Shown here in pieces: positions 1-64,000 of a DNA stretch of 64,000 bases. The stretch covers positions 1 to 64,000 of the forward strand of contig NBIV01000053.1 in assembly GCA_003194525.1 (NCBI GenBank), given 5' to 3'. The notes below the pieces were generated by a model, which saw nothing but the letters and a program-made list of their open reading frames with translations, was not told where the DNA came from and did no database searches. The position numbers and the translations under genes were made by a program. Position 1 is the stretch's first letter. Every line of letters starts with the position of its first letter. Source of the DNA: Gracilariopsis chorda. Lineage: Eukaryota > Rhodophyta > Florideophyceae > Gracilariales > Gracilariaceae.

Positions 1-1355
1 GGATCTGTATTGAGGAAGAGGTGTTCCCGAGGGACGGTGCATCTCGGGCAAGGGTGCTGCGGCGTGTTCCGTGGGAGATGGCGAGGATGTCCTTTGCTTC
101 GGGGATGTCTGCGCAATAGCTGGCGAGGATGGGGTGGCAGTGGCGGAGGACACCGTGAGCGTCACGGAAGGAGAATCCTGGGAGCGCAGAGGTGAGGAGT
201 GGGTTGAGGATGGTAGAGATGGCGCGCTGAATGAGGTTCATTTTGGTCTCGCGTGGGATGTTGGAGGATGATTTCGGGACGTAGTCGCCGCCGTCGTCGA
301 AGGCGGTAAACGGGGAGAAGGAGGTTGGAAGGTATCCGAGGAGTGTGAGATTTTCGGATATACACTTTCGGCGGAGGGCATCGGAGAAGTTGAGAAACGT
401 GACGTGGAGGGGGTAGGAATTGACGGAGGAGCTTTTCAGGGAGGTTGCGGACTTGTCCGTGTAGAGCTGGACGAGGCCGATGAATGATTCGATACCGGTT
501 TCCTGGGGGGTGTGCCAGACGATGTCATCGACGGGGGACTGCATAATTTCCTGTTTGATGGCTGGGACGACTTTCTTTCCGAGGGCTGCAGCCATGGGAT
601 GTGCGAAAGCCGAAGTGACCAGAAGACGAAGAAGATAGGAAGATTGAGATACCGGCTGGAAGAAGGTGTTGTTGAGGTGTGCGAGTGCGAGTTGTTGCTT
701 GAGGACGTCGATGGCACGTTTCTGGAAGAGGGTTGCGGAGAAGTGTTGCGCTTGTCTGTGATGGTGGAAGGGATGAAGCCGTTGGAGCTGATGCGTTGCT
801 TGAAGAGGTCCTCTTGCAGTGCGAGGCACTGCCTGGCGGAGGAGATGGAGGTCTGGAAGGAGGACTTGGAGAAGTCTGGATGGTTGAGGATGGAGATGAG
901 CTCGTCTGCTTTGCGGGTGCTGACGGAGGATGCGATGGAGGAGATGTAGAGGACGAGTTGTTCGAGATGAGGGTTGTCGGCGAGAGGGGAAGGGGAACGA
1001 GAAGGGGGCGGGAGAAGGGGTTTGAGGAGGAGACGGAGCCGATGGCGTGACTTGCGATATGGTAAGCGTCTTGGGTTTGAAGAGAGAGGGAAGCCTGTTG
1101 AAGTTCATATGGATCATCATCGGCGAGGGGGACGTTGTCGGAAGGACGGTGAGAGGGAAGGGGAGGAGAATTGATGGAGAGGTTGGGAACGGATTTTCGC
1201 TTCTTGGTCCTGGGAGGGAACTGAACTGGAGCGGTGGCTGTGGAGGAGGAACGCTTGTTGGCGGTGAGGCGATGGGGGCACCTGCGTTGGTGACTCTGAA
1301 GAGAGTATGTGGTGCGGCCGTGGAAGGAGCAGCGAGGGTAGCAACAGGGGAACAT
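1..1355 (-). pseudogene. Tnp2/Plavaka-like DNA transposase, frameshifted, truncated by window edge
   Basis: Read on the minus strand from a methionine at 1355, the product opens with a zinc-finger-like segment (C-x3-C-x12-H-x4-C, about 1347-1275). A Ser/Pro-rich linker follows. Readable coding then continues in three further frames, changing near 1020, 750 and 62. Recognisable segments are a helical stretch around 900-780, one near 690-560 (LAHLNNTFFQPVSQ), one from 540 to 240 (DIVWHTPQETGIESF, PLHVTFLNFSDALRRKC), and one at 145-20 reading CHPILASYCADIPEAKD followed by PCPRCTV. The order CHP...ADIPE...G...CP-x-C is the pattern I know from Tnp2/Plavaka-type (CACTA superfamily) transposases. 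The catalytic core would lie beyond the left edge. Several frame changes with conserved protein on both sides mean this is a decayed copy; introns could explain one or two. Terminal inverted repeats were not found. Confidence 0.6.
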
Positions 1356-1899
1356 GGTGCGGGAAGGAGAGTTGAAGGATTGGAAGGAGAAAGGGGAGCA
1401 AAGGGGTTGTTGGAGAGCGAAATGCGGGAGCGTAATTATTATGGCGCACGGGGATGAAGTGGAGCAGGTGATGCCGAGCGTTTTGCGCTGGCTCGTGGAC
1501 TGGTGCATGCTATGCAAGGCCGCAGACACTGACAACGAGTGAAGGATAGCGAGGGCTATCATGTTTTGTAAACTCTAATGTATTTCCTATATATGTATTT
1601 ATCTGAGCATCCTATCCTTCTATTTGAAGGGGCAGTTCCGGTGGTCCGGTCAGATTTTCAATCTCACGTTCACATGTGAAGGTATGTAGTAGTGGAGTCT
1701 GGACTCCACTTCGCGGAGTCCGGACTCGGTTTTTGGTCCGAAATAACTTGGAAATGTGAAGTGCTTTACTAGTTTATACTTTCAAAAAACTAGCAGTGTT
1801 GAATGTGTGAAAATATTTTGATGGAAATTGATTCATTCAAAAGTGGGTTTTAAGAGTCGATATCCGTCCATTTCAATTCTTTCCCTTTTGATTGTCAAA
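1356..1899. other. Non-coding spacer before Ty3 element 1
   Basis: No ORF here has recognisable content. The stretch is AT-richer than both flanks and holds the palindromic cluster at 1694-1727. It shows no similarity by eye to the 3' LTR of the neighbouring Ty3 element, so the 5' LTR that might be expected here is absent. Confidence 0.5.
1694..1727. repeat. Palindrome pair (gagtc-type hairpin)
   Basis: Two almost identical 13-14 bp palindromes, ggagtctggactcc (1694-1707) and ggagtccggactc (1715-1727), lie 7 bp apart. Each is (nearly) self-complementary, and the pair can also form one larger stem with a single mismatch and a 7-nt loop. It sits between the transposase remnant and Ty3 element 1 and may be a terminal hairpin of a mobile element or a transcript terminator; neither can be shown. 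Confidence 0.6.
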
Positions 1900-2369
1900 C
1901 TAGCATTCCGAAAACACCGACGCAGCTCCGAGTTCCCCCAGGAATGGTCCGCAACGGAACGCCGCAGCGGCGAGATCACGAAGGTACGTTCCGGAACAAC
2001 TACTTACCGATGCCGTCGGTCTGGAATCCCAAGGAATCCCATCGGCAACCTCGGTGCCTCGAGCCGTGACAGCTGTGGCCACTACGCCACCTCCGGTGGT
2101 CGAAACGCCGTCGGCTGTCCCCCCGAGACCCGGGTCGCCTAAGTACCATCTCCTCGAGTCGAGAATCGACATTGCCAATGTGGCCCACGCCTCCCTCTCG
2201 CAGCAAGTTACCGAGTTGGAAGGGCGATGGAGTGACTCCCTGGCTCGGGATTATTCGGGAGATATTCGTCTCCTGAGAGCTGATGTGAATTCCATTCTGG
2301 AGTGTCTGGGTACTCCGGCTGCCTTCGTAGAAGGATATCGGGAGTTCGTGGAGGAAGTTAAAAACCCAT

Positions 2370-3956
2370 ATGATGCGGGTAACCGGACGTATGGACACGC
2401 TGGAAGCGTTGCTCAGAGAAGACCTGAACGCTCCGAGACAAGAGGAAGTGAAGGTCATCTCAACCCAACACCGCTCCAGTCACCTCCCCCGTCACCCTGG
2501 AAAGAGAGTTCATCGTTATGAAGTTTCGTCAAGTTCCGACTCGGAAACAAGTTCGAGTAGCTCGCCTTCGAGATCATCGCGTGAAGGGAGAGGCCGCCGT
2601 CGCGGAGAAGAACCTAGTTCGAGGGCTACCTACACCTCCCATGGAGCAATCCGTGCGCGGGAGAAAGGTCGCCGTCATCTCGGCTTGAAGGAATTGAAAC
2701 CGACGAATCCCCTTTACAGGAAGCTGTTGTCCTATCGTTATTACCGATTGGAAGACTCTTCGGGCACTCGAAGTTCGAGAGACACCGGTCGGGTGAAGGA
2801 TCTCATACGTCGTATGAATGTGACGATGCTTAAGCAGAAGTTCTCCGGTGAAGATCCGATCCTCGTGTTGGATTTCCTGGCCCGCTTTGTGCAGGAAGCA
2901 GACGTACTCGAAATGAGTGAGGCGCAGGCATACGTTGCGTTGCCCTACTTTCTTTCAGGAATGGCTGAAGATCAGTACAACTCGGTCAGGGGTTCGTCCA
3001 GGGCCTCAGAAGGAGGTGTTACGTGCTGGCCCGAGGCTGTACACTACCTGCTCAGGTCGTACGCGACGGGAACTGCAATCAGTCAAGCCATCGTGGCGGT
3101 TCGCGATACGAAACAGAAGCCTGGTGAAACGGAAACGTCGTATTCAACTCGCTTGAATAAAGCGTTTCATCGTTTTGGAAATGTGTTTACCGCTTTTGAG
3201 CGTTGCTCCATGCTGGTGGATGGTTTAGATCCTGGTATCAGGGCACTGGTGTCCCGCTACAGGGAAGAGAAGCGCAAGGCGACGTATCTGGAACTGGTCC
3301 AGTACGCGCAGGCTGAGGGTGACACCCTCAGAGCGAGAGACCCGCGGCGTCGGTCGTCGAAGGCTCTCTTCGTCGAGAACGAGACTTCCTCGGCATCTCT
3401 CCCTAACCCGGGACCACCTTCCGGATTTGCGGATAACATCCAGTATCTTGGCAGTCTTGAACAGTCGTTGGCAACCTCGGAACTGCCGTCCACGGTTACA
3501 CCCCCCGTGGTAGATCCGGCCTTTTACGCAAACCCCGGTCGGGTTCCCCCAGCCCCGCTAACCTACGCGTCGAGCGCCACAAGACACTCCCGCCCGGGAT
3601 GGTCCAACCCGAAGCAACTAGCACTCCAACCACAACACCCTCAGCACCGCGGAATGATGTCCCACGCCACCGGAACACGTTCAGCCCCGCTGATTTGCTA
3701 CATTTGTTACCTTGAAGGTCATACTGCGTCGCAGTGTACCCTCCCCATTCGCGAGATGTGGAAGATCGTGGGAAATTATGAGAATCTCCGACCGGAGCAT
3801 AAGGCTCGTGTCCCGAGTAATTCGTATGAAGACGCAAAGGCTGCGGTCCACAATGCTCAAGCTCGAGAAGCCTCGAAAACCGCGAACGGTAACAACCCTA
3901 ACCTTTCGGAACGGGCTCAGCCGCACCCAGCGGTCGATTCGGTCCCGAAAAACTAA
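2370..3956 (+). CDS. gag: Ty3 element 1 gag (capsid/nucleocapsid), main open part
   Basis: This 528-codon frame holds the main body of gag. A Ser/Arg-rich N-terminal part leads into a helical capsid-like region (roughly residues 145-320) with the Ty3 gag-type sequence DPILVLDFLARFVQEAD and a conserved CWPEAVHYLLRSY. A retroviral-type zinc knuckle, C-x2-C-x4-H-x4-C (CYICYLEGHTASQC), lies near residues 443-456, as expected for nucleocapsid. The N-terminal gag sequence homologous to element 2 begins further upstream, near 1.94 kb. The end overlaps the protease frame (3712-4929), a layout consistent with the programmed shift between gag and pol that this group uses. Identification rests on position, the zinc knuckle and similarity to element 2. 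Confidence 0.75.
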   Translation: MMRVTGRMDTLEALLREDLNAPRQEEVKVISTQHRSSHLPRHPGKRVHRYEVSSSSDSETSSSSSPSRSSREGRGRRRGEEPSSRATYTSHGAIRAREKGRRHLGLKELKPTNPLYRKLLSYRYYRLEDSSGTRSSRDTGRVKDLIRRMNVTMLKQKFSGEDPILVLDFLARFVQEADVLEMSEAQAYVALPYFLSGMAEDQYNSVRGSSRASEGGVTCWPEAVHYLLRSYATGTAISQAIVAVRDTKQKPGETETSYSTRLNKAFHRFGNVFTAFERCSMLVDGLDPGIRALVSRYREEKRKATYLELVQYAQAEGDTLRARDPRRRSSKALFVENETSSASLPNPGPPSGFADNIQYLGSLEQSLATSELPSTVTPPVVDPAFYANPGRVPPAPLTYASSATRHSRPGWSNPKQLALQPQHPQHRGMMSHATGTRSAPLICYICYLEGHTASQCTLPIREMWKIVGNYENLRPEHKARVPSNSYEDAKAAVHNAQAREASKTANGNNPNLSERAQPHPAVDSVPKN

Positions 3957-4929
3957 TCTTGGGAGTCTCCCCACGGGAGGGGTGTCTTCCAAGCCGAAGT
4001 TGAAGACGCCTGAGGCGCCACCGCTTCGCTCCCCTGCCAAAATCCTTACGAGGAAACTGGCTCAAGAAGACGTGAGCTCGGACCACTTAGTGGCTCTGCG
4101 TCGTCCGTGGATACGGTCCCGTAACCTCCGCATCCCGGATCGAGTTTTGGTAATGGCCAAGAGGAACTATAAAGTTTATAGTGACCTCGGTCTCTCTAAC
4201 CAGTTCATGGTTCGTCAGTTATCTGTCCTGGATACAGGTGCCGCTCCGAACCTGATCAATATCGGGATTATTCCACCCGCCATGCGGAAATGCATTCGCA
4301 TTGGTCCAAGTCTGGATCTGGCGGACGCTAATAACAACCCGCTCCAGACTCTGGGAACAATTCCTCTGGTACTCAGACTAGGCACCTACGTGGTGAAGTT
4401 GGACTTCATCGTATGCGACTCTCTTGCTGCACCGGTCATCCTCGGTTGTGATTTCTGTGACCGCTTCGTGGAAGCCATCCGCCCTCGCTCCAGATCCGTG
4501 GAATTGGCCAACGGTTCGACCATCCCGATTGTACGGAAGCCCTTGCGACACGCCTCCCGTAAACGGGTACCTTTACCTGCTGCTCAGGAAGCGTCCAATG
4601 TGGATCGAGCATCTACGAAGATTCGCGTCGCGGAACCAGTTTCGATCCCGAAGGAATCTCAGGTGTGGGTCTCAGTAACATCCAAACACCACGGGTTGCA
4701 GGTTGTTCAACCGCTCCCCTCGCTCTACGAACAGCGCCGTCTCGCATTAGCAAATGGGATCGTATCCGTAGAGCCGGACAAACCCTTTAAGGTTCTCGTT
4801 GCTAACCTCGGAACTACCACTCAGTGGTTGGTTAAAAAACCAGGTCCTGGGCAACATGCTTCCGCATCCGTTGGCTATCCTTCCTACAAAGATTCCGATA
4901 TCCGACGTTCTCGGAATACAAGACCCTAA
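3712..4929 (+). CDS. pro: Ty3 element 1 protease frame
   Basis: The frame overlaps the end of gag and the start of the RT frame. It contains a retropepsin signature, SVLDTGAAPNLI, around 4226-4260, followed by a flap-like region and the typical second motif VILGCDFCDRF (around 4437-4470) of the pepsin fold. The equivalent region of element 2 reads SVLDTGVAPNLI and VILGCDFCDGF at matching positions. It would cleave the Gag and Gag-Pol polyproteins inside the virus-like particle. The first part of the frame, before about 3960, is probably the other reading of gag rather than protein. A polypurine-like tract lies at its end (4927-4943). Confidence 0.75.
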   Translation: MKVILRRSVPSPFARCGRSWEIMRISDRSIRLVSRVIRMKTQRLRSTMLKLEKPRKPRTVTTLTFRNGLSRTQRSIRSRKTNLGSLPTGGVSSKPKLKTPEAPPLRSPAKILTRKLAQEDVSSDHLVALRRPWIRSRNLRIPDRVLVMAKRNYKVYSDLGLSNQFMVRQLSVLDTGAAPNLINIGIIPPAMRKCIRIGPSLDLADANNNPLQTLGTIPLVLRLGTYVVKLDFIVCDSLAAPVILGCDFCDRFVEAIRPRSRSVELANGSTIPIVRKPLRHASRKRVPLPAAQEASNVDRASTKIRVAEPVSIPKESQVWVSVTSKHHGLQVVQPLPSLYEQRRLALANGIVSVEPDKPFKVLVANLGTTTQWLVKKPGPGQHASASVGYPSYKDSDIRRSRNTRP

Positions 4930-7900
4930 GGAGGGGGAGGAGGTCCCGTTCGTTCCGTTGGATCCCGCCCGGGAAAGTTCAGATTCGACTGTCGAAGAAG
5001 CTCAGAAGAGCACGACTTCAGCATCTGCAGATACTGCGTTAGACCCAGAACAGGCTTTGGATAAGTTGGACCTGGATCAAATTAATGAATCTCATCGTGA
5101 GAAGTTTCGTGACATGCTCAGGGACTTTACCGCCATGTGGGACGGTTCCCTGGGGACGATAGGGGTAACCGAACATCAGATTGATTTGTTGCTGGATACA
5201 CGGCCTATTGCACAGCACCCGTATCAGGTAGGCCCTAAAGCAAGGGGGGAAGAGAAATCTCAGGTGGAGAAGATGCTGCGAGCTGGAGTTATCGAAGCAG
5301 CACAATCCCCTTGGGCTTCTCCTGTTGTCCTTGTTCCGAAAGCCGATGGATCATGGCGTTTCTGTGTGGATTACCGCCGCCTGAATGCGGTTACTGTCAA
5401 GGACGTCTATCCGATTCCACGAATGGACGAGTACATTGACTCCCTGGGGAGCGCAACGGTGTTCACTACCCTCGATGCCAATTCGGGATACTGGCAGGTC
5501 CCTATTAGGAAAGAAGATCGTGACAAGACCGCGTTTGTGTGCCATCAAGGACTATATCGCTTTAAGCGAATGCCATTTGGACTAACGAATGCCCCAGCTA
5601 CATTCCAACGGGCAATCGATATCCTCTTGGCGAGGTTCAAATGGACCAGCTGTCTGGTATACTTGGACGACATTATAGTGTTCTCCAATAACTTGGACGA
5701 TCACCTGTCCCATTTCCGGGAAGTCTTGACAGTGCTCCGCAACGCGGGCATCACCCTGAAGCTGGGAAAGTGTGAGTTCTGCGCCGATTCGGTAAAATAT
5801 CTGGGGCACATCATCCGCCCCGGACAGCTTTCAATCGATGAAGCAAGAGTGAAATCACTTCGAGAGGCGAAACATCCGACTAATCAAACGGAGCTTCGAT
5901 CCTTCCTAGGACTTTGCAATGTATATCGCCGATTCGTCCCGAACTTCGCCGACTTGTCAGCACCGCTTAACGCACTCCTCCGGAAAGGACAACCTACCGA
6001 ACTGGACGTCTTTGACGAGGCTGAGTCGTCAGCATTCTCGTCTCTTGTCGACGCTGTAACGTCCCCGCCAGTTCTGGCCTTACCGCACCCGGACTTACCC
6101 TTCGAAGTGGATACTGACTCAAGTGCCCACCAGGTGGGTTGTGCGTTGTTTCAAGTCACGGAAGAAGGAGAAAGACATCCGATCGGATATTGGTCACGTT
6201 CGTTGAACGTTCACGAGCGCAACTACTCGGTGTCCGAGAAGGAGTGTCTTGCTGTTGTTTGGGCGTTGGCGACGCTTCGCCCATACCTTATGGGTAACCA
6301 TTTCAAGGTTCACACCGATCACTCGGCTCTCCGTTGGCTACTCGAAATTCGAGAACCGTCGGACCGCCTCATGCGTTGGCGTCTCCGACTCTCGGAATTT
6401 ACATTTGATGTCCTCTACAAGAAGGGATCCCTGAATACTCAGGCTGACGCCCTTTCGCGCTTAGGAACATCAGCGGAAACCGAACCTGTCGACGATCTGG
6501 AAATACCATGTTTCATGGCACAATCCCCGGAGGGAACGGAAGAAGACGACCCAGACGTGAATGGGGATGACATCTGTGACGATATTCTAGCTGCAAACCC
6601 TACGGATCCTCCGGATGACCAGGTTGTTCCCATATCCTCTGAGGAAATGATCCGTGAACAACAGCAGGATCCTTTCTGTGCCCAGATTCGTGCCCGTCTT
6701 AACGGGGGCGCACAGATACCCTTTGCGGTGAACGATCGAGGCTACCTAGTCAGGTTGCTGACACGGACCCCACAGATCGTTGTACCTCACACGCTGCAGC
6801 AGCGCGTCTTGCATCTATCGCATTACGCGAAGTTGGGTGCACATCCCGGCGGGAGGAAACTATACCTGACCCTTCGCAGGGACTTCTATTGGCCTGCTAT
6901 GGCATTTGACTGCTATGCAGTTCGCCGCTCGTGCGTGGAATGTGCGAAGAATAATGTAAAACTTCGGAAGTACTCGAAGAAGTTAACACTATTCCCGGCA
7001 CGGGCGCCACTCGAATATGTCGCTATTGATATCTTGGGCGAGCTTGTCAAAACCAAACGTGGTTACAAGTATCTTCTCGTCATTACTGACCGCTTCTCAA
7101 AGTTGGTGAGAACAGTACCGCTTAAACGGATTACCGCGGACGTGGTTGCGCGTGCGTTCGTAACCCACTGGGTCTTTAATTACGGCTCGCCGGTACATCT
7201 ACTCTCCGACAACGGATCTCAATTTACCTCAAAGTTCTTTCAGGACGTATGTAGAATCTTGGGAATCAAGAATATGTTTACTACCACCTACCACCCGCAG
7301 TGTAACGGACAAGTGGAACGATTCAATCGTACTATGTTCAACGCACTGCGCGCGTATGTCGCGGATCACCCCATGGAATGGGACTTGTACACGGACGCTA
7401 TTACGTACGCGTATAACACCCAGGTACACCGGGTCACGACCCTCGCTCCATTTGAGCTGGTCCTGTCTCGGATTCCGCCACCCATGGCTATTGAAGCGCA
7501 ACCGAACGTCTCGGGGTACCCTTCGACAAGGTTATATCGAGATTCCTGGAAGGAATGGTTGAAGAACATGGTCCCTACCGCCCGAAAGGCTATGGGAAAA
7601 GCCCAGGAGGCATACAAACAGAACTTCGACGCGAAGATTCGTACCCCCATACCCCAGGTCTCGGAAGGGGATTCTGTCTTCCTGCGAAAGGAATATTATA
7701 ATCCCGAAAAGGAGAAGCGCCACAAGTTGTCACCGATAGTGAATGGACCCTATCGGGTGGTTTCCGTCGCCGACGACACAGTCGTACTGGACATCGATAA
7801 CCAGTTCGAACGCGTCTCACGCGACCGCGTAGCCCACGCGCCTGCGCCCCCTGAGGGCTCATCACCGCTCGTGACAATCCCGGAGGATGACCTCGTAACT

Positions 7901-8374
7901 CCGCCAACGGATAATCTGCTTCCGTCCCGCCCACCCGTCTTACCGCACCCGGAACGGGGACTCTCGGATCTTCCGATTGCCGATCAACCGGTTGAGCGCG
8001 CCGCGCGTATCGTGAAACGCACGCTTGACCCCAAACGCCTAACCGTTACTCCGCCCGCGGAGGTCCTTCAGCCTGAACCCACCCCCCTCTCACCTAAGGA
8101 GGGGGAGGGACGGGAATCGATCGCGCCATCGCGGAAGGAAGCTCCGGCGTCGGACGGTGTCCCGTTTCATACGGCATCGTCGGATGAGCACCCCCGGAGC
8201 AGGGAGGAGTTGAACGCATCTCGAAGCGAGAAGGCCGTCTCCGCGGACCCGGATGCACTCCTGTCGAGCGAGTCGCTGGGTAGCGAAGGAGGAAGTAGTG
8301 AACCGGACTCGGTGTGGTCACTAATGTGGCGAATGATATCTCCGAGCACGGAGCACATACAACCTCGGTCATAA
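4799..8374 (+). CDS. pol: Ty3 element 1 RT-RNase H-integrase
   Basis: One uninterrupted 1191-codon frame. Reverse transcriptase shows FCVDYRRLNAVTVKD near residue 190, LDANSGYWQVPI, RMPFGLTNAPATFQ and the catalytic YLDD at 5660-5671 (residues 288-291). RNase H follows with VDTDSSAHQVGCALF, YSVSEKECLAVVWAL and HTDHSALRWLL. Integrase has the H-H-C-C zinc module (HLSHYAKLGAHPGGRKL ... CVECAKN, about residues 675-720), then a D-D-E core with AIDILGEL, LLSDNGSQF and NGQVERFNR. The tail is Pro/Ser/Glu-rich and carries no chromodomain; that lies in a separate ORF downstream. A second polypurine-like tract sits inside the tail coding sequence (8095-8110). Family assignment is secure by motif order (RT-RH-IN). 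Confidence 0.92.
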   Translation: MLTSELPLSGWLKNQVLGNMLPHPLAILPTKIPISDVLGIQDPKEGEEVPFVPLDPARESSDSTVEEAQKSTTSASADTALDPEQALDKLDLDQINESHREKFRDMLRDFTAMWDGSLGTIGVTEHQIDLLLDTRPIAQHPYQVGPKARGEEKSQVEKMLRAGVIEAAQSPWASPVVLVPKADGSWRFCVDYRRLNAVTVKDVYPIPRMDEYIDSLGSATVFTTLDANSGYWQVPIRKEDRDKTAFVCHQGLYRFKRMPFGLTNAPATFQRAIDILLARFKWTSCLVYLDDIIVFSNNLDDHLSHFREVLTVLRNAGITLKLGKCEFCADSVKYLGHIIRPGQLSIDEARVKSLREAKHPTNQTELRSFLGLCNVYRRFVPNFADLSAPLNALLRKGQPTELDVFDEAESSAFSSLVDAVTSPPVLALPHPDLPFEVDTDSSAHQVGCALFQVTEEGERHPIGYWSRSLNVHERNYSVSEKECLAVVWALATLRPYLMGNHFKVHTDHSALRWLLEIREPSDRLMRWRLRLSEFTFDVLYKKGSLNTQADALSRLGTSAETEPVDDLEIPCFMAQSPEGTEEDDPDVNGDDICDDILAANPTDPPDDQVVPISSEEMIREQQQDPFCAQIRARLNGGAQIPFAVNDRGYLVRLLTRTPQIVVPHTLQQRVLHLSHYAKLGAHPGGRKLYLTLRRDFYWPAMAFDCYAVRRSCVECAKNNVKLRKYSKKLTLFPARAPLEYVAIDILGELVKTKRGYKYLLVITDRFSKLVRTVPLKRITADVVARAFVTHWVFNYGSPVHLLSDNGSQFTSKFFQDVCRILGIKNMFTTTYHPQCNGQVERFNRTMFNALRAYVADHPMEWDLYTDAITYAYNTQVHRVTTLAPFELVLSRIPPPMAIEAQPNVSGYPSTRLYRDSWKEWLKNMVPTARKAMGKAQEAYKQNFDAKIRTPIPQVSEGDSVFLRKEYYNPEKEKRHKLSPIVNGPYRVVSVADDTVVLDIDNQFERVSRDRVAHAPAPPEGSSPLVTIPEDDLVTPPTDNLLPSRPPVLPHPERGLSDLPIADQPVERAARIVKRTLDPKRLTVTPPAEVLQPEPTPLSPKEGEGRESIAPSRKEAPASDGVPFHTASSDEHPRSREELNASRSEKAVSADPDALLSSESLGSEGGSSEPDSVWSLMWRMISPSTEHIQPRS
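4927..4943 (+). other. Internal polypurine tract copy 1 (element 1)
   Basis: taaggagggggaggagg repeats the core of the true polypurine tract at the 3' LTR (11377-11390). Element 2 has the same purine tract at the matching place (46988-47001 on its strand), so its position is conserved in the family. It could act as an extra plus-strand priming site, like the central tracts of some retroviruses; this role is inferred. Confidence 0.6.
8095..8110 (+). other. Internal polypurine tract copy 2 (element 1)
   Basis: taaggagggggaggga lies within the end of the pol frame. Element 2 has the equivalent tract at 43822-43838. With the 4927 copy and the one at the LTR edge, the element carries three copies of one purine motif. 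Confidence 0.6.
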
Positions 8375-8817
8375 CCAGTTTCGTGGTGAGCTGAAAAGCA
8401 ACCGCGGACACGGAGAGTGTGGTTGACACTGCGTGCGTTACCGCAGAGCCCCACAAATGGACACTGTGACGCCACTGTCACGCGGACGAAGCCCGAAGTT
8501 CCAAACCGTGGAAAGGTGTACACGTACATACCGCCGGCCGGCGTCAGGAGTACAGTCAAGACCCGCGTCGTGGAAAGACCGCGTGCGACACTTGCCGCCA
8601 GCGGCCAGCCAATCACAGTGTGTGATGCATGGCAATCCGCCTCCTGGCGTCGGAACCGTAGTGAACCGCCTCCCTCACCGTGAACGGTCAAACTCACCAG
8701 AGTTGCACGGGTCGCGTGGGAGAAGAGCTCGCGAGCTGCGAGTCAATAGGGGAATCCGGTTAGAACGGAAGGCCCCCCCCCCCCACAAGGAGAGGATTAG
8801 GAAGCGGAAAGACCGCA
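8375..8817 (+). other. Spacer between integrase and chromodomain ORFs (element 1)
   Basis: About 440 bp lie between the pol stop and the chromodomain ORF. I see no recognised coding content. A run of about thirteen C lies near 8771-8784. Element 2 has a spacer of similar length (42936-43452) at the same place, so the gap is a family trait; an intron joining pol to the chromodomain is one possible reading. Confidence 0.5.
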
Positions 8818-9162
8818 ATGCGGTATCAAGTCCCAGCACTCGCAGCGTCGAGGAAAGCTGACTTTGCCCGCAGGGTCGCGCCAATTTCAGGCAAGTCCCC
8901 TCACAGGGTTCTCCCCTTAAGCCCTGCCATGACGGGTCAGGAGCCGGCTACGTACGACCAGGAGTTTGTCGTTGACCACATCGTGGATCATGTTCTGGAC
9001 TCCAAAGGAGTGTGGTTTTACCAAATCCGATGGTACGGATACCCCCCGGAAGAGGACACATGGGAGCCCATTCAGCACCTTCCTCGTTCCAAGGTGATAA
9101 CCTACCACCGCCGGACGCGGTTCCCACTCCCATCCACTTTGGACATGGCCCAGGTTGGGTAG
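8818..9162 (+). CDS. Ty3 element 1 separate chromodomain ORF
   Basis: A 114-codon frame encodes a chromodomain over about residues 47-98: FVVDHIVDHVLD, WFYQIRWYGYPPEEDTWEP and IQHLP. The aromatic positions (F, W/Y, W) and the W-x-G-Y...E-x-x-T-W-E-P core are those of the fold that binds methylated histone H3 tails. In chromoviruses this domain is normally fused to the end of integrase and steers insertion into heterochromatin. Here it is a separate ORF beyond the pol stop. Element 2 carries the same domain, also detached, at 42636-42935. Expression may need splicing or an internal start. The first 40 residues are not recognisable and the true start is uncertain. Confidence 0.8.
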   Translation: MRYQVPALAASRKADFARRVAPISGKSPHRVLPLSPAMTGQEPATYDQEFVVDHIVDHVLDSKGVWFYQIRWYGYPPEEDTWEPIQHLPRSKVITYHRRTRFPLPSTLDMAQVG

Positions 9163-9498
9163 GACGATACACTGCACTATGCAGAAGATTCCGAAGACGG
9201 AAGAGAAGTCTCCGAAGAGAAGAGGACACAGGAAGAGATCTGGCTACAGAAGGTTACACGAAGTAATGGACTGGATAGGGAAACCAATGGTCATTGGACG
9301 TCACACCGCCTAGCGGTCCGACCGAAGTAACGGTTTAATGAAGAATACCGCTTGGCGGTCCAGCATGAAGATGCTATGAAGAAGAAAAAGAAGAGTCCGG
9401 ACATACGGATATAGAAGAAGGAAGTCGTTTACCACAAGCTATGGAGCGTTAAGCGCTAACCTATATCAGGTGTGCGTGCCACGGTCCAGGATCCTGAC

Positions 9499-11214
9499 TT
9501 AGGATGAGCCGCTCGTTGGCGGTTGGTAGTTCGCAGACGCGAAAGCCAATAACTCGCTCACGCTGGTGAGGTTGGAAGGCGCAACCACTCCAATAGACTG
9601 GAGGTGAGCCCTGAGGGCAACGGCCTGAGGGTCCACGGGGACCGGAGATGCGGTAGACGGAGAAGCAGCCGCACTGGCGGCCATATTCCAGCCATCTGGA
9701 GCAGCCACATGCTGGCCGGATCCGTCGAGATCGTTGACCATCGCCGTTACCGGAGCTACGGCCTCCTCCACCTCATCGGGGTCGTCATCCACCATTGGAT
9801 CATCCTCGTAGGAACCGTGCCAGTCATCGGAAAACATGAACCCAACCGGGTGGCCTCGTGGAACGGAGCGTGGTACATCGCGTAACGCTAGCGCGTGAGC
9901 CCGTGAAGTCACGGATACCTCCCAAGGGTCATAGAAGACGAAGTTGCCAGCGTTTGGATTTCTCCGGCCTGGAGAGCGATCATGCCTGGAAGGCTCACCG
10001 TCAGGGACGTTGGAGACTGGGACTGTATCCCAGTTAACCATATCGATGGTGTTCAGAAGGCACTGAAGCTCATCCACATTGGCTTCGGATTCCAGAGGGA
10101 TATAGAGATCCAATCGGCGGATAACCTGGCGTAGGTGCGGAGGAATGTAGCACAGACGGTTCTTGTCGTACACCTCCCAGAGGAGAAACGCGGCAACGCG
10201 AGCAGCCCATTCGGCGAGGAAGAGAGTCCAGTAACCGGAATCCGGATTGTTGATTAATCGTGAACCGATGTAGCTGAGGCACGGAGGCATCTCCGCAAAG
10301 CATCCCCTTGGGACTTCGAACCTGCTCCACAAATGGGGAAGAGGTGCATACCGGCCGCGCATCGCGGATGGACGGAGCCTCTCGACCTCGAGATTTTGGT
10401 ATGGTACCAGGAACCCGAAGCGGGAGCGCGCCTTTCGCTCAAACCGGAGTCGGTCGAAGAAGGATCCGCGATGATTCCGACGACGAAGATATCGGAACTC
10501 TGCACGCAGAATTGGGCGCCTCCAGAGGAGCATCCCGGCTTCTATTGGAGTGGACCGGAACGGTGTAGATGGCTGGTAGGCAGCAAGGTTCTCGCAGTAT
10601 GAGACTTCACCGTAGGTACGGTACCGCGAGAGGTCAAAGCTGTATTCCGTTGGTATCAGCTCATCCGGATAACTCGCGCGGGCGAGACGGTCGTAGGCGA
10701 CCTTGGCCATCCCGGCACGGGCGTCATTCAGCGTCTCGAAACCATATCTGGTGCGCTTCCGTGCGAGGAACTGTGGCTCTACCGCGATACGCGTCCTCCA
10801 GTCGAAGGAGTCGACCAAATCCCGGCCTAGTCCCCCTGGGAGCTCGCCCTCCTCCACATAGGAGTCGATGAGGTCCGAGTCGGAAACCCATGTGGGGTGG
10901 AACCAGGGCGCACGCGAAAAGAGGAGAGCGTCTTCCCGGGGATTGCGGGCCCAAAGTGTCGATGGTGACACCCAGCCGACGGCGGTCGCAGTGATCGGTA
11001 TCGCTTGAGCGCAATTCCAGGCGGCGATACTCGCGGCATCCGAGGCATCCAAGGTTGGAACATGAGACGATCCTCCAGGCAGAGGCAAGGAGAGGAACCC
11101 AGAGGTTGGGTGACGAACCCACGACCCCGGCGTCGCGAAGGATGGTTGTCCGCTCGCGGAAGTCCCCTGCGGGGCGCCCGCAGGCGGGTTGCTCGAAAAC
11201 GGAGTGTTGGTCAT
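9499..11214 (-). CDS. Conserved antisense ORF of Ty3 element 1, unknown function
   Basis: This frame is on the strand opposite to gag-pol, between the chromodomain ORF and the 3' LTR. It is open from 11400, but I place the start at the Met at 11214 (571 aa): the upstream part would begin in the LTR, and a TATA-like box lies about 100 bp before 11214. Element 2 has a homologous product in the same place and orientation (40492-42315), alike over almost its full length. Shared motifs include FSRAPW.HPT, DLIDSYVE/ELIDSYVE, ERKARSRFG, EVPRGC.AE.PPC, SGYW, AEWAARVA, YIPP.LR, DRSPGR, AGNFV.YDPWE and GHP.GF.F. I recognise no known domain, signal peptide or membrane span. The N-terminus is Pro/Ser-rich and the C-terminus Ala/Pro-rich. 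It is not env-like by eye. A structural or regulatory accessory protein is conceivable. Confidence 0.75.
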   Translation of the reverse strand: MTNTPFSSNPPAGAPQGTSASGQPSFATPGSWVRHPTSGFLSLPLPGGSSHVPTLDASDAASIAAWNCAQAIPITATAVGWVSPSTLWARNPREDALLFSRAPWFHPTWVSDSDLIDSYVEEGELPGGLGRDLVDSFDWRTRIAVEPQFLARKRTRYGFETLNDARAGMAKVAYDRLARASYPDELIPTEYSFDLSRYRTYGEVSYCENLAAYQPSTPFRSTPIEAGMLLWRRPILRAEFRYLRRRNHRGSFFDRLRFERKARSRFGFLVPYQNLEVERLRPSAMRGRYAPLPHLWSRFEVPRGCFAEMPPCLSYIGSRLINNPDSGYWTLFLAEWAARVAAFLLWEVYDKNRLCYIPPHLRQVIRRLDLYIPLESEANVDELQCLLNTIDMVNWDTVPVSNVPDGEPSRHDRSPGRRNPNAGNFVFYDPWEVSVTSRAHALALRDVPRSVPRGHPVGFMFSDDWHGSYEDDPMVDDDPDEVEEAVAPVTAMVNDLDGSGQHVAAPDGWNMAASAAASPSTASPVPVDPQAVALRAHLQSIGVVAPSNLTSVSELLAFASANYQPPTSGSS

Positions 11215-11317
11215 AGTAGAGAGGGGCGCAGAGTCTGTTGAAGAAGGTACTGAGGGTTGATCAGTTGTAACCGTGTTGGTACGGGGGACCGGTATCTCGG
11301 CGATTCCCTTGTCGGGA

Positions 11318-11326
11318 CTATTTATA
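11318..11326 (-). promoter_or_regulatory. TATA-like box for the antisense ORF (element 1)
   Basis: On the minus strand the sequence reads tataaatag, about 100 bp before the proposed start at 11214 and about 65 bp inside the 3' LTR edge. Element 2 has tatatatag at the equivalent place (40459-40467). Conservation of a TATA-like box in both copies supports separate transcription of the antisense gene. Confidence 0.5.
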
Positions 11327-11375
11327 CCCTCGCGCCTCATCTCCTCACGCCTATACTCACGTTCGTTTTCGGCCC

Positions 11376-11390
11376 TTAAGGAGGGGGATG
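11376..11390 (+). other. Polypurine tract of Ty3 element 1
   Basis: ttaaggagggggatg directly abuts the 3' LTR start at 11391, the expected place of plus-strand priming. It matches the tract of element 2 (40395-40412 on its own strand). Confidence 0.85.
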
Positions 11391-12305
11391 TGTAGTGCAA
11401 TACATTCCCGCGTACGGGCGATGGTGAAACTCATATCTGAGGTGTACTCGGTGCGAGCGATGAAGCGGGATGCATGAATTTTAGCCCCCGTTTACCGGGC
11501 TAATTGGCGGTCGGGTTACCCAGGGTGGTTATGGGAACATTCATATTTTGTGGTACCTGCCTGGCAAGGGTGGTGGACACGTGGCTACAGCCCCGGCCAG
11601 GAGGCCCAAAACGGCTACTTGTTTTAGTATAGTTTAGGGGTTAATTTTACTTAGGCTAGTGCACTACCTACTGTACTGCACTGAGCTAGTACTTGAGCGT
11701 CGGCCGCACGGCGGCGAGCTCACCAAGAAAAGTAACAAGAGTTCGGCTCTGACTCTATTCGCCATGCGAAGTGTCTAACTCCTCGCGGAGGTACACCGCT
11801 TGCCCGGTAGTTTCACCCGACTCGCACCACCGAGGAGACCGTGCTCGTCGTACCCAGTGGGTTGTGACCACTCGTGGTATTCATTGTTGTCGTGTGACCG
11901 CCCGTACAGGCCCTATCTCCGCCCCAGTTTTGGGTATTGATATTACCGACGTGTGTCGTGAGACCGTGAGACCATCTCTTCCCCTCATATCCCCTAACCA
12001 CCGCGCGGTGCGTGTTCGTGTGTGTGTATCGGCACCCCCCCCTCCGGGGTCTGTTCCCGCTTTCCGCACGCCCCCGTCGGGTGGTCCCTTTCCCTCTTTT
12101 GTTCCCCTGTTCGCAGGCTACTTCCGGACCAGCCGTGGTTCCGACCCGTTCTAACCCCTAAACCTCCGAGGTACATCCAGGCTCCCGACGGAGTTACACC
12201 CGTCATACGGGACACGGAGGGCTCTACCCAGCTGGGCCTACCTCTCCAAGAGAGCAAGGCTTCGAGCTGCCTTGGGTGCCTTTCCCACACCGGGATTGCA
12301 CCACA
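11391..12305 (+). repeat. 3' LTR of Ty3 element 1
   Basis: The LTR starts tgtagtgcaat right after the polypurine tract and ends attgcaccaca, giving TG...CA ends that are imperfect inverted repeats of each other; length is about 915 bp. No second copy occurs in the window. Its start resembles that of the element 2 LTR only in position, so the two elements have diverged in their LTRs more than in pol. Confidence 0.75.
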
Positions 12306-14767
12306 ATAGCGTCATCGAACAACAACATCCCATCGTAGAAGAAAGCTACTTCTTTTGGCTTTGCACAAAGTGGGCAGGATCCGCGCGTAATTGGCGTGCA
12401 GGGCCTAATGCAAGCGTACAAAACTTTGTTGGCCCATGTGAGGCTTTCGAGCCCTACAAATTTCATGGCGCTTATTCGCAATCCCAATGGGCCTATGCCA
12501 GGCACAGCCAGTTTCTGAAGGCAAATCAGCACTTAGTGTTGCTCCTCATTACGGAAGAAAGTATCACCGATATAGCGGCTACTCTAGACACAATCCTTGA
12601 CACATTGTACTACAATCTTATTGCTATGGTGACTATCAGGGGTGGGACGCCACTAAGAAGCTTTGAAGATATTAGATTGTGACAATGAAAAGCGAAGCAT
12701 GGTATTGTGGATGAGATTGTGCAGGTCACAAGGACCATATCCGGACAAGCGGTTGACGAACTAGTTAAGAACTTTCTGCAAGAAGTGGCGGCGCGAGTAG
12801 TTGACTTCAAGGTGGATGCTGGAATTAGTTCTCGAAGAACCTTGTAGCAGTAGATTGCTTTGCGTGTTCATTCGTCTCTACGTGATGGAGATGTCTACAA
12901 TTTGAAGCATTTGAGTTGAGTGGTGTATATATACTGAAAATATCTATGGCGAAGTGTGTTTCGGACGTCCGCAAAGCGCATTGATAGAAGTTTGGTGAGC
13001 TTTCATCATTCGCTTTGGAGAGTACGAAGTTTGGATATAACATGATTCAAGATGAACCAAGTGGTGAAGGCCCTTTTACTCGATCCTTCGAAAACTGCTG
13101 CAAACTGGGCGTATCTGTTGGGTTCTTGTTCGGATGACTCCTTCCCCTTAACGGTGGAGTCGTTTCCCAGCTATTATAGATACGGCATGTGTGTAAAACC
13201 CTGCCAAAATCAGAGACGCCTATGGTACGCTTGTGGTTGCTCTGCAGGGAACCACAGGATTCACAATCTACTATACTGCTGAAGTCAGCACTAACGAGAC
13301 TAATTACTGCTGATTCCACAATAATCCATATCAAGTAATATATCTAACGCGAGATACATATTTTGAGACTTACGTGCCCCATGGCACAACACGATTCCCA
13401 TTACATCAGTATCCAATTGTCCATTTTGGTAACCCGGGAGGTCGTTACACTCGTCCAGGCGATCAGGGGAGTGATCGCCTCCACGGACCCGGGATGTCCG
13501 TTAAATCGCCCCGGCAGTCGGCACACCGACAGCCCGAAGACCTGGGCAGTAGCGTCGGAAAGAGACCCCCGCTTATCTGTGCGAAACAGAAGGGACAAGG
13601 CACGTGCAACCCTGCGCATCTTACGAACCTTTCCTTAACGTTTCCCAGAGGAATCATGGAGGTTCCCACCGAAACTCTGGCGGAATTGCGGTGGGTCTCC
13701 AACGTAGACCAGGGATTTTGGGAAGCAACAACACCGCCTGTGCAAGGATCCGCATGGTTTTTACAGGGTTCTTCTGGACTTACGCTGAGATCTACAACAC
13801 ACACGGGCCCCAAACTGATCTTATCGCCCTTTACCGCCAAGGCTAAAGAGAAAAGGGAGGGTAAGATGTCACCAGATCTTCTGGGTTGCGCAAAAGAGGT
13901 ATATGGACTTTGCCTAGTCTTGTTGTACCCCTCACCTGGTGTTCTCTCGAGATGAGGAAGGATTAGCAAAGCAAAGTCTGGAATAGGCGAAACGCTCAAG
14001 AACGAGATGGATTATACATTCGGGTGTCCTTGCAGAAGTTTTTTACCATTCTACTACGTCTTGTAATACCGTTTGGTGAGTGTAACACGGCTGTTGCAGG
14101 GTGGGAGCAAGTGATAGGGATCAATAAAATTTTGAGTCGGAAGTTAAGACTGGTGCAACGGGTTAGAGAAACTTTTCATTCAAGAAGAGTAGGTAGCGGT
14201 GAACATTATTTTTTGAGAGATTGAGAAGGAAGTTTGATGAGTTCTATCGCAGCGTCGCAATTAGACAACGTGCGCCCATAAAGAAGAAGAAGAGTCTTTT
14301 TTGGTGTATGTTACTCTGTTGTAATGATTTGTTCTTAGTTGTTGGTTCAGGTTTATGCCACCGGAATGACCCAATCTGTGGCTCTCAAAGCAATTGGTAT
14401 GAGTACACGCTCGGCATGGCCTATATAGGACGTCTTCTCGGTGGGTCAAATAGATTGCGATCCATTATAATACCACGTGCTAACATGAGTGGACGAATTA
14501 TGGATTGCGATCAAGTTATTCGGTGACTGGTTTAGTTGCTGCCTTTCTTTCATTTGGTGATTGTTGACAATCCGAGGGATTCCATAAGAAGTAGAAGGCT
14601 GTTTTATAACTACAGTGTACAGAATGGGCACCGGAAAAATTCCAAATCCGGAGAGGCCTCTAGTTGAATTCCGTGTCACCAAATAGAGAAGCGCACGCAT
14701 CCTACGCAGCAGTGGGTGCACAGCAAGAAAAAGCAAAGCGCGACTCACGCTCTCAATAAAAGCCAAC
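12306..14767. other. Unrecognised stretch with coding-like fragments
   Basis: Several short plus-strand frames have protein-like composition but no family I recognise. One at 12272-12682 begins inside the LTR and includes YSQSQWAYARHSQFLKANQH and ITDIAATLDTILDTLYYN. A frame shortly after 12690 reads DEIVQVTRTISGQAVDELV. Further pieces run from 13052 to 13955. The pieces lie in different frames and are interrupted, so this looks like a decayed gene or element, with introns as an alternative. No RNA gene or clear repeat was seen. Confidence 0.3.
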
Positions 14768-14962
14768 TGTAATATAATGAAGGCTGATGCAAACTAGTAC
14801 TGAACATCTTTAACAGAACCAGGATCGACACATTGCCGATGACTGGAACAAAGCAGAGCGTCACTCCATCAGTGACCTCTGTACTTATACTACTTGTACG
14901 GTGGTATGTAATCATATGGAATGGTCGTAATGCTAAGCGGGTGTTATTCTATTACACCAACC
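14768..14962 (+). repeat. Left inverted-repeat arm
   Basis: It pairs with 23185-23367 on the opposite strand. The outer 135 bp are about 97% alike by eye and the inner 60 bp clearly more diverged. The outer end reads tgtaatataatg. Confidence 0.75.
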
Positions 14963-15369
14963 TCCAGGGGAAGAACTCTGGAAGAAGGAGGCAACCTCAG
15001 TAAGACTTCTGAGGTCTTTGTGCCTGTTCATTTTCCCTGTCAGACTGCAACACGGTCGGCACTCACTTGCGTAGCGTACCCGGGCAACAGTGATGCGCAT
15101 GTTCGACAGCTAAATGGCTTGAATTCCGTGCTTTAGCAATTGGTGCAGGGTGATCTGCAAACCTGTTGGAAGATGTCAAAAAGATGAATGTGACAGAAGT
15201 GGGGAGGAGGAAACGCTGCATAGCTACTTTTTGTCACGGTGGATATTATTGCTGTATCGATTGGTAAGGTGATCTACCAGGCCACACATAAAGCTGGCCT
15301 TAGTTCTCCTTGACTGTTCCGTCGGAAAAACAGACGCCCACTATTAGCGTGAAGGGCGAAGCGGTATGT

Positions 15370-15774
15370 TGTTAAGTACTGGAGTACGGTTCTGAAAAGA
15401 ACGAAAACGGCAGGCAATACGGTGAAAGATGCCACGAAAAGGGTGCAAATGCTGTAGTGACGAGCTCGGGGGAACAACAGTGGGTACACTCAACGAGAGT
15501 TCCCTCCTCTCCTCAGTGGCCATCCGAGAAGTCGAATGGCCTTTATAAGCACCCGCCGAGTCAGTTGACACTGACTCGACCAAACGATAGCTTGCGCAGC
15601 CTGACGTGGGCTATTGAAGATACAAGATATTGCTATCATCGCGCAACCAATACAATTAAGTATGGTATGCTCTATCGCAATGCTGAACGCATTTGCGCAG
15701 AAGACAGTAGACGTGGCACATTTGCAAGCCTATTTCTGCGACAGACGCGTAATCGCTGGCTGTATTATACAACA
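15370..15774 (-). repeat. 3' LTR of Ty3 element 3
   Basis: 405 bp with TG...CA ends, identical by eye to 20474-20878. On the element strand it holds a TATA-like tataaag (15541-15547). Confidence 0.9.
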
Positions 15775-15814
15775 ACGCCCCGTAATTAAGTAGGTGACAA
15801 CCACACTTGATTAC

Positions 15815-16135
15815 TCAGAGATGGTCAGCGATAGCGCGTTTTCGTGGAGTTCCCGCTGTAGATACTTCCGTCAGGTACTCTTGTACCATAGCTGGAACGT
15901 CCTGTTGCAGAGACTCAACAGAAACCCAATCAGTCTCGTCGACGGTAAAACCACGCCACTTTACCAATACTTCCGTAGTTCCTTTCTGCCTTCTTAGATC
16001 AAGGAAGCGATCTATTACAAGTAGTTCGCCTTGTCGATACGCAAGATGGCCCAGTAGTTCTTCTGTGACTTCAAAATCCTTATTACGAAAAAAAGTCAGA
16101 CGAAGACCATGAACCTCCATTTTCGATCCATCCAC
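15815..16135 (-). CDS. Ty3 element 3 chromodomain region
   Basis: This frame encodes the end of the integrase tail (EVTEELLGHLAY) followed directly by a chromodomain: GELLVIDRFLDLR, TEVLVKWRGF and DETDWVSVESLQQDVPAMV. The domain is close to the integrase end, as is usual for chromoviruses, in contrast to elements 1 and 2. Residues 16160-16570 on the same strand carry the rest of the integrase C-terminal part (NSSLHRLGNRCPLTVFTGH; GDFVLRG). The type with LLGHLAY in front of the chromodomain is one I associate with protist and early-fungal Ty3 elements, which is a weak clue to the host. Confidence 0.75.
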   Translation of the reverse strand: MDGSKMEVHGLRLTFFRNKDFEVTEELLGHLAYRQGELLVIDRFLDLRRQKGTTEVLVKWRGFTVDETDWVSVESLQQDVPAMVQEYLTEVSTAGTPRKRAIADHL

Positions 16136-16576
16136 GAGAGACTTGATGAGAAAGATGTATCAAGACCGGCATTTTGTGACACAGTATGGGCCAAGCCACT
16201 TTAAAGACGGCTTACGAGTGTCATCGCGTTGTTGAACCCCGCGCAAAACAAAGTCCCCTTCGGTAAAATTAATAGGACGGACATTAGTCTTTCGATTGTG
16301 ATGGTCGACTGCTTGTCTACGTTTTTTGCCAGATCGGACTGCGACATCCTTATGCATGTTGTTCAATTCGCACTGCATATCTTCAATTTGTCTCAGCTGC
16401 AGTCGTCGTACGTCATCAATGTTGAGAACTTTTGTCTTCTTACCTATCCTGCGCGTGATTGCAGTCATAGGAGAGTCTTGTTTGTGACCAGTGAAGACTG
16501 TCAAAGGGCATCGGTTCCCAAGACGATGCAGCGACGAATTGTTGAGTGCGGACTGAACAACCGGCAAAACGCTGGG

Positions 16577-19500
16577 CTAGCAGCTGTGGGGAAGTTGGTG
16601 TTCTGAAAGCAGCGCACGACATGTCCGCAGCAGCTCTCGACACACAAATTCCACCGTTCCATTCGACCAAGGACAGTACGCAAGTGTAAAGTGATGAGAT
16701 GACTTTGTCTTATCTTGCAAAAATCTGATAACTTCGTTCTTGAAATGTGAACCTCTATCAGATACCCACTTTTGTACCACGCCAAAAGCGGCAAACCATT
16801 GGATCATTGCGTTTGCGACGACTTCCGCAGTGGTCTTGGTAGCTGGTGTGAGCCATACGTATCCGCTATGATCGTCCTTAAATACTAAAACGTACAGGAA
16901 CTCATCTTCACCGGGAGACATGTAGCAGAAATCAAAATGCAGGAGTTCATTTGGTTCATTTGCATGCAGGGCGTGGCCCAGGGGACGTGGAATAATCTTA
17001 CCAGACTGTGTGCAAAGGCAATGAAGGCAAGATTCAACAAACGTCTTCACGTTATGGTCCATACCCTTCCAGTAAAAATGAGCCTTAACTGCGGTGGCAG
17101 TTACATTGAAAGCTCTATGACCGCCATGACCAGTGTGCGCTGCAATGAGTATTCGCAACTTTAGTAGATCTTCATCACTCGGGATCCAAAAGGCACCCTT
17201 CCAGTTCTGAACGCCTTCATTGGTAGTCGTGAACCCAGTTCGCAGTGACTCGGCGGAGCGTTCCTGTGCCTGCCGAATGTCCTTCAAAGTTGGCCAGTCA
17301 AATTTTGAGTCTACTCCTGGATTAATGGGTGCGTACATCAAGGCCATGGCGCGTGGAACGTATACAGCGCGTACTGCAAAACTGGGTCTCACAGCCCACC
17401 AGGTCAACATATCTGCCCAAACGTTTCTTTCTCCGGGTAAATGCTCCACAACGTATCTAAATGCGCTTAATTTGATTGCCCAACGCATTAATTTGCTTGC
17501 TGTGTGTCTTGCCATTCCTGGATTGCGTCCGTAAAGGTCGAAAAGATATACCAGATTAGCGTGATCGGTGAAGATATTTACTTCATGGCCCAGAACGAGG
17601 TAGTCTAATCGACACATTGCTTCTACGATTGCGTAGCCTTCCTTCTTTGGAACGGACCAGTTGACTGCTGATGCTGAGAATGCTCCAGAAAGGAAACAGA
17701 CGGGCTCGTGTGGTTGTTCCTCGATAATTTTGTTCCGATCTTTGTACGGAACCTGGGTGAGAATGGCTGCCCAGTGAGTCTCTGAGGCATCTGTGAAGAG
17801 ACATAGGATGTGCTTGAATTTCGGGTACGCAAGCTTGACCGAAGCGGCTAATTGATTTTTGATGTCAGCGAAAGCTGAGTCATGTGTGGCGCCCCATGAG
17901 GTGCTGAAGGAAAGGTTGCGAACTGCTTGCTTGGTTCTCTTACCGACTTTGGAATAACATTCCTCGAGTAGAGCGTGCAGCGGAGCAATTCGCTCGTCGT
18001 AGGCAGGGATTGCGTTACTCATCCAGTTCGTAGCGCATACGAACTGTTGGAGTTCACTTGCCATTGTGTGGGTCTTCATGGACACCAATGTGCTGAAATG
18101 TCGTGGATGATACTCTATACCTTGTGCCGAAATGATCCTTCCGCAGAACTGGACCTGGTGTGCAAATAGAGTTGACTTCTCTGCATGTATCTTGAGTCCT
18201 ATTTCGTTGCAGACAACAAGGAAAGATTGGATATTGTTGAGCAGCTCTTCTTCGTTGTTCGCGTAGAAGAGAAAATCATCTATCCATTGAAGCATCTTGT
18301 CGACGCGTCCGTCGAATTTTTCAGACAATACTGCTTGGAAGTGATTTCCGGAGTCACTACCACCTTTTTGAAGACGTTTGGAGGAGTATACGCCCAGTGG
18401 AGTTTGAATCGACATCATTTCATGTGATTCCGGAGACAGAGGAACTTGCCAATAGCCATGCGCTAGGTCGATATTGGCGAAGCAAGTGCTTCCTGAAATA
18501 TCCTGGAACTTGGACTCAAGGTGTGGCATTGCGGACTGAATCGGTATGGTGCGTGCGTTGGGTCCGCGCAGATCCACAGTGAACCTTAGTTTGGTAGGTC
18601 CGGGCTTCGGCACTGCAAGGGCAGGCGAGGCCCAACGAGCGGAAGGGTTTTTGTATATGGCACCAACGGCCTCTAATTCTCGAATCGTATGGATGATAAA
18701 ATCCCGTTGCTGCGGTGCATAATGACGTTGGGGAGATCTATATGGCTTAGAATTCTCAGTAGCAGTGATTCTAAGCGGAAGAACATCGACAGGTGGGTCC
18801 GATCCGAGTTTGATTCTAAACACGGCGCGGTATTCTTCAAGCATTTCAGCGAGCCTCTGGGATCCTTTCTGAGATATGCCGTTTGAAGTTGCTTCCTTGG
18901 TGATTTGAATGAATGCTTTGTCGATAGACTCCTTGCTATCCTTGCCGATCCCGGCAGCCAGGCATTCCGGTAACTCGATGGGATCATCGTCGGCAGCCAT
19001 GTACGACAAACCCCGATACTTGGCAGTAGCGAGTTTAATTTGTTCGGTGTTAATGTCGAACAAATGTTTGTTGTGGATTCTGTCCCTTATCTGGACCAAG
19101 TGGTCTTTCAAGTTAAATCCAATGGAGTTAAGGAAAGGTCTACCAAGTAGTATTTCGTCCATGTCGCGATCTACAACGTAGAATTCAATACCACGTACCC
19201 TAACAGGAATGTTAGAACCAGGAAGGAAGATGGTGACTGTGAGAAGTGCCGTTTTGGACGCAGTGGCGATTGCAGAACCCTTTGATTTGAAAGCCCCTTC
19301 AAGGGTCAGTGGAGTTGGCAAAGCCTTGACTCTGATATCTTGAACCGCAGCTTGTACCTTGTCGAACGTCTTCGCATCGATTGCGCTAAAATCTGCGCCA
19401 GAGTCTCCAAGAACTGTTTCAAACACAGTGTCTTCCAAGGCTACCCTGAAACGTCCTTCATTTCCGTCCGGGCCTTTTGTCCTAACGTTCGATACACCTG

Positions 19501-19891
19501 TAACCGTCTTGGCTTTGTTAGTCTTCTTATTTTCATAATGCTTCTCGAAAAGTTCCTTCTTTTTCTCGGGAGAGGTAAAGTGACAGTCCTTTAGACGATG
19601 AACACCGTCACAGTCCTCATTAAGACACGGCTTATTCCATTCTGTGTCTCTCCGCTTACTGGTACGACGGTTTGACACCGCAGGATCTGCGTTACGTGTT
19701 ATCTCCGGTTTTCCGGTACCAAAACCTTTGTTGTTTGCTTTGCTGCGTTCACGAAAACTACGGCTTTTACGTGGGTTAACACGTGCTCGTGCAGTTTCCG
19801 TCAGGGCAAATTCGAGAGCGATGTTGGATACCTCATCTCTGAAGAGCTTGATACTCGCAAGCTGTTCTTTTTTCCATGCCCTGCTCATCAT
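16577..19891 (-). CDS. pol: Ty3 element 3 gag end-protease-RT-RNase H-integrase frame
   Basis: An open 1104-codon frame. Order: basic linker with a Cys/His knuckle-like CLNEDCDGVHRLKDC (about residues 85-100); protease with TVLGDSGADFSAI and EILLGRPFLNSIGF; RT with RFTVDLRGPNART, NIDLAHGYWQVPL and a catalytic segment WIDDFLFYA; RNase H with CLFTDASETHWAAIL, KKEGYAIVEA and FTDHANLVYL; integrase with the H-H-C-C module (HTGHGGHRAF ... CLHCLCTQ) and a core with HFDFCYM, WVSDRGSHFKN and WSNGTVEFV. The RT catalytic box is I-D-D instead of the Y/V-x-D-D usual in Ty3; this is a lineage feature rather than proof of damage. Product would be the Pol polyprotein of a reverse-transcribing particle. Confidence 0.88.
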   Translation of the reverse strand: MMSRAWKKEQLASIKLFRDEVSNIALEFALTETARARVNPRKSRSFRERSKANNKGFGTGKPEITRNADPAVSNRRTSKRRDTEWNKPCLNEDCDGVHRLKDCHFTSPEKKKELFEKHYENKKTNKAKTVTGVSNVRTKGPDGNEGRFRVALEDTVFETVLGDSGADFSAIDAKTFDKVQAAVQDIRVKALPTPLTLEGAFKSKGSAIATASKTALLTVTIFLPGSNIPVRVRGIEFYVVDRDMDEILLGRPFLNSIGFNLKDHLVQIRDRIHNKHLFDINTEQIKLATAKYRGLSYMAADDDPIELPECLAAGIGKDSKESIDKAFIQITKEATSNGISQKGSQRLAEMLEEYRAVFRIKLGSDPPVDVLPLRITATENSKPYRSPQRHYAPQQRDFIIHTIRELEAVGAIYKNPSARWASPALAVPKPGPTKLRFTVDLRGPNARTIPIQSAMPHLESKFQDISGSTCFANIDLAHGYWQVPLSPESHEMMSIQTPLGVYSSKRLQKGGSDSGNHFQAVLSEKFDGRVDKMLQWIDDFLFYANNEEELLNNIQSFLVVCNEIGLKIHAEKSTLFAHQVQFCGRIISAQGIEYHPRHFSTLVSMKTHTMASELQQFVCATNWMSNAIPAYDERIAPLHALLEECYSKVGKRTKQAVRNLSFSTSWGATHDSAFADIKNQLAASVKLAYPKFKHILCLFTDASETHWAAILTQVPYKDRNKIIEEQPHEPVCFLSGAFSASAVNWSVPKKEGYAIVEAMCRLDYLVLGHEVNIFTDHANLVYLFDLYGRNPGMARHTASKLMRWAIKLSAFRYVVEHLPGERNVWADMLTWWAVRPSFAVRAVYVPRAMALMYAPINPGVDSKFDWPTLKDIRQAQERSAESLRTGFTTTNEGVQNWKGAFWIPSDEDLLKLRILIAAHTGHGGHRAFNVTATAVKAHFYWKGMDHNVKTFVESCLHCLCTQSGKIIPRPLGHALHANEPNELLHFDFCYMSPGEDEFLYVLVFKDDHSGYVWLTPATKTTAEVVANAMIQWFAAFGVVQKWVSDRGSHFKNEVIRFLQDKTKSSHHFTLAYCPWSNGTVEFVCRELLRTCRALLSEHQLPHSC

Positions 19892-20473
19892 TCAAATGCG
19901 TTCCTGCAGTACGTCGGGTTGGAACTTCCCGACAAGGCGGTCAAGAAACTTCTTTGCCAGGTCAGTGTCCTTCAATATTTCTAAAGCGTTTTTCTGGTCC
20001 AACGCAGTAATCACTGAAATAATAAAGTTTGATACACTACCAGCAGGGTCTTCTTTGCTCAGTTTGAAGGAGACTATGCGAAGTGCAGCATCGATACGCT
20101 CAGCGAGGTCTTTCGGGGATGAGCTAGAAGCTCTTTCAAACCAAGCTTGTACTTTGTCTACAGTAGCCTCTTCAAGAGTTTAAGCAGCTTCGATGTCGCC
20201 CATAACACATAAGTCGTGTAAGACATTTGGTTCCACACAATCCTTTACCGTGGCAACTGTTAGTTTAGCATCTTCATCTCGATCGTTGTTCACGTCTTTG
20301 ACTTTGGCTCTGTATGCAGCAAAGGGCGTCCCGAATTTGATCAGAGCCGGTTGATCTACAGATTTCAGTTGCGGGGGTTGAATGACAGCGACAACACCGT
20401 AGTTGGAGGTAGTCATTATCGCACTTTGAACAGTACTACAGACAATTTGCTCTTTAAGAACAAAGCGCTTTCT
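19892..20473 (-). other. gag: Ty3 element 3 gag region and leader
   Basis: Between the 5' LTR and the pol frame the minus strand carries capsid-like sequence, for example LIKFGTPFAAYRAKV and FIISVITALDQKNALEIL, with a helix-rich make-up suited to gag. It is broken. The first bases after the LTR (20473 downward) read agaaagcgctttg, which is not a typical tRNA-complementary primer site. Confidence 0.55.
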
Positions 20474-20878
20474 TGTTAAGTACTGGAGTACGGTTCTGAA
20501 AAGAACGAAAACGGCAGGCAATACGGTGAAAGATGCCACGAAAAGGGTGCAAATGCTGTAGTGACGAGCTCGGGGGAACAACAGTGGGTACACTCAACGA
20601 GAGTTCCCTCCTCTCCTCAGTGGCCATCCGAGAAGTCGAATGGCCTTTATAAGCACCCGCCGAGTCAGTTGACACTGACTCGACCAAACGATAGCTTGCG
20701 CAGCCTGACGTGGGCTATTGAAGATACAAGATATTGCTATCATCGCGCAACCAATACAATTAAGTATGGTATGCTCTATCGCAATGCTGAACGCATTTGC
20801 GCAGAAGACAGTAGACGTGGCACATTTGCAAGCCTATTTCTGCGACAGACGCGTAATCGCTGGCTGTATTATACAACA
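20474..20878 (-). repeat. 5' LTR of Ty3 element 3
   Basis: 405 bp, TG...CA, identical by eye to the 15370-15774 copy. TATA-like tataaag on the element strand at 20645-20651. Confidence 0.9.
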
Positions 20879-23184
20879 CGGTGGTAGCGTATTTGCCGTC
20901 CCCTCCGTCCACGTGTTACCAATGGCTGTATATCTGGTCGGAGAGCTTAGGTCCACGTTTCGCAAGACGTTCGTCATACGCACGATATATTTGTGCACGG
21001 CCTGGAAGGGAGACGTTTCCTACAACGAGTAGCTGCTCGCACTGTGAGTAAATTGGTGTAGAACGGGGAACTGCCGTTACCGTGAGATGTTGCTCGCAGG
21101 ATAGAGAAAATTGCCGTGGTATATCCTTGTTTGAGTCCTGTAGCTTTTATTGATGGAGTTGTAGTAATGATCGGTGAATTGTAGCAGTTCGGTAAGCTGG
21201 GACTTTGGTACCACGTTGGGGATGTGAGATATCCGTTGTATATGAAGAAATGATCCTGTGAGTCGGTGTACTGCATGGTTAGAAGGGCAGCGGCAAACGG
21301 CTGAACTATTGGAGTCGATACGGTGCATGAGGGTTATGGGCACAGAGTTACCAATAATCGTGTTTGAAATGTACATTTTTCAGTAGTACATCCAACGCGA
21401 TACCATTGGTAAGATATGTGCAGCTCCTCAGGCTGTCGTTGAGCGCACTCCACGGCTCACATTCACTCTTGCTGCTCTCAACTGCAGTGCTTCTCATCGT
21501 GAACCCACCGCTGCCGCCAGCTCTACCCACTTCCCTCTTCCTCTCGCCACCGCTGCCCCTGCTGCCCGCCGCTTCTCCACCCACCGTGCGTCGTTTGCCC
21601 ATCTCCACGGTGCTCATGCTCCTGCTCATTCTCTTCCAGCTCGTATTTGACTACCAGCTCAGGAGAGGCAATGCCATCCGTCCCGCATACAAACCAATAT
21701 CTCCGCACCTGCCCCAGCCCGGCGCGCTCACCGTTCCATATTCTAAATCAAGTTGCACAAAACCGCCTCAACAACCATATCCCGTGCTCTGAAACGCTAT
21801 AAAGGTCGTCATGGTCTTTCCATCTCAACCGCTTCAGGCCTGAAGTACATCACCGAACCCAACATCCAACCGATAAGACATATTCGCCTCACAACACAGT
21901 GCGTTCAAGCTCGAATCTAGATACTTTTCTCACAGAGCGTCCGAGCCTCATTATCACTACATCCATCACCCCACCGATCTTGCCCTATCTTGGTTCCGCC
22001 AGCAAATTCCCAAGCTTGAACGCATATGCGATCGCGGCTGCAAGAAGGAGAAGCAAATTCTTGATGAGTTTGATCATCTTTCGATCAGGGTAGACTTCGA
22101 GCGTCACAATTCTTTAAACTGCAGGAGAGAACGGTGTCCCTCGTGCTGCATCCACGCAAGATGAACCTCACCCAAATAGTCGTTCAGCTCCGTTCCATCT
22201 TCCTACAGGAGCGTTTTACTGATAGTATTGAGTGCTTTTGCAAGTAGAACGAAGTATTTCTGTACAATGTCAACAATCCTGTGAAATAGGAAAACGCAAA
22301 GAAGAGTCGAGGACGCTTGCAACACTTGCTCATGAAACATCGTCCAGACGTTCTCACCAAGGGTCATGAACAAGCCATTCAAGTCATGAAATGGGTTTGC
22401 GACAACCCAATGTGTCAATGATATCCCCGAGCACTGCCATTGTACGAGAAGTTGATCCCATTCACCTCATCACAGCTCACCATTCTACAGCTTGCGTTCC
22501 AAATCCCCTCGTCTCCATTTCTGCCGGCCCCTGCAGCATCGTGTGGGAAGCGCACTCGAGAGGCCATGTTGCCATGATGATCCTATTCACCTTATCGACG
22601 ACATGGTATTTGGCAGCCGGCATAAACCGCGCATCCGTATTCTTACACGGTATCAGCGGCCGAAATCTTCGACCTATCGCTGCGTGATCGCCAACGCTAA
22701 AGATTCGCGTACCGTAATTCCGACCGGTTTTGGTTTTGACGTTATCGCCGAATTATGCGCAGAAACACTCATCTACGTCTCACCGTCACAAAAAGTAGCC
22801 CTTTACCCTAGATAAGTACTAGCTAGCGGTCAGCTTAAACCGCTCTTCTCTTTTCTTTTCTTTCGACTTATTACCAACGGTACAATGATGCAAACATTTT
22901 CTGAATCATATGTGTTGTCGGGTTTCACACACCCTTGACCTGCATGGTAAAGCGTACCAGAATGCTCAACTAGTCTATCGGGAAAGCGCAGCCTTTGAGC
23001 CAACATTGGGGGATGGAGGGTTATCCATTTCCTCCATTCCCTGATGTGCTGCTGCCCAATCACAGTTACCAACTGTAGCACGCACGCACTTGCTTTTTTT
23101 GTCCCCCGCACCTTGTCTGCTCGAGTTGTGGTATAAGAAGGGTGAAACAGGTTCCTATAAATGTGTTTGTTTTCATCTCCTATA
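20879..23184. other. Interior of the inverted-repeat unit, unrecognised
   Basis: Short coding-like pieces occur on the plus strand, such as 21364-21792 (Pro/Leu-rich), ARRRSKFLMSLIIF near 22060, and 22391-22815, in changing frames. I cannot name a family. If the inverted repeats are transposon ends, this would be its decayed gene region. Confidence 0.3.
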
Positions 23185-23367
23185 CTACGACTGTAATAGA
23201 GTAACATCCGCACCATTCCATATGTTTACATCACGACCGTACAAGTAGTATAAGTACAGAGGTCACTGGAGTGACGCTCTGCTTTGTTCCAGTCATCGGC
23301 AGTGTGTCGATCCTGGTTCTGTTAAAGATGTTCAGTACCAGTTTGCATCAGCCTTCACTATATTACA
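23185..23367 (-). repeat. Right inverted-repeat arm
   Basis: Reverse complement of 14768-14962, with the outer 132 bp strongly conserved. The outer end, read on the minus strand, is tgtaatatagtg. Confidence 0.75.
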
Positions 23368-23493
23368 ACGACCACAACCATCTGTACTTGCGCGCAGTTT
23401 ACAATTTTTGTTGTTGCAGTAAAAGGCAAGAGTCCGCTCGCTTTCCAGTATATATGGGCGACCCTCAGTAGACCTTTCCTTAGGCGTTATATC

Positions 23494-23838
23494 CTACACA
23501 TCTTTGCGCAAGCACTCCGGTAGAGCTTCATGAAGCTTGATGTGGAACTTGAGCCATACATGTAGTTCTCCGCTGTTCACGTCTCCTTCAGAATACGTTA
23601 GTGCTACACCAACAAGCAATGAAACGTCAGCTGGTCCCTGGACGTATTTCACATTAGGTTCTTCGTATACGTGCCAGGCTTTTCCGTTCGCTCTTCCGTG
23701 TTTGTCGACTCCTCGTTTCATAATATCCTCATCGACTGGTCTGATTGTCATCTGCCCGGCGCCACCCAAGATTTCGATTTTGCTGCCGTAGATGGACTCC
23801 AGCATTCGCTCCAAGATCGAGATCGTCATGAATTTCAT
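23494..23838 (-). CDS. Hypothetical protein, probably last exon of a host gene
   Basis: This 114-codon frame reads like real protein: balanced composition, and segments ERMLESIYGSKIEILGG, ADVSLLVGVALTYSEGDV and ELHVWLKFHIKLHEALPE. The same frame continues upstream of the first Met to about 23915 (NGSGLSSFYDAFQEADQI), where a stop precedes a possible 3' splice site, so it may be a terminal exon rather than a complete gene. I recognise no domain. Minus-strand ORF 23974-24510 lies just upstream and may belong to the same gene. Confidence 0.4.
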   Translation of the reverse strand: MKFMTISILERMLESIYGSKIEILGGAGQMTIRPVDEDIMKRGVDKHGRANGKAWHVYEEPNVKYVQGPADVSLLVGVALTYSEGDVNSGELHVWLKFHIKLHEALPECLRKDV

Positions 23839-23973
23839 TATCTGATCTGCTTCCTGAAAAGCATCATAGAACGATGATAGCCCGCTGCCGTTTCGCAGTA
23901 CGAAGTTCTCCTTCTTTCAGTCACTTGAAATATGTTGCAGAGCTTTCTAGACAACGTCAGCTGGTATCACATT

Positions 23974-24510
23974 CTAAATGACAGTATATCCCTGACCGAG
24001 CAGCTGCTCGGTCTGAGATGCGTCGACGTACCCAAGGTGGGCATTGGATGAATTTCGATGATGTTTTATTTGGAGATTCGAGAGTGTAACGTATGTGAGT
24101 GATATATCTGGGATGACAAGGTAAAGCCGGAAGACTAGATCCAGTTCTTTTTGGGTGCGCCGTGAGTGCGGCCGGCGGCGATCGCAGCCGGCGGTCGGCT
24201 TATAGAAATGCATGCTCTTCACTCCAGGTTCTGTAAAGTGCAGTGTAGACTCGTCAGGCTGAAACCTAATGCTCTGGTCGTCCTTCGTTGAAACCGAACG
24301 CTTTTCACACTTCAATCTTTTTCGCTCTGCATTTTGGTATTCGTTTGCCCACCCTCCCGCCCGTTTTCTGTATACATTCATCGCATTAATCCTTTTAATC
24401 GTAGTCGTAGTTGTGATTGAATTTTCTATCGCGCTAGGATGAACATTACAACGCATTGCAGCAGCGCGGCTCGGTGCCGCCAGATATCTTAACGCAACGA
24501 GTGATATCAT
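23974..24510 (-). CDS. Hypothetical protein, 178 aa
   Basis: The frame starts at a Met at 24510 and ends 136 bp before the 23494-23838 frame on the same strand. The N-terminus is Ala/Arg-rich, followed by a Thr run (TTTTT) and basic segments (AERKRLKCEKR, CDRRRPHSRRTQKE). No domain is recognised. Composition is compatible with a nuclear protein. The overlapping plus-strand frame 24673-24996 lies further upstream and is a weaker candidate (NENSLDEVNVIVLDIAV). Confidence 0.3.
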   Translation of the reverse strand: MISLVALRYLAAPSRAAAMRCNVHPSAIENSITTTTTIKRINAMNVYRKRAGGWANEYQNAERKRLKCEKRSVSTKDDQSIRFQPDESTLHFTEPGVKSMHFYKPTAGCDRRRPHSRRTQKELDLVFRLYLVIPDISLTYVTLSNLQIKHHRNSSNAHLGYVDASQTEQLLGQGYTVI

Positions 24511-24996
24511 CTATTTTAGCGAAAGCAATGGCTACACCGCAACGCAGGCTTTCCCAAATCTTAAACCATCTGGTTCTGGTTCGCGCAAGAGTGTAACAAT
24601 TGCGAATTTCTGACGGACGCGGCGGGTATTCGGAGACAAGAAAATTCATCGAAAACGAGCCGAACCTCCAAATTGAAAATGTGCCAAGAACGAAGACCGC
24701 AATGTACACATATCGCAGAGAAACCTGCTTCCTCCTCTCAAAATGGCTTATTTGGCATGCATAGAACTGACCCAATACCTCGACGTGGGACGGAACTTTC
24801 GAAAAGCATTCTCGATCATGTGCCAAACCGCAAACAAGTCGCGGAGCTGTCTCTTCTGCTATATGCCACTACGGATTCCACTTGTCTTCCAAACTTCTTG
24901 AATATAGGAGACGAATCTTTAGACGCATTACAGAACGAAAACTCTCTGGATGAGGTCAATGTCATCGTTTTAGATATAGCCGTATCCAATAAATGA

Positions 24997-25734
24997 TAAG
25001 GTGACGACGGTACAGGAAAGCAACCCAAAAGTATCTCTTAATGCAAAGACAAAGTCTAGCAAACAAGTGCTCTCTAATCTGACTATTCTTGAATTGAGAT
25101 TGCAAAAGAATACTTGGCTCTTTGCAGGGGCACGCAATAGAGTTCCCAGCCATCTTGACTGTGTAGACCATATTGATATCATGCGAAAGATAGAAAGATT
25201 ACTCCTCAACTCGTCTTCTGTCCATCATGCTGCATCTGCGAAATTCTGTTTTGCCCTAGGACTCGTTTTGTGATCAAACGGAAGATAGAAAGAAGCACTG
25301 GAGTGCCTGGATGCTCAATGAGTTCCGCAAGGTACGGTGTAGTAATCTTAGAGCGCAGGTTCTATTCGCTTAGGATGGGTGTCGTGAGGTAACATATGGT
25401 GTTGTGACAGCTGACTGTCCTTTGGCTTAAAACAAGTACCATGATGTACGGTGTACCGATTAGGAGTAAAGGTCCTGATCTCAAGAGCTTTACACCCGTC
25501 CGAAATCTGTTCAGGGACTGCCCGCAACAACGACAAATGGGTATCGAGAACGTATACACAAAGGCAATGTTCCCAGTCTTCTCCTTGTCGTGTCAGGCAT
25601 CACCTTCGGCATTTACGCCATGTCATCGTAGTATACCGCAAACCCTATTCGTCGTGGCCACGTTCACCAAGTAACTGTGTGTTGGACAATGAATACCACG
25701 TGATATGTGTCACAATAGCTTTGATCTAGTTAGG
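24997..25734. other. Spacer with no supported gene
   Basis: Only short frames of unremarkable composition occur on either strand. No repeat, RNA gene or element end was recognised. Confidence 0.4.
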
Positions 25735-27495
25735 CTACACTACAGTACAAACTAGCCATTCTACATTTGTCGGCGGGGACCTTTCAAAAGACGAGGCCGA
25801 CAGGCACACCACATAAACGCCGGGACGGCCTGGACCGTACCGGTAACCCAAGCAGCAAGAGTTCCGGATCTTCGGTGTGCCTTCGTTTGTGCCTTCCTCC
25901 TTGCTACCTTTCCCTTTCCACACTGCCCCGCCTTCTCCTTGCCTACGTCTGCGATCTTATTCCCTTTTCTTTCCGACACCATCCACTGTGCTTCCAAGAC
26001 TCGTCAACACTCCTTCATGACGTCTTCTTGGCAAACATGGAGGTAATCGTATCTTGTTTCTTCTCTTCACGAATGTTCGGTAAAATCTTAGCCATACCAT
26101 CCCTTGAGGCACACTCAGAAGCTCGAAACGTCTTCGCAAGAGTATCCAGCTCTATTCTCATACGATGCACGCGGACATCAAACTCCGTGCAGTCCGTACA
26201 TTTTCTGAGCTTCTGCATGAGTTAGTTGAGACCAGAAAGCTCCCCAGAATCCCGCTTCTTGTAAACCCTTTGTTCCGAAAGAATGGGTGGTAGCTGTTAG
26301 GAAATCAGCCAAGCCCAAATATGGTTAGTCTCCTTGTCGCTTTCAGGCACCTGCATTAACAATCTACAAAATCTGCGAGACAGTAAGAACGGACCTCAAT
26401 TCCAAGGGTCTTTGCACGCTCTCCCGGTTGAAGATCATCCACCGACCTTGGCTGGGGATTGCTGTCCGGCCTACGACACCCTTGCTAATAAGACAAGAAT
26501 GCGTATTCCGTGTCCGTTCCGATGCAAATGGAATCAAATTTGCATCCAACTCAACACGAAGCTCAAGGCGAGGGCTAAATGAAAGCATATACTCGTCAAG
26601 CCTGAGATGATACGATAGCCAGATTGCTTCGGGAATGCGCTGTGGACCTTCTGTGCTTCTGTGATAATCTCTCCAACTTCAACGTAAAGTCGAATCTCTA
26701 TCGCACTCAGCAGCAAACGGGTTGCCAAACCAATGCTGAGCAAGACTTGTTGGCCTATTGACTCCAATCGCTCGTTCTATTGGTAAGTCAAGCTTGATAA
26801 AAGCAGTGGTCGTTTCGCATACCCGTCTGAGGTTCCTTAACGCAATCGCAAAAACATCCGGTGGTTGCGACTTCTCTGCTGTCGGAATTTGCGAGTCGAG
26901 ATATTCATCTTTCCGAAAAACGTTGCCTGAAAACCTCCAGTTTCAATCATTCCGGCATGGAGGCCCCATATTTACAAAGTATATTCATCAACGAAAGTAG
27001 CTTGATTCTTACTCCTATAAGAGAATCCAATCCATTCTCCACCGTATGGATAGGTGCATCTACAAAAGCATCGCGCGATCGACTTCCTGATTCCGGTAAG
27101 GTGCGGTCATAAACAGGATGGATGGATGCCATGCAGAACACGACGTGATGAAAGCGAACGACTGGATAATATCTCTTCTCTCTCAGAATAGGAATCAAAA
27201 CGGACAACGCGTGGTCTCCTTGTTCACCGGCTTTGAACTTGTAAGCTAACATATCATGGGCTGCATGTGGAGTTTTGTACGGTTGGTTGTCGTCCCTGTA
27301 TGAACCACCTCTTAGAAGGTATTTGGAAGGCATTTGAGGGATAGTGAAGGGCTTGCAGAGAAGAGGAATGGGTGCTGAATACTTATGAAGCGCGGCCAAA
27401 AGTCTCTCTTTAGCCACCTGTTCGGCCTTCGGCATAGTCGCAAACATCTCTTCCTCCTTATGAACTTGAGTAGGCTTCTGAAGATCGTGTCTCAT
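25735..27495 (-). CDS. Hypothetical host gene, probably several exons
   Basis: Successive minus-strand segments look coding. 26947-27495 (182 aa) reads EEEMFATMPKAEQVAKERLL, DHALSVLIPILREKRYYPVV and NGLDSLIGVRIKLLSLM. Further down, 26364-26588 carries ELRVELDANLIPFASER, and 26015-26218 carries MQKLRKCTDCTEFDVRVHRM then RMRIELDTLAKTF. A very basic Lys/Arg/Glu-rich stretch follows to 25735 (GKVARRKAQTKAHRR). They are in different frames, so either introns separate them or the gene is decayed. Some parts are helix-prone. No domain is recognised, and exon limits are not determined. Confidence 0.3.
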
Positions 27496-27639
27496 TTGCT
27501 GTAATTCGTCTTCCTTTCTTTCTTTGGCACTTTGTTCACGAACAAGTTTCGTTGGAAAATGCTTTGGATTTCGAACTGCATCAGTCAGTCTCTAGATCGA
27601 AGTTGCTCAGTTCCAAAGACTTTCACTTCCAGAGTATCG

Positions 27640-28760
27640 GACGGGTCAAAGCATTGCACTGGATTGGATGTACCACAGATGTTATTATAATTCGCATCGG
27701 ATAAAATTTCGCCAGTTCTTCATCGCTATTTTCAGAAGATGATTCGCCAGTATCCAAACGAGAAAGAGTATCATGTGCAATTTTCCTCTCAGGCACATAC
27801 TGAGAAAATTTAAGGGATCGAATTTCTTCCTCAAGTCCCAGTTGCTCTTTTGTAAATGACGCAGTAGAATTGGTTCGATATCCATGAATTCTTGCACTTC
27901 GTGTTTCGGTTCTGACTCCGAGCTACTTTTGTAACTGATGCAAAGGTTTTTCCGAGCCGAGGTGCTCGATTGAGAGCGGATATCTCGCAGCGAAGGTCTG
28001 GCAGCAGCAACAGAGAACTTAAATCGGGTCCGTGAGGAGGAGGGAATGGGTCGGTACCTGCAACGACACGTTTGACGATTTGGGAAAGATTTTTCCTGCG
28101 TGCCGGAAGGGAAGTGGAGCTGCGAACATACTTTTGACGGCTCTCCGAAAAGCGCGGCGCTGCCCTTTTGACTGGGATATGTTCGGAGATTGGTGCTTTC
28201 TATCTGATCGAGAGACGAAGGAATCGGATATGGAGCTCTGCTTTCCGTTCAATATGGTTAGGTACGACCCAACTAGTTTAAACGATTGCGCACTTCGTTC
28301 CGTGTCTTTCTTTTTCAGAATTAGCACTGGCAAAACGCCTGTAAGCGGCGTAGCCAAAAACCCACATTTCCACTGTTTGAAGTGCATCCTCAAAATAAGT
28401 AAAACGACTCTTTTTGCTAGACCTATGGCACTCAAATTTGCCGTAGGGAGGTTCAATGTTCAAGACGGCGAGAACGGAGAGAATCAAGGTTGGATACCAA
28501 TGTCGAACGATGAGAGCTGATGGCGGCAGCGGCTGGTGACGTCGGTGATGACGGTCGTGATCGGAGGCGTCATAGGGGTGGTGGACGATACGGATGCGGT
28601 GTCATTGCAATTTTCGAAAAAGCTGGCACTTGCAATAACTCCAATACTTGCCAGTGTTCTGCTCTTCAAATTAGAGTTGCTCACTTTTTTATCATTGGAC
28701 CATTTCAAAAATAGAGTTACATCATTGGCTACCAAAACATACTCAATACTGACTCCTTGA
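27640..28760 (-). other. Further coding-like fragments, minus strand
   Basis: Around 27900-27650 the minus strand reads RSLKFSQYVPERKIAHDTL then SSENSDEELAKFYPM, an acidic serine-rich segment. 28019-28456 gives a 145-codon frame ending in FPKSSNVSLQVPTHSLLL, and 28278-28487 reads FECHRSSKKSRFTYFEDALQ. These may be exons of one or more host genes. Function is unknown, and the overlapping plus-strand frame 28032-28520 is an alternative. Confidence 0.25.
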
Positions 28761-28929
28761 GACGGGTCACTTTCTTAAAGAACGTCTGCTGAGATGTTCC
28801 TTCTCAGTCAACTTTTTATTCCGCTTATGCTGTGTACCGTTGGTACCTTCGGTAGAGTATTCCTTGGCCAAACAAGCGACGCAAGATTTCCTTTTTCCAT
28901 AGAGACATCACGGAGAATTTAGACAGCAG

Positions 28930-30925
28930 CGACAATTTCGTGAAGCCGGTACACTGTCGAGAAGCAAACTTCGAGGGACCCGTTTGGTACCGCTTACCTA
29001 CGGGACGGCTAACCTCGCGTTTGAAAACTCCTGCCTTGTCACAACTACAGATTCCATCGTTGTGCATTCCCATTCGTCAATTAGTGTCCAACGTGGACTT
29101 GTCATTGACGACCGTTACACCCTACACAACGGGGCCGCACCGTATGTTTACTTCGGAGCATTCGATGCGGTTAGGGAAGAGGAGCATTCTAAGAATAGCC
29201 TTCCTTCCGCACCAGGAGCCGAAGACTTGGCGTCAACAGTCAACATCATATCTTTCTTTCTCTTGTAACAATCTATGGTTCAGTATAAACGTAGGCCAAG
29301 GTACGTTACTTCGAGAATCCCAGTAGTCGTATTGTTACGGGCGTACGTCCGGGTTTACTTCGACCCCCACAGACTAACTCCATGACCACAGTATGTATGT
29401 TGCCTCCACTTCTCTAACTTCGGGCTAGAACGCAGTATTCTGCATCGAAGGCTAGTTGTCAGATCAGCACAAGCCCGGTAAACAGAACCACAGTTCCAAA
29501 AATGGCCGAGATCTTTTCAAAACAGTCCAAAATATTTAATTTGTTTTAGGTGCACTTCGGTTTGAATGCAGCCAGAATTTGTCCCAAGGAATGCCTCCAA
29601 GACGAGAACGCATGGTGTATCCCGACCAAGGTCCAAACCTTCTCCAAGCTCGGACAAAGGATTAGACTCACCATGGCTACAACACGGACCGACGCAGAAG
29701 TATACGCGAGAGACATCACTCAGGCTTATGTACAAACTTGAAGCAGCTTGAAACGGAAGATATTCCTGAAACCACCATCAGAGATGGAACTGCCGGACGA
29801 AAAGATATTGTTCGCAATGAAACTTTTATACGGACTACCTGAATCTGGGCTACATTGGTTCCTCAAATAAAGCGAGCAACACAAACGGGAACTCGATATG
29901 CGATCCACTACAGTCGACAAATGCGTACTGTACCGCGCATCTACCAGTTCTCCGTTACCAGATGTAGTGATACTACAGGTAGATGACTCGTTCGGAATCA
30001 GAAACAAATAATTAGTGGATCGAGAGGATGCAAGTGCCCACCAGTTTCGAACCAGGCCGTGGAAGATCCCGAAGCCAGGAGAAAGCAGTCTATTCAACGG
30101 GTACCGCACTGAACACGAAGAGGATGGATATTTCCGAATGCAGCAAAAGAAGAAGGTCAAGTCATTATGTGAGCCACAAAACGAGAAGAAAGCTATCACA
30201 AAACGTGCGAAACTGCAGTACATAGCGAACAATACGTGATCAGAACTTTGTAGCGGGACACAGATGCTCACCCGAAGGATCAACGAAAGCTGCCCAACTG
30301 CAATGGAGAAGATGAAAGATTTAATACGCTATACGAAGTCAACTGCTTCACAGTGTGTTCGTTTTGTCAAGCTAGACCCGAGATCATTGGAGGTTGTCTC
30401 TTCACAGACGCATCATTCGGGAAGTCAGACGGGCTCGCATCCCAACTCGGTGTTCTTGTTGCACTTCGAGACGGCAATGGTAACACAAATATTCTATCGT
30501 ACGGAAGCAAGAAATCTGAAAGAGTGACCAGAAGTTTCATGACTGCCGAGCTTCTCGCTGTAGTTCACGGCTATGATCAGGCCTACATCGCAAAGTACAT
30601 GCTCGAGGAGATGTTACAGAGAAAGATACCCATCGCCGCGTACATAGTTTCCCGTAAAGTTTTCAACAGTGTCACCAAACAGAGGTCTACGAGCGAGAAA
30701 CGCCTCGAAATCGATATGGCAGGGAAACAGGAGTAATTGGAATGTGAAGAGCTGAACAGCATAGGCTGGTCACGATCCGAGAAAAAGGTTGCAGACTCGT
30801 TTCCCAGGCTTGAGATTCCGAAATCTGACAGTGCTCTGCTTAAACTGATAGCTACAAACAAGCTATCAATTGAAACCGAGGGGCTAGCAGACCAGATGAG
30901 GGAAAACAAGGATGCTCTTCAATAG
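28930..30925 (+). mobile_element. Ty1/copia remnant (RT and RNase H), broken
   Basis: The plus strand carries pieces of a copia-type polyprotein. RT is shown by TRTDAEVYARDITQAYVQT (around 29680-29740), KILFAMKLLYGLPESGLHWF and VVILQVDDSFGI. RNase H follows at 30353-30736 with LFTDASFGKSDGLASQLG, SYGSKKSERVTRSFMTAELL and HGYDQAYIAKYMLEE, then a C-terminal WSRSEKKVADSFPR. A weaker segment at 28984-29268 (SISVQRGLVIDDRYTLHNGA) may belong to an upstream part of the same element. RT before RNase H with no integrase after is the copia order. Several breaks; no LTR pair recognised; it looks old. Confidence 0.75.
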
Positions 30926-31550
30926 AGAAAAGGTGCTACTGCCACCGAACAAACATAAATGCAACATAAGTGATGCATTTGCATACTCTGAGATACTGCA
31001 GAGCACCGAATAACGCATGTTTGGGGATTGCACCATCCAAACTGCTTTACACGAATATCGGCACTACAATTAGGAACTGCGACTTAGCTGCAGGGCGAAT
31101 AGAGGACTGTGACTTTGCTGGAGAGTGAATAAGAGTAGATGCAGGTTAGCTGCTACGCGTCACTTTTGAAAGCAGAAAAATGAGCATAACCCAATACAGA
31201 ACTACCGTCACACGACAACCATTTAGTGTCTCAGGCGATTACTCGGGGGATAAAAATCCCCTGAAAAAACGCTGATAGGTACCGCGTATGTGCTGATTAA
31301 TCCTAGATACTATCTATCCCTGAAAGAGCAGATGTTAGGGATGTAGACTACGCTGAGTACTCCGGACCACCCGCAGGTCCTGAACTAACAGATCTTTTAC
31401 AAACCAGTGTAGATCCTTGACAAGAACTGAACGTGAAGCTCGATTTTGTGTGCTGGAGCAGTTTGCGCAAAAAAAACGAAATCGTGCATTTTACTAATTT
31501 TTTAAGGGGTGCAAAGGTCGTTGTAGCACAAATCCTTAGTTTGGTTAAGA
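30926..31550. other. Spacer between copia remnant and Helitron A
   Basis: No supported gene. A short palindrome, ggggataaaaatcccc, lies near 31246-31261. The last 50 bp (31503-31550) resemble the sequence outside the end of Helitron D (37677-37724). Confidence 0.4.
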
Positions 31551-31559
31551 CAAGGAAAA

Positions 31560-31593
31560 GCGGCCTTCGGCCGCACGCGGCGCTTCGCGCCGC
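31560..31593 (-). terminator. Helitron A 3' double hairpin
   Basis: gcggccttcggccgc (31560-31574) and gcggcgcttcgcgccgc (31577-31593) are perfect stems of 6 and 7 bp with 3-nt loops. On the element strand the loops read GAA, and the second apex is GCGAAGC. Helitrons end in a hairpin a few bases before a CTRR-like terminus; here the terminus is CTTG at 31554-31551. Confidence 0.75.
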
Positions 31594-31658
31594 CGCCAAA
31601 ACTTTGCATAAGATATTTGCATAAATTTTGGTTTACGCATAAACTGAACTATTTCAAA

Positions 31659-34190
31659 CTAGTGACGCCCCTCTACAAAGTCTACAGCTTCTTGTAGAAC
31701 AGGGTTTTTGATGCTCACCGGCATTGGATGAAAATCCTACACATTTCGAGGCGTCTCGTCTTCACTATGCAGCAGTAACACATCATCAGATGTCCTGACG
31801 CGCGAAAGTCCAACATAGAACTGACCCGGCCAAAAAAAGTTTGTTCGAAAGTCAATTATCATCTTTTTCAGCCTTTTTCCTTGCGCTTTATGCACAGTTG
31901 CTACAAATTCCAATCTGATGGGAACCTGTCGACCTTGGATTTTTACATCTGCAAACTCAAAAACAAAGTCAATGCGGTGCAGTAAAAAGCTTTGCTCAGT
32001 TTCCCAATGTTCATCAATACCCGAAAGTCAAATCACTCTGCGAGAAATGCTGGTAATGATGAACATCTTTCCATACAGCAAGTGCAGATGAAATAAATTG
32101 CGAATCACCATAACAGGAACATCCAGCCTCAGTTTCAAATGCTGGTGCAGGATTCCAGTTGGAGCGTAATTATACGTCAGTTCAGGTCCAGTGATACTAT
32201 TTGTGTGAAATGGTTCACCGGTTGGCCCTCGGTTGGGAACGATCGTCGTTGCAGACTTCAAGTCAAACATCCTTCCTGGGAAATACTCCAATGTGTTCTG
32301 GTTATGTTCCTCCAGTAATTGGTTTGTTGGCGCAACAATCAATCGGTTGAGCTTGACATCTTCTTTCTCCCGTGTTGTAAACCATTTCCAAAGCAACTTG
32401 TATGCTTCGTGTACATCTGACGTAGACATAAGCAGAAGCCTTTCAGATGCGGGAAACGTCCCACGACCAAGACTGAGCAAACCTTTTGCAAAAACTGGAT
32501 CATCTTGTTGACGAACCTGTTCTGTAAGGCGAAGAACTTTGACTTTTCTGTCCCGAAGCTCCCAAGAGTACCTTGGCAGATTTCGTAGGAAAGTCACTGG
32601 AATAACTCGATTTGTTCCAACCCTTTCGGATACTGTTCTCGTTCTTGGAACCACTGGAAGCAGTTGCATATAGTCGCCTGCCATAACTAAAACCATGCCT
32701 CCAAAGTCTTTCGTAGAGTTTCTTAAGTCCTTCAGTACGGTGTTCACAATCTCGAAGAGCATTTTAGGGAACACTGAAGCTTCATCAATTACCAGAAAAA
32801 TAGTCTTCCATACTAGTTCTGCTCTCTGTGATCTTGGTCCGTACTTGGAAAGTGTCCGACGCTCTCTACTCTGCGAATATTTGTTGTCATCAACTCTCAA
32901 TCCAATCAAAGTATGCAAAGTTCTTCCGCTTTCATATAGGGCAGCAGCAATACCTGTTGTGGCTGTCATCTGCACCAATAAGCCTTCGTGCTCAACAATA
33001 TCTCTCAGCAAAGATAGGAGATACGTCTTCCCTGTCCCCGCTCTTTCTTGTAAGAAGAAAACGCTTCCGTGTGTGTTGCGTCTTTCATACTCTCCCATTC
33101 TATCTCGGTATTGTATTTCTCTCATTACTTTGTCAAAAACTTGCTTCTTGCCTTCTTTCAGATCATCATATCTCTCTTTTAACCTTCGCCTGGACCTCGA
33201 AGAAGAGCTGCGACGTACTTCAGCTTGCTCCTCTGCTAATTGCAGTTCGCTCTCTCTGAGATGAAGTTGTGCTACAGTTTGATGAAAAAGCGGATCATTT
33301 CTGATAAGCCGACCGCCATGTCTGTCCAAAATCTCAATGATTCTTCGAAGTAGTTCTTCTCTTCTTTGTGCTCTGTTTCCCTCGGTTATATCTGCAGTTA
33401 GAGCTCGTTCGTGCTTTTCAATCACAGTTTTAGAATTTATGCCTTGTTGAAAGGAAGTGACGACCAAGTCACGCAGCTCAGCAGGAGTAGCATGGTATCT
33501 TACTGCCTCATCAAAAGCAGTTTCGTACTCGTCACCATGGATATATAGACCACCGGCTACTGCCGCTTCTCTATAAGTTGAGTAGGATTCGCTCCTAATA
33601 CGTTTCGGATCATAAAAGGAGTTGAATGCAGAGTTCATGAGCAATATTCGAAGAGCGAATAGTTCGAGATTTTCAGGAGAAGCAAATCTAATTCGAGTCA
33701 CAGTTCGATCATTTTTGGATCGCTGTACTACGTACATTCGTGGACTTCCTCCATCCCGAGTGGAGTCAGACTCTGGAACAGAGCGGGGTAGCTTATCGTA
33801 TACACGTACAGACTCGTAATCTGTCATATAGTCCAATTCCATGTACCGAGAGGGTATTCTGAAATATCTTTCCAGCAGGGAAGACTTCAGACGTCTAGGC
33901 AGTCTTACGTTTCGAATCAAAACCTGTCGCTCTCCACGGAGATGTATGTCAAGTGCCTGTACAGTTGGATTGATGCAAACATGCCTCAACTCAAAGAGGT
34001 TCCATGCAGCTTCAACCGCGCCCACCACTCTCGCTCTCATGTACGCCCTGATCTCATTTTGAAGCATGTCGCTCTGTGCACTTGATTGGCTTTCCGTTCG
34101 ACTTGATACAACCAAATCCTGTTCTTTGGCACTCTTGAAAGCATACTTCATCAGGTATGCTACGGCGCTGCCACCTTGGGTTCTTTCAAC
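31659..34190 (-). pseudogene. Helitron A Pif1-like helicase part of RepHel
   Basis: The 707-codon frame 32028-34151 begins inside the Rep tyrosine motif (preceded by AVAYLMKYAFK, with Y-x-x-K-Y, at about 34170-34140). It runs through a linker into the helicase: Walker A AGTGKT near 33040, TATTGIAA, FLVIDEASVFPKML (Walker B), MVLVMAGDYMQLLPVVP, LTEQVRQQDDPVFAKGLL and LIVAPTNQLLEEHN. The last motifs follow in the same frame after an in-frame TGA at 32028: IRLEFVATVHKAQGKRL and FYVGLSRVRTSDDVLLLH. A TAG near 31738 then precedes PMPVSIKNPVLQEAVDF, which Helitron B also has. Those two stops make the gene a pseudogene as it stands. The helicase would unwind DNA during rolling-circle transposition. 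Confidence 0.85.
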
Positions 34191-34199
34191 ATTGATGTG

Positions 34200-35756
34200 A
34201 GCCTTTTACTTCATTGTGAGATCTGGATTGTACAGAACCACTTTCAATTCTTCTGTCCTTTTTCTTTGGTAGGTCACTCGATTTGTGTACTCATTTATCG
34301 TTGTTTCAGCCACAATTTCTTGTCGATCATACCCAAATCTGCACCTCCCATCAGAGGTACGACCATGGCAATATGGAGAGTGTCTGTGCATATTGAATTT
34401 CTTCACCAATTTTCGGAGTTCCTGGTCCTCAATCGAGTCACCCCGAGGCAGTTTGGCTTTGATCAAAGTGTCAATGATCTCAGGATCTTCAATTACGCCC
34501 CCCTACAACCAAATAAGAATGTGATGATGTGGAGTAAATCTCTCCTGGAACTCAAGTTTGGCAGCAATCCCAATCCACTTCAAGCTAAAGAGCTCTTCTG
34601 AATTATTCTGTAGATACTTCATGATTGAATTTGCATACTGGTTTTACACTCTTGCAATAAAATCTGGCCTATCAAAAGGACGGCATCTATCTCCCTGTGG
34701 AGAAAATGCTCCGGTGTTTTCGTTGTCCATACTAAGCCTTTTCATCTCTTCCCGCCATACGTTCAATGTGACTGTGACGGAAAGCGTCGGGGAGCCCAGT
34801 CGAGCGACCATTGCTTGCACACCCAGTCGTTTTTGTCTCCAGTACGCCGGAGAGTTTTTGTGATTACCGGGAAGGAAGAGTTTACCAGGAGGGCCAAGTT
34901 CATCTGTTCTGGTATGGATTCCAGCCTGCAGCTCCCGTTCTTCAACCATTCTCATCTGTTCTGTTTCCAAGTAACGAAGTCTTAAGTCTACAATGTTTGT
35001 GCTAGTATGAAACAACCATTTCCGAAGAAGAATACCAGAGTTCAGCAGCACATTATCGGTGTACAGTCTTCGCTTAGAGTTTTCTGCCCATGTTAGGCTC
35101 CTTTCGTCTCAGTTGTTTGCATCCCTTGATGAAATATATGTTGCTGTATCATACGGTGCATGAATCTCACCGTAAGGGTAGAGCAGTGAAAAAGCTCCCT
35201 TCTCAGCTTCCATTGAATCAGGCTTCAAACGCTTGTACTTGACAACTCGACATCGAAGATTTCCGGTTGACATGTGATGGGATTCTCTTCCGCCTACCAG
35301 CTGGGCAAGTGGGGCTTCCGTCCTGAACAGCCCACTTGGCTCTACGACGAAAGCTCTCATTGCAACAGGTCGGCCTCGGCTGTCTTCTGCTAATGGTTCT
35401 GCACCAGAGCTCACCTCGATTCGGGCTTCATGGGCACTTTGATAGTTCCGGACAACTATTCCTTCCTGAATAGCGTCCACAGAGATGTCCAGAGTAAAAT
35501 CGTCCGCGTTTGATCTCCTTCGAACAGTTTCGTCTGGTCTGAACAATACCTGGTCTTGGTTGCATGAGATCGTACAACTTTGGAACCAAGTATCGAATAT
35601 TCGGGTTAGACACCATTCTTCTTGTGAAAGAAGAAGAATAATCCTGTTTATTGAGACTGGGAGGACCTTCCGACCACAAATATGTGCAGCGCAAGTCCTG
35701 GCCTGGAACAGAAAGAGACACATTGCCTTGAAGTTGAAGAAATGACGGACCTCCAC
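34200..35756 (-). pseudogene. Helitron A Rep (HUH endonuclease) part
   Basis: Minus-strand segments match Helitron B Rep in order. 35109-35756 carries KGAFSLLYPYGEIHAPYD. 34644-35051 carries LPGNHKNSPAYWRQKRLGVQ, TLSVTVTLNVWREEMKRL and RPFDRPDFIARV. Around 34560-34500 lies the metal-binding HUH motif HHHILIWL. 34206-34466 carries HRHSPYCHGRTSDGRCRFGY. The HUH histidines and the downstream tyrosine pair (Y-x-x-K-Y near 34160) form the nicking and joining site that cleaves one strand at the element end. The segments lie in different frames, so the gene is disrupted. Confidence 0.8.
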
Positions 35757-36447
35757 CCCGAAAGTACTTCATATCCATGAATGTGACAACGGTTGCAAAT
35801 AACACATTTAAGTGTGTTGATAGCTTTGGAAAAGAACGCAAGCGATATATGTCTCCAAGTTTCGAATTGATATGCATTCGTCTGAAAGAAACTCCAAGCG
35901 ATCTGGAGCTTTTATATCCACAGCATGTTCCTTCGGTCTCTGCACCAAGCAGAACTGCGCCACAATATTTGGACATACGAATACGAAGCACCCACCCCGA
36001 ATCTTTGAGAGGACACCGAGGTGCTCGATGGCCGTTTGCACTGCACGTCCTACAACAAGCTGGAGGTGTGCCAGTGATTGGTTGGTACTCCAGATGTGAT
36101 GAGCTTGGAAGTGCGAGGCCTTGACGAATATTTTCTGCCCTTGCATCCCAGACATATTTTGTTCCATAGTGAATGCCTTGGCAAGGTCTCCCAGCGAACC
36201 GCATAACCGTCCTATCTCGTTCCTGTTGAATACCGGAAGAATGAGAGGAGTTCAAGTATATCTCTTCAGGGTTATGAGGCTCCATAACCCTTTGAGGAAG
36301 CTCGGTTTTAGTTCTTAAGTCCACCTGCGCAAGCTTATCGGTTATGTTTCGTTGATGCACGGGCTGTATATTCTCTCTTGGACGACGGCCTGCTCCTGAC
36401 CAGCGACCACCACGTCGTGATGGGGGTCCATGCGAAGAAGAACTCAA
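35428..36447 (-). CDS. Helitron A N-terminal Cys/His-rich region
   Basis: The 339-codon frame starts with a Gly/Arg-rich leader (SRRGGRWSGAGRRPREN) and has CCRTCSANGHRAPRCP (about residues 155-170), a zinc-finger-like cluster. FMDMKYFRGGGPSF and LVPKLYDLMQPRPGIV follow, which match FMDISYMTGGGPSF and IFPKLYDVIKPKPDVV in Helitron B. This region usually precedes Rep in Helitron proteins of fungi and protists. Its role is unproved, probably DNA contact. The frame overlaps the next segment (35109-35756), and the junction lies between them. Confidence 0.65.
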   Translation of the reverse strand: MSSSSHGPPSRRGGRWSGAGRRPRENIQPVHQRNITDKLAQVDLRTKTELPQRVMEPHNPEEIYLNSSHSSGIQQERDRTVMRFAGRPCQGIHYGTKYVWDARAENIRQGLALPSSSHLEYQPITGTPPACCRTCSANGHRAPRCPLKDSGWVLRIRMSKYCGAVLLGAETEGTCCGYKSSRSLGVSFRRMHINSKLGDIYRLRSFPKLSTHLNVLFATVVTFMDMKYFRGGGPSFLQLQGNVSLSVPGQDLRCTYLWSEGPPSLNKQDYSSSFTRRMVSNPNIRYLVPKLYDLMQPRPGIVQTRRNCSKEIKRGRFYSGHLCGRYSGRNSCPELSKCP

Positions 36448-36748
36448 GTCGGACTGAGAGAACCGGAGAGAGGTTGAGACATTTGGTAATCACCTTTCGA
36501 TGGAACATGTACCGTCTCTGCCCCTTAAGTAGAGAACTGGTGTTGCACAATAGTTTCGCGCCTGACATATACGTATACATGTTGTCTTCATTGTCTCAAG
36601 ATGTTCTTGAAACCATCAGTACCTGTATAGTTTACATTTGTAGTACTTTACTAAATACATATGCATTGCATTCTTATTCGGTCTTGGCTTCAGACGTCAA
36701 TACATATGGAGTACGATTTACCTACGTATGCAACGTATAGTTTGTTCC
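36448..36748. other. Upstream flank of Helitron A
   Basis: This should include the Helitron A leader and 5' end, but none of the 5' features shared by Helitrons B, C and D (the ggaggcgttgcgcc box) is present. No gene is supported. Confidence 0.35.
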
Positions 36749-37050
36749 TATTCTTGTTACGGCGTTCTACGTTTCTAGAACTGTATGGCCTACTTATGCA
36801 CTACATAGATTAAAACTATTTTTGTTTGAAGGATATAGGTTTGCAATACTGCGTAGCTTACGTATGCGCTACGTAAAATATAAGTATTTTTGTTAGAAGG
36901 GTATACGTTTGCAGTACTGCGCAGCCTACGTATGTGCTACATAAACTATAAATATTTTTATTAGAAGGGTATACGTTTTCAGTACTGCGCAGCCTACGTA
37001 TGCGCTACGTAAGCTATAACTATTTTTGTTAGAAGGGTATACGTAGGTTG
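36749..37050. repeat. 68-bp tandem repeat, about four copies
   Basis: Units beginning tatttttgtt(t/a)gaagg start at 36817, 36885, 36953 and 37021, each exactly 68 bp apart. A more diverged partial unit lies before the first. Each unit carries tacgtatg(c/t)gctacgta, an imperfect palindrome with ACGTA...TACGT arms. The array ends about 180 bp before the start codon of the small gene at 37232 and could be its promoter or a minisatellite. Confidence 0.85.
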
Positions 37051-37231
37051 TACTATACGTACTTATTTTGTTGTTTGAATAGGTTACGTTTCTATTTTAC
37101 CTATTGTCTAATGTGCCGGAGATTGTGTACTTAAGCTAGAGCGTACCCTAAAGTCGCAGAAAACTTTTTTCCAAGCAGCCACCTACAACTTATTTTACTC
37201 TACTTCTTCTTTTCAACTATTTTCTAACACC

Positions 37232-37608
37232 ATGGCCGATATGTCCCAAACAGAGATTCGCTACCTACAACTATGCCGTTTGCGCGACCGTAAGGATGCT
37301 ATTATACCTCGCTTGGGCACATTATTGGAAAAATTGTGCATCATACAGGCTGCATTGAAGCAAACTGATATGCACCGTGGCAATATCAATTGTTTTTTTT
37401 GGAAGAGATTTTGTGCTCCATTGGCCCGAAAATCGACAGCGTGTACACGGAATTGGAAGACTACCGCGTGATTGGACGCAGCGAGGATTTGCCTCTTCGC
37501 TGGCCGTCAGAGATATCCACTTGTGAGACTGGTTCAATGGGGCTGATAGACGTTGAGGCTGTGGAGAGTGACAGATCATACACGTGCTCGACCGATTCGC
37601 GCCAGTAG
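37232..37608 (+). CDS. Small hypothetical gene with a homopolymer frame change
   Basis: The frame opens with MADMSQTEIRYLQLCRLRDR, in good coding composition, preceded by a pyrimidine-rich leader and a tctaacaccATGG start context. At a run of eight T (about 37391-37398) the sensible reading moves to a second frame: LEEILCSIGPKIDSVYTELE, then DYRVIGRSEDLPLRWPSEI, ending at 37608. Together this is about 125 codons of helix-rich, acidic protein. A one-base error in the T-run, or a real frameshift, would explain it. No family is recognised. It lies between Helitron A and the short Helitron D and could be a captured host gene or a resident one. Confidence 0.5.
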
Positions 37609-37724
37609 GGCAAGTCCTTTGATTACCATTGGCTGGTTGTTTGGATGGAAATAAATGTAAGATTATTGATGTATTCTAAGGGGTCAACTTGCTCGTTGTC
37701 AGAGAAATCCTTAGGTAGGTTAGA

Positions 37725-38160
37725 CAAGTGGAGACGGCCTTCGGCCGTGGGCGGTGCTGCGCGCCGCGTTGTTTTTGTAGCTTTGTGTACTTAGTAGCTT
37801 TCGGAGGCTCTCCGAGCACTTTGCTCGCTTGCGCTCGCAATAGCACTCGTAGAACCACGGGGCTCCGCGGCGCATAGAGTATGTGGAGCCGTAGGGGTTT
37901 GTGTTTAGTTGCTTAAATTGACTGCAGTGCCAGCCAATGATGAGAAAGCGCGACACGTTGCTTTCTGTAACTGGCTGGCCATGCAGTCATTATGGGATTG
38001 CCAGCCAGTAAGCAAAAAGCGTTGCTGCTGCTGCTGCTTAATGTTTTAAATGGTAGGGATGCGTTGCACCAAATGGGCGTTTTGCATGGGCAAGGGGGCG
38101 TGCAAAACGATTTTGTGGCGCAACGCCTCCCGTCAGTCAACAACACTCCCCTCATACATC
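37725..38160 (-). mobile_element. Short non-autonomous Helitron D
   Basis: On the minus strand the unit starts gatgtatgagggg (38160) and ends ...ctccacttg (37725). Near its 3' end are two hairpins, acggccttcggccgt (37734-37748) and gcggtgctgcgcgccgc (37751-37767), the same arrangement as Helitrons A and B. The first 100 bp match Helitron C (57306 onward), including gttgactgacgggaggcg and ggcgttgcgcc. Inside are GCA repeats and the motif actgcagtgccagccaat (37921-37938). It has no coding capacity and would move with proteins from an autonomous relative. Confidence 0.7.
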
Positions 38161-38183
38161 TCTCCATTCAATAGATATATAAG

Positions 38184-38640
38184 CGTATGAGCGCCTACAC
38201 CTTGGCTGAACGGAGGCGTTGCGCCAATAAACATGCTCGCACGCCCTCTTCAGCGCATGCATAAACCTCTTTTGGCGCAACGCCTTCCTTCCATTCAAAA
38301 AATTCACCAGCAGCAGCAGCATCACCAGCAGCAGCAGCAGCAAAGCTCAAACCTTATTGGCTGCTGCTGTTTGTTGACTACCGCTGCTGCTGAGTGGTTG
38401 GCACTACAGTAAATGACTGCAGTGCCAGCCACTCAGCAGTAGCTCGCTTGCACGAACGTGGCTGCCCTTTTGCACTGCGGCAGTGCAGCACAATGCACAG
38501 AGCATATATACTGCACTGGTTCAGTGCAAAAAGCATCTCGCTTGCTGACCCTAACCACTATTCTCACCTCCCATTTCAGGCTGGCCAATAGCGCAGTGTT
38601 GTACCCTTTTGGTACTTTGGGCACTGTTTGCTGGCCTGGG
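38184..38640 (+). other. Probable 5' leader of Helitron B
   Basis: It shares cggaggcgttgcgcc (38211-38225), a GCA/CAG block (38311-38345) and actgcagtgccagcca (38416-38431) with Helitrons C and D, in plus orientation. No terminal hairpin follows. It starts about 24 bp from, and head-to-head with, Helitron D. Confidence 0.5.
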
Positions 38641-39188
38641 ACCTAGGCAAGGCCGAGCTCGTGTGCAGGTCGCCACAAGAGTAGCCCACTAAGTACCACG
38701 GATCTGGGAAATGTCAGGTGCTCCTCTGTGGTATACTGGTCATTTGACGGCGATCTGGAAGTCTGAGGGTTTCCCGGACCTAAGACCAGCTTGCTGTGCA
38801 GGGTCCAGGGCGGCCGCCGTGTCTTACCTCTTGGGGTCGGAAAGCGCACTTCGGTGTGTGAGTAAAGGCAGACCAATCCTTACAAACGGACGCGGGTTAA
38901 ACGTCAAACGGCTTGAATACCGGCTGGGCACACTCCGCCCGTCATAATCCAACAGGAGTGTTTCGAGAGTCTCTGTGCTGCGCACGACTGCATCGGGTAA
39001 ATGTAAGCCTTGCAGCAATTTTTATTAATTGGTAAATTCGACTAGGCCCGGTGGGTGCAAAGCAACAAACTGCAACCATTTTTTCATACTCAACTTTTTG
39101 TTATATTGGGAATTATTCTGGAACTCTGGCAAATGTTTTAATGGTTTAAAAATATAGAATTGTTTCTTTCTTTTTTTGGTAAAATGAA
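38641..39188 (+). other. Non-coding leader before the Helitron B repeat protein
   Basis: No gene is supported. The sequence is moderately GC-rich and then turns AT-rich (39010-39180), ending in a T-rich tract just before the ATG at 39189. Confidence 0.4.
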
Positions 39189-39439
39189 ATGACGCGAGGA
39201 GGCCCATGTCCAAACTCTGGTGGGGCCAGACCGAACTCTGGAGGTGCTCGGAGGAATTCTGGAGGTGCCAGAGCCAATTCTGGAGGTGCACGAGCCAATT
39301 CTGGAGGTGCAAGAGCCAATAACTGGGGTGTTCGAGCCAATGCCGGAGGTGCCAGAGAGAATTCTGGTAGTGCCAGAGCCAATTCTGGAGGCGCCAGACA
39401 GAATGCTGGAGGTGCTCGAACAAACGCTGGAAGTGCAAG
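39189..39439 (+). CDS. Helitron B N-terminal NSGGARA-repeat protein, cut by Ty3 element 2
   Basis: From an ATG at 39189 the frame encodes about eleven imperfect copies of a 7-residue unit, NSGGARA (variants PNSGGAR, NAGGARE, NSGSARA). The 21-bp DNA unit is close to aattctggaggtgccagagcc. The array is interrupted at 39439 by the LTR of Ty3 element 2 and resumes at 51210 with three more units (NSGGARANSGGARA). Low-complexity Gly/Arg/Asn repeats are unusual at the start of a Helitron protein; RNA or single-strand DNA contact is a guess. Helitron A has only a short Gly/Arg-rich leader in the corresponding place. Confidence 0.6.
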
Positions 39440-40394
39440 TGTAGAGCAAAACCCGGAAGCGGGAAGTACCATCAAGGTGTTCGAGACCTCGCTCCCTATG
39501 GGATGCTGTCTCAGTTGAGAGAGCCCTCTGCGCCACGTAAAGGCTGGCTTGCAAGACCAACGTGTTTCTGGCTATTCCTGCAGAGGTTCGGGAAGGGCCC
39601 AGAAAAAGGGTAAACTCCAGGGACGGATGGTACACACGTGAGTGTATAATGACACGATATCCTGTGAAGGAAAGCAAAAGGAAAAAGGGAAAACCCAAGA
39701 GAACCGGCGACGGGGCGTGCAACACGTGGCAACAGACCCGGTGACGGGGCAAACCAAAATAAAGAACGAATCCCAAACGGGAATGTGGTAAACACCACGA
39801 CGAAGAACCCAATACTGGGGCGGAATCCAAGACTGACAGTGGAACAAATAACCAATACCGAACACAGTGATACTGTAGCAGTAGTGACGCCTGAATGTTC
39901 CCAAGGGTATGGTAGACGGAATCCAATCGTAGGTACTCTCCGCGAGGAGTCGTAATCCCTACGAGGGCCTTTCTTACCAGAGCCTTACTGTGCAAAGAGT
40001 ATATCTGGAAAGAGAACCAAGGTTACCATTTACTGGTGGTGCTGACGGCGAAGCCGTGATTACCTAAGTAGGTTTGCACCACAATAAACTAAATAAATTA
40101 ACTAATTTGGTGCACACCTCTTGAGGTCCATACACGTGGAGTTCCCACCTTCTGGGCCACAAGTGGCGATAACCATAAAATTAAATATTCAAAATTGGAA
40201 CCGTAATTACCACACGCGTACAGCGTACCATCTGTCACCAGAATGCCACTAGTAATACCTGTCCAGGTCCCTCAAGTGCCACCTCATCGCTATCCCGCGG
40301 GGGATCAACTCATAAATGAGGTATCGAACCAATCCACCAGTGGATACTCCTATGAATAGGAACAACTCCCAACCGACGGGAAAGCGTTGCTCCA
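39440..40394 (-). repeat. 3' LTR of Ty3 element 2
   Basis: 955 bp, TG...CA (tgtagagc ... ttgctcca on the plus strand), about 98% like 50253-51207. Confidence 0.92.
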
Positions 40395-40412
40395 CATCTC
40401 CCCCTCCTTAAG
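40395..40412 (-). other. Polypurine tract of Ty3 element 2
   Basis: On the element strand cttaaggagggggagatg abuts the 3' LTR, matching the element 1 tract at 11376-11390. Confidence 0.85.
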
Positions 40413-40458
40413 CCGGGAAAGCCACACCGCGACGCGGGATTTCACGTGACGCGAAAGC

Positions 40459-40467
40459 GTATATATA
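40459..40467 (+). promoter_or_regulatory. TATA-like box for the antisense ORF (element 2)
   Basis: tatatatag lies 25 bp before the ATG at 40492 and about 65 bp inside the 3' LTR edge, matching the tataaatag of element 1. Confidence 0.5.
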
Positions 40468-40491
40468 GTACGACTCCCATCATGGGCTCAC

Positions 40492-42315
40492 CGGACATCT
40501 CGGTTCAGCACACGCACCAACCGCCTTCCTCGTCTTCCGAGCATCTTCCACCTCCGGATATACACACATCTGCCAACGCACACTCTCCTGTCTCAGGAAT
40601 GCAGCCGTTCCATACCAATCCCTTGGGGGGTTCCTCCTCACAAGCCCCTCTCACTGACGACCGTCCTGGGTTTCCTTCCAATCCACTCCCGACACCGGGT
40701 GGTTCTGCCGACACCGGGTGGTTCTGTAGCTCCACAGTTGGATGTCGCCACCGTCGCTTGGAATTCTGAGCAGGCGATGCCGTTGAAAGCAAACCTGCGA
40801 GGGTGGATTGCCAAAGAATGGCTTGACGCGAGAAGTCCATCAATGGATCCGCTCATCTTTTCCCGGGCCCCGTGGCTCCATCCCACGGCGGTGAGGGATG
40901 ACGAACTCATCGATTCCTATGTCGAGGATGGCATGCTCCCTGGCGGGATTCCGCGTGCCCTTGTAGACTCCGGGGACTGGCGAGCCCGCATTGCGGTTGA
41001 TCCTCAATACATTGCCCGCCGTCGCGGAGAGAGCCTGGATGCCGCTCGCGCAGCGATGACGCGTCTCGCGTACATGCGTGTGAACCGAACTCGGAATGAA
41101 CACCTCTTCCCTCCGGGAATACACTACGACGTCTCGTATTACCGAACCTACGGTTAGGTCTCCCATGGAGAAGCGTTATCAACTTTCCCTGCCGAGAACT
41201 TCCAGGGTAACGGACTGTCTATGCCACGCGATATGCTGCTGTGGAGCCGTCCCCTGATCAGGGCAGAATTCCGATACATACCGCAGTCACCGGTTCAGCG
41301 GGACTTCGAGCGCGTCGTTCGCTACGAGCGAAAAGCACGTTCCCGATTCGGGCTGTTGATTCCGTATCCACATGTGGAAGCCAAACGACTCCGTACCGCA
41401 ACGCGGGCCTCTAGCTTCGCCTCTTTACCACATTGGTGGGCCAAAGTTGAAGTACCCCGTGGATGTTACGCAGAGCTTCCCCCATGCATATACTATGTAG
41501 GGTCTCATTTGATCAACGATCCACAGTCTGGATACTGGTCTCTCGTTGCGGCGGAATGGGCAGCCCGCGTAGCGGTACATCTCCTTCAGGATGCATATCG
41601 ACACTACCGAATCTGGTATATTCCCCCGTTCCTTCGGGCTGTCATCCGTCATCTGGACCTGTCTATCCCATTGGGGTCCGAAGCGAATGTCGCTGAAGTC
41701 CATTCCATTTTGGAGGTCATTGACAATCTCAACTGGGAATTGGTCCCCTGGACTCATCAACCCGAAGAGGTAGGCAACTTCACGGGCGTGGACCGTTCAC
41801 CGGGTCGCGGGCATCCCAGGGCTGGGAACTTCGTGTACTATGACCCTTGGGAGGGTAGCGTTGTTTCCCAAGCTCATGCCATGGGGATGTTGAGCCAACC
41901 GATCTCGGTTCCCGTAGGTCACCCGCGAGGGTTCGTGTTCCACGATGAGTACCAGCCTTCGGTGGATTGGGATGATCCGACAGTGACGGAGGAGCCTGAA
42001 TTACCCATTGGGTCGTCTGCGCCGCTCGTGGCCGTACCACCTGGTGGGATAGCTGTTGGCGGGACCGAAACAACACCTGTGGCAGGTTCTCAAGCTCCAA
42101 CGGGCTGGAATGTTCTTTCGCAACCGGGGCCGGTATTGACGCCGCAAACTGCCATTCTTCGACAAACCTTGCAAAGGTTCGGGGTCCCGCTCCCTCCGGC
42201 AATGACGGATATCGACCAGATGTTGGCGTTCGCCGCCAACTTGGGTGTAGGTCCAACCAATCCGCCCAGCGGAGCGGGAGCCTCATCCGGAGCCGGACCC
42301 AGTACAGGTGGCTAA
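40492..42315 (+). CDS. Conserved antisense ORF region of Ty3 element 2, unknown function
   Basis: This region runs opposite to gag-pol and is homologous to 9499-11214. Conserved stretches include FSRAPWLHPT, ELIDSYVEDG, LVDSGDWRARIAVDPQYIAR, YERKARSRFGLLIPY, EVPRGCYAELPPC, SGYW, AEWAARVA, GSEANVAE, DRSPGRG, AGNFVYYDPWEGSV and GHPRGFVF. Its ends are Pro/Gly/Ser-rich. It is broken, with about one or two breaks, while the sequence between remains well conserved. No known domain, membrane span or signal peptide is apparent. Retention in two diverged copies at the same site points to a function for the element. Confidence 0.72.
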
Positions 42316-42635
42316 CCAATTGATGGTGACGGCGACCCTTGCCGTAGACAGATAGACTTGTGAATTAGTACACCCAGCTAGTGGTAATTCTTCGCTTCTT
42401 CTTCTTCTCTTCTGAGATCTTCTTTCCACTTCATTCTTCCTATCCCAGGATCCAATATCTTCAGTATCCCTGCTTCTGTACCCGTTTCCGGTATCTCGCT
42501 CTGAACCGTTTCCGGTTTGTTGTTCTGAACCGTTTCCGGTATTCCCCTTCTTGTTTCCCCTTCCAACATGGGTCGCACTCGCGCTGGTCTCCCCAAGAAC
42601 GACCATCGTGGTCACGTAGTGTTTCCGGATTCGGA

Positions 42636-42935
42636 TTAGCCAACTAGTGCTTCATCCAAATTTGGAGGTAGAGCCAACCGCATCCGTCGGTGATAGGATA
42701 TGGTCTTAGACCTCGGGAGGTGCTTGACTGGCTCCAACGTATCCTCCTCGGGAGAGTATCCGTACCAACGGATTTGATAGAACCACTCACCCTCCGGGGT
42801 AACTTCATGACGCACGATGCGTTCAACCACGAACTCCATGTGGTAAAAATCCAGTTTGGAACATTTCCGTGCCATCTCTGGCGAAGGGAGAGGCAATAGA
42901 ACCACTGTGGTTAGCTTTAGAGTGCCTGGCGGCAA
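42636..42935 (-). CDS. Ty3 element 2 separate chromodomain ORF
   Basis: A 99-codon frame with chromodomain core FVVERIVRHEVTPEGEWFYQ (about residues 34-53) and IRWYGYSPEEDTLEPVKHLP. It is homologous to element 1 (8818-9162) and, as there, stands apart from the integrase frame (stop at 43453) by about 520 bp. It should target integration to marked chromatin if it ends up joined to integrase. The start codon is uncertain. Confidence 0.78.
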   Translation of the reverse strand: MPPGTLKLTTVVLLPLPSPEMARKCSKLDFYHMEFVVERIVRHEVTPEGEWFYQIRWYGYSPEEDTLEPVKHLPRSKTISYHRRMRLALPPNLDEALVG

Positions 42936-43452
42936 TATTCCGGTCTCGGAAGCGCGTCGCTCACCACGGTGATTGTGCAGTATCCGTCGTGACGGAGAAG
43001 GCGTAACTTCCGTTAGCGGAGAGTAAACGTCACCCGAATGGGTTCACTCGAAAGTTCTCGCTTTCCTGAGTCCAGGAAGTAATGTTTCTTTCGTGACGGA
43101 GTCCTAACCGACGAACGGTAGCTTCGGCAATTCAGGCGATGAACCACTTCAGCGGGAAGACCGTTCTGACGGTGGCGCACCTCTTCAACACTCCCTGTGC
43201 AAGGGGGGCAGACCGCCGATCCACGGGGAATTTTCCGAAAAATCCGATTGGCCGGAAGGTTCGCTTGCGCGCCACATCTCTGGCACGTGCCCGTCTAGGG
43301 TTTGTCCGTTCCTGGCAGGGAGTCACGGAGCGCCATTCATTTCGCAAGCGCGAGCGCACGACACCGCGTTATGACGTAATGCACACCCTGAGCGGGTCCT
43401 TCACCGTCCAATTGTCCACCAATCATGGTTTCGCATCTCCTTCGGAGTTCTC
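42936..43452 (-). other. Spacer between integrase and chromodomain ORFs (element 2)
   Basis: Counterpart of 8375-8817 in element 1; no gene is recognised in it. Confidence 0.45.
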
Positions 43453-43821
43453 TTACTCCCAGTTCCAGACGTCGTTCCAAGCTGGATCCCCGCCCTCGCC
43501 ATCGAGTTCTCCCGCGTGCGGGTCGGCAGACCCTACCCGATTCGGGTCTTCTGAGACCGTCTTCTTCGGTGACGCAGTAGCACACTCGCGAATGCGAGAA
43601 GTATCACTTGACAGGTTACCAGATTGGTTTGTTTCGTCATTCTGTTCATCATCCTTTGCAGGACTGTTTTCATCGCTTCTGACGTTATTCCTTACCGGTT
43701 CTGCGGTGCCATCGCGTGATGCGCGAGTTTGCAGCGAATTCCCAGTAGGGACAACTGTCTCTTCGGCAGGCGCGTTACCATTCGTGGTTGCAGCGGGCGA
43801 CGCCGAAACCGAAATGGTATT

Positions 43822-43838
43822 CTCCTCCCCCTCCTTAA
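43822..43838 (-). other. Internal polypurine tract copy (element 2, pol tail)
   Basis: On the element strand it reads cttaaggagggggagga, at the same place as 8095-8110 in element 1. Confidence 0.6.
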
Positions 43839-46800
43839 GTGGAGCCAGGGGTCTGCTGACAACCTCCGGTGGGGGTGTTACTGTCTGAGAGTCGTTGTGC
43901 CGAACCCGTTCGGGGTGTAGCGAGTCAGCATTTCCATTGTTGGAAGCGGTAGGCGGCAGATCAGTTAGTCCGCGATCCGGGTGCGGAAGAATTGCCGGAC
44001 GCGGCTGTCCATTACCAGAAGGCTGGACAACCGTGTCAGCAACCCCTGAAAGGGTTGCAGGTGAGTTCAACACTTCCAGATTTGGATTGGGTGCCCTAGT
44101 AACGCGGTCGCGTGATATCTTCTCGTGTTGAGAATTAATGTCCAACACGACAGTGTCCGGTGCGACTGATACCACACGGTAGGGTCCATCCACGAGTGGA
44201 CAAAGCTTATGGCTACCTTCTTTCTGAGGATTGTAGTATTCCTTTCGAAGGAAGACAAACTCGTTCGCCCGAATTTCCGGTAAAGGTCTTCGAATCTTCT
44301 GATCGAATTTACGCTTGTAAGCGTTTTGCGCCTTTGCCATAGCTTTCTGTGCAACCGGAACCATCTTCTTTAGCCATCCTTTCCAGGAGTCGCGATACAA
44401 ACCCAGCGAAGGGTAAGTTGCCAGTTTTGGCTGTGCTGCGATAGAAACCGACGGCGGTATACGCGACAGTACCAGTTCGAATGGTGATAAAGACGTAACC
44501 CTATGCACTTGGGTATTGTACGCATATGTGATTGCGTCTGTGCACAGGTCCCAATCCTTGGGGTGATCCGCAACGTAGGGCCGTAATGCGTTAAGCATCG
44601 TTCGGTTAAACCTTTCCACCTGACCATTACCCTGAGGGTGGTACGTTGTTAGAAACAAATTCCTTATATCCAGGATACGGCAAACGTCTTGAGAGAACTT
44701 CGACGTGAATTGAGGTCCGTTATCGGAAAGCACCTGTACGGGTGGTCCATGAACGAATACCCAATGGGTGACGAACGCCTTCGCAACAATACTTGCCGTA
44801 ATCCGCTTGAGCGGAAATGTCCGAACCAATTTGGAGAATCGGTCTGTGATTACCAATAGGTACCGATTCCCGCGGGGAGTTCTAATCAGTTCTCCGAAGA
44901 GATCAATGGCCACGAATTCCAACGGTGCCCTTGCAGGGAATAACGTTAACTCTTTAGAGTATTTGCGTAGCTTAACGTCATTCTTCGCACATCCTGTACA
45001 GGAACGGCGCACCGCGTAGCATTCGAATGCCATAGCTGGCCTGTAGAAATCCCTTCTCAATGTGAGATACAGTTTTCTTCCACCAGGATGAGCGCCAACC
45101 TTCACATAATGTGACAAGTGAAGAATTCGCTGCTGTAGCGAGTGAGGCACCACGATTTTTGGGTTCGAGTTAACAAACCTGGCAAGGTAGCCTTGATCGT
45201 TAACCGAAAACGGTATCTGACATCCTCCATTGAGGCGAGCACGGATCTGAGTACAGAACGGATCTGTCTGTTGCTCACGTATTAACTCCTCTGGATTAAT
45301 GGGTATAAAAGAACCAATAGGTGGTTCTAGATCTCTCGTGACGAGAATGTCGTCACATATATCATCCAAAAGGATTTCGGCTCCGTCATCCAATTCTTCC
45401 ACCATAAAACATGGTATGTCCAAGTCCGTGGTCGGCAGTGCTTCGGAATTGGTTCCCAAACGGGATACCGCATCCGCCTGAGTGTTCAGGGTACCCTTCC
45501 TGTACAGGATATCGAAATCAAATTCCGACAGTCGGAGGCGCCAACGCATCAACCGGCCCGACGGTTCGGTAATTTCCATAAGCCAACAGAGGCAGGAATG
45601 GTCCGTATGTACGGTAAAGTGAACACCCATCAAATAGGGTCGTAGAGTAGAGAGTGCCCACACAATGGCGAGACACTCCTTCTCTGAGACGGAATAATTA
45701 CGTTCATGCACGTTTAGAGATCGCGACCAAAACCCGATGGGGTGTCGTTCACCATCTTCATTGGTTTGAAACAACGCAAAACCAATTTGGTTAGTACTAG
45801 CGTTGGTATCGACTTCATATGGAAGAACCAGAGTGGGTAATGCCAAAATCGGTGGGGACGTCACGGCGTTCACCAATTCCGTGAAAGCAGATGACTCCGC
45901 GTCCCCGAAAGGGTCCAGTTTGCTGGTTGACCTTTGGTCAGTAACCTGTTCAAAGGTGTAGCAATCTCCGCAAAGTTCGGAACGAAACGACGGTACACGT
46001 TACACAATCCTAGAAAGGAACACAGCTCAGTCTGAGCAGTTGGGTGCTTCGCTTCCTTCAAGGAATTGACTCTCACTTGATCGATCAAAAGCTTTCCGGG
46101 ACGGATGAAATGACCCAGATATTTCACCGATTCGGTAAAGACCTCACACTTCTTGAGTTTCAGAGTTATACCTGCGTCGCGCAGTACCTTCATTACTTCC
46201 CGAACGTGGGATAAGTGCTCATCCAAGTTATTGGAGAAAACGATTATATCGTCGAGGTAAACAAGACATGTTTTCCATTTGAATGGAGCTAGCAGTAAGT
46301 CGATTGCCCTTTGAAAGGTAGCAGGAGCGTTCGTAAGCCCGAAGGGCATTCTCCGAAATCGGAACAATCCTTGATGACATACGAAAGCCGGCTTACCTCG
46401 GTCCTCTTTCCTGATAGGAACTTGCCAATAACCCCAATTCGCATCGAGGGTAGTGAACACAGTAGCATCCCCAAGGGAGTCGATGTATTCATCCATTCTT
46501 GGAATAGGATAAACATCCTTAACCGTGACCGAATTGAGGCGCCGGTAATCGATACAAAAGCGCCACGAACCATCCGGTTTCGGAAATAACACAACTGGCG
46601 ATGCCCATGCAGACTGGGTTGGTTCAATAACGCCAGCGCGTATCATCTTCTCAACTTGAGATTTCTCTTCTTCCCGAGCTTTCGGTCCAGCCCCGTAAGG
46701 GTGTTGTAAAATCGGCCGAGTATTCGGAAGGAGATCAATTCGATGCTCTGTAATTCCTATCCTTCCCAAGGAACCGACCCACATGGGAGTGACCTCTGAC

Positions 46801-46987
46801 AGCATATCCCTGAGCTTCTCCCGATGGGGTTCTGGGACATGAGTCAAGTCAAATTTCGCTAATTCCTCGACAGGATCTTTCTTTTCTGTACCAGGTGGTA
46901 GCTGACCTTCTGAGATTTCGAGGGGTGCAGTACCCGAATTCACCTCGAGAGGTTGTTGTTCATCAGCTTCACCGAATTGAGCGGTTT

Positions 46988-47001
46988 CCTCCCCCTCCTT
47001 A
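46988..47001 (-). other. Internal polypurine tract copy (element 2, start of pol)
   Basis: On the element strand it reads taaggagggggagg, at the same place as 4927-4943 in element 1. Confidence 0.6.
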
Positions 47002-47339
47002 GTATCTGTTATCCCAAGAACCTCAGCGATAGGTAACTTAGTCGGGACGACCGCTTGCGGGTGTGGAAGAACTGAACCCAGTACTTGGTTTTCGAGTAAC
47101 CACTGAGTGGTTTTGCCAAAGTTAGCAACCAGTACCCGGAACGGTTTATCCGGTTCTACGGAAACAACGCCATTCGCTAAAGCGAGTTGTCGTGTCTCGT
47201 AGAGAGAAGCCAGGGGCTGAACAACGTGCGTTCCATGCTGCTTGGTTAGGACTGCTACCCACACCTGGGTTTCCGGCGCAATGGCGATTAATTTCGCAAC
47301 GCAAAGCTTCGTTGATACCGTATCCATGTTTGGAACTTC

Positions 47340-48098
47340 CTATGCAACCGGTAACGGTACACGCTTCCGCGTGGCGGACTTCAAAGGCTTCCGGACAATC
47401 GGAACAGTAGAACCGTTGTCCAGTTCAACAGTCTTCATCCGAGGTCGGATTGCTTCGATGAATCCATCACAAAAATCACAACCGAGTATAACCGGTGCGG
47501 CGAGTCCTTCGCAAACAATAGAGTCCAATTGAACCAAGATGGTACCAATCCTTACACAAAGGAAAACGTTACCAGCCGTGCGCAACGGGTTGTTGTTCGC
47601 ATCCGCGATATCCAAACCTGGACCATGACGAATACGTTCCCGAAGAGCGGGCGGTAAGAGATCCAAATGGATAAGATTCGGCGCAACTCCTGTGTCCAGG
47701 ACAGACAACTGTCGAACCATAAACTGGTTGGAAAGGCCGTAATTAGCGTACAATTTATAGTTTCGCTTGGCCATAACCATGTATCTATCCGGAATATGGA
47801 GATTACGGGACCGTATCCACGGGCGACGTAAACCACCAAAGTGTTTAGAGTCCGCGTCGGAAGTAGCCGCTTTCCTTGAAAGGATCTTGGCCACTGATGG
47901 GGAGCGAAGCTGTAACGCCTTGGGCGTCTTCAACTTTGGCTCAGAAGACGCCCCTCCCGCAGGGGAAACTCCCGAGATTAGTTTTTCGAAGCGGGCTCCA
48001 CTGATTGCGGTGCAACACTCCCTTCGAGGGAAGCAGACTGTTCCCCGTTCGCGGGCATAAACCCAGAGACCTGTAAACCAAGGTAAGCTCCAAGCCAC
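47340..48098 (-). other. pro: Ty3 element 2 protease region
   Basis: Shows SVLDTGVAPNLIHL and PVILGCDFCDGFIEAIRP at the same spacing as element 1, the two hallmark segments of a retroviral-type aspartic protease. It follows gag and precedes RT on the minus strand. Confidence 0.72.
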
Positions 48099-50110
48099 TT
48101 CTGTTCCTCATAGGATCGATTCGGCACTCGAGCTTTCTGTTCGTCAGTCAAGGCTTCGTACTGTGCGATTATTTTCGAACCCTCCCGAAGTTGGAATGTA
48201 CAGTCTGGTGCTTTACGACCTGAGAGGTAACATAAAAAGCAAATCAACTGTTCCGGGTTCGGATGTAGACGCTTGTCCACACGGTGTGGATGAAGTTGAT
48301 GCGGTGCAGTGTCACTCCATCCCGGTCGGGAAAAACGAGTAGCTTGATTCGCGTGAGTGAGTGGGACTGCCGGTACCCTGCGAGGGTTGACATACAAGCT
48401 AGGATCATCTTCCATTGACGGATTCGAAGTCGACGGCAACTCAGACGTACCGAATGACTCGGGATTGCTTCCAATAAAGTGGATGTGGTCCTGTACACCA
48501 TGACTGGTATTACCCTGTGCCAGGGATAAAGAAGAATCCGAACCATCGGCAATGAGCGCTCTCGATGTCCTAACTCTCGGATTCCGCCTAGCCCGGAAGG
48601 TATCACCTTCGGCTTGAGCGTAGTGGACCAGGTCCATGTAATTCGCTCTGCGATTGTCCTCCCGATATCGGGATACCAAAGCCCTGATTGAAGGGTCCAA
48701 ACCATCCACAAACATGGTACACTTTTCCTGATGGGAATGAACATTACCGCATCGGTGAAACGCTTTATTCAAGTGGGTTGAATATTCCGTTTCGGACTCC
48801 ATCGGTGGTTGACGAGTGTCTCTCAAAGCGAGAATTGCTGCTTGAACCGCATTCGGTGTCACGTATGACCTGAGAAGGTAGTGTACTGCTTCCGGCCAAC
48901 ACGTGACTCCTCCTTCCGAGGCCCTTGAGGATCCGCGGACGGATTGAAATTGGTCTTCTGCCGAACCCTTTACAAAGTAGGGTAAATTCAAATAAGCTTG
49001 CGCTTCACTCATACCAAGTATATCCGATTCGCGGACGAACCTCGCAAGGAAATCAAGAACCAATATTGGGTCGTCGCCTTTGAACTCTCTTTTGTACAGG
49101 GTAATGCTGAGGCGCTTAATAAAGTCCTTGACCTTGCCCGTACCACGGGATGAACGTTCTGTAGACGTGTTTACCAACCGATAATACCGGTACGACAACA
49201 ACTTCCGATAGAGCGGATTCGTAGGTTTCAGCTCCTTGATTCCCAAGTGCTTCTGACCCTTCACACGGGTATGTACGTCCCTCTGTGTGGGTTGAGTAGC
49301 CCCAGATTGGGTAGCACGCAGTTTGCGTCGTTTTTCATCCTTCTACAGCGAATTGGAATCCGAAGAAGAACTCGAATGCGAGTCATCAGAATCTGAACCA
49401 GACCAATCCTCTTGAGGATGAACTTCCTTTTTGGAACTGCGGTTATTCCGTTTAACGGAGCGGTGTCCAGACGTCTCCAAACGATCGGATTTCGCCAATT
49501 TGGCCTCAACTTCCGCGTCCAGACGGAATATCTCTTCGAGATTGCTCAAACGGGCTTCGAAACGATCCGCTCGCTCGCGGAATTCTTCCACAAACGTGTG
49601 GTAACCCTGAATGAAAACCCCAGGGGTACCCAGACTTTCCCAAATGGAGTTGACATCCCGTCTCAGGGAACGAATATCCCCCGAAACATCCCCCAACTGG
49701 GCGTCATCCCCCTTACGCCGCAGAGCGGCAACGTCCTGCAGGAGGTCGACGTGTGCCACATTGGCAATTTCCACACGTGACTCCAACCTCCGGAACTCGG
49801 AATTAACAAACCGAATTCGGTCCGCTGCATACGGCGTTTCCACAATTGGAGGTTTAGAAACTGTAACAACCTCTTGAGGTGCAGAAGCAGCTGAGGGTGC
49901 TCTCCGAAGATCCGGATCGATCTCAATATCATCCCGGTCGTTGGGAACGGACATCCTCGACCTGGGTGCGGCAGGTGGGCCTGACCCAGTGGGGCGAGTT
50001 GAACCATTCCGAGGACCCGGAGCCGTCAGTGCCATACTGTAACTGACAACCGCTATCGGTAAACGATATACGTAAATCGATCTCAAGACTTCCGAAGAAC
50101 GGATAAACAC
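47978..50110 (-). other. gag: Ty3 element 2 gag region
   Basis: The N-terminal part (about 50034-49343) has a Pro/Arg-rich leader and helical sequence (RRLESRVEIANVAHVDLLQD) that matches the start of element 1 gag. The main part (about 49264-47978) carries DPILVLDFLARFVRESD and CWPEAVHYLLRSYVT, near-identical to element 1, and a Cys-rich knuckle region toward the end (LICFLCYL). The product would form the particle shell. The region is broken. Confidence 0.75.
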
Positions 50111-50237
50111 AAAACTACTTCACAGAAAAGTCACAAACTCAAGTGAGTATCCAGACCACTGAGTGGTTCGACAATTGAGAACCCAGCAATGGGAACCAAC
50201 TGACAAACAACTCCAAAGAGTGCAATTCCAGATTCTA

Positions 50238-50250
50238 GGTCGGGAGACCA
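50238..50250 (-). other. Primer-binding site of Ty3 element 2
   Basis: Two bases after the 5' LTR the element strand reads TGGTCTCCCGACC, which would pair with a tRNA 3' end ...GGTCGGGAGACCA. I cannot assign the tRNA. Confidence 0.65.
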
Positions 50251-50252
50251 CT

Positions 50253-51207
50253 TGTAGAGCAAAACCCGGAAGCGGGAAGTACCCTCAAGGTGTTCGAGAC
50301 CTCGCTCCCTATGGGATGCTGTCTCAGTTGAGAGAGCCCTCTGCGCCACGTAAAGGCTGGCTTGTAAGACCAACGTGGTTCTGGATATACCTGCAGAGGT
50401 TCGGGAATGGCCCAGAAAAAGGGTAAACTCCAGGGACGGATGGTACACACGTGAGTGTATAATGACACGATATCCTGTGAAGGAAAGCAAAAGGAAAAAG
50501 GGAAAACCCAAGAGAACCGGCGACGGGGCGTGCAACACGTGGCAACAGACCCGGCGACGGGGCAAACCAAAATAAAGAACGAATCCCAAACGGGAATGTG
50601 GTAAACACCACGACGAAGAACCCAATACTGGGGCGGAATCCAAGACTGACAGTGGAACAAATAACCAATACCGAACACAGTGATACTGTAGCAGTAGTGA
50701 CGCCTGAATGTTCCCAAGGGTATGCTAGACGGAATCCAATCGTGGATACTCTCCGCGAGGAGTCGTAATCCCTACGAGGGCCTTTCTTACCAGAGCCTTA
50801 CTGTGCAAAGAGTATATCTGGAAAGAGAACCAAGGTTACCATTTACTGGTGGTGCTGACGGCGAAGCCGTGATTACCTAAGTAGGTTTGCACCACAATAA
50901 ACTAAATAAATTAACTAATTTGGTGCACACCTCTTGAGGTCCATACACGTGGAGTTCCCACCTTCTGGGCCACGAGTGGCGATAACCATAAAATTAAATA
51001 TCCAAAATTGGAACCGAAATTATCCCACGCGTACAGCGTACCATCTGTCACCAGAATGCCACTAGTAATACCTGTCCAGGTCCTTCAAGTGCCACCTCAT
51101 CGCTATCCCGCGAGGGATCAACTCATAAATGAGGTATCGAACCAATCCACCAGTAGATACTCCTATGAATAGGAACAGCTCCCAACCGACGGGAAAGCGT
51201 TGCTCCA
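50253..51207 (-). repeat. 5' LTR of Ty3 element 2
   Basis: 955-bp partner of 39440-40394, TG...CA, with about 20 differences by eye. Confidence 0.92.
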
Positions 51208-51209
51208 TA

Positions 51210-51900
51210 GCAAGAGCCAATTCTGGAGGGGCCAGAGCCAATTCCGGTGGTGCCAGAGCCAATTCGGGAGGGTTCGGAATGAACTGAAGTGGCGCAAGGC
51301 CAGGAGCTGGACGACCTGGACGAATACCAGTTCCTCCCGCTCCAGATGACATGCCGGTAAATGAGAGCGGAGCGCACGTGCAAGGACTCATTGTTTCAGC
51401 CGTGGAAGAGGACGAAATTACTCCTGCACCTACTTCGCTTGCAGCTGCTGATAGCACAAGCGCCGCTGGAGGCGGTGGGTCCGTTGCCATAGGTCTACCA
51501 ACTTAGTGCCCCATTCTTGGATTTCTGGAGTTTGTGAGAGGATTTCCAAGTCACATTCCACCGCCTCCGATGCCTCCCACTCTGCCACCGTTGCCTTCAG
51601 AACAGATGCCGGCTGCGATGGAAGTGGAAGAGGATGAGATCATCCCTGCTCCTTCACAGCCACCGCTGTCACCACCGCCGCCACAGCAGCCTGCTCTGCC
51701 ACAATCTGAGCAAGAGGAAGAACAGATGCCAGTCCCAATGGAAGTGGAAAAGGATGAGATCACTCCGGCTCCCCCACACCTGCCGCCGCAGCCTGCGCTA
51801 CCACAAGCTGAATAGGAAGAACAACAGGTGCCCATTCCGATGGAGGTGGAAGAGGGTGAGATCACACCGGCTCCCTCACACCAGCCGCAGCATCAGCCAC
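51210..51900 (+). CDS. Helitron B repeat protein, continuation after the Ty3 insertion
   Basis: The NSGGARA repeats resume here and give way to a Pro/Gly-rich stretch. Four copies of an acidic motif follow: VEEDEITPAP (about 51397-51426), MEVEEDEIIPAP (51619-51654), MEVEKDEITPAP (51739-51774) and MEVEEGEITPAP (51841-51876), separated by Pro/Gln-rich spacers. The 51534-51815 frame is the longest open piece. In-frame stops interrupt the region. Alternating acidic motifs and proline spacers suggest a flexible interaction arm in front of the Helitron replicase; I know no such domain by name. Confidence 0.5.
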
Positions 51901-51926
51901 AGCAAACAGCTTGATACGACGATCAT

Positions 51927-53153
51927 GCAGTGTGCTGGACGTTCGGATCGAGGACTGTATCGCGTGTACTATGCGTGGGATACCGTGGCTGATGAAGCTT
52001 GGAATGATCCATCCATCCGGGCAAGCGTTTCAGAGTTTGAGACGCTTTCCACTGCGGGTCAAAGGCGATGCGGAAGATGCAGCGAGCACGCACACACGCT
52101 CTCCTCCTGACCGTACCCGGACTGGAAATTAAGAATTCATAGCTGCAAGTACCGCGGATGCGTTTTGCTTGGCATAGAGACCAATGGAGTGTGCTATGGA
52201 ATAAAAGAATGTCAGGGTGGGGCGCCACGTTCCGCAGAATGCAGACCCGCGAGTTGGTTCGCAGTCTTTATAGCCTGAGAGCCTTTCACAGCCATTTCCT
52301 CAACTTTAATACGCTCTTCGCGAGAACGCAAGCGTTCATGGACATTTCGTATATGACGGGAGGTGGTCCCTCCTTTCCCAGACTTGAGGGCAACGCAGCT
52401 CTCGCTCTGCCCACGCAGAACCAGAACAACACGCGCTACAGCTTTTTTTAGGGTACCGGTCTCCCTTCCTTAGATCCATCTCACTATGGTCGTGCCAATA
52501 TGCGTGCGTTCATTCAGGGCATCAACGTAAGAAACATCTTCCCCAAGTTGTACGATGTGATCAAGCCGAAGCCAGACGTGGTGCGCGAACGTTACCGATC
52601 CTTGCTTAGCATGCAACAGCAACAGCAACAACAATATGCGGAGACTGCCGTGGATATCAGCGAGCAAGCAGCAGAAAAAGGAGTAGTCGTACGTGGATAC
52701 GAAGGAACCCGAAGTGCTACAGTCAGTACTCCTCATGCAGGTGCTGGCCCTCTCTCTGAAGATGTTCTGGGTGGGGGGCCAACCATGATGAGAACGCTCG
52801 TGGTTCATCCGACTGGCCCGTACCGAGTGGAGTCTCAGATACCGTGCTTGGTAGAAGGAACCGTAACCGAAGAGCACGCTGCAGTGACGAGTGCTGCTGC
52901 TGCTGGAGCAGGGGCGACTGCGAATGCCCCAAACAATGCGCAAAGGCGGTACCGACTTCTAAAACTGGCCTCCAAACTTGCAGAGAAGGGCACTTTCCCT
53001 CTTCTCTACCCGTATGGGGATCAGCACGAACCGTTTGACATCGGCCTGTTCCTGGAGGCAAAGAACTCCACACAGCAAAGCTCAGGTCTCAGCGTGAACA
53101 AATGGAATATCCGAAAGCTCACCTGGGCTCAGAACGAGAAGCGACGTCTGTAA
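51927..53153 (+). pseudogene. Helitron B N-terminal Cys/His region and Rep start
   Basis: 51927-52110 has MQCAGRSDRGLYRVYYAWDT and GQRRCGRCSEHAH, matching the zinc-like part of Helitron A. 52158-52451 carries AFMDISYMTGGGPSF. 52500-53153 (217 codons) carries NIFPKLYDVIKPKPDVV, a Gln run encoded by cag/caa repeats (52614-52640), ERGV-like linkers and KGTFPLLYPYGDQHEPFD. The order matches Helitron A exactly. Stops between the segments show decay. Confidence 0.7.
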
Positions 53154-53228
53154 TCGGACAACATTCTTCTCAACAGTGGACCGTTGATGCAGATGTGGAT
53201 GCTTTGCACTCACACAAACATTTAGGAC

Positions 53229-54305
53229 ATGCGACCACGCTTCCTGGAGAGAGAAAAACAGGCACGTATTGTACAAGAGCAAGAGATCCAGCAAGCACAA
53301 CAGCAAACAGCTCATGTGTCACCATCACAGTTCGCGCAAATGGGACGCATATTTCTGCCCGATGACTCGGTCAACCCAGCAGCGTACTGGAATAACAAGC
53401 GCATGGATTTACAGGCGATCATAGCGTGGAGAGAACCACCTTTTCTTTTCATTACAATCACCATGAACATCTGGATAGAGGACATCCAGCGCCTTGGTAT
53501 GGTTACCAGCAATTGGAGCGCATTTACAGCACAGAGTAACTGCCCTCGACCGTTTGACCGACCTGATCTGATTGCAAGGGTGTACAACCAGTACGCAAAC
53601 GACTCCATGAAGAACTTAGAGAAGAACTGGGAGCACAGCTTTGGATTGAAGTGCCGGGGGCTTTCATCAAAGCTCGAGTTTCTAGAGCGCAATGTGCATC
53701 ATCACCACATGCTCATGTGGCTCGAAGGAGGCATGATTGAAGACTTTGATGTGATCGACGAGCTCATTCATGCAGAACTTTCTCTTCCAGGTGAAGACGA
53801 TGCATTGCGTGGCCTCATTCGTTCCATGCACAGGTACCGCCACTCCCCCTATTGCCGGAATCGCGCTGGGCCTTGCAAGTTTGGATACGACCGCAACATG
53901 ATTGTGCCGGGGACGTACATTGAAGAAGGCACGAATGGCGTGGTCTACCGCAGAAGAACGCAACATGACCTCAAGATTGTGCCGTACAACCCAACTCTGA
54001 CCAAGAAGTACCGCTCTCATATCAACTTAGAGCGCACGCAAGGAGGGGGCGCAGTGGCTTATCTGATGAAGTACGCGTTTAAGCAGCCCAAAGCTCAGGA
54101 GGTGGTGCTCAATGTGAGTGGTGCTAGTGAGGCAGGCACACAAAACGACCAGCAACAAAAGCCGCAGGTGCAGAACTACATTCGTGCACACATGCAAGCG
54201 CGTGTGGTGGGCGCCGTCAACGCAGTTTGGAGAATTTTCGAGTTTCGACATGTTCACATCGTACCACAAGTACAGCGACTGGCCATTCACTTGGAAGGAG
54301 AATGA
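53229..54305 (+). CDS. Helitron B Rep (HUH endonuclease)
   Basis: A 358-codon open segment with the Helitron Rep core. FLFITITMNIWIEDIQRL (about residues 75-92) is motif-1-like, RPFDRPDLIARVYNQY follows, HHHHMLMWLEGG (about residues 155-166) is the HUH metal site, and HRYRHSPYCRNRAGPCKFGY resembles a zinc site. GGGAVAYLMKYAFKQP (about residues 274-289) holds the two catalytic tyrosines as Y-x-x-K-Y. The enzyme nicks one strand at the Helitron end and stays covalently bound through tyrosine. The frame begins within the protein; the upstream part is in 52500-53153. It ends in a stop where Helitron A continues into the helicase. Confidence 0.82.
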   Translation: MRPRFLEREKQARIVQEQEIQQAQQQTAHVSPSQFAQMGRIFLPDDSVNPAAYWNNKRMDLQAIIAWREPPFLFITITMNIWIEDIQRLGMVTSNWSAFTAQSNCPRPFDRPDLIARVYNQYANDSMKNLEKNWEHSFGLKCRGLSSKLEFLERNVHHHHMLMWLEGGMIEDFDVIDELIHAELSLPGEDDALRGLIRSMHRYRHSPYCRNRAGPCKFGYDRNMIVPGTYIEEGTNGVVYRRRTQHDLKIVPYNPTLTKKYRSHINLERTQGGGAVAYLMKYAFKQPKAQEVVLNVSGASEAGTQNDQQQKPQVQNYIRAHMQARVVGAVNAVWRIFEFRHVHIVPQVQRLAIHLEGE

Positions 54306-54750
54306 AAGTTTCTGCTCAGAGGTCCAAATCAAATGCATTCCGCATCGCCGCCGTATATGTTGGAGAGATAGTTTGCAAGGCCCGAAGCAAATGCAAAACC
54401 TCGACTACCTTTCGTACTTTGAAAAAGTTCGGTTGTATCGCACGCTTCCAGCCCGCGTGCTTAACCAATACGACGGACACAGCACTCAGGTCCCCACAGA
54501 CGACTGAGATCCGCCCATGTAAGTGGTAGAGCGCACGGAAGACGAGCAGTGCGTTGCAAGGATCAGAGATGTTTCACCGTCGGACATTGAGCTCTTTGCT
54601 CTGCGCTTGCTGCTCTTGAATCACGGCTAGAGCTATTATGAAGACGCAAGGACTTTCAACGGACAGCAGTATGGAACGTATCGTGAAACTGCGATTGTAA
54701 GCGGACTGCTGGCGGACGGATCCGAGTTTTATATTGCATTTCAAGAAGCA

Positions 54751-57113
54751 GTGCAGATATACAGCACGCCCTCCAAGCTACGATGTCTGGTTGTCACACT
54801 ATACCAACAAGGCGCAGACCCAGAAAAAATAGCCGTCGAAAACTGGGGGGAACTATGTAGCGACATACATACGGGAGATGAGCAGCAGCGAAAGCAAGAA
54901 CTTTACCGACGTGTGGTGGAGATAGCGGACCGGCACGGTGGGCGACTGCTTGGCGATCACAGCTTCTTCTCCCAGCACCTACAGCAGAACCATGCAGCAT
55001 TGAATGAGGCGAATCTAGCTACAACATCTCGAAACGCGCGAGTGGTGCGAAATTCATCAACTTTGCAGTCAAGGTACGCCACCTTAAAACCTAGCCAAAG
55101 ACATGTCATTGACAGCGTCATTGGTGCATCGCAATAACCAAAAACGCTGCAGGAGCGAACAAGCACTCCCGGAAACGTGTTCTTTGTGCAAGGATCCGCA
55201 GGAACTGGAAAGACATACGTGCTCAACTTCCTTCGTGATATCGCTGATTCGGAAGGAATGCTCACCGAAATCACTGCTACAACAGGCATTGCAGCATCTT
55301 CGTACGAAGGCGGCTGCACTTTACATACCCTGCTCAGACTGGGTGTAGCTGATAGGGACAGCACAAGCAGCACTACAGCCACTTTGTCAAAGTACCGTCC
55401 ACGATCTCAACGTGCAGAACTGCTACGTGAAGTAAAGGTGATCGTCTTGGATTTCCATGATCTCACGAAAGCTCTTTGAACTCATGGATGCGTTGCTCAA
55501 AGATCCTTGCTGCGGTGGAATGGAAAACCCGCCTCCGTTTGGGGGCTTGACCATCGTTTATCCGGCGACTATTCCCAGCTGCTTCCAGTGGTGCCGCAGG
55601 TGTACATGGAGGCCGAGCCAATTGGAAATGTGATACAAGTGTACACAAAATTTCTCAACGAATTGCCGTGGAAGAGTGATCTGTGGACATTATGCTCGGT
55701 TCAAGTGCTGGACCTCAACGAACAAGTACACCAAGCCAATGATCCGGCATTTGCGTCACTGTTACGTTCCATTGCACGCAACAAAATTGTAGGAGAATGA
55801 CCATTGGGCATGTAGAGTGGTGAGGTAGCCAAAGGTCCGGGCTGGCAGAGGTAAGACCATTGCTGGCCTAAATATCCCACGTGGCCAAGCTGAGTGCCGA
55901 GGCAGGGGATACCAGGGGACTGTGAGAGTGCCAAGGCACTGTGGCCTCAAGTTTTATTATGCAGCTACTTTTACGTAATTTTTAGGATAGTTTCCGGAGG
56001 TCAGAGCGCCTCGCCAGCTATATAGCTTGGCTTGAGTGCCGCCGATCTCCGAAGAGTAAAGGCAAGCACCCTCACCGTCTTTTTGCCACCATATGCAGCC
56101 AGTAGGACTCCAAAGGCTTCCAAGCCATCGCTACCGTTCTCCCGACCTGTAGAGACTTGAGATAGCGCCCGCCCGTTGCGCCTCGCTGCCAATTGGTGCC
56201 CGCGTCACTAGTAGACCCAGTGGATTGTCACCCCAGTGGCTGGCTCTCTGCCGCTACTACCCCCTAGTAGAATACTACCCCAGTTGGCCAAAGGACGTAG
56301 TATTCCACTACAACAATATCCAACAACGCTCCACTACCACTCAGATTTACCGGTGGCATGCAAACCACCTACCAATTCCTGTGGAAACGGCTGACAACAC
56401 GACACGAGGAGGATGTGGATCTCAGCAGAATGCTCATTGCCTCCACAAACCATTTGATCGACGAACATAATGCAGCAGCGCTAGATATGCTTTCTGGTGA
56501 TTGCTTCACTCTTCCGTCAGTGACAACCGTGTAACCTGATCGTGGACAAACCCCACAGTCTGACATCGCCAGTTCTATCGTCCCCGAGTTTGCATATCGG
56601 TATGCGCCTACTAGAGTATCGCCTCATAACTTGGAATTGAAGATCGGTGTGGGAGTTATGGTCATTCAGAACGTGCTGCATCCCGCTGAGGTCAGCGAAA
56701 AGCTTTACGTAGTCGTGCGTGTGGATCAATTTACGATGCAGGTGGCTCGATTCGACGAGAACGGACTTGTGCTGGAATGACAGCTCCTGAATCGTGTCGA
56801 TTTCGCCTTTTCTCTCGCAGACATTCGCATGATTCAAAGGCAGTTCCCCATTCGTCTTGCGTTTGAAGCTACAGTTCACAAAGGACAGGGAACAACCTTG
56901 GATGGCTTGGTTGTGGATGTACGATCCAACGTCTTCTACGCCGATCAGTTGTATGTCGCATTGTCGCGCGTTCGAAGGAACGACCATGTGCTACTCCTGC
57001 ATGACCCTCTGATTACATCCACAAATGTGCACACAATTCATCCCATGCCTGTGGCCATCGCCAACCCAGTGCTGCCTGAAGCCATCCACTTCTGCATCCC
57101 TCCCCAACCGTAA
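54751..57113 (+). pseudogene. Helitron B Pif1-like helicase, interrupted by an insertion
   Basis: 54751-55137 carries the linker (IADRHGGRLLGDHSFFSQHL). 55177-55479 carries Walker A GSAGTGKTYVLNFL and TATTGIAASSYEGG. 55507-55800 carries GDYSQLLPVVP and LNEQVHQANDPAFASLL. After an unrelated insertion (about 55811-56312) the helicase resumes near 56330 (QTTYQFLWKRL, LIASTNHLIDEHN). It finishes at 56829-57113 with IRLAFEATVHKGQGTTLDGL and LYVALSRVRRNDHVLLLH. The motifs follow the order of Helitron A and of Pif1-type helicases. Frame changes and stops make it non-functional as it stands. Confidence 0.8.
55811..56312. mobile_element. Unclassified ~0.5-kb insertion inside the helicase
   Basis: Comparison with Helitron A shows helicase sequence up to about 55810 and again from about 56313-56330, with roughly 500 unrelated bases between. 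The insert starts tgtagagtgg and ends ttccactaca, a TG...CA and inverted-repeat style typical of a solo LTR. A reading with a short gta duplication is equally possible. No internal ORF is recognised. Confidence 0.45.
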
Positions 57114-57228
57114 TCGTATTTCTTGCGTTCTTAACTCACTGAAGTAAACTCCTTGCTTTTCTGCTTTTGCTTTCTTTTGCTTTCTTCACCCATTTTTTCT
57201 TCTCACCGCTGTTTATGAATCCTCCACC

Positions 57229-57262
57229 GCGGCGCGAAGCGCCGCCCGCGGCTGAAAGCAGC
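57229..57262 (+). terminator. Helitron B 3' double hairpin
   Basis: gcggcgcgaagcgccgc (57229-57245, perfect 7-bp stem, GAA loop, GCGAAGC apex) and gcggctgaaagcagc (57248-57262, one mismatch) lie just before the CTTG end at 57268-57271. Confidence 0.75.
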
Positions 57263-57305
57263 TTTTTCTTGTCTCAACCCCACCTCGTACTATAATGATT
57301 TACAC

Positions 57306-57790
57306 ATGTATGAGGGGGGTGTTGTTGACTGACGGGAGGCGTTGCGCCAAAAAATTCCCTTGCACGCCCCCTTCAGTGCATGCAATTTTCACGCGTCCCC
57401 GACAACCAAAAAATTCAGCAGCAGCAGCACAAGCAAAGCCCAGAGCTCATTGGCTGCTGCTGCATGTTGACTGCCGCAGCTGCTACGTGGCTGGCGCTGC
57501 AGCAGTGCCAGCCACACCGCTGCACAGTGGCTGGAACTGCAGTCATTTTGGCGGGGCCAGCCAATTACAATCTACTGTACTCTATATACACAACTGCAGT
57601 GCCAGCCAATCAGCAACGCGCGAGCACTCAACTGCAACTCTATTCCTTAATCACTCTCGGCGCCGCAGTCCTCATTGGTTTGCAGGCCGTTTGCGTGCGA
57701 TAGCTAGCATAAGCAGCCTCCAGATCCCCCAAAGCCACCCTTACTCAGCGGGGCGCAGCGCTGCCCGCGGCCGAAGGCCGCTTCTACTTG
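57306..57790 (+). mobile_element. Short non-autonomous Helitron C
   Basis: It starts atgtatgagggg (57306) like Helitron D, continues with gttgactgacgggaggcg and GCA-rich sequence, and carries actgcagtgccagccaat (57593-57610). It ends with a hairpin gcggccgaaggccgc (57767-57781), an imperfect GC stem before it (57748-57769), and terminal CTTG at 57787-57790. It lies only 34 bp after the end of Helitron B in the same orientation, and its end forms the apparent C-terminus of a minus-strand ORF. No coding capacity. Confidence 0.7.
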
Positions 57791-58214
57791 TAAGCAAATC
57801 ATTAAAAGTGGGGGTGTTGAGATAGAAGAATCTCCACTGGAGGTGAGGGAACATTCGCCAACAGCGCGAGGCTTTTCTTGGTGCAGATCGTGTGCTTTGC
57901 TCCTCTACGGAACGCAACGCGACCTCAAAAGCGCGATAGATATCTAAATCGCTTTGAATCTGAAGGTTACAGCGTCGCAAGTTGGTTTGTACTTCGCGTT
58001 GGTGGATGCCTGAGAAGAAACTGCCATAGTGAAGACACATAAATCCAGAGAAACGGTTTGGAAGTAAAACGCCATTTGAGACTCTGAATCGCAAAATGGA
58101 TGATGCCAAGCAAATGGTGAGGGCATTGTATCGTGGTGAGCACACTGGGCTAAAAGTAGAGCAAGCGCACACGAAATGTGATAAAAAGTGCTTTAAAGTA
58201 TACCTTAGCACCAT
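57791..58214 (-). CDS. Hypothetical protein fragment truncated by Helitron C
   Basis: The minus-strand frame from 58214 reads as protein, with IHQREVQTNLRRCNLQIQSD, IYRAFEVALRSVEEQS and WRMFPHLQWRFFYLNTPTF. It then runs into the hairpin sequence of Helitron C, so its open end (to 57741) is not native. On the far side of the whole Helitron block, the minus strand just beyond Helitron D (37724 downward) offers a frame NLPKDFSDNEQVDPLEYINN, which could be the displaced C-terminus; that link is only a suggestion. No family is recognised. Confidence 0.35.
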
Positions 58215-60369
58215 TGTAAGCCGTACATTGAAGTACCTGAATGCAACTGAAGTTGTTGTGAAGCTTGGGGCAAAAACATTTTTTTACCTGCTTGTGTCTA
58301 GAGATAATTGTACACCCTGGAGAAGAATATATCAAAGGTCTGCGTCCATATTCAATTCGAAACATCCCAAGGCAAAGATATCCCAAAGTGGGATCTTTTA
58401 ATTTTATATCACACTTGAGTAAGAATTTTCAGGTTGCGAGGATTGTAAAGCGTCATCTTTGACAGCTTGACGCTCCACATCAATTGGAAAAGCAAGGAAG
58501 AATTATGAAACTTAGTAAACTCCAGAGTTCCCAAACAATGGTGTTCTTGAAATATTCAAAATGACTTTGTGGAGCAACTTCTTTGCACGAAACATTCTCC
58601 AAAGTTACTTGCAACCTTGCTCTTTTATGATATAGGGTAAAAAACAGAGCCTTCTCTACCAAAAGTTGTTCGATGGTAAACTTCAGGTCATGAATGGATA
58701 TAACTATGGATTTGATACCAGGAACCGGTAAACCAGACTATACGTGTGGTGTAAGAACCACTTACCGCAATGTTCTTTTGCAATGATAATTCGGAGGTCA
58801 GAAAAAGGAAAGAAAAACGACTAACAAAACCGAAAAAGACCCGATAGGTTCTGTGTTAATCCAAAAGAGACACTACGTTAGATTCGGTGCTTATCCAGCC
58901 AGCGATGCAATCCTCAATACTAAGTCGAACAAGTATCTGTCTAAGTGGTAATAAAAGTATCTATAACAGTGATAGCAGATATAAGCTGGACGGAACAATC
59001 AGTTCCAACAGATAAAAGGTCACAAAGGACACTTTGTGAGTTGATATAATGCAACTAGTCATGTTAAGAATCCAGAAGAAGCTGGAGACATTGCAAATGC
59101 GATGAACTCAGAGCCATGTTACAGCTTACCTTAGCTACAGTGTTTAATGTCAAAGCCATTAGCCCGTTATCACTATTGGGAAGTAATAAACGATGGGGAC
59201 TGGGTACAACAGTGCAAAATGTTCTGGCTCCATAACATGTGTCCCCAGGCGGCACGGCCGGCTACGGCGGCCACAAAACACGTTTGTTTCACATTAGCAA
59301 TAATTGAAAGCTTGCACGCTTGTCAGGCGTCCATGTGTTCCAGGTATCATATACTTCACCTGTAAAGGTACCAAAAAACTGAATAAAGCTACACTGAATT
59401 CCACTTAAAATTCCAACGGTCCACTCATAACTGAATTGAGCCGATGCCTTGTTGACGATTCACTTCGCTCAGAAGACCTGCGAATAGGGATTGCGCTACA
59501 TGCTCTAACAGCAGACGACTGTTTAGAGAGATATCTAGAATCTGCGTATGACTTCATGGGACTAGAATTCTTTGCAAGGCCTAGCACTACAGTAAATGCG
59601 GCACCAAACAAAGAAGTTTGGTGATATCGACCGGTTTTAGAGAACGTAAAATCGGACGAGTGACGCAAAGCGGGACAATTCTTGTCCGTTCAAGACTGTT
59701 CTTAGTATGTGTCCTACTGCACCATTCCAAGCCGTAGAGAAGAACGAGATCAAACACTGCACGCTACCGAGAAAAGAATCACCGCCCAGGAAAGCGCTGA
59801 CCAAAAGACTGCCAGCAATGAATAGATCTTTACTGTCGGCACAATGAAGATGTCATATATTATATGCTATTGGTAAGGGCAGCGGTGCTTAGTGGTTCTA
59901 GTTGTCCCAAAATGTCAGAAAAACATTGACGTCTACAGGAAGACATAAGGAGGGGTTTTAAACTGCACTCGGAGAGGTTTGTAGATGTGCGTTGGATTGG
60001 CGTATCCACATCTGAGTGACTAATTGTGTATGAAATCATGCGTGCTATCTGATGTAGTGCTGATCGTTTTATCATAAAACTACCACATGTATATTCACAT
60101 GGACGTTTGATGTCGAAATGATTCCGAAAAGTCAAGCAATTCGACTTGTAAGCAATTTCCCTAACTGTTTTACATCATTAAGACATCCAGCGCGAATGCG
60201 GATGTACAAGTGACATTATGATGATAGAAGATAATTACTACTTAGGATAGTACGTGTGATTTCCTACGCGAAAAGTCACTCACATGTGTGCACGCCCATC
60301 CAACTCACATCCACAGATTTCTCTTGGGCATATGAGGATGAAATACACGTACATTTTACAACGGAATCG
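58215..60369. other. Unrecognised, mostly non-coding stretch
   Basis: Only short frames occur. The most protein-like is 59436-59624 on the plus strand (LHALTADDCLERYLESAYDF), which could be a remnant of an element but has no partner nearby. AT-rich, with no repeat pair or RNA gene recognised. Confidence 0.35.
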
Positions 60370-62640
60370 AGGAGAAAGACGTGGATGCACAGATAAATTG
60401 GGCTACTCATACTATAAAGAGGTTTGAGGAGGACGTCGCTTCATCCTCCATACTGACCATGATCCATCCGCTTGATGCATTCAAAGGCGAAGCTCAGCAG
60501 ACGTCAGTGTCGCTGGCTCGACGAAATCCAGAAACATACCTTCGACGTCTGCCGCCTCCCAGGAAAGCCCAACATATTCTCCGATGCACTAAGCCGCAGA
60601 CCAGACCACACCCTGCATCTGCACTCGCTCAACATCCACCTCCCCGATCTCCGTGATCGCGTTTTTGCACTGTATGCAAACGATCTCCTTGCCCGAGATG
60701 TCTTGTCTCTCAGAATTCATCACGCCCCCACGCCCCGCAGCACAAAAACCCACCGTAGCCCCAACCTTACTGTCTCCCATGCTCTCGTTTAGTAGATAAG
60801 AGCCGGCTTCTTTCGCCTGTATATCCCGGAGGGATCTTTACGTGCCGAACTTACTCGCTATTTCCCCAGTGTTGGTTACACTCGGGTCGACAACACTTTC
60901 TTCTGCACCGCCCGTAGTGTCCACTGGCCACACATGTACTCTCATATCCCGCGTTTTTTCCATACCTTTCGGGACTTGCAGTCCAATAAATCAGTATACA
61001 AACCACGACAAGGACTTCTGCAGCCGCTCCCTGTCCCATACCGTTGCTTGGAAGTAGCGGCATTCGACTTTCTAACCGAGCTTCCCGTCTCTTGAAGTGC
61101 AATGCCTTCCGGAAGAGATTCTTGGTACTTGGTTGATTTCCAGAATGTTTTGGTAGTGTAGTCATTGCATGAACTACAACCACTAATAAGGGATTTGACA
61201 CGTGAGACACGAAAGAGTCAATTTGCGGTTGGCCACAGTAGTTAGCATAAACCACCAAATTGGAGTAGTTTAGTTAATTCTATTTGTTATTTTTACACCC
61301 CTTTCTGGGATGGTTAGTACTAAGTGCGCCGGCAAATTGCCGTCGCACCAGCAAATGCTCAGCAACAGGGGACCCCAACCTGAAAAATGGGCTCTAGACC
61401 TCCCCACCTTCGTGTGGTCTGTACCCCTCCTTGGATCGAAGCACCATAGCATACGTCAAGTGTAACGCCCTTGCCTATTTAGATGATTTGGATTTTCGGA
61501 TTGTTATTCCAACTGTCTTGGTGTTTGCCTTTTATAACGTTTATTTACCAACACTGCCGTTCGTCTTCATCACTACACTCGTGACTAACCTCCCCCTCAT
61601 ATTAACCTTTACAGTATGGCTTTTACACTACCCTCGGCTTTTGTTTCTGCGTGCCAGTAACGTAGAATCCTCACCCCTTTAGGGGACGACCACCCCTATA
61701 CACCGCTCCTGCAGATACCTGATTTTTCTCTCGATTTCCCTGCGCAAGTTCCGACGGGTGGCCTCAGCCTTACAACCCGACGTATTCGTGCCACACTTGG
61801 GAGGGCTTTACCCAAATGGGCTCATCTCTAACAAGAAAATATCCAGAACACCTTTTGGTGCACTCCCGCTTCCGGGCATTGCATCATATCTCTCTCTGTT
61901 TTTGAAGCCATCCTTGATATCGTGGAAAAACTGTTGAAGCAGTTGATCTTTATCCAAACTCGGAAGTCAGCTACTGCTAAGTAAACCGCGTTATAGTTCT
62001 TCTCCAACCTTATTTCCAAACATAGTGTACCCTGCACGCTCACCTGGGACCGATTTTTGAGGCCTCTCACAGAGTTGTTGAACGATCGAAGCAACATCTC
62101 TACCGCTGATAAACTGGAACCCAATCGGCAGTCCAAGAACATCATTCCCACTCTTTCCACTATTTTAAGGTCAACTGTCCAATCTGCACTTTCCGATTGG
62201 GACACGCTGGTACCTACCTTAAAATTTGAGCGCAATAGCTCACGCCATACTAGACCCCACCTCTCCCCATTTGAGGTCGCTCTTGGCTATATTTTACATA
62301 TTCCTGCTACCCGGACTTTCGAGCAATGCACCGAGCGTTCTCAGTCAGCATTGGAATACGTGGTGCAAAAGAGCCAAGCGATGGTCTCGGTTGCAAGGGA
62401 ACATCTAGCTAAAGCACACTCCGAACAGAAGTTTTACGCTGAACGTTCTCTGCGTGATGTGTCCTTCAACCCCGATGATCTGGTTTTCTTACGTGCAGAT
62501 AACCTTTCTCTATCTCGCTGCTCCACCCTTCCCAAAAATTGGCAGCCTCAGTTTGTTGGTCTCTTCCGTATTCATGAACACCTTGAACCCATCACATATC
62601 TTGTTCCAACGACGACATGATGAATCAGCCATTTTCAACC
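60370..62640 (+). mobile_element. Ty3/gypsy element 4 remnant (RNase H end and integrase), old
   Basis: Plus-strand pieces of a third Ty3 lineage. 60472-60792 has the RNase H-integrase junction (QCRWLDEIQKHTFDVCRLPG, KPNIFSDALSRRPDH). Around 60870-61090 lie integrase zinc-module and core pieces (VHWPHMYSYIPRFF; GLLQPLPVPYRCLE; AAFDFLTELPV). 62057-62620 has the integrase C-terminal part (LSDWDTLVPTL; LSPFEVALGY; AKAHSEQKFYAERSL; FNPDDLVFLRADN). RT and gag are absent and there are many breaks. A possible solo LTR lies between the two integrase parts. It is the oldest-looking Ty3 copy in the window. Confidence 0.75.
61461..61883 (+). repeat. Possible solo LTR inside element 4
   Basis: The stretch starts tgtaacgccc and ends gggcattgca, imperfect inverted TG...CA ends about 423 bp apart, and it lies between two parts of one integrase. 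The last 80 bp resemble the end of the element 1 LTR in layout (a gagggctttaccca segment followed about 70 bp later by gggcattgca; element 1 has gagggctctaccca and gggattgca). Target duplication is unclear (tcaag / tcata). Confidence 0.4.
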
Positions 62641-63165
62641 TCTATCAGTCGCGCGATGACAGATGATTCCAGCTCGGCACATCATTCTGTTCCATACTAC
62701 CCGTTTGTTGATATGGGGGCTGAGGAGTCCAATGACACGTATCCCGTCATGATAGCAACTACCGCACAAGATGCTAGCGATTGAATCCCTTCCAGAATCA
62801 GGGGGTTTGGGTGGTGAAAAGATTTATTAGTGCAATTGGAGGAAGTACTGCGTCGTATATCTGAAAATGAGACCACAACGGAAAACCAGCATACCAAGGC
62901 CAAGTATATTATCGCTAAGGCCCCCACTTTCGGTATACGCGTACCATTGGATGGCCTGGGGTTTACGACAAACTGCTGCCGTCTGAAAAACGTTGCTCCA
63001 CTGCACCTGCTTCTATCTTTAGTCAGAACCCGTCTGGAAAAACAAATTTCCTTCCTTGCGTTGTGTCAACTTAGTACTTTCTGTGGCGGTGCAGTGCTGA
63101 TTTAGGTACGTTTTGGGGGCGGTTTGGAAGTGAAAGATTGGACGGAGGCGGGGTTGAGGTCGGTA
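62641..63165. other. Unrecognised spacer
   Basis: A plus-strand frame 62830-63105 (LEEVLRRISENETTTENQHT) has no recognisable family. The stretch may hold the end of element 4. Confidence 0.3.
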
Positions 63166-63963
63166 TTAAGAGAGACCAGGAGGGTGTAGCGCGTACGGAA
63201 ACTGCACTCGTTTCAGCGCTCGTTCATACCACATCCGCGCGCGACGCAGGTTGGGTTTGATGGGCGGCTGGCCGTAGTGGTACAGTATGGCCATATTTAT
63301 TATGGTGCGAGGGTCCTGCGTAAGCGTGATGTAGCGTTTTTACAGAGCAACAGTGCGCATGGGGTCCGGGTTGGAGACCCTATCCGAGCCGAACTGGTAG
63401 GCGAACGAGAGCGAATACTCTGCAACCGGCGAATCAAAATGAGTGATGGCGCGTTCTAGAAGCTTCAAAGCGTAGTCGGGGTCATATTCCAACCTGCTGT
63501 TGTACAGCTCACGTTAGAGCAACAAGGTGGAGGCGTGCAGCGATTGCTGGGGCACGTAGAGCAGCGGGTGGTCGCTTCGAAAGCATTTGCGACACACTGA
63601 ACACGGAGCGCGAACGAGGGTGTGACGGAGAACTAGATCATGATGGGAAACGAGCAACAGCCATGAACGTGGTGTGATGTGTTTATCAGTTGCCTCTGTT
63701 GCTGCGGTGGTTGCACGTCCTGCCCAAAGTGCAACAGAGTTTGATCCAACGTGAGAGCTTGCGGCAAACGGGCAGTGGATCGAAACGAAGAGAGGCATGC
63801 CAGAAACTGTCCAGCTCGGGATGGTTGCGTAGCGCGAACTCCCGAGTGTGGCACAGGCTGCAACTGCTGTTGCTGCTGCAAGTAAACGCACCAGTTGGTG
63901 AGTTTGGCGCGCTGGAGCTGCAGTTGCAGGTGGCATCCGTGCGAAGACGGCCATTTGAAGCAT
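63166..63963 (-). pseudogene. Sel1-like-repeat protein remnant
   Basis: One minus-strand frame carries protein-like sequence interrupted by two in-frame TAA codons (63514-63516 and 63340-63342). Between and after them are Sel1/TPR-type repeats: DPDYALKLLERAITHF and AEYSLSFAYQFGSD, then DPRTIINMAILYHYGQPP and LRRARMWYERAL, with the A-x3-L-x2-Y-x2-G ... A-x2-W-Y-x-x-A pattern. Sel1 repeats form helical scaffolds in signalling and ER-quality-control proteins. Upstream residues (CSVCRKCFRSDHPLLYVPQQ) may be the same gene. The stop codons indicate a decayed host gene or sequencing errors. Confidence 0.5.
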
Positions 63964-64000
63964 TGTGGATATGCAGTGGGCACGGCCTTCGTCCAGAATG

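Follow-up and report, generated by a model that had tools for sequence, protein, structure and literature searches.

The antisense ORF and its host element

Element 1, a 5'-truncated Ty3/gypsy element, occupies positions 1923..12305 (plus strand) of the window, that is, the whole 64,000-nucleotide stretch of Gracilariopsis chorda DNA analyzed here; its boundaries were delineated by comparison with genomic copies. The element encompasses a gag-like ORF (2370..3956, plus strand; 528 aa) that has no Pfam match and is homologous to the corresponding ORF of element 2 (see below), a pol ORF (4856..8374, plus strand) with reverse transcriptase, RNase H and integrase domains, and a chromodomain ORF (8764..9162, plus strand; PF00385, E 6e-11) that, in this copy, is separate from the pol ORF. 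In these elements, the chromodomain follows the integrase, as in the chromoviruses among Ty3/gypsy elements. The 3' LTR (11389..12305, plus strand; 917 bp) is recognizable by its TG...CA ends and by the polypurine tract that adjoins it (11375..11388, plus strand), a similar tract being present in element 2; in 29 of the 29 other genomic copies that were compared with element 1 (L002-L030), the match ends at 12305-12310. At the 5' side, 38 of the 40 best genomic matches to positions 1200..2400 stop at ~1922-1932, and because the sequence up to ~1922 belongs to a different, abundant repeat, the start of the element was placed at ~1923, with the 5' LTR lost. Elsewhere in the genome, the family of element 1 is represented by a copy (contig C375) surrounded by LTR matches ~10.5 kb apart. 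The junction between the repeat and the truncated element (window positions 1200-2400) recurs with 99% identity at G000:C976:8932-10135, suggesting either duplication of the composite or a repeat in the assembly.

Between the chromodomain ORF on one side and the 3' LTR on the other, antisense to gag-pol, lies an intact ORF (hereinafter aORF, antisense accessory gene) encoding 571 aa from the likelier start methionine (9499..11214, minus strand) and 613 aa from the first ATG (9499..11340, minus strand); the frame has no stop codon across positions 9499..11430, or 643 codons. The ORF reported at this place by the sequence-only reading is thus confirmed, including its length of 571 aa. The methionine at 11214 appears to be the likelier start: the ATG at 11340 is located upstream of the candidate TATA box described below and is probably not used, and the similarity to the protein P0001 begins near 11214 (from 11193 in element 1), which fits the shorter product. 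Several copies from other families share the context GMQPFHTNP at the downstream methionine. The chromodomain ORF of element 1 is split from pol across window positions 8374-8764, and the open integrase frame of this copy comprises 1,200 codons; in 14 of the 150 best integrase matches in the genome, the frame is open for 1,490 codons. Judging from these frames, the pol copy of element 1 looks broken while its aORF does not.

Related and unrelated elements in the window

Element 2 (39440..51207, minus strand) belongs to a related family and is flanked by LTRs at 39440..40394 and 50253..51207 (delineated by BLAST, ends approximate) that are 98.0% identical by BLAST. It carries a broken copy of the aORF (40482..42315, plus strand), whose reading frame is displaced by a tandem duplication of 19 bp (40686..40723) and interrupted by an in-frame TAG near 41155; the longest ORF starting from an ATG encodes 364 aa. 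The products of the two aORFs are 48% identical over 530 aligned columns. The counterpart noted earlier in element 2 is, accordingly, homologous and in the same place and orientation, but it is not a single open ORF. The sequence following the 5' LTR, AGTGGTCTCCCG, is common to a family A copy (L030) and element 2, so that the primer tRNA is apparently the same for family A and the element 2 family. Both ends of element 2 are bordered by an array of 21-bp tandem repeats (window positions 39216-39439 and 51210-51271), which suggests that the element inserted into the array.

Element 3 (15359..20878, minus strand) is another Ty3/gypsy element, with LTRs of 416 bp that are 99.3% identical; it contains no ORF of at least 150 aa besides pol, indicating that the aORF is not part of every Ty3 element in this genome. 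The rest of the window includes a tandem array of 3.8 copies of a 68-bp unit (36788-37044) and two ORFs, at 53229-54305 and 32028-34151, that are probably pieces of Helitrons, given the Helitron-like N-terminal and PIF1-like helicase domains recognized in them.

A candidate promoter of the aORF

A candidate TATA box, TATAAATAG, is located 112 nt upstream of the ATG at 11214 in element 1 (11318..11326, minus strand). Its equivalent in element 2 (40460..40468, plus strand) reads TATATATAG, as it does in locus L036, and in L037-L039 the candidate box is TATAAATAT. In all these cases (element 1, element 2 and L036-L039, representing families A, B and C), a TATAWAW motif is found 52-63 nt inside the LTR edge; the probability of finding such a motif in 120 nt by chance is ~0.8-0.9% per family, with three families tested. 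No TATA match was detected in L042-L045 (10 regions were scanned; L032 and L041 gave no region). We infer from these motifs that the aORF is likely to be transcribed from a TATA promoter of its own, just inside the edge of the 3' LTR.

Purifying selection on the aORF

The aORFs of elements 1 and 2 were compared in a single protein-guided alignment of 499 codons, a procedure that somewhat favors the observed identity. The differences are distributed as 193, 143 and 323 among codon positions 1, 2 and 3, respectively (chi-square P 9e-18). There is one stop codon in the aORF frame, compared with 17-31 in the other five frames, and dN is 0.46 against dS of 2.2, although the resulting dN/dS of ~0.2 is only rough because dS is near saturation. 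When the observed substitutions were randomly redealt over sites with the same base (1000 shuffles), amino acid identity averaged 0.286 and reached at most 0.337, compared with the observed value of 0.511, and the number of stop codons averaged 13.7 with a minimum of 4. The pattern extends to nine copies from four families (element 2 included), in which the aORF frame has dN of 0.46-0.52, dS of 1.9-3.2 in eight copies and saturated in one, and 0-2 stop codons versus 16-38 in the other five frames.

The same pair of elements provides yardsticks: dN is 0.35 for gag (dS saturated), 0.22 for pol (ratio 0.08) and 0.32 for the chromodomain ORF (ratio 0.17). The aORF protein thus evolves somewhat faster than those encoded by gag, the chromodomain ORF and pol; with dN of 0.46, its conservation is of the kind seen in the other genes of the element, a defining property of the antisense accessory ORFs discussed below. 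Between families, the aORF is under purifying selection, and the earlier proposal of a selected accessory gene is borne out by the codon-position bias, by dN far below dS and by the shuffle test. That proposal had come with the caveat that protein similarity no greater than DNA similarity, combined with a lack of codon-position bias, would speak against selection. The amino acid identity, 51.1%, is in fact slightly below the DNA identity of 56.0%, but the codon-position bias is strong and the random expectation for amino acid identity is 29%, so that only one half of this combination is observed.

Variation was also tallied within the young family A. Variants found in single copies look neutral (84 synonymous, 177 non-synonymous and 12 stops, ratio 0.91; 49 copies, some partial). 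Variants shared by 2-4 copies include 24 synonymous and 33 non-synonymous changes without stops (ratio 0.63; 57 variants), and those shared by at least 5 copies include 5 synonymous and 17 non-synonymous changes, also without stops (ratio 1.35; 22 variants). Clear constraint is not seen among the shared variants of these 49 copies, some of them partial.

A protein family with a confidently predicted core

Relatives of the aORF protein were sought among 5.8 billion proteins, with 8000 candidates scored per search. Among the candidates scored, 18 database relatives were identified, at 27-66% identity, none of which has either a Pfam domain or a name that points to a function. Both relatives with a named species are red-algal, one from Gracilariopsis chorda and one from Agarophyton chilense. 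Pattern-based scans of viral contigs (46 stretches) and genome contigs (22 stretches) yielded no confirmed relative. In the phylogenetic tree, the element 1 protein and P0001 group together (support 99/96), outside the clade to which element 2 belongs. Among the 75 places in this genome listed for P0001, the identity is 51-59%; lacking a close copy among these, P0001 comes from another species, and the two aORF lineages probably split before those species did, with horizontal transfer as the alternative.

No known family was matched by the aORF protein, whether among protein families or in the PDB, at a significant level, and a comparison with the gag and pol of the element itself produced no profile match (E 0.34 and 0.33). 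The model obtained with AlphaFold from 20 sequences (mean pLDDT 73, pTM 0.67) predicts a mostly unordered N-terminus (residues 1-79), a core (residues 81-460, with pLDDT of at least 85 in 29 of its 38 ten-residue blocks), an acidic stretch that is mostly unordered (the region 460-523) and a C-terminal pair of helices. Modeled alone, the core piece 197-462 reaches a mean pLDDT of 86 and pTM of 0.88. Foldseek searches of the PDB and BFVD with the aORF model returned nothing significant, which in itself is not proof of a new fold. The core is only slightly basic (46 K+R versus 43 D+E in residues 111-440), and no DNA-binding domain was recognized in the protein. Profile HMM search and structure prediction, two of the checks proposed when the ORF was first noticed, agree with the initial impression that it has no recognizable domain. 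The aORF thus encodes a family of proteins whose globular core is predicted with confidence and for which no known relative was detected; within the reach of the searches, the protein is new, as are its predicted fold and the lineage that hosts it.

Distribution and fixed location across the genome

Four protein searches of the genome (91.3 Mb, 1081 contigs) allowed at least 192 different places with an aORF to be typed, a number that includes fragments. Among the best 150 integrase (rve) matches, 70 are within 5 kb of one of the 192 places, and in 69 of these 70, the integrase is downstream of the aORF, on the opposite strand, 1.8-2.5 kb away. Divided by protein search, the 69 comprise 48 near 72 places, 8 near 41, none near 22 and 13 near 57. 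The remaining match lies upstream of an aORF on contig C536 that has a downstream opposite-strand match of its own. The group of 22 in this breakdown consists of places of the P0003 type: none of the 150 best rve matches falls within 5 kb of them, so that little of their surroundings is seen. Of the 79 loci examined for a chromodomain, some of which overlap, 58 carry both genes, and in all 58 the chromodomain lies 3' of the aORF and in the opposite orientation; the remaining 21 are trimmed to the ORF itself or run into the end of a contig. Thus, the place and orientation of the aORF are fixed wherever the flank is readable, and several families carry the gene. In family A, 61 of the 75 matches listed have no in-frame stop (three of these matches are short pieces, and frameshifts were not counted). 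The Gracilariopsis chorda protein BWQ96_10156 matches the genome at 99% identity over residues 88-565.

Four aORF copies of the element 2 type are spaced 6,017-6,020 bp apart at G000:C15:286500-305645 (L032-L035), with L033-L035 being 99.0-99.9% identical to L032 over 4,092 bp, which points to a tandem array of element pieces; judged by eye, the flank of L032 includes part of a family A LTR. A separate group of integrase matches with equal scores and an open frame of 1,560 codons (e.g., G000:C53:252835, C100:67026, C230:85564 and C414:7937) has no listed aORF within 5 kb, and these possibly represent a related family that lacks the gene.

What the aORF might do

The existence of the aORF as a gene is well supported; its function is what we infer. 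The explanation that we favor, with a probability of roughly 0.55 for the whole, is that the aORF is a conserved antisense accessory gene of red-algal Ty3/gypsy chromodomain elements that has its own promoter and encodes a regulatory product. Antisense transcription would start at the TATA promoter of the gene, independently of the 5' LTR, so that expression of the aORF could continue while the sense strand is silent. Somewhat less certainly, the product would be a regulator with a probable nuclear location that acts on the DNA, RNA or chromatin of the element itself and might counter silencing, tune the expression of gag-pol or influence integration, and not an envelope protein or an enzyme of the virion. 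The regulatory role, the less certain part of this explanation, is suggested by the analogy with gene23 of Grande and by the placement of the gene. Speaking against the explanation are the four loci without a TATA match (L042-L045), the failure to recognize a DNA-binding domain, the only slightly basic core, and the shared variants of family A, among which constraint is not clear. Only tentatively do we extend the proposal to an old, apparently red-algal-specific family with a previously unseen fold that serves as an anti-silencing or self-regulatory factor in trans, is made from its own promoter and arose independently of TRP28 and gene23.

An unlikely alternative is that the product helps in structure or replication and travels with the particle, for example as a chaperone, an assembly factor or a second capsid-like protein. 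Such a role would agree with nearly gag-like conservation (dN 0.46 versus 0.35), with the large, well-predicted core and with the presence of the gene in several families; structural proteins, however, are normally made from the sense RNA, from which the antisense place and the candidate TATA box would uncouple the aORF, and neither the profile comparison with gag and pol nor Foldseek gave a match. Being large, well predicted and unrelated to the gag and pol of the element, the protein could instead be the product of a host gene that was captured and serves a cellular function, or of a host gene family spread by elements. We consider this quite improbable given that all 18 relatives found (8000 candidates scored per search) are devoid of a Pfam domain or functional name, that the scans of the 46 viral and 22 genome stretches confirmed no relative, and that the chromodomain lies beside the aORF in every one of the 58 loci with enough flank.

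It is also conceivable that what matters is the antisense transcript, through double-stranded RNA or interference control of gag-pol, rather than a protein, and non-coding antisense transcripts have been reported for other retroelements (PMC7264820). Function of the RNA alone, however, would not keep the protein, and with dN far below dS and one stop codon where 13.7 are expected, this explanation is largely refuted as the sole function and very unlikely, even if the transcript may act additionally. Hardly more can be said for a separate mobile element, such as a decayed DNA transposon, nested in the ancestral element: the opposite orientation and the candidate promoter would fit, but neither element 1 nor element 2 contains long flanking inverted repeats (only short imperfect pairs of 14-22 nt), no transposase domain was found, and the place of the aORF is fixed in the readable loci, although its remote origin could still be of this kind. 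Finally, an unselected frame that is open by chance would account for the neutral appearance of the family A singletons (0.91), which is also what decay after insertion is expected to produce, but it is refuted by the codon pattern and by database homologs at 27-66% identity, and can be effectively dismissed.

Comparison with known antisense and accessory genes of LTR elements

The third ORFs of bdelloid rotifer LTR elements resemble the aORF in being lineage-specific additions to gag and pol; some of them are recognizable as env, GDSL lipase or DEDDy exonuclease, and others contain coiled-coil or transmembrane segments (PMC5408684). Unlike these, the red-algal aORF is antisense and without a match to a known domain. 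The orientation of the aORF also departs from that of an env-like third ORF, which would be in the sense orientation after pol. Compared by description, HBZ of HTLV-1 and related antisense retroviral genes likewise have a regulatory role and lie antisense near the 3' end of their LTR elements (PMC11963269, PMC7264820); the HTLV antisense promoter is described as located inside the 3' LTR, whereas the red-algal candidate TATA box falls in the internal region, close to the edge of the LTR.

A closer parallel is TRP28 (Transposase_28, PF04195) of the plant Retand elements, which is likewise antisense, located between pol and the 3' LTR, and lineage-wide (PMC11963269); its function is thought to be regulatory, and it is reported only in flowering plants (PMC11963269). 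Retand is a non-chromovirus (PMC11963269), whereas the red-algal elements carry a chromodomain. The identity of the aORF product with TRP28 was examined with HMMER and rejected, with no PF04195 match in 20 distinct proteins, a search whose reach ends short of a remote relation.

By its place and orientation, the red-algal aORF belongs to a known class of accessory ORFs that run antisense between pol and the 3' LTR (aORF-3R), described for maize Grande (gene23), rice RIRE2, Silene Retand, PvRetro13 and fungal Boty (PMC7264820); the plant cases mentioned in the sequence-only reading are thus real, and Boty adds a fungal one (PMC7264820). The red-algal gene shares with this class its position, antisense orientation and conservation comparable to that of other element proteins; those elements are from flowering plants and a fungus, whereas here the carriers are red-algal chromodomain elements. 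The gene23 of Grande is antisense, has a promoter upstream of it and encodes a protein found in the nucleus (PMC7264820, PMC11963269); in the red-algal aORF, the counterpart of that promoter would be the candidate TATA box. The red-algal protein appears to be unrelated to those of gene23 and Boty.

Antisense accessory genes have been described in plants for years, with roles that are still not determined (PMC7264820), and the red-algal aORF represents a further, apparently unrelated case in this unsolved class. Its comparative record is rich, with at least 192 places in one genome, 18 database relatives, a well-predicted core and a definable candidate promoter. If the lack of relatedness holds, the question of function is open to test through expression, localization and structure, and this position antisense to gag-pol, next to the 3' LTR, would have been used repeatedly and independently by LTR elements.
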